A stretch of 43,864 bases of DNA from a virus. Location of the stretch: positions 1-43,864 of IMG/VR virus record IMGVR_UViG_3300008113_000286, one strand, 5' to 3'. How positions within the stretch are numbered: the stretch's first letter is position 1; every line of letters starts with the position of its first letter. Shown here piece after piece: positions 1-43,864 of the stretch. The translations under genes and the position numbers were made by a program. Below the pieces are notes generated by a model that saw only the letters and a program-made list of their open reading frames with translations, ran no database searches and had not been told where the DNA came from.

Positions 1-3000
1 TGCTTGTTGTGCTAGAGCACCGTTTAGTACAAGTCTAAACGAAGCTGGTCTAGAAGTTGCGTTAGAAACCACAACACCAACAGAGTCAAGTGCAATCTGC
101 ATACGGTTGATAATGTCACGATCGCCCAATGCGCCAACTAGGCCGCTATCTACGGAAGGAGCTAAACGTAGGCTTAAGATTGGAACTGGACTTCCAGCTA
201 ATGCCTGGTTAATTGTAACAGTGTCGTTACCAGCAGAACCAGAAGCAACAGTGAACAAATATGCCTTGTCGTCTTCAAATCCGCCGTCCATGATCATCGA
301 AGCACCCCAGTGGTACAAGCTTGGAGCAAATGTTGGGGCCGCGCCGTTTTCGATCTGATAGCGAGCTGGCAAGTTACCAGAACGCATGTAGGCTTCGATT
401 TCAACGTTGTTATGAATTAACTCATGTGCATAGAATACCTTACCGTCAGGTCCCTTGAAACCATAGCGTACTTTACCTGCACCGTACCAGCTATAATCAA
501 CATAGGCCATCTGCATTCTGTGAATGTTTAGGTTAAAGCCAGTTGGTCCGTTGCCGTCGCAGGTATCCTTGTTCCATCTATAACTTGGAATTTTTAGATC
601 CAACGTCTTAGTAATAACGATACCACTTCTTGACGAACCTCTATATGTTGGCTGGAAGTGTATTTCTGTGTCGCTGATTACCGCTACAACTTTTAGTGGT
701 TGACCGCGAACAACAATTCTATCACCTGCACGTAGCTGCTTAGTCCAGTTAGTATCTGTACCAGTTAGCTTTCTAGAACCGCTTGTTGATGACGCTGTTC
801 CGCCCAATTGTGCTGTTGAACTTCTACGAACAGCATTTAGATGCTTGCCGTCATATTCATAGAAAATACCGTTTTGATCATCAAATACACCAGCACGTAC
901 CACAGCATCAGTCCAGCTATGTACAAACAAGCTAGGGAATCCACTTGGTGCTAGATTAATTGGCACACCGTTCGTTGCATAACGGAAAGTAAAGTCATCG
1001 ATGATGTTGTTTATAACAAAGTACTCGCCGCCTCCTGCTGGCTGTGAGTATGGTGCACCGCGTACAACGTTGGCGATAATTGAGTCTTTCGCTGCTTCGA
1101 TAGCAGTTTTTGCAGTTTCTAACTCATCAAGTGCCCATGCTACGTTTGGATAAACAATGGCCGGTAATCCGCTGATTGCAATTAACTGGCTGTCTGAATT
1201 AATTACATCTTCTGTAATCTGTACCAGTGTCTGTAATATGCTGCCATCTCCTGCACTTGCTGCTGTGCCGGTTGTGTCTTGTGTCAATGCATTGCCTGTT
1301 GACTTTCCACTTGGATTTCCAAAGCCGCCAGTAATAGCTTGGTTCTGAACAACTTGACTGATAATTGCCTGCAATCTGTTATAGGCTGCAACAGTTTGTG
1401 TCTTATCCTGGGTATAAATGCCGGATACACCAGAACTATCAAAGTAGAAGAAGAATGCTGCCTGTTGCACTGTTGCACTATTGCCGCCATACAATATGTC
1501 GTATGCTAGTGCATTTAATGCATAACCTACGTCACGAGTACATTTAGCAACATCGTGGGTTGCAGTTGGGTATGTGCCTGCAATCCAAGCATTAATTTCA
1601 GCTGCAATAAACGCCTTGTTGGCTGCAATTCTGTCTTTGGCAGCAATTTGACTTGCTGTTGCTGTGCCTGGATTTGTGAATGTTACCGCATCTGCATTAG
1701 CACGACCGTTAGTAGCAATGTCTAACACTTCTGTAAAGAAAGCATTTGAACGGCTAGTAGCTGTTGCACTTGCTGCAACATTTGGTAATGCTGCAACCAG
1801 TGTTTTTGTATTATTGATAGCTGTTACAACAGTAGCACTAAAATCTAGAGTATTAACTTCTGCTAGACCTAAGAACACTGCATTGTAGTTAGTTCCCAAT
1901 GTAATGTCATAACGCACACCGTCAATGAAGTAAGCTAAGTCACGCTCACATTTGACTGCTGTGTACTCGTCTTTGGCTTCTACATTCTCAATCATAATCT
2001 TGCTGTTTACAGTTAATCTATGTGGTCTGCGTGTCTTAACTGTAGCATAAGTTGTGCCATCGTGTGTGATTCTAGCAACGTCAATGCTTGGGCTAAAGTT
2101 AATACCGGTTGAGTATTGCAAGCCCTTACCAGATTGATAACGGAAATACTTACGAGTCTGTCTAGTAATCGAAACTCCCGGACTAGTCGAAGCGTTAATT
2201 TCAACACCGCCGTCAAACGGTCTGTGAACGTTGATACAATCTGGACGAACATATACCTGTGTTTCTTGGATAATTGGCAATGCTGTTAATACACCGTCAC
2301 GGATGTTAGCACCAATTTGACCGGTGTAGTACAATGTACCACTTGGAGCAGTAGTCGTAAATGCTCCGGCGTTATCATAGCGTAGCTGACTTGAACCGGC
2401 CGCTGTTGCTGCGATAAAGTAGTGTTGGAAACCAGTACCAGTTGAGGTGATATCAATTCTAATGTTTAACAATGCGTTGGTAACTGTTGTTGCTAGTGCA
2501 AAACTGTCTTCGTCGGACTTGATAACATAGTATGCAGTACCGTCAACTAAACCGCCCATAGCAGTACCAGAACCAACTGGACCCACTGAGTAGTATACCT
2601 TAACGCAGGTATCTAGACCGTGATTCGCAATGTAAATTTCGTTTTCTGGAATATCTACAGTGTCTGTTATCAGGTTGGCTACTGTTGTAAAACTACCTTG
2701 TGGGTTGAATTGAATTGACTTAGCTGGATATGGATCACTGACGATCATTTCTCTGTCATTGGTCACCGACAAGATGTTCATTGTGTAGGTAACATTTTCT
2801 ATCAAGTCAAATCTATGTATAGTACCAGTACCAACTGCGGTCAAGTTAACAGCAGTTACAAAGTTACCTGTATCACCAGAACCGCCTTCGATAGCGCCTG
2901 CTAGTGTGTCATGCAGAGTAATATCTGTAGAACCTTGTACGTTAACATAGTAAGTTCTGTTGGCTACTAGACCACCAATAGGTGTCTGAGGAACCCCAGT

Positions 3001-6000
3001 GGTTCCAACAAAGTTGGAATAAGCACCAGTTGCTGGTGCCGCACCTTGATGACTACCACCCGGAGCACTAATGTTATAACGAACTGCATCACCTGTTTTT
3101 AGGTTGTGTGCTGTGGCAAAGTTAATACGGTTATCTACTGTAATAACACGAGATGCACTTGAACCGTCAATGATCAGTGTTCTGCGAATAAGCTGATTGC
3201 TTAACTTAATGTTATCACCACCTCTATAGCTGACTAGGAATCTAGTACTGTAGTTTTGCAGTGTTGGAGCTCGCATCCAAGCTAGGTTATCGAGTCCAGT
3301 TGTTAGTGCCACCGGAACAAAGTTAACGTTAGCATTAACTAAACTCATCCAATACATACCGTTATAGATAACCATGTCACCGTAGACATATGTATCTGCT
3401 GCATTCCATTCGCCTTTGAAGAACGTACCAACTAATGTTGGGTTCGATACTTTAAATTGGTGAACAGTGCCTGAACCTACTCCGGACATGTCAACTAGGT
3501 CAGAGTTGGTATATGAACCAACCCAGCTGTTATGCAAGGAGAATTGGTTGGCTGATTGGCCGGTTTGTGCACCGCCACGAGGGCCTGTGTTTACGGAGTT
3601 GTTAACAAAGTATTGACGCCCGTCAACTAGACCGTTAATTACACGACCGCCGGCCCATACGCGATATGTTACGCGGTCACCAGTAATTAGACCGTGTGCA
3701 GTAGAAATAATTCTATCCGAAGCTGCTGAAACAACAGTGTTTAAAGAACCGTTGACAACAACGTCACGTGCAACAATTGTTGCTAGACCTTGTGCTAGAC
3801 TTTCTCCATATACCAATGAACTAGTAAATGTATGAGCACCAGTACTGCCTAATGTGGCATATCTACGAATTGGAATATTTGCCAATGCGTTAGCTTTGGT
3901 AGTAGCTAACTGGAAGGAATCAATACCAGTTCTAATAGTATAGTATGCGGCGTTGTTTGTAAGAGCATTGTATCCGCTAGGTGGAACATCAGCAGCAAGG
4001 CCTTCACCGATTGCATATACCAATGCACCTTTGCTGTATGTTACTTTGCCACCAGTGATATAACCATGATTAGGAATTATAAATTCGCCAGTTAACATGT
4101 TTAGATAATCAGCGGGTTCAAATTTAAACTCTCTTACAGGAACTGTAGTATTTGTTGCTAGATTAAAGGTAGTAGCTGTAGTAGATACAACTTGATACCC
4201 GCCGTCCAGTGTGCCTGTTGAAGAAACGTCCTCTAGTGTGTGATTACCTACTGTGCTAGATGCTAGGCCCTGTAACGGAATCGAACTGTAGTAGTGAACA
4301 AATGTCCATGCTGTACCTGCTGCTGTAATATCCAATGGATATTGTGCATATGCTAGTGCAGGTGTAAATGCCAAGGCAAATTCGTTGTTGTTATACACCA
4401 ACGCATAGTAAACTGAGGCACCAACTAATGAAATTGCCACACCACCGAAGGCAGCAATTGTACCAGCTGCGGTGCTAGAAATTGCAACTGTATCACCGGT
4501 TCTTAGATTATGATTAACTAACGTAAAGAAATCGTTGGTTGCATCAGCTGCACCAGTCGAGAATGTACGTTGTGCGCCCTGTGTGGTATCAAACAACTGG
4601 AAGCTACCGTATAATTTTTCAACTGCGGTTGCTTCTTGTATGTCACCGGCTGTAGTTCCTCTAAAACCTCTAATCACTGTTAGTGTTTGACTGACAATGT
4701 TGCTAATATAAATGTACTCGTTGCCAACTTTAATAGTATCGCCGATATTTAGACCAACTGCTGTGGTAATGGTCAATGAAGTAGCAGTTGATGTAGCAGC
4801 CGATAGTAATCCACTAACGGACCATGCAATATCGTTTACTACGTTTCTAACAATATAACTCTTGTTATTGACTAAACCTGGGAAACCAACAGTACCAGAG
4901 CCAATATCAACACCGCCTCTATTTTCGTAACGTACCACAGCATTTTCGGTGAAAAGCTGATTTTGGGTAGCTACAACGATTCTGTTGGCATATTGATTTT
5001 GCACAAATGGGCTTGAGAATGCAACTTCGCCTGCGGCTGCACCCGGAACAATACCAGTGATTTGCACAGTTGGGTTACCGGACGGTAAAACTGATGTGCT
5101 GTATGCCTGTAATTTGAAAGTGTTGTTATCAATTGGCACCATATAATACTGTGCGTTCAATGTCAGACCCTGAATCAACTGAGCTGCCGATTGTTGCGAT
5201 AGGTATGTTCTAACACGTGGCCAGTTTTGGCCAGTTGCATCTGTAATTTTGTCAAACAATGGACCTGGATAGTCTGGAGTTTGTGGATACACGCCCTGAC
5301 CAGTATACGCAGTTGTTAGGCCAGTAATAACCGTTCCGCCAACACGTCTGTTTGTGGCAAATCCGCCATGATTTTCTAAGTAGAAACTGTTTGAATATAG
5401 ATTCTCATCGATGGCTGTAACAAAGAATCTACCACCACCTGCAGTAGTTGTACCTGCCGAACCTGCAGTAGTAGCACCAGTAAAGTCTAATAAAGGACCA
5501 GTTGGCGTAATACTTAGAGAGAATTCAGTGGTTGAGTTTTGATTAAACACATTACGGATATAATACTTCTGGTATGAAGTAAATGTATCTGGAGTGTTAA
5601 CCACTGGAGTTGGCAGTGTTGAACCCGAACCTGCTCTTAGGATGATTGCTTGACCTTCACGCACCCAGGCTGGGACGTTTTGGAATAAGCAAATAACTCT
5701 GTCACGTGCTTGACCAGTTGCTCCAACTGTCTGAGATGTAAAGGTAGCAACGGTCATACCTGGGTGTAGTGAAAACAATCCGCCTGCTAGGGTTGTAACT
5801 GCACTAAAGTTAATCTTCAAGTTAGCTATCGCAGGACTGTATGGACCAGAACCTGTTGCAGTTTCGTTGGTATACAATTCAATTTCGTCTGCATTGATTC
5901 TGCTTACGAAATAGATAGCATTGGCAACTGGAGGGTTTGTACCGCCAGACCACGCTTGACCGTTAAAGCCAAATACCACTGGCTCACCTGTTACTAATCC

Positions 6001-8010
6001 GTGATTTTTAATGTAGATTCTGTCACTACCGGTTGGCACATCTTGTAATCCAAAGAACTTAGTAGTCTTGGCCTTCCAGTCATGGTATGCAACACGAGTT
6101 GCATTGACTGCAGGGTCGTTATGTAACTGTGCTCTGATACCAATAGTGGTAATATAATCCCAACGATTAAACGTTGTTGACCCGTTGCCGCCAGAGTTTA
6201 CAATACTATAGGTTTGTGTACTGCCGGCGTTAACGTTAATACCGCTGGTGTCAGTTGGGCCAGTCATTACAAAGCTAGTACCAGTTGGTGAATAGCTTGT
6301 AGAAGAAACAATGTACACACCGTTTAAGCTACTAACATCTGATCCACTGATTGTAATTTGTTGCTTGGGCCAAATGTTCAAACTAATATTTGTATTGTTA
6401 CCGCTTAATGATACTGTATAGTCTGGACTTCCACTGGTGCTGGCAATGCTTGAAATACCAGTGATAAAATCAACACCGCGCTTGTAGAACACAAATGTAT
6501 GTGTTCCAGAGCCAATACCGTTAAACTGCATTGGGTTAGTTGTAGCATATGCATCTTTTGGACTTGAGAACAACTTAAATGTATCAGTGGTAATGTTACC
6601 AACATACAAGAATCTACCATTTGTTGTACTATATGATGGCAAAGGACCTGCACCGAATGCAAAGTTAGCACTTACGTTGGCGTTGACCTGCGGAGCAGAT
6701 CCGCCGGAACTTGTACCTACGTATGCAATTCTGTCACCTAACGCTAGTCCGTGTGCTGGTACAGTAATAACGTGTGTGGAAATGTTAATACCGGCTTGTG
6801 TAATTTCACGTCTAACAGTACCTACGTGGAACGGTTCGCTTGGTAGGAAATAACCAGTACTGTAATTAGTACCTGTCATTGTTACACCTGAGCCAACAGT
6901 ACTAGTTTTACTTAATGTGTAAACACCAGCACCACCAAATGTACCGGATGTAAAACCAGTAATAATTGTACCTTCAGTTACGCCTGCACCTCTAACTAGC
7001 ATACCAACCGATACAACACCGGATGTCATTGCAGAAATTGTCAAGTTAGTTGTAGCAATAGTGGCTGTAAACACAGCACCTGTGCCGGCCAATGTTTGAC
7101 GATCGTCAACTTCACCGCTGGAGTTACTAATAGTAACTGGATTAAAGTTTAAGAAAGTATTTGATAAAGTGTTTACAAGATAAAATTGACTGTTATTAGC
7201 AAAACCGTGTTGTTGTTCAGTTCTTACAGTTAACTGTGCAGGAGCTCCTGCATTGGTTGTAATAGGACCGTCGGTGTTTGCCGCAGTGTTATCTAATAAT
7301 ACCTGAGCACCAACATAAAAACGTCCACCGGTGATAGTGGTGTATGGACTTAACAGATTAACTGGAGTTGTTGTGTTACCACCTTGAACGGCTTTGGCTT
7401 CATAGCTAAATGCTGTATCAGTTGTACGTTTAACAATAAATGTGCCTTCTGCCGATGCACTATCAACTCCGCGAACATCAATCGGAGTACCTGTTACAAA
7501 TCCGTGTGATGTGGAAGTGGTCACTGTAACAATCTTAGTACCAACTGTGGTAATAGATACAATACCAGTTAATGGGGTATCGTTGGCAATGCTGTGAAAT
7601 GCTGGGACGTCGTTTAGACGCTCGACTGTTTCCCATTTAGTTGCTTGTAGACCGTATTCAAAGTCAGTGTCGATCAGCGTATTAGGCTGAGATACACGGA
7701 ATTTAGACACCGGATCTTGATAAGTATCCGACGGTTCAAACTTTGTTGCATCTTGCTCAATAAAAATCTGCAAGGTGTCCGTAGCAGACATTGCAGAACA
7801 GTCGTATTGGAATACGAATGTAGTTTCATCAGTTGACGCATTGTAACTTCTGCTGATAATCTTTTTCGAAGTATCTGCAAAGTTATATAAAATAATGTTG
7901 TCAGTTAAATTAGTAACTAACAATACTCTCTTTTGTGACACATTTCCGTCGACAGCAATTGAATCTGTTGATGGAGAAAATGTGTAATTAAATATTAGTG
8001 ACTTAGCCAT
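1..8010 (-). CDS. Giant repeat-rich virion/fibre-like protein, C-terminus beyond the window
   Basis: An open frame of 2670 codons runs from an ATG at 8010 (N-terminus MAKSLIFNYTF) to the left edge without a stop, so the protein is C-terminally incomplete here. From about residue 165 to 1800 it carries a degenerate module with the core [NAS]-H-[GN]-[LFY]-x-T-G-[DE] followed by G-L-x-x-x-x-x-Y-Y-V and F-x-L strands; about ten copies are visible (DNA near 7500, 7208, 6750, 6000, 5365, 4508, 4060, 3700, 3100 and 2620). Two cysteine-containing C-x-R-D-[LV]-[AG]-Y segments follow near 1950 and 1535. No catalytic motif was seen. The composition (Thr, Ser, Gly, Val, Asn) and position at the end of a late structural run suggest an extended beta-structured fibre or whisker protein. 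A late-type promoter lies just upstream, with AAGGAT as ribosome site. The virion role is inferred; the open frame is directly seen. Confidence 0.8.
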   Translation of the reverse strand, partial: MAKSLIFNYTFSPSTDSIAVDGNVSQKRVLLVTNLTDNIILYNFADTSKKIISRSYNASTDETTFVFQYDCSAMSATDTLQIFIEQDATKFEPSDTYQDPVSKFRVSQPNTLIDTDFEYGLQATKWETVERLNDVPAFHSIANDTPLTGIVSITTVGTKIVTVTTSTSHGFVTGTPIDVRGVDSASAEGTFIVKRTTDTAFSYEAKAVQGGNTTTPVNLLSPYTTITGGRFYVGAQVLLDNTAANTDGPITTNAGAPAQLTVRTEQQHGFANNSQFYLVNTLSNTFLNFNPVTISNSSGEVDDRQTLAGTGAVFTATIATTNLTISAMTSGVVSVGMLVRGAGVTEGTIITGFTSGTFGGAGVYTLSKTSTVGSGVTMTGTNYSTGYFLPSEPFHVGTVRREITQAGINISTHVITVPAHGLALGDRIAYVGTSSGGSAPQVNANVSANFAFGAGPLPSYSTTNGRFLYVGNITTDTFKLFSSPKDAYATTNPMQFNGIGSGTHTFVFYKRGVDFITGISSIASTSGSPDYTVSLSGNNTNISLNIWPKQQITISGSDVSSLNGVYIVSSTSYSPTGTSFVMTGPTDTSGINVNAGSTQTYSIVNSGGNGSTTFNRWDYITTIGIRAQLHNDPAVNATRVAYHDWKAKTTKFFGLQDVPTGSDRIYIKNHGLVTGEPVVFGFNGQAWSGGTNPPVANAIYFVSRINADEIELYTNETATGSGPYSPAIANLKINFSAVTTLAGGLFSLHPGMTVATFTSQTVGATGQARDRVICLFQNVPAWVREGQAIILRAGSGSTLPTPVVNTPDTFTSYQKYYIRNVFNQNSTTEFSLSITPTGPLLDFTGATTAGSAGTTTAGGGRFFVTAIDENLYSNSFYLENHGGFATNRRVGGTVITGLTTAYTGQGVYPQTPDYPGPLFDKITDATGQNWPRVRTYLSQQSAAQLIQGLTLNAQYYMVPIDNNTFKLQAYSTSVLPSGNPTVQITGIVPGAAAGEVAFSSPFVQNQYANRIVVATQNQLFTENAVVRYENRGGVDIGSGTVGFPGLVNNKSYIVRNVVNDIAWSVSGLLSAATSTATSLTITTAVGLNIGDTIKVGNEYIYISNIVSQTLTVIRGFRGTTAGDIQEATAVEKLYGSFQLFDTTQGAQRTFSTGAADATNDFFTLVNHNLRTGDTVAISSTAAGTIAAFGGVAISLVGASVYYALVYNNNEFALAFTPALAYAQYPLDITAAGTAWTFVHYYSSIPLQGLASSTVGNHTLEDVSSTGTLDGGYQVVSTTATTFNLATNTTVPVREFKFEPADYLNMLTGEFIIPNHGYITGGKVTYSKGALVYAIGEGLAADVPPSGYNALTNNAAYYTIRTGIDSFQLATTKANALANIPIRRYATLGSTGAHTFTSSLVYGESLAQGLATIVARDVVVNGSLNTVVSAASDRIISTAHGLITGDRVTYRVWAGGRVINGLVDGRQYFVNNSVNTGPRGGAQTGQSANQFSLHNSWVGSYTNSDLVDMSGVGSGTVHQFKVSNPTLVGTFFKGEWNAADTYVYGDMVIYNGMYWMSLVNANVNFVPVALTTGLDNLAWMRAPTLQNYSTRFLVSYRGGDNIKLSNQLIRRTLIIDGSSASRVITVDNRINFATAHNLKTGDAVRYNISAPGGSHQGAAPATGAYSNFVGTTGVPQTPIGGLVANRTYYVNVQGSTDITLHDTLAGAIEGGSGDTGNFVTAVNLTAVGTGTIHRFDLIENVTYTMNILSVTNDREMIVSDPYPAKSIQFNPQGSFTTVANLITDTVDIPENEIYIANHGLDTCVKVYYSVGPVGSGTAMGGLVDGTAYYVIKSDEDSFALATTVTNALLNIRIDITSTGTGFQHYFIAATAAGSSQLRYDNAGAFTTTAPSGTLYYTGQIGANIRDGVLTALPIIQETQVYVRPDCINVHRPFDGGVEINASTSPGVSITRQTRKYFRYQSGKGLQYSTGINFSPSIDVARITHDGTTYATVKTRRPHRLTVNSKIMIENVEAKDEYTAVKCERDLAYFIDGVRYDITLGTNYNAVFLGLAEVNTLDFSATVVTAINNTKTLVAALPNVAASATATSRSNAFFTEVLDIATNGRANADAVTFTNPGTATASQIAAKDRIAANKAFIAAEINAWIAGTYPTATHDVAKCTRDVGYALNALAYDILYGGNSATVQQAAFFFYFDSSGVSGIYTQDKTQTVAAYNRLQAIISQVVQNQAITGGFGNPSGKSTGNALTQDTTGTAASAGDGSILQTLVQITEDVINSDSQLIAISGLPAIVYPNVAWALDELETAKTAIEAAKDSIIANVVRGAPYSQPAGGGEYFVINNIIDDFTFRYATNGVPINLAPSGFPSLFVHSWTDAVVRAGVFDDQNGIFYEYDGKHLNAVRRSSTAQLGGTASSTSGSRKLTGTDTNWTKQLRAGDRIVVRGQPLKVVAVISDTEIHFQPTYRGSSRSGIVITKTLDLKIPSYRWNKDTCDGNGPTGFNLNIHRMQMAYVDYSWYGAGKVRYGFKGPDGKVFYAHELIHNNVEIEAYMRSGNLPARYQIENGAAPTFAPSLYHWGASMIMDGGFEDDKAYLFTVASGSAGNDTVTINQALAGSPVPILSLRLAPSVDSGLVGALGDRDIINRMQIALDSVGVVVSNATSRPASFRLVLNGALAQQA

Positions 8011-8032
8011 GTATTTCTATCCTTTGTTATAT

Positions 8033-11000
8033 TTATGATCCCAACGCAATGGAGAACGCAATTCCACTAATTTGTGTTTGATTAATGTTGCTATCCACAT
8101 ATGTCTTTGTTGCTTGTTCAGTTGGCACAGCAGCGTTTGAGTTGCCGCTTAGTGTTCCGTCTGAACTAAATTCGTTAATTAGTTCTCCAATTTGAGCACC
8201 GATTGAACCCAGTCTTAATGATGTCAAACCGCTCAAGTCAAACGCACTAGCGTTCAGTGTTGCTCGACCAGTTGCTTGATCAACCTTGAAATATTCACCA
8301 ACTCTAAAATTACCGTCTTGGTCAGTGGTTACATAATAAACACGACCTGGGAATAGTTCAATTACTTCATTTGCCTGTGATGCTGCCTGTGTAGGAGTAC
8401 CTGGATAATTTGTAGTACTAATACCACCAGTACCAATATTTAAGAAATCGTGTCCAGTTAAACGCAATTTACTATATCTGTATCTAATAATAGTTGCTGT
8501 ACCGTCAGCACTGGCTGTTAGTTTTTCAGTGGTTAATACCAATAATGCAAAGCCTGCTGGTTTAAATCCAGCTGGACCGGATGTATATTCACTTACTGCT
8601 TGAATAATATATGGAGTTGAATCTCCAGTAATTGAAACGCTGCCGCCCGGAATTGGTTCAGCTACGAATCCACTGACTGCTAATACAAACCCTTTCTGTC
8701 CAGTTACACCGCTGGTAGCAATCGTTGCAGTAACTCCTGAACCATTGCTAATAGTTTGACCTGCAACAAAAGTGCCAGATACAAGTTTATAAATTATTCG
8801 TTCAGTGCTGTCTTGCACACTCAATACTGTACCTGTTGCGCCACCCGAACTTGTAATTGTATTACCTGGACTAAACGAACCGCCACTTAATGAACCCAAT
8901 GTCCAAACTAAATCGCTACCATATAATGTTCCGTTTGGTGGAGTTTCGCCGGTGTCGAATCCTTGACTAGATGATCCGTATGTACCGTAACTGTTGTTAC
9001 CGTTCAATGAACGAATCTGTCCGCCATCGCTGGCTGCAAAACCAAATACGCAATAGTAGGTAAAGCAAGAAACTAATTCTGCTTTGCCGGCATGTCTTAC
9101 CCAAACTCCAACTCCATTGTCATTGATACATGTAAAGTTGTTTAAGATCATTGATCTGTTACCACTAGCATGAACGCCACCGTCAATGAGTGCGCCCACA
9201 CCACCGGTACTAAATGTTGTCACGTCTTGAATGTATGGACTCTTGTTAACAACTGGGCTAGCGTCATTAAATCCAAAGAACACACCACCTCTAGTGGCAA
9301 GTTCGATGTTAGTAGGACTACCTACACTCTTGACAAATCCAGTCATACCAGTTACGTTTATTCTAGAAACCTGTGAGCCGTCACTCATCAAGAACATGGT
9401 TGTTCTATTGTTTAATGTACTGCCGTCTGCACTTGTACCTGCTGCTGGACCGATGCTGGTTGTACGAAGACCGTCGCCAACAATACTTACGTTTACTGGA
9501 ACAACGATCGGTAATAATTCTGCGTATGTTCCGGACTTAACATAAATTGTTGCACCCGAACTAACCTGTGAACATGCATATCTAATCGTGGCAAATGCAC
9601 GATTCATTGTACGACCGTTGTTGCTGTTACTACCTTCTGGAGTAACATAGAATACGTTAGCTGTTTGATTATTATTTTCGTAGCCGGGAATACCTGCTGC
9701 GGAAACAACTAATTGTTGACCATTAGTGCCAATTGGTAATCTTGCAACTGCACCGCTTGAGTTTCTAAAATATGTATCGCCTGTGGTAGTTAATACTGGA
9801 CCTAGGTCACCTGTTTGTGCAACTAAGTCCCAGCTACCTGGACTTGAATCTGGTTGATTACCAACGTTGTCGCTGACAACAGAAATCCATGAGCTAGATG
9901 CAAAGGATACAACATCATCAATTTCATACTCTGTAGAGATACTCCATGTACCTTGCCATTTCATACCGGCAACTAATAGTTCCCAATATGTGGCATTTGG
10001 TGGTTCAATATTTGTGGCTGTGTTTGAAGTATGTGCTAGAATACATAGATATGAACGACCACCGTATCTTACAACTTCACCTGGTTTGTATGCTGTTGCA
10101 TTAGCATATGCTCCAACAAAAGAAAATCCATCAACTAGCTTTGAAAAGTATGTTGCATTGGTTGGAAGTTCTGTGTTTGACTCTAATACGTTGAGGTATA
10201 AGTGACCACCATGTTTAACAACATCGCCTTTCTTATAGCTGTTAGGTGCTGTGCGTGAAGCCCACACACCTTCATATTTGAATCCAACACTAAATGTATC
10301 CCAGTATGTGGCATTAGCTGGAGTTTGTGTAGCAAGTACATCAGTTTTAGCAGCGTAGTAATTGCCACCGTAGGCTACTAATTCGCCTGGCTTGTATGTG
10401 TTTGCTGAATTATATGTTCCAATAAAGGTATAGCCTTTATTAAGAACGTCCCAGTATGTTGCATTAGTTGGGCTGTTGCCAGTTGTTGTCTGCTTGGCAA
10501 GGTAAGTATACCCACCATAGGTAATTGCATCACCGATGTTGTAGGTTGTTCCACCAGCATATGCTGTGGCGCTGTATTTGATACCGCCGTTTAATACATC
10601 CCAGAATGTTGCATTACTTGGAGCATTACCGGTTGAGTCTTGTTTAGCTACGTAGCTGTAACCACCAAAGCTAACGATGTCGCCTTTTCTATAAGCAGTA
10701 CCACCTGCGTATGCACCACGGAATTGTACACCGCTGGTAATAGCAGTCCAATTGTTTGTGTCAGTTGGTAAATTACCAGTTGTGGTTTGAATAGCAACGT
10801 AAGAGTTTGAACCGTAGGTTACCACGTCACCTGGTTGATATGCAGTTGCGCCGCTGTAGGCACCTTCAAATTGAAGACCAGATGCAAATAATGTCCAGTT
10901 AGCAGGTTCAAAAGAACCAATAGATAAGTGAAATAATTGGCAGATATAAAGTTGTCCACCGTAGCTGACAACATCATTTAATTTGTAACGTACAGCACTA

Positions 11001-11398
11001 GACCAACTTCCGGCAAATGCAATACCATCGTTTAACAGATCCCATTTTGCAATATCGGCTTCTAGACCGCCTGCTTCGCTGGTAGCAGATGCGTTTGACA
11101 CGTGACCTGTATTACAAATATATGAACGTCCACCCCAGCGAACAACGTCAGCTACTTTGTAGTATGTGCTAACATTCCACGCCTGTGCCCATTGAATACC
11201 GTCGGTCATTAACTGCCATTTTGCGGCTGTTAGGTCAGTATAAAATCCACCATTAGCGGTTGCGCTCGATGTATGACTTATCGAACAAACATAAACTTTA
11301 CCACCATATCTAATAACGTCATCTTTAACGTATGCGGTAGAAATCGCCCAAATGTTTTTCCAAACAAAGCGCAATCTACCTAATTTAAACTCTGCCAT
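8033..11398 (-). CDS. Tail fibre-like protein: ten chitin-binding-like repeats plus a beta-helix domain
   Basis: This 1121-aa protein starts MAEFKLGRLRFVW. Residues about 11-525 contain ten tandem repeats of 47-60 residues with the core Y-x-x-G-D-V-V-x-Y-G-G-x-x-Y-[VL], then N-A-T-Y-W-D. They resemble small aromatic carbohydrate-binding modules (CBM5/12 or fibronectin-like) used in adhesins. Residues about 575-800 look like a right-handed beta-helix of the pectate-lyase/DUF1565 type: F-Y-V-T-P-E-G-S-N-S-N-N-G, then a predicted turn series with G-A-T-I-Y-V-K-S-G-T-Y. The C-terminus contains D-G-N-F-R-V-G-E-Y-F-K-V and T-K-T-Y-V-D-S, common in phage fibre shafts. The gene ends 22 nt before the giant protein, and its stop codon lies inside that gene's promoter. 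It has its own ATAAATA promoter and AAGGAATAG ribosome site. Role as a receptor-binding or fibre component is inferred from architecture; no receptor can be named. Confidence 0.8.
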   Translation of the reverse strand: MAEFKLGRLRFVWKNIWAISTAYVKDDVIRYGGKVYVCSISHTSSATANGGFYTDLTAAKWQLMTDGIQWAQAWNVSTYYKVADVVRWGGRSYICNTGHVSNASATSEAGGLEADIAKWDLLNDGIAFAGSWSSAVRYKLNDVVSYGGQLYICQLFHLSIGSFEPANWTLFASGLQFEGAYSGATAYQPGDVVTYGSNSYVAIQTTTGNLPTDTNNWTAITSGVQFRGAYAGGTAYRKGDIVSFGGYSYVAKQDSTGNAPSNATFWDVLNGGIKYSATAYAGGTTYNIGDAITYGGYTYLAKQTTTGNSPTNATYWDVLNKGYTFIGTYNSANTYKPGELVAYGGNYYAAKTDVLATQTPANATYWDTFSVGFKYEGVWASRTAPNSYKKGDVVKHGGHLYLNVLESNTELPTNATYFSKLVDGFSFVGAYANATAYKPGEVVRYGGRSYLCILAHTSNTATNIEPPNATYWELLVAGMKWQGTWSISTEYEIDDVVSFASSSWISVVSDNVGNQPDSSPGSWDLVAQTGDLGPVLTTTGDTYFRNSSGAVARLPIGTNGQQLVVSAAGIPGYENNNQTANVFYVTPEGSNSNNGRTMNRAFATIRYACSQVSSGATIYVKSGTYAELLPIVVPVNVSIVGDGLRTTSIGPAAGTSADGSTLNNRTTMFLMSDGSQVSRINVTGMTGFVKSVGSPTNIELATRGGVFFGFNDASPVVNKSPYIQDVTTFSTGGVGALIDGGVHASGNRSMILNNFTCINDNGVGVWVRHAGKAELVSCFTYYCVFGFAASDGGQIRSLNGNNSYGTYGSSSQGFDTGETPPNGTLYGSDLVWTLGSLSGGSFSPGNTITSSGGATGTVLSVQDSTERIIYKLVSGTFVAGQTISNGSGVTATIATSGVTGQKGFVLAVSGFVAEPIPGGSVSITGDSTPYIIQAVSEYTSGPAGFKPAGFALLVLTTEKLTASADGTATIIRYRYSKLRLTGHDFLNIGTGGISTTNYPGTPTQAASQANEVIELFPGRVYYVTTDQDGNFRVGEYFKVDQATGRATLNASAFDLSGLTSLRLGSIGAQIGELINEFSSDGTLSGNSNAAVPTEQATKTYVDSNINQTQISGIAFSIALGS
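9812..11368 (-). repeat. Ten tandem carbohydrate-binding-like repeats inside the fibre gene
   Basis: These are coding repeats of roughly 141-180 nt each, with recurring protein core Y-x-x-G-D-V-V-x-Y-G-G-x-x-Y. Copies 5 and 6 are the most alike (both begin A-G-G-T and carry T-G-N-[AS]-P-[ST]-N-A-T). The first two and the ninth carry an extra loop before the tryptophan. Boundaries are approximate because the copies are divergent. Confidence 0.8.
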
Positions 11399-11439
11399 AG
11401 TTGCTATTCCTTATAATTATTTCTCTATTCTTATATTTA

Positions 11440-11811
11440 TTACACTATCTGATCTGCTGGATACTCATACTTCTTGTTGATCCTAGCTACTAGTTCGCCT
11501 TCGTCATTGATATAATAATAGATGTTTCGTTCGTCCCATTTATATTGATCAAATGTCAAGTTTGCAAATGGGCGACTTTTGTCGTCCAAAATACCATCAA
11601 AAAAGTCAATTCCAAATTCAAAGTTATCAAAGTCGTCGGCTGCGTCACCAGCTTTGTTAACTTGAACAACATCATCGCCGAGTACCTGATCAACTTTTGT
11701 AAGATATACAAAGCCTTCGTCGTCTCGTCTTAATGCGTAGAAATATCTAATATTGCCTTCGCCCAATAATGAGCTAAGGTCCGGAGCTCCGACGTAATTG
11801 GTTTGACTCAT
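11440..11811 (-). CDS. Small acidic protein of the late structural operon, function unknown
   Basis: A 123-aa acidic protein beginning MSQTNYVGAPDLSSLL. It has no signal peptide or membrane segment. Its middle is rich in Asp (G-D-A-A-D-D-F-D-N-F) and its C-terminal half is aromatic (R-N-I-Y-Y-Y-I-N-D-E-G). Similar small proteins occur in the structural region of T4-like phages of aquatic bacteria, but no function can be assigned from sequence. It follows the 109-aa gene with a 1-nt gap, so the two are probably translationally coupled. Its TAA stop touches the ATAAATA promoter of the downstream fibre gene. A minor virion or fibre-attachment protein is a reasonable guess. Confidence 0.7.
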   Translation of the reverse strand: MSQTNYVGAPDLSSLLGEGNIRYFYALRRDDEGFVYLTKVDQVLGDDVVQVNKAGDAADDFDNFEFGIDFFDGILDDKSRPFANLTFDQYKWDERNIYYYINDEGELVARINKKYEYPADQIV

Positions 11812-11812
11812 A

Positions 11813-12142
11813 TTATGTAATCTCCACGAAACTTACTAGTACATCTACCGAATCTGGTTTGCTGCTTACTACTTTTAATTCATTTTCTGTTGTCATAATC
11901 AATTTCTCGCCACCGTTAACTGCTCTAAGAGTCTGGAATGGCGGAATAATAATGTCTTTTAAATAATACCCTGTGGTACTAGCTGAGTCAGTTAACAAAA
12001 TACTAATTTGAATTGCTTCTTCTAACAGATTAGCCAAACTAAAACCAATGATCGTTGCTCTGTTACCAGGACCAGTTTGAATTATCTGTGTCGGTGTAAT
12101 TCCGACTTGTGGTATAACTATATTTCTAAAAAAGGTTGCCAT
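11813..12142 (-). CDS. Small beta-sandwich-like structural protein, function unknown
   Basis: A 109-aa protein starting MATFFRNIVIPQVGIT. The pattern is alternating hydrophobic strands: an N-terminal I-I-G-F-S-L-A-N strand, Y-Y-L-K-D-I-I-I-P-P, a G-G-E-K-L-I-M turn and a closing D-V-L-V-S-F-V-E-I. The same order of elements is visible in the 194-aa product at 15792-16376, so the two look like members of one family. No catalytic residues are seen. An AGGATAAG ribosome site precedes the ATG by a few bases, and the gene sits 3 nt after the upstream 502-aa gene. A small virion decoration, collar or fibre protein is inferred from context only. Confidence 0.7.
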   Translation of the reverse strand: MATFFRNIVIPQVGITPTQIIQTGPGNRATIIGFSLANLLEEAIQISILLTDSASTTGYYLKDIIIPPFQTLRAVNGGEKLIMTTENELKVVSSKPDSVDVLVSFVEIT

Positions 12143-12145
12143 ATC

Positions 12146-13654
12146 TTATCCTAGTTGTAGAACTTTTTCAATTGCAATATCAATTGCAGTAATTTCATTT
12201 ACAGCACCTTGCAGGCCGGACGGGTTAGCCCAGGCTGCTCCATTCCATACTTCAATGGCTCCTGTATCAGTATTGTATCGTGTCATACCAACCACTGCAT
12301 ACGCAGTTGGTCTACCGGTGCTAGATCCAAATGGCAATACAAATCCATTCGAACCGGCAATTTTAAAATATCCGTTGCCAGATGGTTGAAATGTAACTAC
12401 TGCATTATTTGCAGTATTTGTAATTGTGTTGTCACGAAATGCAAAATTTTCAACAAGGACTCTACCGGATCCGTTGGCTTGAATACTTAGATCAGTGTTG
12501 GTAACTGTTGACTGAATTGTATTATTTTCTAATTCAATGCTACCAACTCTTAATTTGTTAGCAATATTAAATCTTGATGTATTAATATCGGCAACTACTG
12601 ATCCGCCCGCATAAAATCTAATAGTATTATCGTTCGCACCAGGTGTTAATTCTGCTGTAATTTTTGTATTACCGTCAATATCTTCTACGCCTGCTAGATT
12701 AAACCAATTAGTACCATCAAAACCTTCGTAACGATTTAACTCAGTGTTAAATCTCATCATACCTGTCGAACCAGTTGGACGTTGTGAAGTTGTACCTTTT
12801 GGTAATGTAATTGCTTGGGTGGTATCAAATCGCACAACACCAGTGCCGCTAGGTCTTACAATTAAATCTTCGTTGTTATTCCAAGTAGAAATAACATTTT
12901 CGTTGATGTCAATGCGCTCTAATCTAATTGCACCAGTGCCGCTGGCTCTTAATTCTAGGTTAGCATTACTGCTAATGCTTCGAATAACGTTGTCAAAGAT
13001 TTCAATGTCTGCAAGATTTAATTTAGCAACAAATAAATCTTTCCAACGCAGTGTTGACGAACCCAAATTGTATGTATTTGTTACTTCGGGTAATAAGTCG
13101 CTTTTAATACCAGCGTTGATAACAATAGAATCAGTGGTTTCGTCGCCAATAGTGATATTGCCACCAATGGTAATATTGCCATCTGCATTAATACTGCCAG
13201 TGGTGTGCAGATTGCCATTGATAACTGTGTTTGAATAAATGTCAACTGTGCCGGCACCGTTGGCTCTTAGTTCTAAATTTGCGTTAGAAACAGTGGTTGA
13301 TATTTTATTTTGTTGAATTTGAATGTCATCAATCTGTATTTTAGATTGATAAACAGTAAAGTCATTAGCACCTGGATAAAACGATAGAACGTTTGTATCT
13401 GAACTAATATTATTGCCGTTAAAAGTAACACCTGCAATGTTAGCTTGGTTTGTAACTTCTAAATTTGTTGTTCGGGTTGTACCAATGACATCTAGATCGT
13501 ATTGAGGATTATTCGTGTTGATGCCCACTCGTGGAGTAGTGTTGGTAGGCGAAGCTACCTTCAGGAATAGTAAGTCGGTCTCAAAAGCCAGATCCGTGCC
13601 GCTACGTAGCAGGTTTGCTTTTAAGAGCGGCCCAGAAATACGACCAACAGCCAT
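12146..13654 (-). CDS. Fibre-like structural protein, paralogue A
   Basis: This 502-aa protein starts MAVGRISGPLLKANLL. The N-terminus aligns by eye with the next gene upstream (13774-15258): both have G-R-I-S-G, then A-N-L, then D-L-A-F-E-T-D, then V/I-G-I-N-T and L-[DE]-V-x-G-T-T. The body contains repeated units N-x-I-x-[ST]-x-x-[ST]-N-A-N-L-E-L-R-A-x-G-x-G, and two copies of P-x-G-[TS]-[TS]-x-[QG]-R-P followed by R-[FY]-N-T, a motif common in phage fibre proteins. No enzyme motif or membrane segment is seen. A 119-nt leader with a late promoter and hairpins precedes it, and the ribosome site is GAGGAG. It is probably a trimeric fibre or appendage protein; that role is inferred. Confidence 0.75.
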   Translation of the reverse strand: MAVGRISGPLLKANLLRSGTDLAFETDLLFLKVASPTNTTPRVGINTNNPQYDLDVIGTTRTTNLEVTNQANIAGVTFNGNNISSDTNVLSFYPGANDFTVYQSKIQIDDIQIQQNKISTTVSNANLELRANGAGTVDIYSNTVINGNLHTTGSINADGNITIGGNITIGDETTDSIVINAGIKSDLLPEVTNTYNLGSSTLRWKDLFVAKLNLADIEIFDNVIRSISSNANLELRASGTGAIRLERIDINENVISTWNNNEDLIVRPSGTGVVRFDTTQAITLPKGTTSQRPTGSTGMMRFNTELNRYEGFDGTNWFNLAGVEDIDGNTKITAELTPGANDNTIRFYAGGSVVADINTSRFNIANKLRVGSIELENNTIQSTVTNTDLSIQANGSGRVLVENFAFRDNTITNTANNAVVTFQPSGNGYFKIAGSNGFVLPFGSSTGRPTAYAVVGMTRYNTDTGAIEVWNGAAWANPSGLQGAVNEITAIDIAIEKVLQLG

Positions 13655-13671
13655 GTGCTCTCCTCAATACC

Positions 13672-13684
13672 CCGTGTTTCACGG
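13672..13684 (-). other. Leader hairpin (CCGTG / CACGG) upstream of paralogue A
   Basis: A five-base-pair stem with a three-base loop lies about 20 nt upstream of the start codon of the 502-aa gene. It is followed directly by the GAGGAG ribosome site. It could affect initiation but is short. Confidence 0.4.
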
Positions 13685-13722
13685 TTAACCACCTTACGTT
13701 GCGGGTTTACCACAGTTTGATT

Positions 13723-13749
13723 GTAGAAGCATTTGGTCAACACTTCTAC
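13723..13749 (-). other. Hairpin at the expected 5' end of a late mRNA
   Basis: The inverted repeat GTAGAAG / CTTCTAC (7 bp, 13-nt loop) begins about 6 nt after the ATAAATA promoter core, which is where a T4-type late transcript is expected to start. A stem at the extreme 5' end would protect the mRNA. It has no T-tract and is therefore not an intrinsic terminator. Confidence 0.5.
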
Positions 13750-13754
13750 TAAGT

Positions 13755-13761
13755 TATTTAT
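13755..13761 (-). promoter_or_regulatory. Late promoter core ATAAATA for paralogue A
   Basis: An exact ATAAATA on the minus strand in the 119-nt gap before the 502-aa gene. T4-like late promoters, read by polymerase carrying gp55, have TATAAATA at -10 and no -35 box. Here the expected start is near 13749, giving a structured leader of about 95 nt. Confidence 0.65.
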
Positions 13762-13773
13762 GTGATTTTGGAA

Positions 13774-15258
13774 TTAGCCTAGGATTAGGCTGTAAATATC
13801 GACATATTCTTCCATTTGGTCAATAGTAACAGTTTGCCCGCTGCCTGTAATTTGGCCATAAGCTACACCGTCATAGACTTCAAACTCGCCCAATGTTGTA
13901 TTGAATCTAAAATCGCCAAGCTGCGTATTTGGAGGGATAGTAGTCAGCGTTGGACCGTTAGGAATAACCAATCCATTATCTCCTGCTAATACATAATACC
14001 CCTGTCCAGTAGCAGCAAATTCTATATTATTGGCGGTGCCGAATATTGTATTTTCTTTAAATGCAATATCTTCAACGTTTGTTCTTGCTGTGCCGGATAC
14101 TAAAAAATTAATATCTAAATTGTTTTGCACAGTAGTGATGAGGTTACCGACCGATGCTAATCTCAGCGTTTGATTTACTTCAAAGATATCAGTCGAAACC
14201 GCAGTTGGGCTAATAGTAGCTGTGAGTGCTCCGTTAACAAAGAAACTTAATGTGTCGTTGTTTAGTGACCTTGGTCTAGGTGCAATGACTCGAGTATTGC
14301 CATCTGAATCTGCTACTCCGTTAAACTGTGTTTTAGCAGTCGTAAAGCCTTCGAATGTATCTATTGTAGTATTGTATCTAAAATCAGCCTGTGTTAATGT
14401 AGAGCGATTTACAGTAGTTCCTACTGGAGCAACTATTGCAGTTGTTTTATCAAAAATTACATTTGGAATTAATACTATGCTTCCGTTGGTATTTGAAATT
14501 ACATTATCGTTAAATTTTAAAGACTCAACTAATACTCCGCCTGTGGCACTGCCGTAGAGTTCAAGATTTGAGTTAGATACAGTAGTTTCTATGGTATTAA
14601 ACTGTGCTCGAATGTTACCAAAGTTTAACTGCGTGTCTTGAGATAAAAACATGCCATTCCAGGACTTACTAGCAGATCCTAGATTATATGTATTATCAGT
14701 GTATGGAGTTAATGATTGTGTGAACTCAGGATTAATGGTAACAGTATCTGATGCAGAATCGCCAACAATTAACTGTCCTTTAAATCCTAGGTCGCCGTCG
14801 ATTTGGATGTTGCCAGTTACCCGAAGATTTGCATAAATCTCAGCATTATCGATAATGTTAACAACCCCAGAACCAGATGGACGAAGTTCTATGCTTGAGT
14901 TTAAGAGTTTACTACCAATTACATTACCGTCAAAGAATAATCCATCTGTCTCGTTCCTGTCAAATCGCACAGTACCAGCTGCACCGCCACTGGCAGAAAT
15001 ATAAATTGGGCCACTAAGACTGGAAATCTGATTGGTCTGTATGGTTAACCCGTTGACATCAACGCGAGGAGTTATTAGAGATTGAGTTTGTGTAGTACCA
15101 TTAACTTCTAGTCGACGACTAAATGCATCAGTATTAATACCAATACCGCGAGCACTAACATCAAGATAAAGCTGATCAGTTTCGAACGCAAGATCTACAC
15201 CCAATCGTTCAAGATTGGCAGTTAGCATCTGCCCGGAAATTCTACCCAACTCTGCCAT
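13774..15258 (-). CDS. Fibre-like structural protein, paralogue B
   Basis: A 494-aa protein starting MAELGRISGQMLTANLERLG, paralogous to the 502-aa neighbour (shared N-terminal G-R-I-S-G ... D-L-A-F-E-T-D and the G-I-N-T ... L-E-V-N-G-T-T segment). The body has repeated N-x-I-x-[TS]-x-x-x-[NS]-[NS] units and two P-x-G-x-T...[FY]-R-[FY]-N-T...F-E modules, the second near the C-terminus. It contains no catalytic or membrane motif. The start has an AGGAGCGGC ribosome site. The pair looks like an old tandem duplication that diverged, giving two related subunits of one virion structure or two alternative fibres; that interpretation is inferred. Confidence 0.75.
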   Translation of the reverse strand: MAELGRISGQMLTANLERLGVDLAFETDQLYLDVSARGIGINTDAFSRRLEVNGTTQTQSLITPRVDVNGLTIQTNQISSLSGPIYISASGGAAGTVRFDRNETDGLFFDGNVIGSKLLNSSIELRPSGSGVVNIIDNAEIYANLRVTGNIQIDGDLGFKGQLIVGDSASDTVTINPEFTQSLTPYTDNTYNLGSASKSWNGMFLSQDTQLNFGNIRAQFNTIETTVSNSNLELYGSATGGVLVESLKFNDNVISNTNGSIVLIPNVIFDKTTAIVAPVGTTVNRSTLTQADFRYNTTIDTFEGFTTAKTQFNGVADSDGNTRVIAPRPRSLNNDTLSFFVNGALTATISPTAVSTDIFEVNQTLRLASVGNLITTVQNNLDINFLVSGTARTNVEDIAFKENTIFGTANNIEFAATGQGYYVLAGDNGLVIPNGPTLTTIPPNTQLGDFRFNTTLGEFEVYDGVAYGQITGSGQTVTIDQMEEYVDIYSLILG

Positions 15259-15276
15259 TGCCGCTCCTGTTAGTTA

Positions 15277-15795
15277 TTACTGATCGAAGCCGTAATAAAC
15301 TGTGATCTCTTTGCCTGTTGGTACCGATGAAAGAAAGTTAATGTATGTTCCGGTGGCATAGCCAACTGGATTAGTAACCAATGTAAAGTTTGTAGTTGAA
15401 ATTTGAATAACGTTTTCAACCAATACAATAATATTGTCAGCACTAGCTGGTACAAAAGTCATTGGACCAAATTTAGTTTCAGAATTATTACCAGGACCGA
15501 GTGTTTGTTTAGTGATAGTCGACGGACCTTTTAAACGAACTGTTCTCCATGCACCGTCGTGGTATATTTCTAGACCAATCGCAGTAGCAGCAGGATTAGC
15601 ACCTGTGCCAGAACTGGTGTTGTATCGAACCATACCACCAGTTACTAGACTACTCTGTGGTTGTTGTGCAGTAGTGCCTTTAGGAACCTTTAAACTATTA
15701 GTAGAGTCAATAACAATTCTACCAGATGGATATTGAATGTAAGCATTATCGCTTACACTAAATTTAGAAATGTTTTTAGTTTTTAAGAATTTCAT
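15277..15795 (-). CDS. Small fibre-like structural protein
   Basis: A 172-aa protein starting MKFLKTKNISKFSVSD. Residues about 35-90 carry the module V-P-K-G-T-T-A-Q-Q-P ... G-M-V-R-Y-N-T ... E-I-Y-x-D-G-A-W-R found twice in each of the two larger neighbours. The C-terminal half is beta-rich and ends V-Y-Y-G-F-D-Q. Its ATG overlaps the stop of the upstream gene by 4 nt (ATGA), indicating translational coupling. It may be a compact member of the same appendage system; no enzymatic function is visible. Confidence 0.7.
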   Translation of the reverse strand: MKFLKTKNISKFSVSDNAYIQYPSGRIVIDSTNSLKVPKGTTAQQPQSSLVTGGMVRYNTSSGTGANPAATAIGLEIYHDGAWRTVRLKGPSTITKQTLGPGNNSETKFGPMTFVPASADNIIVLVENVIQISTTNFTLVTNPVGYATGTYINFLSSVPTGKEITVYYGFDQ

Positions 15796-16376
15796 ACTGT
15801 TAATGTACTCACCGTGGCAGCAAGATGCCCGGACTCAAATATTCCACCGGATGTATATGGCGTGTAACCTGTGCTGTTAAAGTTAATAACAAATTCATTA
15901 CCACTATTAATTTGAGTAACTTGATATGTTCCGCCATTAATAGATAATGCAGGATTACTATTGTTTACTATACCACTTACTCCGGAAATACTAATATAGT
16001 TTCCAACTTCTAACAAATGACCTGCTGCTGTTACTACTGCCTGGGCGGCTGTTGTGATAAGGGTAATCGAAGCTGTTCTGTTTGCACCAGTGGTGGTTGC
16101 AATCATGCTATCACCATTGTCTAGAACAACACGTTCTGTATCAAAGAATAATGTTTCCCCTGCTGGAATAACAAGATTTTTAATAATAGTATTTGAAAAG
16201 TTTTTAGTTTTAGTCGCTTTAACTAAATGCACCTGTAATGAAACTGCTCTAACTGATTCGTCCGAAGCATCTGGTGTCGCAGTATTACAAAATACCATGG
16301 TTGTAATTGCATTGGTATTTGCACTTGTGTAAATTGTTTGGTCGAAACCAGCGAGTAGCAATGTAGATTGAATCAT
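15792..16376 (-). CDS. Small beta-rich structural protein with an added H-x-L module
   Basis: A 194-aa protein starting MIQSTLLLAGFDQTIY. Residues 1-105 follow the same strand order as the 109-aa protein at 11813-12142 (I-K-N-L-V-I-P-A-G-E-T-L and G-D-S-M-I-A-T-T). Residues about 108-180 contain a G-H-L-L-E-V-G-N-Y-I-S-I-S-G segment followed by N-G-G-T-Y-Q-V and F-V-I-N, which matches the H-G-L-x-T-G-D module of the giant protein at 1-8010. A final strand (H-L-A-A-T-V-S-T-L) closes it. It overlaps the downstream gene by 4 nt. Role in the virion is inferred from location only. Confidence 0.7.
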   Translation of the reverse strand: MIQSTLLLAGFDQTIYTSANTNAITTMVFCNTATPDASDESVRAVSLQVHLVKATKTKNFSNTIIKNLVIPAGETLFFDTERVVLDNGDSMIATTTGANRTASITLITTAAQAVVTAAGHLLEVGNYISISGVSGIVNNSNPALSINGGTYQVTQINSGNEFVINFNSTGYTPYTSGGIFESGHLAATVSTLTV

Positions 16377-16389
16377 TTGTTTTTATCCG

Positions 16390-17361
16390 TTAAAAGAGTA
16401 TGCTCCACAGCAATGCTCTGTTTTTGTTTGTTAATTCTGCACTCTCGGTGGTGTTTACAAAAAACACTCCCGATTTACCTGTGCCGGGTGTTCCTGAATA
16501 TACGATTGTATTAAGCGACACTGCTGCTGGAACAAAACTTTGATTTTCCATTTGCAATGGTGCATTAATTGTAACCTTGCCAGTGCCATTGGCTTCAATG
16601 GCAATGCTATCGTTTGTATTTCGTGCGGCAATTTTTCTATCACTGATATCAATATTAAACAATGTCATTCTATCATCATAGAATGTTGCTCTTGTGTTGT
16701 TATCAATCTGAACCAATACTCTACTTGGGCCGCCATTACCATGAATTGTAGTATCTGCTGCAACTACGCGAGTATCGTCATCTTCAACGAAGTATGTTGG
16801 GTTATTCAATACTGCATAATCAACGTAGGCTTTGTTGGCTAAAATATCTCTGGCCGTTACTGAATTCTCAGCAGTTCTTAATAATATTTCGTTGAGGTAA
16901 TCTGTGGTGCCTGTGACTTTAACAACACCAATACCGGTATTAATTAATCCAAGGTCGCCTCGATCAGTCGCCCCGTCTGTTTTGACATATCTGGTTTTAA
17001 TAGCACTGTCAAAGAAATTATAAACACCTGACCCTGTTTTTTTAGCAACTTCGAATGTATCTGTTAGCTCATTAAAAACTAGAGAAGCTCGAGGGTTAGC
17101 AATACCACCGCTAAACCCCCGATCTATTTCTATGCCCGAATATTGTAGACTAACGCCGTTGGCAAGTTCACCGTAGTTTAGCGTGATAACATTATCTTTA
17201 ATGTCGATGTTTTCTGCATCAACAGTTACAGTAACGCCGTCAACTACTAAGTTACCAGTGATTCTTGTTTCACCAACGCCCGGGCCAGTGTCTAATCTAA
17301 TAACACCAGCACGGACCGTCTTAAGTGTGTAATTGCCGTTAGTTTGAACAACTTGTGACAT
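16390..17361 (-). CDS. Fibre-like structural protein
   Basis: A 323-aa protein starting MSQVVQTNGNYTLKTVRAG. Its N-terminal third has predicted beta-helix-like turns (T-R-I-T-G-N-L-V-V-D-G and N-I-D-I-K-D-N-V-I-T-L-N). The later part has N-D-S-I-A-I-E-A-N-G-T-G-K-V-T-I, the same N-L-E-L-x-A-x-G-x-G unit repeated in the two paralogues downstream. A segment R-A-S-L-V-F-N-E-L-T-D-T-F-E-V resembles the R-Y-N-T...F-E module. It is probably a virion appendage protein and has no catalytic motif. It lies 12 nt after the 127-aa gene with no separate promoter, so it is likely co-transcribed. Confidence 0.7.
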   Translation of the reverse strand: MSQVVQTNGNYTLKTVRAGVIRLDTGPGVGETRITGNLVVDGVTVTVDAENIDIKDNVITLNYGELANGVSLQYSGIEIDRGFSGGIANPRASLVFNELTDTFEVAKKTGSGVYNFFDSAIKTRYVKTDGATDRGDLGLINTGIGVVKVTGTTDYLNEILLRTAENSVTARDILANKAYVDYAVLNNPTYFVEDDDTRVVAADTTIHGNGGPSRVLVQIDNNTRATFYDDRMTLFNIDISDRKIAARNTNDSIAIEANGTGKVTINAPLQMENQSFVPAAVSLNTIVYSGTPGTGKSGVFFVNTTESAELTNKNRALLWSILF

Positions 17362-17373
17362 AGTTTATCTCGT

Positions 17374-17757
17374 TTAGATTGCTGTTAGCACGATGTAGTC
17401 GTTTGAAGAATCGTTTGCTAGTACCCATGTGTAGCGATTGCCACTGAAGTCAGTTGCAACACGTTTGGTAATTTTAGCAATGTTAGTTGCAGATGTACCA
17501 TTGCCACCAATGTAACCAAACAATCTCATTTCGCCATTGGCACTCGGTGCGCCGTTTTTTACAACTGCGGTAGTTAGTACTGTTGGAGTTCCGATTCTTG
17601 CAACTACGAATGTTTTTGCACCGCGTTGTTTGATTAGAATACCGTCTGTTCTTAGTGCTGTACCGTCATGGAATTCAATTCTAATACCGGTATTTGCTGC
17701 TGCGTAGGTGTTTAGTACATCAACACCATTTATATCTGTTCTTAATGGACGTCCCAT
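17374..17757 (-). CDS. Small conserved-type structural protein (MGRPLR family), function unknown
   Basis: A 127-aa basic protein starting MGRPLRTDINGVDV. It has a G-R-P-L-R-x-D N-terminus, a central strand-rich region (K-T-F-V-V-A-R-I-G-T-P) and a C-terminal Y-T-W-V-L-A-N-D-S-S-N-D-Y-I-V-L. Proteins with this N-terminus recur beside structural genes of T4-like aquatic phages, but the function is unknown to me. It has a strong AAGGAG ribosome site and is first in the run transcribed from the late promoter at 17842-17848. Placement just after the capsid gene and ahead of all the fibre-like genes suggests a small virion component. Confidence 0.7.
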   Translation of the reverse strand: MGRPLRTDINGVDVLNTYAAANTGIRIEFHDGTALRTDGILIKQRGAKTFVVARIGTPTVLTTAVVKNGAPSANGEMRLFGYIGGNGTSATNIAKITKRVATDFSGNRYTWVLANDSSNDYIVLTAI

Positions 17758-17790
17758 TTGATTCTCCTTAATTTGACGTTTTAGGTCTAC

Positions 17791-17824
17791 GCTGTGGGTT
17801 ACAGCATAAGTCCGCAGGCTGCGG
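17791..17824 (-). other. Two leader hairpins upstream of the 127-aa gene
   Basis: Two short stems lie in the untranslated leader: CCGCA / TGCGG at 17812-17824 with a 3-nt loop, and GCTGT / ACAGC at 17791-17805 with a 5-nt loop. They fall between the late promoter and the ribosome site and may stabilise the message. Confidence 0.45.
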
Positions 17825-17841
17825 CGCTCATTTAGACAATG

Positions 17842-17848
17842 TATTTAT
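17842..17848 (-). promoter_or_regulatory. Late promoter core ATAAATA for the 17757-16390 gene run
   Basis: The minus-strand sequence GATAAATACATT contains an exact late -10 core. It lies about 85 nt upstream of the 127-aa gene and overlaps the 3' end of the 89-aa gene at 17845. The expected transcript start is near 17836. Confidence 0.65.
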
Positions 17849-18114
17849 CTTTGGGAAAGTAATGCCATGAGTTCCATTTTACCCACAAGCTCTAAAACTC
17901 GATTAATTTCATCTATCTCGTGCTGCGCTTTTTCAATACATGCTCGACTTTTAGTCTGTCTGTATTGCACCATTATAATGCTATAGTTTTGAATATGCTT
18001 TTCTACAATGTGTTCTATTTGATACACATCGTGTTTGAACATAGGAAATTTTTTACGCCAACTATCTAGGTGTTTCCTTAATTCTTTAAAGTCGTGTTCT
18101 GTTTCAACCTTCAT
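17845..18114 (-). CDS. Small helical protein downstream of the capsid gene, function unknown
   Basis: An 89-aa, predicted all-helical, charged protein beginning MKVETEHDFKELRKHLDSW, with heptad-like spacing of hydrophobics (I-E-H-I-V-E-K-H-I and I-D-E-I-N-R-V-L-E-L-V). It has no membrane segment. It sits between the capsid-gene terminator (68 nt upstream) and the late promoter of the next operon, so it may have separate or read-through expression. Only a weak ribosome site is seen before the ATG. Its role is unknown; a small chaperone-like or regulatory protein is possible. Confidence 0.6.
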   Translation of the reverse strand: MKVETEHDFKELRKHLDSWRKKFPMFKHDVYQIEHIVEKHIQNYSIIMVQYRQTKSRACIEKAQHEIDEINRVLELVGKMELMALLSQR

Positions 18115-18132
18115 GGGATATTTAAGTCAAAC

Positions 18133-18156
18133 AAAAAGGCCCCAAAGGGCCTTTTT
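18133..18156 (-). terminator. Intrinsic terminator after the major capsid gene
   Basis: A perfect 10-bp stem (AAAAAGGCCC / GGGCCTTTTT) with a 4-nt loop lies 27 nt past the capsid stop codon. On the minus strand it is followed by TTTTTG-TTT. Because the stem itself is flanked by A and T runs, it could work in both directions, but only the minus strand carries genes here. Confidence 0.85.
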
Positions 18157-18182
18157 GAATTTCTTCTAAACCAAAGATTTGA

Positions 18183-19352
18183 TTAGCTGAATTTAACGTT
18201 ACCGTCAGTGATGTCAACCTTACCTAGGTAGTCAGCAGCATTGCCCAATGAGCTAGCTGTGTTTGTTAACTCAACATAACCATAACGTGTCATGAAGCTA
18301 ACTACTGGTTCGAATGTTGATGGGTCCAATACAACACCACTGCTCATCAATGGAATGTATGGGCAATAGAATGCTGGAGCATCAGATTCACTAGAACCTT
18401 TGTAACCAACTAGTACGGATGTGCTATCAGCAGCATAACCGTCAACATAAACACGCATTGCACTGTTCAATGTACCAACAAACTTAGTGTTTGTAGGTGC
18501 TTCGAAAGTACCTTCTGTAGTGCGAGCAAAAGCAGAAGTTGTAGCGGATTGTAGGATTGTCAATGCTAGTGGAGAAACCACAGCATAGTTACCTGCACCA
18601 CGACGTGTACGTTGTGCGATCAAGTTTGCAACACGATTGATTTGAACAGCTAGAGCAGCGTGTTCGTCACCAACGAATGTAGCAGTACCAGATACAGCAG
18701 CTTGGTTGTAAGTTTGTGTAGCTGTACCAGCTAACGAACGCAACGAAGCCAATACTTCTTGGTCGATTTCAGCAGTAATTTCTTGTGCTAAAGCAGCCAT
18801 GATTTCTGCTTCGATGTCAATGCCTTGTTGGGCTTGTGCATCTTGAGCAGCTTCAAACGTCCAGCGAGCTGACAATTTACGTGTCTTAGCTTCGACTGTC
18901 TGTTTCAAGATTTGAATAGACATACGCTTACCTGCTTGACCTTCTAGGCTAGCTGTTGAGTTAGCTTTAGGTGTAGCATCTGTATCGTTACCAGAGTAAG
19001 CAGCAGCAATCTTGAATGGACTGAATGCTTCTTCACCAGCTACAACACCGTTTCCGCTATCTGCATAACGAACACGTAGAGTATGAATTTGACCAACTGG
19101 TCCTGTCATTGGCTGAACACCTACCAATTCGTTAGCAATAACGGTTGGCATGACACGACGAATAACCGGTAAAATTACGCGGTTTAATGTTGCAACGTTT
19201 CCAGCGGAAGTTGCACCTGCTGTGGCACTCTCAGACAAATACTTACGGGTATTTTCAAGAGTAGTTGCCATTACTGTGCGCTTTGTACCTTGTAGGCCTT
19301 CTAATAGAGCCTCTTTGGTTTCTGACCAGCGCGATTCGAGTAGTTCTGACAT
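18183..19352 (-). CDS. 23: Major capsid protein (gp23-like)
   Basis: A 389-aa protein starting MSELLESRWSETKEALLEGL. The order of conserved blocks matches T4-type gp23: an N-terminal propeptide helix, N-R-V-I-L-P-V-I-R-R-V-M-P, the segment P-M-T-G-P-V-G-Q-I-H-T-L-R-V-R-Y, then a C-terminal F-M-T-R-Y-G-Y. It is shorter than T4 gp23 (521 aa), as expected for compact aquatic relatives. A candidate prohead-protease site L-S-E|S lies at residues 39-42, which would remove the propeptide. It follows scaffold and protease genes in T4 order, has a strong AAGGAG ribosome site, and ends at a strong terminator, consistent with very high late expression. Assignment rests on sequence recognition and synteny. 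Confidence 0.95.
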   Translation of the reverse strand: MSELLESRWSETKEALLEGLQGTKRTVMATTLENTRKYLSESATAGATSAGNVATLNRVILPVIRRVMPTVIANELVGVQPMTGPVGQIHTLRVRYADSGNGVVAGEEAFSPFKIAAAYSGNDTDATPKANSTASLEGQAGKRMSIQILKQTVEAKTRKLSARWTFEAAQDAQAQQGIDIEAEIMAALAQEITAEIDQEVLASLRSLAGTATQTYNQAAVSGTATFVGDEHAALAVQINRVANLIAQRTRRGAGNYAVVSPLALTILQSATTSAFARTTEGTFEAPTNTKFVGTLNSAMRVYVDGYAADSTSVLVGYKGSSESDAPAFYCPYIPLMSSGVVLDPSTFEPVVSFMTRYGYVELTNTASSLGNAADYLGKVDITDGNVKFS

Positions 19353-19363
19353 ATTAGTTCTCC

Positions 19364-20455
19364 TTAAACTTTAAGTCCCGCAAGCTTGCGGATTGTGAAT
19401 ATCTCAGCAGTTTTTTCCCCACTGCTGATTTGATGTGCCTGTTTATTGCCTGTGATTTCTGTTGATTCTGTTAATGCTTTTTTCTTTGGTGCGTCACCGG
19501 CCATTACAGCAGGCACATACTTGTCGTATGCTACGCGAAGTTTATCTGTTGCCACTGATTCTAGCAACTCGTTCATTACTGTACGCTTGTCTCCAGTTAG
19601 AGGTCCTAAAAGTTCACTCATAATGTCTTTACGGGACGCAAGATCTTTCGCAATGCGAAGTTCTCTGTCTTTACTTTCAACGATTTTTTGATGATCTGCA
19701 ACAATCTTAGCTGCCTCTTCGAGTTCAACTTGCTTCTGATTAACTACTTTTAATAGTTTAGAAGTTTCGCTTCTTTCGTTTAGGTGGCTTGCTGCATATT
19801 CGCTAGCAAATGATTCGAAGATACGACGACCGAAGTCGTTTTTGCGAGCAAGTTCAATGTCTTCTTTTAGTTGTCCCATTTCGGCACGTAGCGTTTTAGA
19901 TACGGCTTCTTTAACTAAAGTTGCTGATTGAGTTACGAATTGCTTCTTAACTGTTTCAAATTTAGCTCTGCTTTCGCGAACTAATTTAACTTTGGTTTCA
20001 GCTAGATCTTTCTTATCGGTGTGGAATTCTGCTATTTCTTTGGCTAGTGCATCCACGATAAATGATTCTAACTTGGCAACGTTTGCTGCGACACTTCTGC
20101 GATCTTCATGAAGTTCAGAAAGTTCAGAAACTAATTTTTGGAGAACAAAGCTTTCCATTTTCTTAGCATCGTCTTTCATTTTTCTCTTATACTGTGCTTT
20201 TGCTTCGATTAGACCTTGACGATCTTCTGCAAGCTCTGAAAGCTCAGCGTGTAACCGGTCTTGCAACATTGACTCAACTGCTTCAACCATTGCTGACTTG
20301 TCATGCTCATACTTCTGAGCAAACTCTTCACGTAGTTCTGCTGTAACTTGATCTCGGCTTTCTTGAATTCTCGTCTGCCAAGCTTGTTCAATTTCCGATT
20401 TCATCTCTTCGGAAATCACATTGTTTTCAAATAATTGTTTTACAAAATCTAGCAT
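19364..20455 (-). CDS. 22: Prohead scaffold protein (gp22-like)
   Basis: A 363-aa, highly charged, mostly helical protein beginning MLDFVKQLFENNVISEEM. Long Lys/Glu/Asp-rich stretches with heptad-like Leu and Val between about residues 20 and 270 indicate coiled coil, as in T4 gp22, which forms the internal core of the prohead and is later digested by gp21. Candidate protease sites [L]-x-E|S occur near the C-terminus (L-T-E-S at 328-331 and L-L-E-S earlier). It lies between protease and capsid genes in the conserved T4 order, with an AGGAGAATC ribosome site. The C-terminal tail carries basic residues that could contact the shell; that point is inferred. Confidence 0.9.
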   Translation of the reverse strand: MLDFVKQLFENNVISEEMKSEIEQAWQTRIQESRDQVTAELREEFAQKYEHDKSAMVEAVESMLQDRLHAELSELAEDRQGLIEAKAQYKRKMKDDAKKMESFVLQKLVSELSELHEDRRSVAANVAKLESFIVDALAKEIAEFHTDKKDLAETKVKLVRESRAKFETVKKQFVTQSATLVKEAVSKTLRAEMGQLKEDIELARKNDFGRRIFESFASEYAASHLNERSETSKLLKVVNQKQVELEEAAKIVADHQKIVESKDRELRIAKDLASRKDIMSELLGPLTGDKRTVMNELLESVATDKLRVAYDKYVPAVMAGDAPKKKALTESTEITGNKQAHQISSGEKTAEIFTIRKLAGLKV

Positions 20456-20470
20456 GTGATTCTCCTACTG

Positions 20471-21103
20471 TTATTTGAGTCCCAAGATGATTTTCTTGAG
20501 ACTTTCTGCTATGTATTTCTGTGCCTTTGGATCGCCTTGTACTTCCTGTGCTATTTTAAATGCGTTATATCCGCCTGTTTGATTCATAATGTGTTCATAA
20601 ACTGGTGTTGGGTAAGCTCCCGGGGCGGAAGGTTGAGCTACGATATCAACTGTGATAATTTCAAATTCGCTCACCTTTCCACTACCATCATCGGAAACAT
20701 TACCGGAACCTCTGCTTGATACGCCAAGTTTGACTCCACTCTCCAACATGGTTGAAATAAGTTGTCCCATAGGAGTTGGTAGAATCTTTAATTTTCCATA
20801 ACCATTTGGACCATCCATCCACATCTTTGTTAGCATGTGGCTGACTCGATCCAAATTAATGCGTAGATCCGCAGGATGATCAACTTCTCCTAGTACTGAG
20901 TAACCACCTGCAATCTGTTCATTGACGGTTTTGACAGCCCTACCTATTTCGGAGACAGGGTAAATTCTCTGATTTGCGTTACGGATATCCCCTTGAATGC
21001 AGATACCGTTCAAATGCAGAGTCTTCTTCCCATCTATATCAGAGGATTCAAGGACCAGCCCAGCTTGGTCAAAACTCAGATGCTCACTAAGGAAATTTTT
21101 CAC
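20471..21103 (-). CDS. 21: Prohead maturation protease (gp21-like, family S80 type)
   Basis: A 210-aa protein with a GTG start preceded by GGAG. It has the T4 gp21 protease hallmarks: G-E-V-D-H-P (His76) and G-V-S-S-R-G (Ser129/130), plus an N-terminal N-G-I-C-I-Q-G-D-I-R-N-A-N-Q-R-I-Y-P segment typical of the family. The fold is related to herpesvirus assemblins. It cleaves head proteins after Glu in [LI]-x-E and then itself. An I-A-E|S sequence lies 10 residues from its own C-terminus (198-201), a plausible self-processing site. It is located between the acidic core protein and scaffold gene as in T4. Confidence 0.93.
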   Translation of the reverse strand: MKNFLSEHLSFDQAGLVLESSDIDGKKTLHLNGICIQGDIRNANQRIYPVSEIGRAVKTVNEQIAGGYSVLGEVDHPADLRINLDRVSHMLTKMWMDGPNGYGKLKILPTPMGQLISTMLESGVKLGVSSRGSGNVSDDGSGKVSEFEIITVDIVAQPSAPGAYPTPVYEHIMNQTGGYNAFKIAQEVQGDPKAQKYIAESLKKIILGLK

Positions 21104-21116
21104 CTAAAGGCTCCGA

Positions 21117-21953
21117 TTACTTATTGCGGAACAAACTTGTAGTGTTCGCTCCACCTTGTTCGCCTGCGCCTTTCTTTTCAGCGCCGTGTCCTGGCTGTTT
21201 TGTATTGAAAGCATTACCTGCTTTACCGCCTGGAACATTAATATTGCCAGCATTGTCTTCTTTAGCTTTGTTACCAGCTAGACCACCTGCTGTGCCTTTG
21301 TCGTTGCCTTCACCACCTCTAGCAGTGTTAGCAACAGTACCGCCCATATCATTTTTCATGTTGTCGATAGTTGATTTTGTATTGCCGCCACCTTGTTCAG
21401 CAGAGCCTTTCTTCTCAGCACCATGGCCCGCACCAACTTTCTCTACGTATTCACGTACAGTAGCCATTTGTGGTTCGAATGCATCTTTCATGCCCATGCC
21501 CGTGTTGTCAGCGTCCATGTCGCTTGGTCCGCCCATGTTATCCATGTCTGGCTCTTCGTGATCGCCGCCTAGACCTGCTGCTAATTCGTCAAACTTAGAC
21601 ATTAGTTCGTCAAACCCGTCAACTACGTCTTGCTTAGTTGCTGGCTCGTCCATGCCTTCTTCATCTTCGCTATCTTCTTCACCTGCTAGATTACCTAATA
21701 GGTTATCTGTTGAATCTGACTCTTCGCCTTCTTCATCGTCGCCTTCGGCTACTTCGAAGTCTTCTTCAACTGCTTCTTGTTGTTTCTTTTTTGCTTCTTC
21801 TTCTTCTTCATCGCTCATTTCGGACTCAATTAGTCCTTCGTAAATTTCGCGTGACTGCGCAACAACGTATTCGTGGAATAGTTCTTCCGCTTTATCTTGT
21901 TCACCATTAACTAGGTGCTCGAGCATTTGCTCAATAGTGGTTTTATCCGCCAT
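21117..21953 (-). CDS. Acidic prohead core-like protein (gp68 position)
   Basis: A 278-aa protein starting MADKTTIEQMLEHLVNGEQ. The N-terminal 45 residues form a helix (E-E-L-F-H-E-Y-V-V-A-Q-S-R) of the kind seen in T4-like core proteins, ending at a candidate gp21 site L-I-E|S (41-44). Residues 45-135 are extremely acidic (runs of Asp/Glu), and residues 185-278 are Gly/Asn/Lys-rich with two copies of G-H-G-A-E-K-K-G-x-x-E-Q-G-G. A strong AAGGAG ribosome site is present. Location between portal and protease genes fits the gp67/gp68 core proteins of T4, which are much smaller, so this would be an enlarged equivalent. Function is inferred from position and composition. Confidence 0.7.
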   Translation of the reverse strand: MADKTTIEQMLEHLVNGEQDKAEELFHEYVVAQSREIYEGLIESEMSDEEEEEAKKKQQEAVEEDFEVAEGDDEEGEESDSTDNLLGNLAGEEDSEDEEGMDEPATKQDVVDGFDELMSKFDELAAGLGGDHEEPDMDNMGGPSDMDADNTGMGMKDAFEPQMATVREYVEKVGAGHGAEKKGSAEQGGGNTKSTIDNMKNDMGGTVANTARGGEGNDKGTAGGLAGNKAKEDNAGNINVPGGKAGNAFNTKQPGHGAEKKGAGEQGGANTTSLFRNK

Positions 21954-21989
21954 GTTGGTCTCCTTAGGGTATTAATTTGGCTGTCGAGT

Positions 21990-21996
21990 TATTTAC
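21990..21996 (-). promoter_or_regulatory. Possible late promoter variant GTAAATA
   Basis: A six-of-seven match to the ATAAATA core on the minus strand lies in the 89-nt gap between the DUF115-like gene and the acidic core protein gene, about 37 nt upstream of the latter's ATG. It may start a head-operon transcript, but the mismatch makes this weak. Confidence 0.3.
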
Positions 21997-22042
21997 TACT
22001 ATTATTACAATTCGGTGTTATATAGTAGTTTTTTGATCGTTT

Positions 22043-22669
22043 TCAGGCTTTTTTAAGATTTATTGCAAATCTTTCTGATAACTCGTTATATGAAATGTTC
22101 TTGTAATTATTTAGTCCAGAACTAAATGCAGGGGGGGTCATAAACTTTTTTCCGACCAGTCTGTGGAACTTTACATCTTGAAAATCTCTAACTATCTTTT
22201 CAGTTTGAGATACCCAATTACCAAAGAATGTAGGAGGCTCATAGCTTTTCTTGTAATTAAAGGTATCTGCGTAGACGTTATTAAACTTGCCTTGAACTCC
22301 TTCAAAGTCAAATCCTAGAATATAGATGTCTTTATGTCCCATTGATGCTGCAAGCCATAGTGCTGTAGGCCCACTGCTCCAGCCTTTATGTGGGTCAAAG
22401 AAGTTAATATTTGAAGTTTCTAGAACGCCCTTGTTTGGATTTGTCCAAACATTATTGGTATTATGATATCCAGCAGCAATAATTTCATTGACCATCTTAA
22501 CATCTACTGCTACTAAATGATCGACTTCTGCTTCTCTGTACACAGCATTGCAGGCAAAAATTGTGCCGTGCGGCTGCAATTCGGCGATATCAACTACAAG
22601 TCTGCTGATGCCGTTTCCTAGTACAAATGCGGGTTTATTGGGGTTGTTGTTCTGCGGGTGGCTGGCCAT
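22043..22669 (-). CDS. DUF115/MptE-like enzyme (putative) inside the head operon
   Basis: A 208-aa protein from an ATG at 22669 (M-A-S-H-P-Q-N); a TTG at 22690 would add 7 residues and has no better ribosome site. The pattern F-V-L-G-N-G-I-S-R, then C-N-A-V-Y, then L-V-A-V-D-V-K-M, and finally S-S-G-P-T-A-L-W-L-A-A-S-M-G...I-Y-I-L-G-F-D resembles DUF115/MptE-like proteins, a Rossmann-type group that includes 6-hydroxymethylpterin diphosphokinases and sugar-transferase-related proteins. The C-terminal 60 residues are aromatic and not recognised. It overlaps the upstream 81-aa gene by 35 nt and lies between portal and core protein genes, where T4 has no such enzyme. Substrate and role are unknown; glycosylation or other modification of a virion component is speculative. 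Confidence 0.6.
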   Translation of the reverse strand: MASHPQNNNPNKPAFVLGNGISRLVVDIAELQPHGTIFACNAVYREAEVDHLVAVDVKMVNEIIAAGYHNTNNVWTNPNKGVLETSNINFFDPHKGWSSGPTALWLAASMGHKDIYILGFDFEGVQGKFNNVYADTFNYKKSYEPPTFFGNWVSQTEKIVRDFQDVKFHRLVGKKFMTPPAFSSGLNNYKNISYNELSERFAINLKKA

Positions 22670-22880
22670 ACATCTGTCTAATAAAACCAAGTTCGGATTC
22701 TTGCTCTGCTTCGTGTGCTTCGCTTTGCATACGCAACATATTAATTTGCTTGAATGTAAGTCTAATCTTACGGGTATCTTCTTGATCTAAAATAGACACG
22801 TCATTACTCGACTCGTAGCGACGATCGATAGTATAGTTGTTGCTCTTGTCGTTAAAGTAGAAAAACTCTAATAATTTCAT
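22635..22880 (-). CDS. Small protein after portal gene (gp67 position)
   Basis: An 81-aa charged protein starting MKLLEFFYFNDKSNNYTIDR. It has an aromatic N-terminus, a central helix (T-F-K-Q-I-N-M-L-R-M-Q-S-E-A-H-E-A-E-Q) and a Pro/Gln-rich tail (P-P-A-E-Q-Q-P-Q). It lies 23 nt downstream of the portal gene, the position of the T4 prohead core protein gp67 (80 aa), and its size matches, but it is far less acidic than gp67, so homology is uncertain. The stop overlaps the start of the DUF115-like gene. A small core or portal-associated protein is inferred. Confidence 0.6.
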   Translation of the reverse strand: MKLLEFFYFNDKSNNYTIDRRYESSNDVSILDQEDTRKIRLTFKQINMLRMQSEAHEAEQESELGFIRQMYGQPPAEQQPQ

Positions 22881-22903
22881 ATCTTGTATTTAGCCAATTT
22901 GTA

Positions 22904-24625
22904 TCAAGCCGGTGGAGGGGTTGTTGCGCCACTGTCTGGTAGTGGAGGTTCGCCGCCCTCTGCGCCCGGTTCAGCTGCTGCTGCCATATCTAGAGGAGCT
23001 TCTGCTGATTGATCTGCCATGTCTGAACTCATACCGCCCGGTGTAATGCCCATTGAGCGCATATCGCCCGCTGCATCATTACTTGGTGTTAGCTTGCCAC
23101 CGTTCTCTTCTTTCCACATACGTTCGTTTTCTGTGATCTCTTCTTGCGTTAGCCCTAAGAAACGTTTTAATGCAAAACGCTTACTGATGTAAGGAGCTTC
23201 TTGTAGACTAGTAAACGAACTAATACGTGCATTATCCAGCTCGCTTTGACGATACGCAGCAAAGTTTTGCGGTGGATTAAACTTCAATTCAAACAAGCTG
23301 TTATCAATATTAATGCCTTGCTTTACAATCCAAAGTTTAAATTCTAAGTCAAATTCTTCAACCATTAAGCTTTGTAGACGTTTGCAATACTCGTTGAATC
23401 TTAGCTCTTGAATATATGCAGTACCTACTTTGCCATCGTTAAATGACTGCTGACTATCATCTGCACCTGTTGGTAGATAGCTGCTTGGAATACGCAAGGC
23501 GCGGAATAACTTGTTGGTAAAATACTTCAAGTCATCGATTTCGCCTAGGTTAGTGCCGCCGGGCAGTGTATCAACTTTACTACCGCGACCTTCTGCTGTC
23601 TGCGGAAAGAAGTAGTCTTCGTTGATGCTTAATGGATTGTAGCTAGCATCGATTGCAGAAGATCCGCCGGTTGAGCTAGGAATACGTCTTTGATGAATTT
23701 CGTTTTTTACACGTTCAACAAAGCCCATGGCCATGTGCGCTGGCATATTACCAACGTCAATATAAAAGATACGGCGCTCTGGCGCACGTTGTATACGATA
23801 GATAATAATCGCATCTTCTAGTAATTCTTTCTGTTTATATACTTTAAAAACACTTTCTAGCAGGCTGTTGCCAAAAGGATAGTTATTATCAAGACCTTCA
23901 CTTAAACTAATATGAACAACGTTTTTAGCATCGATGGCAATTTCGTTGGTGCCTGTGGTAAAGCGTGAACCAGTTTGTTGTGGGGCGGCGCCAACCATGC
24001 CGCGACCTAAGGCGCCACCGGTGACATAACCGCCACCTCCTGCTGGACTGCTATTATTGTTTGGGTGAATTGATGTTGCTACTAGATCTTTAAAGTTAAA
24101 ATTAAAGTCCTGGATAACATACTGCTCAGGTGTCTTACCTTCACTTTCATTTACAATAACTTTAGTAACCTTTGCTGGATCAACATAGAACCATTTAAGT
24201 GTTTCTGGATCTCGTACAAAAAAGCAATCGCCATACTTAAAGGTATTACGAACAATTCTAAAAACTCTATTTTCAAATTGTTGTATCTTGTTCCACTTCT
24301 GTAGACTTTCTTTTAATAGTTTAACTTCAGTTGCTGTTGGTGCACCTTTAAAAAATATTTGAAACGATGTAGTATTCTCTTTATTCTTTTGGCTGCAGAA
24401 TTCTGCTAGGATATCAAGGGCAGCATTAATCTCACTGTCCATGTCCATGGTGTTGTATTGTTGATAACGCTCAACACGATTTGGCGTACCTGCATATACG
24501 TCTGGTAGATAGTTTGAATAGTTAGTACGGGCCGGTCCGGGTTTACCACCGCCGTTACCTAGCGGGCTAAAAGTGCCGCTTGTACCATCAATTTTTACAG
24601 GTGTAAAATGCTTTTTCCAGCTCAT
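22904..24625 (-). CDS. 20: Portal vertex protein (gp20-like)
   Basis: A 573-aa protein starting MSWKKHFTPVKIDGTS. It contains the T4-type portal signature: D-M-D-S-E-I-N-A-A-L-D-I-L-A-E-F, then F-K-Y-G-D-C-F-F-V-R-D, Y-V-D-P-A-K-V, then R-I-Q-R-A-P-E-R-R-I-F-Y-I-D-V-G-N-M-P, and L-P-G-G-T-N-L-G-E-I-D-D. The last 60 residues are Ala/Pro/Gly-rich. The size is close to T4 gp20 (524 aa). A dodecameric portal forms the DNA channel at the unique vertex and nucleates prohead assembly. It heads the head cassette, 12 nt after the tape-measure-like gene, rather than following tail-tube genes as in T4. Confidence 0.95.
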   Translation of the reverse strand: MSWKKHFTPVKIDGTSGTFSPLGNGGGKPGPARTNYSNYLPDVYAGTPNRVERYQQYNTMDMDSEINAALDILAEFCSQKNKENTTSFQIFFKGAPTATEVKLLKESLQKWNKIQQFENRVFRIVRNTFKYGDCFFVRDPETLKWFYVDPAKVTKVIVNESEGKTPEQYVIQDFNFNFKDLVATSIHPNNNSSPAGGGGYVTGGALGRGMVGAAPQQTGSRFTTGTNEIAIDAKNVVHISLSEGLDNNYPFGNSLLESVFKVYKQKELLEDAIIIYRIQRAPERRIFYIDVGNMPAHMAMGFVERVKNEIHQRRIPSSTGGSSAIDASYNPLSINEDYFFPQTAEGRGSKVDTLPGGTNLGEIDDLKYFTNKLFRALRIPSSYLPTGADDSQQSFNDGKVGTAYIQELRFNEYCKRLQSLMVEEFDLEFKLWIVKQGINIDNSLFELKFNPPQNFAAYRQSELDNARISSFTSLQEAPYISKRFALKRFLGLTQEEITENERMWKEENGGKLTPSNDAAGDMRSMGITPGGMSSDMADQSAEAPLDMAAAAEPGAEGGEPPLPDSGATTPPPA

Positions 24626-24637
24626 ATATTTTCCAAA

Positions 24638-27250
24638 TTATACGGGTGACGAAAATACGTCACTGCCAAGACCTTGTTGTACTGTAAGTTGTTTATCATT
24701 AAGTGAGTGTACGCCTCGATTAATTACGATTAGTTGATCCATCTTAGTATTTAAGCTCGCTAGCAAGGTCTCTGCACTTTCTGGCGGCTTGCCGGGCTTC
24801 TGTGATTCATTTTTCTTTTTAATTTCTTCTGCGGCTTTTTCTTTTATTTCAGCTTCTGCTTTGGCTTTATTTTCCATTTCGCGTCTGCTAGCTTCGTTGC
24901 CTCCGGTAGCTGGACTTCCGTTTTGATTCTTGTAGGCATAGGCTGCAACTTGTTCCGGGCTCATATTAGTGAAGTCTACTGCACTTGCAGCAGAAGATGT
25001 TGGACTTGCTGCTCCGGCGCTATTACTAGTGCCTCCACCGCCCCCGCCCCCGCTACCACCGCCACCAAACTTGCTACCGCTTGGCATTTTAAATTCTGGG
25101 ACATTAAATGCACCCTTAATATCACCATTCGCTAGCTGTTTTCGATCATTTGCACGTTCTACTTCTTTAGCTTTTTTATCATCTTCAATAGCTTTGATAT
25201 TAGCTGCCCTAACTCGATCGCGTTCTTCTGCTCTTGCATCTCTGTCTTTTTGTTTTGCTTCGAGTTCTTCTTTTTCTGCTTTAATCTGTTCTCTTGCAGC
25301 AGTGATACCATCTCCGCCACCAAAGAATTTGGCAATTTTTTCAGCAATACTTAACCATATATCAACATAATCTAAACCAAACGCAATAAATTTATCACGT
25401 AGCCATGCCATCTTATCGCCTAGCATTTCCATAATAGAACCAAAGGTCCATCCGTTGTCCCGTAGTGCTTTAAACAGAGCAACTACCACAACGATTGCTG
25501 CGGTAATTGGTAAGAATGATGCTGCAACTGCAAGCCCTGTAGCAATATACTGTGCCATGTTTGTTAACAATACAGGTATCATAGATAAGAAAGTAGGAAT
25601 CAAAGTTGCACCAATGACTGTAGCAACACCTGCTAATACAGGAAGCCAATTATCTACTAAAAAATTTCGAATACTAAGGAATACCGGTAATACATTTTCT
25701 TGAATCATTTTACCTAGCCAAGTAAATGCCGGTGTTAGATATTCAATAACTGTCTTCGCAGCAGCTAACAAATTATCAACCAAGTACACAAATGCCGGTA
25801 TAATTAAATCAGTTATAACTGCCGCTGCAAACATAACAGCAGGTACTAGATATTCTTGAAAAATTGGAATTACATATTTTTGTACTACTTCGATAAGCAT
25901 GTTCATCATACTCATCATTGAATTTAAAACACCGCTGGCATTAGCTAAAACCATTTGAAAAGTATTGCTAATTTCAGCAAGACTCTGTTTCATTGATTCC
26001 ATAGCAGCAGCTTGACCGTCAGTAGTTTTTGTAGCATCGTTTTGAGCTTTTGCTCCGTCTACCAATGCATTCTTGCCAATTCCAGCAGCAGCAGTGAACA
26101 TATTTGTTTGTTTAGCAAAGTCTGCACTATATCTACCAATATCTTTAAATTGAGAATTGGCTGCTTTACCTTCTTCGGCTAAAAGATTGTTTAATTTGTT
26201 TCTTTCTTCTAAGCTAATCTGTTCTCCACGTTGCGTCTTTTGAGCAAAGTCTGCCATCATAGCGGCTGATTTTGGCATCATGGACATGAAACGTTGACTT
26301 TCTTCAGTGGTTGCAGAACCAGTGGCCATGATATCTTTAGCAACATCTCGTAACGGTCCGGGCAATCCAGTAACTGTATTTCTGAATGACTCAGCAACTT
26401 TATCATCCATGCCAGCCATTGCTGCTTGATACTGCGCATCTGACATTAATTTTTGCTGTGCATCTTCTTGTTGTTTTCTAGTCTCGCCGGTTACTTTTGC
26501 CAACAAGTCCATTTCTTTTAGGTACGATTTAGTTCCTTGTACTAATTGAGCGTTTGTCATATTAGTATTCTTACCTCCTTGCATTGCAAGTTTGGTATAG
26601 TTTGCTAATCCTTGATTAACGTCTTCTGTAGAATATCCAAGGTTATATAAATCTTTACTTGTTGCTCTTAATGTTTTTGTGATATCAGCAAATCGCTTCC
26701 CACCGGCTTCTGTGTTACCACCTAAAAATCTAAGAGCTTCTCCGTTTTTGCTTACCAACGATGCAAAGTCTTTCATCGTCATGCCTGCATTGCTTGCAGC
26801 TCCGGCAAATGCATTTATACTTCCACCAAAAGTTGCTCCGCTTTGTGCTGCGCCTTGATATGCCGCTGTTGTATTTTCAACAGCTTTGGCAACTGCTGCA
26901 AACACTGTGCCCATAATAGGTATCTTATCAAATACAGCAGCAGCGCCGGAAAGACTGTCACCCATATTAGCAAGTCTATCGATTACTCCAACTACTCCGT
27001 TGCTAAAGTTAACGATTGTCTTAGCAGCAGTTCCTAATGATCTTCCAAATTGATTAGCTGCATTGCCGGCAGCACTCATTCCACCGGCGGCTCCCCCTCC
27101 AGATCCGCCGCCACCTCCACCACCTCCACCGCCGGCTGTATTCCGCTGAACTCCTGTCATTGCTTTAAGGATTGCTTGAAGTGTGGCTTCAGAAGCAGCG
27201 TTTTTCGCTTCTACGTTGCCTACACCAGGAATGTCAATTGTTACAGCCAT
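24638..27250 (-). CDS. Tail tape-measure-like protein
   Basis: An 870-aa protein starting MAVTIDIPGVGNVEAKNAAS. It has a poly-glycine linker (ten consecutive Gly near residue 40-50), a long helical Ala/Gly/Met-rich region (residues 60-430), strongly hydrophobic segments at about 455-600 that could span a membrane, a Lys/Glu-rich coiled-coil region (660-720), a second Gly/Ser linker, and a helical C-terminus with L-N-T-K-M-D-Q-L. This architecture is typical of phage tape-measure proteins, which set tail length and enter the host membrane. At about 0.15 nm per residue it would predict a tail near 130 nm. No lysozyme or peptidase motif was seen. It has its own late promoter and is followed by the portal gene. 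Confidence 0.75.
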   Translation of the reverse strand: MAVTIDIPGVGNVEAKNAASEATLQAILKAMTGVQRNTAGGGGGGGGGGSGGGAAGGMSAAGNAANQFGRSLGTAAKTIVNFSNGVVGVIDRLANMGDSLSGAAAVFDKIPIMGTVFAAVAKAVENTTAAYQGAAQSGATFGGSINAFAGAASNAGMTMKDFASLVSKNGEALRFLGGNTEAGGKRFADITKTLRATSKDLYNLGYSTEDVNQGLANYTKLAMQGGKNTNMTNAQLVQGTKSYLKEMDLLAKVTGETRKQQEDAQQKLMSDAQYQAAMAGMDDKVAESFRNTVTGLPGPLRDVAKDIMATGSATTEESQRFMSMMPKSAAMMADFAQKTQRGEQISLEERNKLNNLLAEEGKAANSQFKDIGRYSADFAKQTNMFTAAAGIGKNALVDGAKAQNDATKTTDGQAAAMESMKQSLAEISNTFQMVLANASGVLNSMMSMMNMLIEVVQKYVIPIFQEYLVPAVMFAAAVITDLIIPAFVYLVDNLLAAAKTVIEYLTPAFTWLGKMIQENVLPVFLSIRNFLVDNWLPVLAGVATVIGATLIPTFLSMIPVLLTNMAQYIATGLAVAASFLPITAAIVVVVALFKALRDNGWTFGSIMEMLGDKMAWLRDKFIAFGLDYVDIWLSIAEKIAKFFGGGDGITAAREQIKAEKEELEAKQKDRDARAEERDRVRAANIKAIEDDKKAKEVERANDRKQLANGDIKGAFNVPEFKMPSGSKFGGGGSGGGGGGGTSNSAGAASPTSSAASAVDFTNMSPEQVAAYAYKNQNGSPATGGNEASRREMENKAKAEAEIKEKAAEEIKKKNESQKPGKPPESAETLLASLNTKMDQLIVINRGVHSLNDKQLTVQQGLGSDVFSSPV

Positions 27251-27276
27251 TATGTTTTTCCAAGAAAAGTGCGCAG

Positions 27277-27283
27277 ATAAATA
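27277..27283 (+). promoter_or_regulatory. Late promoter core ATAAATA for the gp26-like gene
   Basis: The plus-strand sequence GCAGATAAATACTCTGC contains an exact late core, flanked by a 5-bp inverted repeat (GCAGA / TCTGC). It lies 31 nt upstream of the ATG at 27314 and faces the opposing promoter at 27296-27302. Confidence 0.6.
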
Positions 27284-27295
27284 CTCTGCTTATAT

Positions 27296-27302
27296 TATTT
27301 AT
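27296..27302 (-). promoter_or_regulatory. Late promoter core ATAAATA for the tape-measure gene
   Basis: The minus-strand sequence GATAAATAATATAAG carries an exact late core about 46 nt upstream of the tape-measure ATG. It also overlaps the GGAGATA ribosome-site region of the plus-strand gene, so the two divergent promoters are interleaved. Confidence 0.6.
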
Positions 27303-27313
27303 CGGAGATAAAA

Positions 27314-28177
27314 ATGGCAGAAATGCAGAATACAGAAATAAAAGGTACTAACCCGTTAACCCAGTACTTTAGACAACCAAAGATTTGGATCAAACTTCCG
27401 TCGGGTGGAAAATTTTATCCCAATAATGCGTTGGATCACAGTGCTAATGACGAATACCCTGTGTTTGCCATGACCGCTAAAGACGAATTATTATTTAAAA
27501 CACCAGATGCATTACTCAGCGGACAGTCAACAGTTGAAGTTATAAAGAGCTGCATCCCGGCAATTAGAGAACCATGGATGATGCCAAGCATTGATGTTGA
27601 TGCTGCATTAATTGCTATTAGATTAGCTACCTACGGTGAAAATATGGAAGTAACAGTTACATGTCCTAGCTGTAAAGAAGACAACGATTACACTATGAAT
27701 CTACGTGTATGGCTTGGACAATTTGATAACTTTGAGTACGACGACAGCGTTGACGTTGATCCGTTAACTATTAAAATTAGACCGTATTCATATAGAGAGA
27801 TTACCAAGGCAAGTCTTCAAACACTAGAACAACAAAAATTAGTACAAATTGCTACCGACGACACTATTTCAGATGATGAAAAGATTGATAGATTTCAAAA
27901 GGGATTTATCAAACTTACCGATCTAACTGTAGATCTTATTGCAGGATGCATTACTAGAATTGAAACTCCAGACGGCATTGTATCTGATTTAAAACAAATT
28001 AAAGAGTTTATTGATAATGCGCCTAAAGATATTTTTGATAAAGTGCATAAACATGTTTCTAAAATTAAACATGAAATCGATCTTAAGCCGCAGGATATGA
28101 AGTGTGCTCACTGTGAGGCAGAGTTCACAACTCCAATCACAATGGATCAATCAAATTTTTTCGCGGTAAGGTCTTAA
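27314..28177 (+). CDS. 26: Baseplate hub protein (gp26-like, T4 baseplate family)
   Basis: A 287-aa protein preceded by CGGAGATA. The N-terminal block F-R-Q-P-K-I-W-I-K-L-P-S-G-G-K-F-Y-P, then P-V-F-A-M-T-A-K-D-E and T-P-D-A-L-L-S-G, and P-S-I-D-V-D-A-A-L-I-A-I-R matches the T4-type baseplate hub family that includes gp26 of T4-like phages. Two CxxC pairs (Cys117/Cys120 and Cys264/Cys267) could bind one zinc ion. The gene is the only plus-strand gene between 1 and 35126 and converges with the next gene with a 17-nt gap. Its neighbour, the tape-measure-like gene, fits a shared role in initiating the tail on the baseplate hub. Confidence 0.85.
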   Translation: MAEMQNTEIKGTNPLTQYFRQPKIWIKLPSGGKFYPNNALDHSANDEYPVFAMTAKDELLFKTPDALLSGQSTVEVIKSCIPAIREPWMMPSIDVDAALIAIRLATYGENMEVTVTCPSCKEDNDYTMNLRVWLGQFDNFEYDDSVDVDPLTIKIRPYSYREITKASLQTLEQQKLVQIATDDTISDDEKIDRFQKGFIKLTDLTVDLIAGCITRIETPDGIVSDLKQIKEFIDNAPKDIFDKVHKHVSKIKHEIDLKPQDMKCAHCEAEFTTPITMDQSNFFAVRS

Positions 28178-28194
28178 GTCTTTCTGCCGTTCTT

Positions 28195-28641
28195 TTAAAG
28201 TTCGGTAACTAGTTCTTTAATTAGTACTACTTCTTTACCTTCTAGCTGTTTCCCAGCTAGAATTTTTTTGACTGCAATTTTATATTCTGGTTGAGACATT
28301 TTCTCAGAATATGCTTTGCTCAGAGACTGTTGTAAAATTACTTTGTCCGGTGCATACAATGGTGCTGATCTCAAATAATCAGCAAGTACTTTTTTAAATT
28401 CTTCAATTTCTTTTGGATTATACTTTGATTTAACTTCACCGGAATCTTTTTCGTCTTGATAAAATGGTTTTAATGCAGGATCAAAATCCTTGGCAAACAT
28501 TCCGCCAAACTTAGCAGCGCCCTTGAGTGCAGCACCAACGACACCGTTGCCTTGAGATGCTGTCTTAACAGCATCACCGGCCATCTTGGTTATATCGTCT
28601 TGCGTCTTATAGGCGTTGGGATTAAATTCGTAGAATTTCAC
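28195..28641 (-). CDS. Unknown protein with MKFxEFN N-terminus (148 aa)
   Basis: A 148-aa basic protein starting MKFYEFNPNAYKTQDDI. The middle is helical and Lys-rich (N-P-K-E-I-E-E-F-K-K-V-L-A-D-Y-L) and the C-terminus is G-K-E-V-V-L-I-K-E-L-V-T-E-L. A short Ala/Gly hydrophobic patch (V-V-G-A-A-L-K-G-A-A-K-F-G-G-M-F) is too short and charged to call a membrane segment. It overlaps the upstream 542-aa gene by 4 nt (ATGA), and both products begin M-K-F-x-E-F-N. Function not recognised; an internal or minor virion protein is possible. Confidence 0.65.
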   Translation of the reverse strand: MKFYEFNPNAYKTQDDITKMAGDAVKTASQGNGVVGAALKGAAKFGGMFAKDFDPALKPFYQDEKDSGEVKSKYNPKEIEEFKKVLADYLRSAPLYAPDKVILQQSLSKAYSEKMSQPEYKIAVKKILAGKQLEGKEVVLIKELVTEL

Positions 28642-30266
28642 TTTAGGCTGATCCGTTTAAGCATGGTCATTACTTTTGTAGTTGTTGCAGGATCTGCTGC
28701 AACTAGAGCAACAAATGCTTGACCACAAGCTGTCATTTGTGTACGATTAAGTTCTTTACCTTGTTTAATTGCAGTAACAGCCTGTGTTAATACTCGAGCA
28801 TCTACACCCGGTAACAGGCTTGCTAGTTCGTTAACATTCAATGTGCCTTTCACATCGCCTTCTTCGCCGTCTTGTCCAGTAAATCCTGCTTTCAGTCCTG
28901 CCATGAAGCCGCCGCCACTACCACCGGCTTGTTGTTGGCCGCCTTGTGCTGCTCCGCCGCTAGCCTGTTGACCACCTGCACCACCGGCTTGTTGCTGCCC
29001 TTGTGCTTGTTGGCCACCTGCGCCAATGCCTGCTCTAGCTGCATCCTGTGCTGCTGCTAGAAAAATCTTTGATAGTTGACCTCTGCTCAGTGCTTCTAGT
29101 AGTGCATTATACTCTTGTTCTAATGATTCACCATAGCTAGGCTGGACATTGCGTTCCCACTCTGCATCACCTTGTGCTCCTGCCGCTTTCTTTTTCTTTT
29201 GTTTAGGAGGTACTGGATTCTGTTGTGGTTCCTGCGGTTTCATTGTAACTGGATTAGATCCCATTTGTGTTTTAACAAACTGGTCTAATGCACTGCTAGT
29301 ACTGTTTGCACCGTTAGCTGGTTGACCTGCTCTCTTTGCTCTTTTAGCAATTGCCCCTGGAGTTTGACTTGGTCCGGCACCTGCAACTCTACCACCACCC
29401 TGTGGACGATTGCCTGCGGGTTGTGTTGGTGCTGCACTGCCGTCCGGTGCAGGTTCAGTTGCTGTTGCATCAGCTGCTGGAGCTGCTTGTTGTCCAACCG
29501 TACTACGTGGGTCAGTGGTGCTAGGAACTCCGCCTTGCACTCCCGGAGCAACAGGCGTACCTGGTTTATTTGTCATAGTTGTTGGATCAAACGTACCGCC
29601 TGTGCTAATAGTTTGTTTTCCACCAGCTGTTTGATTATTAAAATTAGGTTTTGCTGCTCCTGCTGCTTTATCCGCAGCATCGGATGCATCTCTATCAGCT
29701 TGAGTTTTAAATGGCTCTCCAGTATTACCGTCAAATCCAAAACCAGTGCCGCCGGCCTTTGGACTAGCACCCGGTGTTCGTGCTGCTGTCCCTGCATCAG
29801 CTGCTGGCTTTTCAGCGCCTGCTTGTGGTTGTTCTGCACCAGAGGCTGCTGGATCTTTTGTTGCATCGGCACCGGCAGCTGGTTTTTTAGCTGCATCACC
29901 GGCGGCTGCTGGCTCGTCCATGGTAGGTTCAATACGTTCTGGACTTCCGCCACCGGCTGCATTATCAACTGCACCCTTGGTATCTCCACCAGACTGAGCC
30001 ATGATAGCTTCTGCACCCTTTGTAGGAATGCCCTTTGACTTTAGAAACTGAATAACATTTTCGGGCTCTGCTTGATCACCTGTTTGTCCTAGGTAGCTCT
30101 TAAATTCAGAGTATAACTGATTAGCCATGGTACCAGTTTGTAACTTACCAGCAGCAGTTGAGCTAACCTTAGATAGTGAAGTTAATCCAAAAGTTTTTAA
30201 CGCACCCATTGGTGCTTCAGTTAAGTTATTTGTATTTTCGTTTTTATTGAATTCGTTAAATTTCAT
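28638..30266 (-). CDS. Unknown protein with Ala/Pro/Gln-rich linker (542 aa), likely virion-associated
   Basis: This 542-aa protein starts MKFNEFNKNENTNNLTEAPM. Residues 1-90 are an ordered helical domain (L-Y-S-E-F-K-S-Y-L-G-Q-T-G and V-I-Q-F-L-K-S-K-G-I). Residues about 95-345 are low-complexity Ala/Pro/Gly/Thr/Gln. Residues 345-400 have a Lys-rich patch followed by E-W-E-R-N-V-Q-P-S-Y-G-E-S. A further Gly/Gln-rich stretch leads into a helical C-terminus (N-E-L-A-S-L-L-P-G-V-D-A). No enzyme motif is visible. It has its own late promoter and so is probably a late, virion-associated protein. The repeats explain the many long false frames on the opposite strand. Function not recognised. Confidence 0.7.
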   Translation of the reverse strand: MKFNEFNKNENTNNLTEAPMGALKTFGLTSLSKVSSTAAGKLQTGTMANQLYSEFKSYLGQTGDQAEPENVIQFLKSKGIPTKGAEAIMAQSGGDTKGAVDNAAGGGSPERIEPTMDEPAAAGDAAKKPAAGADATKDPAASGAEQPQAGAEKPAADAGTAARTPGASPKAGGTGFGFDGNTGEPFKTQADRDASDAADKAAGAAKPNFNNQTAGGKQTISTGGTFDPTTMTNKPGTPVAPGVQGGVPSTTDPRSTVGQQAAPAADATATEPAPDGSAAPTQPAGNRPQGGGRVAGAGPSQTPGAIAKRAKRAGQPANGANSTSSALDQFVKTQMGSNPVTMKPQEPQQNPVPPKQKKKKAAGAQGDAEWERNVQPSYGESLEQEYNALLEALSRGQLSKIFLAAAQDAARAGIGAGGQQAQGQQQAGGAGGQQASGGAAQGGQQQAGGSGGGFMAGLKAGFTGQDGEEGDVKGTLNVNELASLLPGVDARVLTQAVTAIKQGKELNRTQMTACGQAFVALVAADPATTTKVMTMLKRISLK

Positions 30267-30294
30267 AGCGATGCATTATCCTAATATCGTAGTG

Positions 30295-30301
30295 TATTTA
30301 T
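30295..30301 (-). promoter_or_regulatory. Late promoter core ATAAATA for the 542-aa gene
   Basis: The minus-strand sequence TAATAAATACAC carries an exact late core 29 nt upstream of the ATG of the 542-aa gene. It also supports late, virion-type expression for the two unknown proteins. Confidence 0.6.
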
Positions 30302-30305
30302 TAGA

Positions 30306-30396
30306 ACGAAGCGATGCTTCGTCATTCGTATTTGCTTCGCAAACACTCATATTTTTCTTCTTCTTAATAATAGAAGCAGTGTTATGTGCGAAGCAC
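30306..30396. other. Cluster of three GCTTCG-type hairpins
   Basis: Three compact stems with 3-nt loops: ACGAAGC / GCTTCGT (30306-30322, 7 bp), TTTGC / GCAAA around TTC (30331-30343), and GTGC / GCAC around GAA (30386-30396). They share the same core word and lie just upstream of a late promoter. Confidence 0.5.
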
Positions 30397-30427
30397 TTTA
30401 AATATTATCTAGATTCGTCAGTCACAA

Positions 30428-30447
30428 TTGCCCGTTTGCACGGGCAA
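30428..30447. other. 8-bp GC hairpin with GCAA tetraloop on the minus strand
   Basis: TTGCCCGT / ACGGGCAA with a 4-nt loop. On the minus strand the loop reads GCAA, a stable GNRA tetraloop, and the stem is preceded, not followed, by a run of T, so it is not a standard terminator in either direction. Confidence 0.5.
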
Positions 30448-30558
30448 AAAAATGTAAAAAACATTATCTGAGTTCTTACAGTCACTAGCGTTATAGCATT
30501 ACTAAGGCGGTTGTCCGGTACCTCTAGCTACGTTCTTGTCCTTGCGGAAACAACGGCA

Positions 30559-30592
30559 GTTTATATAATATACGCTAACATAATATATAAAC
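30559..30592. repeat. AT-rich 34-bp inverted repeat with TATAAT-like words
   Basis: GTTTATATA at 30559-30567 pairs with TATATAAAC at 30584-30592, with a further 3 bp inside after one mismatch. TATAAT occurs at 30564-30569 on the plus strand, and TATATTAT-type words occur on the minus strand, so host-type promoters are possible, but no good -35 box is seen. Confidence 0.5.
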
Positions 30593-30692
30593 CTGGGATA
30601 TTTCTTCCCTCATTGGGCTCTATTAAATTATTTTCAAACAGCAAAACCGCGGCAGTTGCGATCTACGTCCTGTAAAGGATAGTTGCTGAGTG

Positions 30693-30708
30693 CTCTTGGC
30701 GGCAAGAG
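30693..30708. other. 6-bp hairpin CTCTTG / CAAGAG
   Basis: A perfect stem with a 4-nt loop (GCGG on the plus strand). It is followed 10 nt later by a GGGT / ACCC stem (30719-30734) and a TTTT run on the plus strand, so a weak plus-strand terminator cannot be excluded. Confidence 0.4.
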
Positions 30709-30789
30709 ACTTCCGTCCGGGTGTAGTTAAACCCCTTTTCCTAGGCGCCCGATATTAGCTGGCGCTTGCTTTAAACCGCGTTATTTTGC

Positions 30790-31224
30790 CTAGATTTGTT
30801 GAAGTTTGATAATATGCGAACCGTGTACACGTACTTGAATATGACCATTATAATAGTCATTTGTTTCTAAAACCTTACGTGCAAATTGCTCACGAGCCTC
30901 GATGTAGCTGCATTCTGATTTGGATTTACAGTAAAAAAGTATTTCTCTGGTGAAGTTTTCTGCGCCTAGTGCCACAACATCTTTGGTTAGTTCAGGGCTA
31001 GAACCGTAATATTCTTGCCAGTCACTGTCAATTTTGCTGCGGATTTTCTTCTTTTTCTTTGTGCCGTTTTTAAGTTTTACTGTTTTATAGGTGGTTTTGC
31101 TGAATTTGGCTAATTTTTTGCCTATGTATTTGCGCCCAGAGAAATTATTTGTGATAAGATAGACAAAGCCGATACAATCTTCTGGTAGTTCTGTGATAAT
31201 TGTATTCTTGTATAGCCATGTCAT
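30790..31224 (-). CDS. GIY-YIG-like nuclease
   Basis: A 144-aa protein from an ATG at 31224 (M-T-W-L-Y-K-N); a GTG at 31227 would add one residue. The N-terminal half has the GIY-YIG layout as G-F-V-Y-L-I-T-N...G-R-K-Y-I-G-K-K, followed by a Lys-rich insertion (N-G-T-K-K-K-K-K), then D-W-Q-E-Y-Y-G-S-S and E-I-L-F-Y...E-A-R-E-Q-F, where the last Glu is a candidate catalytic residue. GIY-YIG domains occur in homing endonucleases (T4 seg genes, I-TevI) and in standalone nucleases. No zinc-finger or DNA-binding tail follows. It overlaps the upstream gene stop (TGATG) and is followed by the 523-nt structured non-coding region. Confidence 0.75.
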   Translation of the reverse strand: MTWLYKNTIITELPEDCIGFVYLITNNFSGRKYIGKKLAKFSKTTYKTVKLKNGTKKKKKIRSKIDSDWQEYYGSSPELTKDVVALGAENFTREILFYCKSKSECSYIEAREQFARKVLETNDYYNGHIQVRVHGSHIIKLQQI

Positions 31225-31454
31225 CACGTAGTTATCTTGGGGGGTCTGCCTAGTATTCCTTTTCTGGCCTCTTTTCTTGCCTTTTGTTTATCTTGTATTT
31301 CGTTGCGCCTTGTGCTTGCTTCGTTGCGAATTTCGCTGAGCCAATATCTTGCCTTAATTCCTGCCTCTTTTGATTTCTTATACTCAAACCGATCCTGCCA
31401 CTTAAAATATTGCTGAAAAGCATAGATCATTTTGTCGTGGCTGTCTGAGCTCAT
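31224..31454 (-). CDS. Small basic protein downstream of gp46, function unknown
   Basis: A 76-aa basic protein starting MSSDSHDKMIYAFQQYFKWQ. It is predicted helical, with K-A-R-Y-W-L-S-E-I-R-N-E-A in the middle and a Lys/Arg-rich tail ending G-R-P-P-K-I-T-T. The tail resembles an AT-hook-like G-R-P motif, so DNA binding is possible. It overlaps gp46 by 4 nt (ATGA) and the nuclease gene by 1-4 nt, so the set is translated as one unit. Function not recognised. Confidence 0.65.
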   Translation of the reverse strand: MSSDSHDKMIYAFQQYFKWQDRFEYKKSKEAGIKARYWLSEIRNEASTRRNEIQDKQKARKEARKGILGRPPKITT

Positions 31455-33226
31455 ACAATATCTACATCGTTTGCATAGCTAGTGAAGCCGTTTTCTTTGA
31501 CAACACGTAGCACTTGATTAACACGATTTGTTAAATCGTCTCTATGACTAATTAAGAAAATGTTTTTATCACGTTCACGGGCCATCTTTTTAAGGATAGC
31601 AATTGAACTTTCAACTCCGCTAGCATCCATGCCGCTGTCTACTAACTCGTCAATAAACAGTAAATTAATACCTTGATACAAGTTTTCCCAAACATCACGG
31701 AAAGAAAAACTTAGACTTAGAATCAAACGATTACGCTCGCCTCTAGATAAGTTATCAAAGTCTAGATCCTGCCCAAGCTGTGTGATCAAAACTGTTAAAT
31801 CGTTTTGAAATTTAACTTGATGCGGTAATCCGATCCGATCTAGATAGTAAGTTAATCGATTGTTTAAGAAACTTAGATTTTGATCGATGATCTTTTTGCG
31901 AATAAATGAATCTTTGTTAGTCAGCAGCTTTAACAAGAACTCTTGATGGTCTTTTAATCTTGTTAAGTTATTAATATTATCCCAATCAATGACCTGTACT
32001 GCTGTATTTTTAAGTTCGTCTACTTGATCTTGATAGGGATCTGCTTCTGCGGCTTTTGCCTTAGCGTCTTTTTCTAAATTATCAAGAGTGTTTTTATGAT
32101 TTAATGCTTGTTCTAAAGTATCGTAGGTAACTTTAGGACAATCTGCTAGTGGCCCTAGTAAAGTTAATGCTTCTTTAAACTCTGCAAGTTCTTGTTCAAA
32201 GCCTGCAACTGCTTGACTGCTTTCGTTGCGTTGTGTTTGTTTAGCAGAAACCATTGTTTCGTGCTTCTCGTCATGCACATCTTGTCCACAACTATGGCAC
32301 TTGTGTTCTGCAAGCAATAAAATTTCTTGATCTAGCTTGTCTAAAACACGTTGTTCTTTATCTAATGTAGTTTGTTGTCTAGCAATCAATGAAGTAATGC
32401 TGTCTACATCTTTACGATGCTTGTTCCACTCAATTAATGCACGTTGATCTGCAATCTCTTTATCGATGTCAATGCTTTGCATTGTCTTGATGTCTTTGTT
32501 TAGACGTGCAACAGCTTCACTATTAGTCTGCAACCATAGTTTTTGCTTGCGTTCAAGTGAGTCGATGCTAAGTTGAATCTTGTCGTTGCTTACTTTGATT
32601 GTTTCAATCTTGGTATTTTCTTGTGAGATAAGATCTTTGTTGATACGGATGCCTTCTTTAAGTGCATCTGCTTTCTCACTAAGGATAGTAATACCTAATA
32701 GCTGTTCGATGATAGCACGTTGATCTGCTGCCTTCATAGACAAGAATGGTTCGGTGTATGTGTTCAACGCAAGAATATGTTTGAACATATCATGTGTCAT
32801 TCCGAATACTTCTTCAATTGCTTTCTGCGTTTCACGTGAATCGCCTTGGCTTTCGTCTTGATCTTGTGCTTTTAATTCTAAACCGTTGATTGTAAACTTC
32901 AATAAGTTGGGTTTACGACCGCGTTCAATCTTATAATCGATGCCGTCCTTTTCAAAGCTCATAGTAACTAGCATGGCTTTGCTGTTGATCTTATTAACTA
33001 AGTTGTCTTTCTTAATGTTTGTTAATGCATTGCCGTAGATAGCATAGCTAAGACCGTTAATAATAGTAGTCTTACCGGTGCCGTTGCGTGATCCGCTGCC
33101 ATCTCCGCCTAGGTCTAAGTTCTCACCTAGTACTAAAGTTAAATGTCCTTTGTCAAAACTAACAGCCTGGGTTTGATTACCCACGCTCATAAAGTTCTTA
33201 ACAGTTAAATTCTTAATTTTGATCAT
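31451..33226 (-). CDS. 46: Recombination nuclease ATPase subunit (gp46-like, Rad50/SbcC family)
   Basis: A 591-aa SMC-type ATPase. It has a Walker A S-R-N-G-T-G-K-T at residues 46-53, long coiled coils on both sides of a zinc hook C-H-S-C near residue 308, the signature L-S-R-G-E-R-N-R, Walker B L-L-F-I-D-E-L and a C-terminal I-S-H-R-D switch. With gp47 it forms the T4 recombination nuclease that resects double-strand ends for recombination-dependent replication and helps degrade host DNA. Its ATG overlaps the gp47 stop by 4 nt, matching the tight stoichiometric coupling expected for the complex. Confidence 0.95.
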   Translation of the reverse strand: MIKIKNLTVKNFMSVGNQTQAVSFDKGHLTLVLGENLDLGGDGSGSRNGTGKTTIINGLSYAIYGNALTNIKKDNLVNKINSKAMLVTMSFEKDGIDYKIERGRKPNLLKFTINGLELKAQDQDESQGDSRETQKAIEEVFGMTHDMFKHILALNTYTEPFLSMKAADQRAIIEQLLGITILSEKADALKEGIRINKDLISQENTKIETIKVSNDKIQLSIDSLERKQKLWLQTNSEAVARLNKDIKTMQSIDIDKEIADQRALIEWNKHRKDVDSITSLIARQQTTLDKEQRVLDKLDQEILLLAEHKCHSCGQDVHDEKHETMVSAKQTQRNESSQAVAGFEQELAEFKEALTLLGPLADCPKVTYDTLEQALNHKNTLDNLEKDAKAKAAEADPYQDQVDELKNTAVQVIDWDNINNLTRLKDHQEFLLKLLTNKDSFIRKKIIDQNLSFLNNRLTYYLDRIGLPHQVKFQNDLTVLITQLGQDLDFDNLSRGERNRLILSLSFSFRDVWENLYQGINLLFIDELVDSGMDASGVESSIAILKKMARERDKNIFLISHRDDLTNRVNQVLRVVKENGFTSYANDVDIV

Positions 33227-34233
33227 AGGTTATGGTAAATGTCCAGCAATAGGTTCTTGTCAAAGGCATCGGATTCGATGGTTGTTAGTTGATTAACAAC
33301 AATAGTGTCAACACTTTCAAATGTAATGTCGCCTACAAATGCGTTATCACCTACTTCTTCTTTTTGCGGAATTAACATCAGCTCTCTTAAGCTGAATTGT
33401 TTCATAAATGTTTCTTTGATAAAGTTTGCTTCTTCAAAGCTTAGTGGCAAATCAATGTTTACCCTGGCATGCATCTTATCTCGCAGATGCTTTTCTGGTT
33501 CGTCGAGTAGCTGACTTAGTTTGAATACTCTAAATACAGGTTGATCCGGCCAAGTCTTGTATTGTGGCTTACCTCCCCACTCTAAGATCATCATACCACG
33601 ATCGTCGTCGCCTGCATCTGCGTAGTTATGTGGGAAAGCATTGCCCATATAGACAATGTTTCCGCGTTCTTGACGCTTATGGAAGTGTCCAGTAAACACG
33701 TATTCTTGATTTACAAAGTGATTACTTTGTAATTGTCCGTGATCGGGCATTTGTACCATGGCATTCATATAGAAACTAGGTAGTTCTAAGTGTCCAAAGA
33801 TATAACGACTCTTAAGTTTTTCAACATGTTTCCACTCGTCAGCAATCAACCAAGGCATGATAGTTACATCGCCTTCGGTAATTGCTTCGTTGACTAGAAC
33901 AATGTTTGGAAATAATCGTCCAAACTCTAAACTGTGGATCTCACGTTTGTCTTTGTAAAACATATCGTGATTGCCGGTGATGACATAGACTTTCTCAAAG
34001 CTAGCATTGAGTCGTTCTAGATTAGATACTGTATAATTCATAGTACTCACGTCAGTGGTACTACGGTTGTGATGCCAGTCACCTAAGAAGATGCAAGTTT
34101 CTGCGCCTTCTGCTTTAGCAGTATCACAAAACCATTTAACAAAGTCTTCGCAATCTTGGTTATGAATTCTACTACCGCTTTTAAGTCCAAAGTGGATATC
34201 GGTGAAACAGGCTACTTTTTTAAATAATGACAT
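33223..34233 (-). CDS. 47: Recombination nuclease subunit (gp47-like, Mre11/SbcD family)
   Basis: A 336-aa calcineurin-like phosphoesterase. The metal-binding motifs are visible: F-T-D-I-H-F-G (Asp12, His14), F-L-G-D-W-H-H-N (Asp52), T-G-N-H-D (Asn88, His89), I-F-G-H-L-E and T-G-H-F-H. It pairs with gp46 for end resection. It has a strong AAAGGAGATC ribosome site that lies in the 3' arm of an 8-bp inverted repeat whose 5' arm overlaps the gp55 stop codon, so its translation may depend on gp55 translation. Gene order gp55-gp47-gp46 recalls T4. Confidence 0.95.
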   Translation of the reverse strand: MSLFKKVACFTDIHFGLKSGSRIHNQDCEDFVKWFCDTAKAEGAETCIFLGDWHHNRSTTDVSTMNYTVSNLERLNASFEKVYVITGNHDMFYKDKREIHSLEFGRLFPNIVLVNEAITEGDVTIMPWLIADEWKHVEKLKSRYIFGHLELPSFYMNAMVQMPDHGQLQSNHFVNQEYVFTGHFHKRQERGNIVYMGNAFPHNYADAGDDDRGMMILEWGGKPQYKTWPDQPVFRVFKLSQLLDEPEKHLRDKMHARVNIDLPLSFEEANFIKETFMKQFSLRELMLIPQKEEVGDNAFVGDITFESVDTIVVNQLTTIESDAFDKNLLLDIYHNL

Positions 34234-34279
34234 ATTGATCTCCTTTTACATTGTACTACCTTACAACGAGAAGATCAAT
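34234..34279 (-). promoter_or_regulatory. Hairpin that may hide the gp47 ribosome site
   Basis: On the minus strand ATTGATCT (34279-34272) and AGATCAAT (34241-34234) form an 8-bp stem, with an inner TTGTA / TACAA stem. The 3' arm includes part of the AGGAG ribosome site and ends directly at the gp47 ATG, while the 5' arm includes the gp55 TGA stop. Confidence 0.55.
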
Positions 34280-35126
34280 CCCAATCGCTGCCGTCTACTG
34301 ACCCTGTGCTAACGCCACCACCGGGCATTCCGGTACCTGAGTTTTGTCTTGTCCAACTCGGATTCATTCCGTTCATTTCTAAAATATCGTCTCTAATGTT
34401 TTGATTTCGTTTTTCAATGTTAATGATTCTAACAAACGAATTAGTAACAGCAGCAGTATAGTACGCAAATGGATTATTTGATTTTGACTCATCGAATTGA
34501 AGACCAATTTGTGTAAGTTGAAGAATGGCCTGTCCACGCATTTCGTCGTTGTAGGTATACCCGCGGACGTTTCCTCTAGTTGCATATCTTTCACATAACT
34601 TAATAAACATGCGAGCTAGATTATTAGTCATCTTGCCGTGTTCTTTGTTAAATTCGCCGAGCTGTACATCACCTTTCCAGTGACTCTTTCCTACACAAAC
34701 TAGGTTATCATTTTCGTCAAACTTCCAATGCTGGAATGGGGGGAAGTTTACCTTCTCGTGACTGTCTGCCCTAGACTTTACAGTCTTCTTTCGACCCGGT
34801 GCAAGGGGAACATGATCAAAGGTCATTACTCTAAACACTACATCTTGCTTGCCGACTTTCTTATAGTCGACTTCAAAGTTTTTCTGCATTGCTTTCTTGT
34901 CTGTTAACAACGCCTGCTCGTGCAGTTGTTTGCCTAGTTTAACAGCTTTTGCACGTTTTGCTTCGGCAATAGTTCGGATATTAATTTTACTTAGGTCCGT
35001 GACAATCAGGTCATAATTATGATAGTCAGGATTAATAAAGGAGCAATATGTGTTCTTGCTTAAATGGATTTCTTTTAGTAGATCTTTGTTTGTTAAGTAC
35101 TTAATCTTCGGTATTGTTATTGTCAT
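34275..35126 (-). CDS. 55: Late-transcription sigma factor (gp55-like)
   Basis: A 283-aa protein, larger than T4 gp55 (185 aa) because of an N-terminal extension of about 90-100 residues (K-I-K-Y-L-T-N-K-D-L). The conserved core C-E-R-Y-A-T-R, R-G-Y-T-Y-N-D-E-M, Q-I-G-L-Q-F-D-E-S-K-S-N-N-P-F-A-Y-Y-T and I-I-N-I-E-K-R-N is typical of the T4 late sigma family (sigma-region-2-like). gp55 replaces sigma70 on host polymerase and recognises the TATAAATA late promoter, matching the ATAAATA cores found in this window. The C-terminus is Gly/Ser-rich and ends G-S-D-W-D. The ribosome site GAGG is 13 nt from the ATG, so expression may be modest. Confidence 0.93.
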   Translation of the reverse strand: MTITIPKIKYLTNKDLLKEIHLSKNTYCSFINPDYHNYDLIVTDLSKINIRTIAEAKRAKAVKLGKQLHEQALLTDKKAMQKNFEVDYKKVGKQDVVFRVMTFDHVPLAPGRKKTVKSRADSHEKVNFPPFQHWKFDENDNLVCVGKSHWKGDVQLGEFNKEHGKMTNNLARMFIKLCERYATRGNVRGYTYNDEMRGQAILQLTQIGLQFDESKSNNPFAYYTAAVTNSFVRIINIEKRNQNIRDDILEMNGMNPSWTRQNSGTGMPGGGVSTGSVDGSDWD

Positions 35127-35174
35127 TAAAAATGTATCCTCAGTTACTTATAATAATAGCACATTTTACTACGA

Positions 35175-35181
35175 ATAAATA
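35175..35181 (+). promoter_or_regulatory. Late promoter core ATAAATA for the baseplate operon
   Basis: The plus-strand sequence CGAATAAATAGAG carries an exact late core 29 nt upstream of the ATG at 35210. It would drive the gp48/54-gp53-hub-gp5-gp25-gp6 operon, which has gaps no longer than 46 nt. Confidence 0.65.
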
Positions 35182-35209
35182 GAGTAAACAGGAACTAATA
35201 TAACCAATT

Positions 35210-36388
35210 ATGGCACTCCCAGTTAATCCTTTATCAAAACTCATTGGCCTAGCCAGCGCCAGTGTTGCTGCGTCTCAAAGTCCCGCTAGCACCGACGGTA
35301 GCGCCTATGGTGCAGTTACTTCATCGTTGGGCACAGCTTCACAGAAAGCTGCGTTGGACTCACAGATATCAGCGGCCAGCGGCGGCCTTAACTCTCCGTT
35401 AAACGGCGTCACAGGTGGCGGCCGATATAATATTGAAAATTGGACAGGTACACTGTCTATGACTTCGGGACAAAATGCTGCTAACCAAACAGCAGTTGGC
35501 GGCATCCGAGGTTCACTAAACAACGGAACCGAATCGGTTGGAACTATTTCTAATTCTGGTGCAAGTGCCACTGATGCTATTGCTGCTCTAACAGGCGGTG
35601 GTAGTAATGGTGGTAGTAGTGGTAACGGTGGTGGCGGTAGTAGCGGCGGAATTGGATCCGGGCTTGCAAAGCTAGCAGGTGCATTAGGTGCCGCAGCCGC
35701 AGCCGCCGGGCAAATTAACAATTTAATAAGTCTTGCTCGTGGGTTCAATTTACCTAGCGGTGCAGAGTTGTTTAAGACCTTAAACAAAGTAAAGATTACT
35801 CCGTCGATTGAAGGCGACTGGCGGGTACGACTAAACTGTGATTTTGACACACTGTTTGGCAAAGGAACTTTTTCTAGATTAACAGACACTGCCGGAATGG
35901 TGTTTCCTTTTACACCTAACATGTCTATCAGCAGCAAAGCAACCTATTCTACTATTGATCCAGTACACAGTAACTTTCCCTTTCAAGCATACAAGAATAG
36001 TGCAATTGAAGATATTCAAATATCCGGGGATTTTCCATGTGAAAACGAAAAGGATGCAGAATACTATCTTGAAGCGACTATGTTTTTAAGATCTGCTACA
36101 AAAATGTTTTATGGTTCTGGAAACTTTGCCGGTAACCCGCCAATCATTTGTCAACTATCTGGATATGGCCCGCAGATACTAAACACTGTGCCTGTGGTCG
36201 TTAAGTCTTTCTCAATGGAACTCAAAGACGATGTCAACTATATTAAGGTTACAAAGAATGGTAAATTGAATTGGGTTCCAGTAATATCAACTATCTCAAT
36301 TACAGTATCTCCAGTTTACAACAGAGAGCGTCTAAGAAAATTCAGCCTGCAAGATTTTGCTGCTGGAAAAGAAATAGGAATCATGTAA
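35210..36388 (+). CDS. 48: Baseplate tail-tube cap/initiator protein (gp48/gp54-like)
   Basis: A 392-aa protein starting MALPVNPLSKLIGLASAS. The first 155 residues are a Ser/Gly/Ala-rich, low-complexity region with a Gly-Gly-Gly-Ser type linker. Residues about 175-392 form the conserved domain: W-R-V-R-L-N-C-D-F, then V-F-P-F-T-P-N-M-S-I, H-S-N-F-P-F-Q-A-Y-K-N-S, D-F-P-C-E-N-E-K-D-A-E-Y-Y and V-V-V-K-S-F-S-M-E-L. This matches the T4-type proteins that cap the baseplate hub and initiate the tail tube. T4 has two related proteins here (gp48 and gp54), and I cannot separate them by sequence alone. First gene of the baseplate operon. Confidence 0.8.
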   Translation: MALPVNPLSKLIGLASASVAASQSPASTDGSAYGAVTSSLGTASQKAALDSQISAASGGLNSPLNGVTGGGRYNIENWTGTLSMTSGQNAANQTAVGGIRGSLNNGTESVGTISNSGASATDAIAALTGGGSNGGSSGNGGGGSSGGIGSGLAKLAGALGAAAAAAGQINNLISLARGFNLPSGAELFKTLNKVKITPSIEGDWRVRLNCDFDTLFGKGTFSRLTDTAGMVFPFTPNMSISSKATYSTIDPVHSNFPFQAYKNSAIEDIQISGDFPCENEKDAEYYLEATMFLRSATKMFYGSGNFAGNPPIICQLSGYGPQILNTVPVVVKSFSMELKDDVNYIKVTKNGKLNWVPVISTISITVSPVYNRERLRKFSLQDFAAGKEIGIM

Positions 36389-36389
36389 G

Positions 36390-36689
36390 ATGGCTACATA
36401 TAGAAATAATAGTCCTTGGTTCACCACAGCGCAAAATAACTTGTATCTTGAAACACTTAACATCCGTCCGGTGCCTTCAGAACCGGATGATTTTTTGTAT
36501 GCAATTGAGCAGCAATATAAATTTAGACCAGACTTATTAGCATATGATCTTTACGGTGATTCAAAACTGTGGTGGGTGTTTACACAGCGTAATATGAATA
36601 TATTAAAGGATCCTATTTTTGATTTTACAGCAGGTACTAGAATTTATTTGCCTAAGAAATCTAATCTTTCACAATTCTTAGGAGTCTAA
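36390..36689 (+). CDS. 53: Baseplate wedge protein (gp53-like)
   Basis: A 99-aa protein starting MATYRNNSPWFTTAQNN. The core L-L-A-Y-D-L-Y-G-D-S-K-L-W-W-V-F-T-Q-R-N and D-P-I-F-D-F-T-A-G-T-R-I-Y-L-P is diagnostic of the gp53 family (LysM-like fold), a small protein that joins wedges in the T4 baseplate. It is shorter than T4 gp53 (196 aa), keeping the LysM-like part. It starts 1 nt after the preceding stop codon. Confidence 0.92.
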   Translation: MATYRNNSPWFTTAQNNLYLETLNIRPVPSEPDDFLYAIEQQYKFRPDLLAYDLYGDSKLWWVFTQRNMNILKDPIFDFTAGTRIYLPKKSNLSQFLGV

Positions 36690-36690
36690 G

Positions 36691-39015
36691 TTGCCAATTA
36701 GTGTTTACAGCCCCCAGGTAGCTGCACCTGCAACTAAAGTATCGCAGGGTTCTGCAACAGTTACTACTAATGAAAGACCCGCAGCCGCAGCCGCACCTGT
36801 GCAACAAAATGCAGACGGTTCTAAATCTGCCCCACCTTCGTCTGGAAATACTAACAATGCTTCATCTAGTAGCGGAGGTGGAGGCAGCGCACAGACTTAT
36901 TCCCCATCATACATATCTGAATTAGTAGGTAATCCATTAGATAACTTTGCATCATATGCTCCGTTATGGACGCTGGCTGTTTTAACTCCTAAACAATTTA
37001 ACGATCCAACATCATACAGATCTGATGACGCTAGTTTTGCAGGTAATTCATACTTTGATGCAGCAGGTAATGTTGTTAAGTCTGGCGTTGTTTTCTCTTC
37101 GGCGGGAAGATACGATCAGTATAGAGTTAACACTGAATATGGTGCCCCGGAATATTTTGTTAATAACTTTGTTATGAATTCTGTGATTGCTCCAACCGGT
37201 AAAACAGGCAACTCAAATGCTATTAAATTCTCATTTGATATTTTTGAACCCTACTCAATGGGTCTGTTATTACAAAGTTTACAGAACGCTGCTATTAAAG
37301 CTGGTTATGCCAGCTACCTTGATAATACTCCGTATTTGTTAAGATTGGATTTCGTTGGATATACTGATGACGGCACTCCTTCAAAGATTCAACGATCTAA
37401 ATTCTTTACCTGCAAGTTGTTATCAGTTAAGTTCGATGTTACAGAATCAGGCAGCAATTATAAAGTTGAAGCTATTCCATATAATCATCAAGCTTTTGGC
37501 AAAGTAACAAATACATTATATAAAGACTATACTTTGATCGGCGGAAGCATTCAAGAATTATTAGCCACTGGTGAACAATCACTATCGGCAATTTTAAATA
37601 AAGAACAAGAAGATAATGTAGCCAACGCAAAAAATCAAGCTAAGGCTAATGAGTATGTTTTTGTATTTCCTAAAGATGCACACGATTCAATTGGCGTTAC
37701 TGTTACTGCAACAGCCGGCGACGGCGGTGCAACAAGTAACAAGTTTCAATACAAGCCGATTACTGTAAAAGCTCCACCTGCAGAAACAACAGACTTTGGC
37801 AACAACATGATTGGCGATTCTGATATGGGGTTTACCGCAGGCTCGGGCGGAACTTATCCGGCTAGTAAAGAAGCTGACGTCTATGACGAAGACACAGGCA
37901 GATTTGATAAATCAAAAGTTCAATTAAATGCTACTAAACGCCAGTTCCAGTTTACTCAAGGGCAAACGATTACACACATTATTACACAATTAATATTAAG
38001 TAGTTCTTTTGCTAAAAATGCGTTAACTGAAGCAAAGTTAAAACCGGACGGTACTATTACTTGGTTTAAAATTGATGTTCAAATACAGTTAAAAGAATAC
38101 GATGTGCTTGCTAAGGATTTTGCTAAAAAAATAATTTATAGAATTGTTCCATATTCTGTTCACTCGAGCGTGTTTCAAAATCCAACAGCAACTCCTGTGG
38201 GATATAAACAGTTAGAAAAAAAGATTGCTAAAAGATACGATTACATCTACACAGGACAAAATAATAGTATTATTAAATTTGATCTGCAATTTAATACTTC
38301 TTTCTTTGCAGGTGCAAATCCGTCGAGTCCGGAAAAGTCCGGCAATGTTGCTAACCCCGGATCTAGTAGCTCTTCCAAAGAAGAAAACACAAAATATGCA
38401 GCAGTTGCTGGATCTGGAGCAGCGGCACAAACTGCACTAACTGGCATGGCACCGGTTAAGAACGACCCAGCACTATTGGACAAACAATATTCAGGCGGTT
38501 CTGGAGATTCTACTCCAGAAAAGAAAGTAGCAGAATCATTTCAACGTAGTTTTTTAAACAGCGGCGACATGATTACCTGCGGCATTGAATTAATAGGTGA
38601 TCCTTACTGGATGGTTGACAGTGGTATTGGCAATTACATTGCTAAGAAAGTAACAGATGCAGTTACAGAAGACGGTACTATGACCTATGATGGTAGTGAT
38701 GTATACACATATATTACATTTAGAACTCCGTCGGACGTTTTAGAAGGCACTGGATTAATGGGATTTCCTAACCAGGGCAAAGTAAGTGGCTTTAGTGGAA
38801 TTTATAAAGTACTTTCGTGTGAAAGTAGATTCACAGACGGCAAATTTACACAACAATTAAAACTTGTAAGAATGCCCGGTCAAGCAACAGACTTCAATCT
38901 TGAGAAACAACCTGCAGAAAATAGATCTAGTGTATTCCAGGTTGTACCAATCGGTGTAGTAACGAATGTAGATGATACTACTACGCCTGCAAATAATACG
39001 GATACCGCAGCATGA
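36691..39015 (+). CDS. Baseplate hub protein (gp27-like position)
   Basis: A 774-aa protein with a TTG start (M-P-I-S-V-Y-S), supported by TTAGGAG a few bases upstream and a 1-nt gap from gp53. Residues 20-75 are an Ala/Ser/Gly linker. The following region has N-F-V-M-N-S-V-I-A-P and D-I-F-E-P-Y-S-M-G-L, then F-D-V-T-E-S-G-S-N-Y-K-V-E-A-I-P-Y-N. Later segments F-Q-F-T-Q-G-Q-T-I-T, Y-R-I-V-P-Y-S-V-H and R-Y-D-Y-I-Y-T-G-Q-N are typical of large hub proteins that sit next to gp5 in aquatic T4-like phages. Position between gp53 and gp5 suggests it takes the place of gp27. It overlaps gp5 by 4 nt (ATGA). Confidence 0.7.
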   Translation: MPISVYSPQVAAPATKVSQGSATVTTNERPAAAAAPVQQNADGSKSAPPSSGNTNNASSSSGGGGSAQTYSPSYISELVGNPLDNFASYAPLWTLAVLTPKQFNDPTSYRSDDASFAGNSYFDAAGNVVKSGVVFSSAGRYDQYRVNTEYGAPEYFVNNFVMNSVIAPTGKTGNSNAIKFSFDIFEPYSMGLLLQSLQNAAIKAGYASYLDNTPYLLRLDFVGYTDDGTPSKIQRSKFFTCKLLSVKFDVTESGSNYKVEAIPYNHQAFGKVTNTLYKDYTLIGGSIQELLATGEQSLSAILNKEQEDNVANAKNQAKANEYVFVFPKDAHDSIGVTVTATAGDGGATSNKFQYKPITVKAPPAETTDFGNNMIGDSDMGFTAGSGGTYPASKEADVYDEDTGRFDKSKVQLNATKRQFQFTQGQTITHIITQLILSSSFAKNALTEAKLKPDGTITWFKIDVQIQLKEYDVLAKDFAKKIIYRIVPYSVHSSVFQNPTATPVGYKQLEKKIAKRYDYIYTGQNNSIIKFDLQFNTSFFAGANPSSPEKSGNVANPGSSSSSKEENTKYAAVAGSGAAAQTALTGMAPVKNDPALLDKQYSGGSGDSTPEKKVAESFQRSFLNSGDMITCGIELIGDPYWMVDSGIGNYIAKKVTDAVTEDGTMTYDGSDVYTYITFRTPSDVLEGTGLMGFPNQGKVSGFSGIYKVLSCESRFTDGKFTQQLKLVRMPGQATDFNLEKQPAENRSSVFQVVPIGVVTNVDDTTTPANNTDTAA

Positions 39016-40586
39016 GTAATTCAAATACAGACACTAGACCGTCAGCCGCTGTCAGCGGTAAGAAGAATATGGGGCCTGGAATCTATAAGGCCACAGTTGT
39101 TGGTCACATGGATCCTAGTTACATGGGTGGTCTTAAAGTTGTTTTGCAAAAAGAGCAAGGCAATGATAAAAACAGAGAAGGTCAGCAGTTTCTTATTAAA
39201 TGTGCTAGTCCGTTCTATGGGGCCACTGATTTTAATCACCAAGGCGAAAATCTAGCTTCAGAAACAGACGGTGCCACAGGCTTTAACGACACACAAAAAT
39301 CCTACGGTATGTGGTTTGTTCCGCCTGATATCGGCGGAACAGTTCTTTGCGTATTTGTCAACGGTGACCCTGGCGAAGGGTACTGGATTGCTTGTGTCCC
39401 AGACAAATTTGCTAACCACATGATTCCTGCTATTGGCGGAAGTTTAGATTTAGATATTAGTGCCGACGACAAAAAGAAATACAGTACCGATATGCCCTTA
39501 CCCGTTGGAGAGATCAACAGGCTTGTCAACGATTTAACAAAAAATGAAAGTATTGGCACTATTAAAAAGCCGGTGCACCCTATTGCTGATAGATTTTTAG
39601 AGCAGGGGTTGTTAGAAGATGACTGCCGCGGAACTAGCCCATCTAATGTAAGACGCAGTTTGCCTAATATGTTGTTTGGTATTAGCACTCCTGGTCCGTT
39701 AGATCAAGAAGGTAAAAAGAAAAACATTGGCAGTTCGGATAAACCACAGCCAGTAAGTCGATTGGGCGGCACACAGATTGTCATGGATGACGGTGACGAT
39801 CAGTATCAACGTAAAAAACCCGCCAGCGAGGGTGGTGTAGAATATGCAGATACACTGGCAAAAGAAAAAGGCCAGCCTAATATTCCTTATAGTGAATATT
39901 TCCGTATTAGAACTCGTACTGGTCATCAGCTATTAATGCACAACAGTGAGGATTTAATTTACATTGGCAATGCCAAAGGTACTACCTGGATTGAACTAAC
40001 TGCCAACGGTAAAATTGATATATTTGCAGAAGATAGTATTAGTATTCATACTCGAAATGATATTAACTTTCGTGCAGATCGTGACGTGAACATTGAAGCA
40101 GGTCGCAACATTAATATGCGAGCCGAGTCTGGTAGATTCCAGTTAGATGTGTTTACGGACTACAATATAACAGTTGGACAAAACGGTAAAATTACCGTAG
40201 GCAAAGAATACGAAACAGTAGTAGGCGGGAGCACTAAACTTACCACTACAAATAATTATGACGTTAACACCGGTAAATCAAATGCGTTTACAGCAGGGTC
40301 AAACACTGACATACTAAGCTCAGGATACCATACAGAACAAGCCGCCCGTATTGATATGAACGGTCCAAAAGCTAAAGCAGCCGTAGCGGCCAAGCCTATT
40401 AATCCTTTGATACTAAGAGAAAACTTTATCACAGACACAACATTGGGCTGGGAAAAGAAATATCAAGACACAAAAACATTGTCAAGCATTATGCGTAGAG
40501 TACCTATGCACGAACCTTGGCTAGGGCACGAAAACTTTGCTCCTAATATTTGGACCAAAGAAAATACGGATAGGGAAAAAGAATAA
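39012..40586 (+). CDS. 5: Baseplate central spike protein (gp5-like, no lysozyme domain seen)
   Basis: A 524-aa protein. Residues about 20-140 resemble the gp5/VgrG OB-fold (G-I-Y-K-A-T-V-V-G-H-M-D-P...G-G-L-K-V, W-F-V-P-P-D-I-G-G-T-V-L-C-V-F). A middle region includes R-T-R-T-G-H-Q-L-L-M-H-N, and residues about 330-440 contain beta-helix repeats (I-S-I-H-T-R-N-D-I-N-F-R-A-D-R-D-V-N-I). T4 gp5 has a T4-lysozyme domain between OB-fold and helix; none is visible here, so local peptidoglycan digestion, if any, must come from another protein. The trimeric spike would puncture the outer membrane. Confidence 0.88.
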   Translation: MSNSNTDTRPSAAVSGKKNMGPGIYKATVVGHMDPSYMGGLKVVLQKEQGNDKNREGQQFLIKCASPFYGATDFNHQGENLASETDGATGFNDTQKSYGMWFVPPDIGGTVLCVFVNGDPGEGYWIACVPDKFANHMIPAIGGSLDLDISADDKKKYSTDMPLPVGEINRLVNDLTKNESIGTIKKPVHPIADRFLEQGLLEDDCRGTSPSNVRRSLPNMLFGISTPGPLDQEGKKKNIGSSDKPQPVSRLGGTQIVMDDGDDQYQRKKPASEGGVEYADTLAKEKGQPNIPYSEYFRIRTRTGHQLLMHNSEDLIYIGNAKGTTWIELTANGKIDIFAEDSISIHTRNDINFRADRDVNIEAGRNINMRAESGRFQLDVFTDYNITVGQNGKITVGKEYETVVGGSTKLTTTNNYDVNTGKSNAFTAGSNTDILSSGYHTEQAARIDMNGPKAKAAVAAKPINPLILRENFITDTTLGWEKKYQDTKTLSSIMRRVPMHEPWLGHENFAPNIWTKENTDREKE

Positions 40587-40588
40587 TT

Positions 40589-41029
40589 ATGGCTAATAAA
40601 CTTTACAGTCAAAAACGAGTAGCAGTTAATAAAGCTACGACAGGAGATGCTAACTCGGGCTTCTTTACCTATAAAGGATTCAGTAGTCAACAAACTAAAA
40701 AGAAGTTTAAGCTCTACGATATTGAGTTAGTTAAGCAAGACTTGATCAATCATTTTCATATCCGTAAAGGCGAGAAGTTAGAAAATCCAGACTTTGGTAC
40801 AGTTATTTGGGATATGTTATTTGAACAAATGACTGAAGAAAACAAACGCATTATTACCAAAGATGTTGAAGACGTTATTAACTCTGATCCAAGAATTTCT
40901 ATCAACGGTGTAACAATCGACTCAACTGACCAAGGAATCCGCATCGAAGTGGACTGCGTATATATGCCCTTTAACATCAACGAGCGTATGAGCTTTAACT
41001 TTGACAAGACAAATAACATTATTAGATAA
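40589..41029 (+). CDS. 25: Baseplate wedge protein (gp25-like)
   Basis: A 146-aa protein starting MANKLYSQKRVAVNKATT. The gp25/GPW family pattern is visible: Y-D-I-E-L-V-K-Q-D-L-I-N-H-F-H-I-R-K-G-E-K-L-E-N-P-D-F-G-T, then I-W-D-M-L-F-E and I-N-S-D-P-R-I. In T4, gp25 joins gp6 and gp53 to form the wedge core that triggers sheath contraction. It starts 2 nt after the gp5 stop and is followed by gp6, as expected for interacting partners. Confidence 0.93.
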   Translation: MANKLYSQKRVAVNKATTGDANSGFFTYKGFSSQQTKKKFKLYDIELVKQDLINHFHIRKGEKLENPDFGTVIWDMLFEQMTEENKRIITKDVEDVINSDPRISINGVTIDSTDQGIRIEVDCVYMPFNINERMSFNFDKTNNIIR

Positions 41030-41050
41030 AACAGCACTTAATTTTGTCTG

Positions 41051-41057
41051 GTAAATA
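41051..41057 (+). promoter_or_regulatory. Possible late promoter variant GTAAATA before gp6
   Basis: A six-of-seven match to the ATAAATA core in the 46-nt gap before gp6. The expected start would leave a leader of only about 13 nt, and gp6 may instead be read through from the operon promoter. Confidence 0.25.
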
Positions 41058-41075
41058 TGTAATAGGGATAGCAAA

Positions 41076-43864
41076 ATGACTACAACTGCAAGACAAAATA
41101 ACTTAATTTTAGCAGAAGATTGGACTAAAATTTATCAGACATTTAGAAGTGCTGACTTCAAATCGTACGATTTTGAAAATCTGCGCAGAGTAATGATCAC
41201 GTATCTTCGTGAGAATTATCCAGAGGATTTCAACGACTATATTGAAAGTTCTGAATATCTTGCGCTAATTGATGTTATCGCATTCCTTGGACAAAGTCTA
41301 TCGTTCCGCATTGACCTGGCTTCTAGAGAAAACTTTATTGACCTAGCTGACAGAAAAGAGTCAGTGTTGCGTCTAGCCCAGATGTTATCCTATAATGCTA
41401 AACGTAATAAACCATCAAGCGGATTATTAAAGTTTGACACTATTTCAACTACTGAAACTATCAAAGATAGCAACGGTAAAAATCTTTCTAAGCAAACAAT
41501 TATTTGGAATGACCCTACTAATTCTAATTGGTATGAGCAGTTCGTTCTAATCTTAAATTCAGCTATGGCATCAAACTTAGAGTTTGGTAGAAGCCAAGGC
41601 GAAGCAGTAGTTGACGGCATTAAAACACAACAGTATGTGTTCAATACCTACAGCACTGATGTTCCTGTATTTGCATTCTCCAAAGCTGTAGCAGCAAGAA
41701 ATACAGTTTTTGAATTAGTCAGCACATTGGTTAATACTACCACTTCTACAATTGAAGAAGAAGCTCCAACACCAGGAACACAAATTGGATTTGTGTTTAA
41801 GACAGACGGCAAAGGATCAGCTAGTGCCAACACTGGTTTTTACATGATGTTTAAACAGGGCAGTTTAGAACTAGCTGACTTTGCAATTGCACAGCCAACT
41901 ACTAATGAAAAAGTTTCAATTGAAAATCCTAACATCAATAATGATGACGTATGGTTATTTTCTCTAGGCTCAACAGGAATCCAAGGAGAACAATGGACTC
42001 CTGTTTCGAGTTTATCCGGCAACAATATATTGTATAACAGTATAAACAAAAATATTAGAAACATCTACAGCGTTATTACTAAGCCAGATGATAAAATTGA
42101 TTTACAGTTCTCAGACGGTATCTACGGTAATTTGCCACAAGGCAGCTTTAGAGCTTATTACAGAGTTTCAAACGGTTTATCTTATTCTATTGCCCCAACA
42201 GAAATGCGCGGCATTAATATCGACATTCCATATGTTAATAAACAAGGCAGTGCTCATACTTTAACAATTAGCATGGGGTTGAAATATACTGTGTCTAATT
42301 CAGCAGCAACTGAAGACATTGAAAGCATTAGAACAAAAGCACCGGCAATTTATTACACACAAAATAGAATGATTACTGCGGAGGATTACAATCTTGCTCC
42401 GCTAAATGCATCACAGGAAATTTTAAAAGTCAAAGCAATTAACAGAACTGCCAGCGGCATTAGTCGTAATTTTGATATTATTGATGCCACTGGAAAATAT
42501 TCTACTGTTAACGTATTTGCTGACGATGGTCTAATTTATAAAAATGAAATTGAAAAATTAGTATCTTTTAAATTTACAAATAGATCACAGTTAATAAACT
42601 TTGTTAGAAATATTGTGGAAGACGAAATTTCTAATACCGGAATTTATAATTTTTATCTAACTAAGTTTGATAAGATTACTATTGCCGATAATGCCACGGC
42701 ATGGCTCCAGGTCACAAAAGATATCGGTATATCAACAGGATATTTTCAAAATAGCAATGATTCGGCAAAAATTAGAGTTAGCAATTATACATCTACAAAT
42801 ATGCGATTTGTTGAAACTGGGTCGTTAGTTAAGTTTGTACCTCCAGCCGGTAAGGCTTTTAAGAGAGGAAAACTAGTAACTGCCAACAGCACAGATGCCG
42901 CACAAACTGATAGACTATGGGCAAAGATAGTAAGCGTAGTAGGCGATGGAACAAATGCAAATAGAGGTGCGCTAGCCAGCGGACTTGGTCCTATAACATT
43001 TGATGAAGAAATTCCCACTGGTGCAATTGCAAAAAGAATAGTTCCAAAATTTTTAACAGACTTTGATTCTGCATTAGAATCTGAAATTGTTAATCTAATG
43101 TTTAATTTAACTACCTTTGGGCTACGATATAATATCGAAACTCGATCATGGAAAATTATTACTTCATCTAATTTAAACATAAGCAGTCCATATTTCAATC
43201 CTGCAACTAGTGGAGATGTATCCGGCACTAATGCAGATAATTCTTGGTTGTTGTCGTTTGTTTATACTGGTGTACAATACAATGTTACAGTTAGAGAATT
43301 GGATTACGTTTTTGAAAGTGAACAACAAAATAGATTCTATTTTGATAATCAAGAAAAAATATATGATTCAAAGACAGGATCAGTTGTTAAAGATCAAGTT
43401 AATATCTTAGGCATTAACGCAGACTATACTTTATTAAGTCCTCTTAAGAACGATGTTAAATTTGAAATTAGCGATGGTGTTCGATACACCGACGGATATC
43501 AAAGTACAAGTTCAGTCAAGCTAGGATTCTTCGATGCAGACGATGATGGTATTATTGATAACCCGGAAGCATTTGAGTTAGTTGCCGGTGGAGATCAAAA
43601 TTTAAAATATCTATTTTTCCGCCGCACGATAGATGAATACGGTGCAGAGATTTACAAATATATTGATAATACTAACAGTAGCATTTTAATTAGAAATAAA
43701 ACAACAGATGTAGATATTAATGATGCAGAATTTACTGTAGGAACACTTGTTTATTTTTATGACATTGACGAAGATGTAGTAAAGAAAGTATCGTTGACAT
43801 CGAATGGAAGTAAAATTTTTGAAATTGATAGTTCTTACAGAGCCAATATAGGTAGAGACAAAAT
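41076..43864 (+). CDS. 6: Baseplate wedge protein (gp6-like), C-terminus beyond the window
   Basis: An open frame of 929 codons from an ATG at 41076 to the right edge, so the protein is incomplete. The N-terminus has the gp6 pattern Y-L-R-E-N-Y-P-E-D-F-N-D-Y-I-E-S-S-E-Y and I-A-F-L-G-Q-S-L-S-F-R-I-D-L-A-S-R-E-N-F, then A-E-D-Y-N in the middle. T4 gp6 is 660 aa, so this homologue is much longer. Residues 820-831 read D-A-D-D-D-G-I-I-D-N-P-E, a perfect EF-hand-type calcium loop. gp6 forms the ring of wedges around the hub with gp25 and gp53. Confidence 0.92.
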   Translation, partial: MTTTARQNNLILAEDWTKIYQTFRSADFKSYDFENLRRVMITYLRENYPEDFNDYIESSEYLALIDVIAFLGQSLSFRIDLASRENFIDLADRKESVLRLAQMLSYNAKRNKPSSGLLKFDTISTTETIKDSNGKNLSKQTIIWNDPTNSNWYEQFVLILNSAMASNLEFGRSQGEAVVDGIKTQQYVFNTYSTDVPVFAFSKAVAARNTVFELVSTLVNTTTSTIEEEAPTPGTQIGFVFKTDGKGSASANTGFYMMFKQGSLELADFAIAQPTTNEKVSIENPNINNDDVWLFSLGSTGIQGEQWTPVSSLSGNNILYNSINKNIRNIYSVITKPDDKIDLQFSDGIYGNLPQGSFRAYYRVSNGLSYSIAPTEMRGINIDIPYVNKQGSAHTLTISMGLKYTVSNSAATEDIESIRTKAPAIYYTQNRMITAEDYNLAPLNASQEILKVKAINRTASGISRNFDIIDATGKYSTVNVFADDGLIYKNEIEKLVSFKFTNRSQLINFVRNIVEDEISNTGIYNFYLTKFDKITIADNATAWLQVTKDIGISTGYFQNSNDSAKIRVSNYTSTNMRFVETGSLVKFVPPAGKAFKRGKLVTANSTDAAQTDRLWAKIVSVVGDGTNANRGALASGLGPITFDEEIPTGAIAKRIVPKFLTDFDSALESEIVNLMFNLTTFGLRYNIETRSWKIITSSNLNISSPYFNPATSGDVSGTNADNSWLLSFVYTGVQYNVTVRELDYVFESEQQNRFYFDNQEKIYDSKTGSVVKDQVNILGINADYTLLSPLKNDVKFEISDGVRYTDGYQSTSSVKLGFFDADDDGIIDNPEAFELVAGGDQNLKYLFFRRTIDEYGAEIYKYIDNTNSSILIRNKTTDVDINDAEFTVGTLVYFYDIDEDVVKKVSLTSNGSKIFEIDSSYRANIGRDK

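Follow-up and report, generated by a model that had tools for sequence, protein, structure and literature searches.

A DUF115/GT42-like gene with a fixed place in the head operon of uncultured T4-like phages may encode a virion glycosyltransferase

A large group of uncultured aquatic T4-like phages carries, at one fixed spot of the head operon, a gene for a small protein of the DUF115/GT42 superfamily. We describe it in a 43,864-nt virus record (IMGVR_UViG_3300008113_000286), the whole of which is called the window below. Although it belongs to this superfamily, the protein falls short of the individual cut-offs of both PF01973 and PF06002. We propose, with a probability of about 0.4, that it is a late-expressed glycosyltransferase that would transfer a CMP-activated sugar onto a virion protein, most likely a head protein; this proposal is built on sequence comparisons and predicted structures.

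The initial annotation held that the T4 order portal-core-protease is broken here by a Rossmann-type protein. This was borne out by the flanking genes, the portal, protease and capsid proteins matching PF07230, PF03420 and PF07068, respectively. The minus strand carries a head module of T4 type, which runs from the 870-aa protein to the major capsid protein in the order given here; the sigma factor gene is listed last:

24638..27250, minus strand: 870-aa protein of the same gene run, 12 nt ahead of the portal gene; ATAAATAA lies upstream
22904..24625, minus strand: portal protein (gp20-like; PF07230, 1.6e-109)
22635..22880, minus strand: 81-aa protein (p81) in the T4 gene 67 position (position and conservation; phrog_13986, of unknown function, 3.1e-5)
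22043..22669, minus strand: DUF115/GT42-like protein of 208 aa (motifs, profiles and fold)
21954..22042, minus strand: gap with a conserved late-promoter-like TAAATA and a strong Shine-Dalgarno sequence beside the following gene (gap comparison, Shine-Dalgarno energies)
21117..21953, minus strand: 278-aa acidic protein (p278) in the T4 gene 68 position (position; conserved in relatives)
20471..21103, minus strand: prohead protease (gp21-like; PF03420, 6.2e-24; phrog_207, 1.1e-54)
19364..20455, minus strand: scaffold-position protein (gp22-like; phrog_10922, of unknown function, 8.9e-76)
18183..19352, minus strand: major capsid protein (gp23-like; PF07068, 2e-99)
34275..35126, minus strand: late-transcription sigma factor (phrog_12791, 1.3e-82)

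The gp67 label of the 81-aa protein is our assumption from position only, and the gene 68 label of the 278-aa protein is likewise presumed from its position. The match of the gp22-like protein in phage MIJ3 is annotated as a scaffolding protein. Two long frames run off the window, one at 1-8010 (minus strand, at least 2,670 codons), which adjoins a 1,121-aa tail fibre protein, and one at 41076-43862 (plus strand, at least 929 codons).

The DUF115-like frame is a real gene under strong constraint. The mechanically delimited frame (22043-22690, minus strand, 215 aa) starts with TTG, seven codons upstream of the ATG at 22669. Because this internal ATG is the start in most relatives, the gene was taken as 22043-22669, with a product of 208 aa, in agreement with the coordinates of the initial annotation. 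The overlap with the upstream gene noted there was also found, the gene beginning 35 nt within the 81-aa gene. Among 99 different homologues, in each of which the in-frame ATG closest to such an overlap was taken, 73 have this ATG 26-41 nt inside the preceding gene; it lies at 77-83 nt in eight others and at 11 nt in one, and the remaining 17 lack it; at two more distant loci (L250 and L252) the gene adjoins the 81-aa gene with no overlap. The median dN/dS was 0.052 (57 close pairs; pair sets differ from gene to gene), and this value together with the fixed synteny led us to reject a chance open reading frame. Homologues often end in a conserved C-terminal tail of the QKxTI type, which the window protein lacks.

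One scan of viral contigs yielded 347 confirmed relatives. We compared 151 loci, namely 80 kept of these 347 and 71 from a second scan (seven contigs being fetched twice), and found the order portal, p81, DUF115-like gene, 278-aa protein in 148 of them. In two of the three exceptions (L104 and L137) the contig stops within the locus, and the third (L115) has another open reading frame in the 908 nt before p81. The gene p81 stood directly before the DUF115-like gene in all 151 loci, which had been found by likeness to the latter. With gp22 as a query that is independent of the gene, 80 loci were found, of which 18 were too short; all 62 assessable ones, that is, those reaching p81 or the portal, carry it. 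The conservation at this site in relatives, which the initial annotation had put forward as a check, is thus observed in both sets. Distant carriers (47% and 46% identity) keep the same place, one of them on a 335-kb contig. As to single loci, L115:1-908 is the sole assessable stretch without a portal before p81 and holds an unrelated, repeat-containing frame. The gp22 gene in L053, the gp21 gene in L060 and the 278-aa gene in L069 are each split into two frames, possibly by sequencing errors. The phage head module is also present on L250 and L251 (153 and 335 kb); these contigs were binned as Candidatus Neomarinimicrobiota and probably represent DNA of large phages.

The nearest cultured relatives of the carriers are jumbo phages, and those closest by portal or gp22 include PA5oct, Atu_ph07, Phosso, GAP32, SCTP-2 and a Vibrio phage. 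A phmmer search of the regions fetched from these six isolates and from an uncultured relative (L161) gave no match to the gene. Among 50,697 phage records, only the Pelagibacter phages HTVC008M and Mosig had relatives, all of them away from the head site; a scan of viral contigs with the gp22 of PA5oct returned one relative only. The Pelagibacter phage HTVC008M has relatives at L002:4180-4983 and 752-1309, and Mosig has one at L003:9998-10843; they lie beside gp59-like and ssb genes and, in HTVC008M, near genes for a phytanoyl-CoA dioxygenase and a carbamoyltransferase. A further relative (L260:5968-6819) is found about 1.5 kb after gp23 on another T4-like contig, binned as Gammaproteobacteria.

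In a tree of the family, the 19 head-site rows formed one group (96/87), to which none of the 11 fibre-linked rows belonged. The distances between the DUF115-like proteins tracked those of the portal (Mantel r 0.75; 0 of 999 permutations as high), with a remaining near-copy effect; the correlation with other head genes was 0.47-0.63, and two control pairs of head genes gave 0.64 and 0.43. Mean pairwise identity was 62.7% for the DUF115-like protein, 62.0% for p278, 65.2% for p81, 78.0% for gp20 and 89.0% for gp23.

Assignment to a family was approached with profiles. In Pfam, the window protein matched PF01973 (MptE-like/DUF115) at 20.7 bits (E 3.8e-4), below the curated cut-off of 34.6 bits, and PF06002 (CST-I, GT42) at 16.7 bits (E 0.0054), below the cut-off of 25 bits. 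At E ≤ 1, PF01973 was matched by nine of 35 family members (best 3.8e-4) and PF06002 by 21 (best 6.6e-4). NCBIfam gave no match for the 208-aa protein. In PHROGs, the protein matched phrog_30607 (unknown function, 1.3e-28) and phrog_4603 (alpha-2,3-sialyltransferase, 2.9e-5), both of which were matched by all 35 homologues. A profile search reached the sialyltransferase CstII at E 7e-5; with profile A2, built from 15 diverse phage homologues, nine PDB sequences fell below 1e-3, every one of them GT42, and a second more diverse profile found one entry below 1e-3, again GT42. Furthermore, hhalign aligned 53 phage homologues with 14 Maf-like domains, taken from gammaproteobacterial genomes, over 165 columns (probability 95.9, E 6e-9). 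No PF06002 match above the cut-off was found in 369 gammaproteobacterial genomes, and none to PF01973 in the five MAGs whose contigs carry relatives.

The initial annotation had named a clear match to a purely structural phage protein as one outcome that would speak against it. Such a family was rejected, the sole PHROG and Pfam matches being phrog_30607, phrog_4603, PF01973 and PF06002. Designed ankyrin repeats (4hb5, 2.7e-5) topped the first PDB profile search, made with 35 close homologues, and were likewise rejected; with profile A2 their E was near 2, and in the five alignments shown the likeness is a short SGxTxLxxAAxxGHKEI stretch with at most 9 bits per domain.

The predicted structure agrees with this placement. 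An AlphaFold model made with 35 homologues (m094a8d52a875) reached a pLDDT of 81 and a pTM of 0.81, residues 141-156 of the 215-aa model having a pLDDT below 50. VIA-align placed the Maf flagellin glycosyltransferase 5mu5 first (Z 13.5, 177 residues aligned, 3.8 Å), followed by the 6-hydroxymethyl-dihydropterin diphosphokinase (HPPK) 8sd5 (Z 10.3), CstII (1ro7; 10.1), SteA (9.7) and thiamin pyrophosphokinases (8.5), with mammalian sialyltransferases at 7.8 and lower. Foldseek against the PDB put GT42 sialyltransferases first (CstII, E 2.9e-5, with a low query TM of 0.46) and 8sd5 eighth (4.9e-4). Its nine chains below 1e-3 were seven GT42 enzymes, HPPK and PcrB, the last of which (probability 0.69) we set aside as an unrelated protein. 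Among predicted viral proteins there were 26 matches below 1e-3, mostly unnamed phage proteins, some of them called MptE-like or DUF115. The comparison with PF01973 and sialyltransferase-like families suggested in the initial annotation found both the DUF115 fold and GT42 matches. The DUF115/MptE-like Rossmann call itself stood at the level of the superfamily; MptE is not the closest relative, Maf having the top Z and the nine PDB sequences all being GT42. Thiamin pyrophosphokinases and SteA are built on largely the same fold, so that a glycosyltransferase cannot be deduced from the fold by itself.

These results also bear on the possibility that the protein is a pterin enzyme of the MptE kind, i.e. 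a 6-hydroxymethyl-dihydropterin diphosphokinase tied to a pterin or folate component, which we regard as very improbable. It draws on 8sd5, the HPPK of M. jannaschii, which scored Z 10.3 and 10.4 with two models (that of the window protein and that of a paralogue described below), and it is kept alive by a PTPS/QueD-like neighbour at the paralogue loci. Yet the Z for Maf is above that for HPPK, every PDB entry found below 1e-3 by the two more diverse profiles is GT42, and PTPS was found among none of the 17 window proteins scanned; the PTPS/QueD-like neighbour could equally serve 7-deazaguanine metabolism.

The G-N-G-x-S and S-G-x-x-A-L...G-F-D motifs on which the initial call was based proved invariant: G-N-G-x-S-R, C-N-A-x-Y-R-E, G-W-S-S-G-P-T-A-L and G-F-D are present in all 35 aligned homologues. 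In 15 chosen phage homologues, 24 columns are invariant in 15/15 (208-aa numbering): M1 (the start), G18, N19, G20, S22, R23, C40, N41, R45, L52, D56, E62, W75, G96, G100, G119, D121, N130, N131, Y133, T136, Y139, Q155 and N188. Distant marine homologues vary at some of them, e.g. from GNG to GNA or GNS. N19, N41, S99 and G100 are aligned with N9, N31, S132 and G133 of CstII; D56 corresponds by motif position to N51, where Maf-like proteins have an aspartate. The positions of R129 and Y156, which we take to be catalytic in CstII, are not kept: the HMMER alignment places G96 and E123 there, the latter being Q in most relatives. Two Maf-like sequences have a cysteine at the place of Y156. The alignments to CstII stop before H188, presumably its general base. 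From these correspondences, the site is conserved on its nucleotide side and lacks the known GT42 catalytic set; this may reflect a chemistry of its own, a different donor or a loss of activity.

We considered whether a former enzyme had turned into an assembly factor or core component, its nucleotide-binding fold being kept for a structural or chaperone role in the prohead. The fixed place beside the core genes would fit such a role, as would the replacement of R129 and Y156. Yet most of the invariant motif residues also occur in paralogues at non-head sites, the Shine-Dalgarno sequence is weak (see below), and an [LI]xE motif, which we take to be a site of the prohead-protease type, occurs within the 25 residues before GNG in none of 35 homologues. 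We consider this reading rather unlikely.

The initial annotation had suggested, from the overlap and the late context, that the gene is expressed together with the head proteins. The gap after the gene measures 59-97 nt (18 in one locus) and contains TAAATA in 92 of 93 different gaps, compared with a mean of 12.5 and a maximum of 23 in 50 rounds of dinucleotide shuffling. TAAATA resembles the late promoter consensus. In the cultured relatives PA5oct, GAP32, SCTP-2 and the Vibrio phage (L084, L087, L088 and L089), inspection by eye showed a gap with a T-run hairpin followed by ATAAATA; in the carriers inspected, the gap is shorter than in these relatives and the promoter-like part is kept. Median Shine-Dalgarno energies were -3.15 for the DUF115-like gene (26 of 36 loci with a suitable ATG), -3.3 for the portal and 0.1 for p81, and -8.8, -7.3 and -9.2 for the 278-aa protein, gp22 and gp23. 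A Shine-Dalgarno sequence as weak as that of the portal, and unlike those of p278, gp22 and gp23, suits an enzyme or a low-copy protein. On the simplest view, the gene joined the portal unit at its end, immediately ahead of what would be the late promoter of the core, protease and capsid genes. The suggested co-expression fits the late-type context and is refined in that the gene would close the unit of the portal and the gene 67 position.

A divergent second copy, 30-31% identical to the window protein, was present in two of 14 large related contigs (L249:7380-8012, on a 199-kb contig, and L248:7628-8221, on a 282-kb contig). The same two contigs were the only carriers of PF00793/KdsA among 15 searched; one KdsA tested scored above the NCBIfam equivalog cut-off for KDO-8-P synthase (386 vs 314 bits). 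PF00793/KdsA was absent from the other 13 of the 15, and PF02348 (CMP-sugar synthetase) from all 14 large contigs, records that may be fragments in both cases. A scan with the paralogue gave 80 loci (L286-L365), which share one order, fibre-DUF115-PTPS-KdsA-GT8-UvsE-SOD; a fibre-like gene was found in 78, a GT8-like gene in 76, a PTPS/QueD-like gene in 74, a UvsE-like gene in 72, KdsA in 56 and an SOD-like gene in 47. KdsA is missing from 24 loci, three of which end less than 600 nt from the paralogue. UvsE-like and SOD are names that we give here, the former protein matching an endonuclease. The fibre-like protein has short regions that match PHROGs of virion structural and tail fibre proteins, and the GT8-like protein matches a glycosyltransferase family (phrog_1962, 2.5e-24). 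With the paralogue model (pLDDT 91), VIA-align again placed Maf (13.2) and CstII (12.3) first, ahead of HPPK 8sd5 (10.4), thiamin pyrophosphokinases (up to 9.7) and SteA (9.3), with a tail near 5; Foldseek alone gave no match below 1e-3 for this model. The paralogue cassette is possibly a fibre glycosylation island.

The strongest rival of virion glycosylation is a modification of the host surface. In that case the enzyme would alter the LPS or capsule of the host at a late stage, which might, for example, keep progeny from re-adsorbing to debris or exclude other phages, and its place in the head operon would reflect late timing only. GT42 enzymes do act on lipooligosaccharide, to judge from the molecule name of 9c08, KdsA, an LPS-precursor enzyme, is present in many paralogue cassette loci, and phage LPS genes including KdsA and NeuA have been proposed to alter the cell surface (PMC5332604). 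This alternative, which we judge somewhat unlikely, has to face the constant position of the gene next to p81 in the 151 loci found by likeness, and the presence of no other sugar enzyme among the 17 window proteins scanned with Pfam and/or PHROGs. A DNA modification enzyme was rejected for lack of support, the gene lying in a late head operon and no base-modification partner being seen among the proteins scanned.

For a glycosyltransferase acting on the virion, we infer catalysis, donor, acceptor and transcription unit as follows. Judging from gene order and promoter-like sites, the portal unit would be transcribed late, with the DUF115-like gene last in it. Ribosomes on, or starting within, the 81-aa gene would make modest amounts of the protein, as its start position and Shine-Dalgarno strength suggest. 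From fold and motifs, it would bind a nucleotide sugar in the pocket formed by GNG, CN, D and SG, and the sugar may then be passed to a protein of the growing particle, a step suggested by context; the place in the head operon does not name the acceptor. The donor would be a CMP-activated sugar, perhaps an ulosonic acid such as KDO from the host. A KDO-like donor is suspected because the paralogue loci carry KdsA and because a Maf enzyme can use KDO; the link is indirect, since PF02348 was found in none of 14 contigs and 13 of 15 are without KdsA. A wider version, in which a DUF115-like enzyme, translated from a start inside the gene at the gp67 position, provides built-in, lineage-wide head glycosylation, with a CMP-activated acid sugar (KDO- or nonulosonate-like) placed on a prohead protein, and a sister enzyme together with KDO-8-P synthase does the same for the fibre in some phages, seems unlikely.

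What stands out is how closely the gene is tied to the head operon. To our knowledge, the textbook pathway of T4 head assembly has no recognised glycosylation step. The conserved place implies either a post-translational modification of the capsid or an enzyme fold reused in assembly, and a capsid modification, if true, would have consequences for adhesion, stability or defence evasion. A sugar-enzyme-like gene at a fixed place of the head operon suggests that its carriers may decorate their own particles, or the host, with sugar. In the titles and abstract starts of the open-access literature, a DUF115-like head-operon gene and its operon link are not named, and in the accessible text of a jumbo phage comparison (PMC7824862) the words DUF115, MptE and sialyl occur 0 times. 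In a marine virus genome, KdsA and NeuA have already been reported together, as cell-surface genes (PMC5332604).

Glycosylation of virions has a precedent in mycobacteriophages, with glycans on the capsid and tail tube protein (Freeman 2023, as cited in PMC12619734). Those phages are different from the T4-like carriers studied here. We know of no link between that glycosylation and a T4-type prohead operon.

Among bacterial enzymes, the closest is the central domain of Maf (PF01973; 5mu5), with its fold common over 177 residues and its profile match of 95.9%. In the alignment, the S-G-P and G-F-D of the phage protein are matched by A-G-P and G-V-D in Maf-like proteins, whose I-D-P has its aspartate at the invariant D56. 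The substrate of Maf, flagellin, is a structural protein that self-assembles; a Maf enzyme of Clostridium O-glycosylates it with Neu5Ac or KDO (PMC11339370). Unlike the phage protein, which is a single domain of 208 aa, Maf has three domains; Maf-like proteins contain a T-V-T-N insertion that is missing from the phage protein, and no flagella genes lie near the phage gene. The GT42 enzymes CstI and CstII and the Pasteurella enzyme 9c08 (PF06002) share with the phage protein the succession of GNGxS, CN, SG and GxD motifs and are the best PDB sequence-profile matches for the diverse profiles. The phage protein differs from CstII in the change of N51 to D56 and in R129 and Y156, and it falls short of the PF06002 cut-off. 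Archaeal MptE/HPPK (8sd5) has the same superfamily fold, with a Z below that of Maf, and no pterin gene was seen at the head site. The nearest proteins from isolates, those of phrog_30607 in HTVC008M and Mosig (E 1.3e-28), share the same motif set from GNGxSR to NNxY, but are encoded beside gp59-like and ssb genes, outside the prohead operon.
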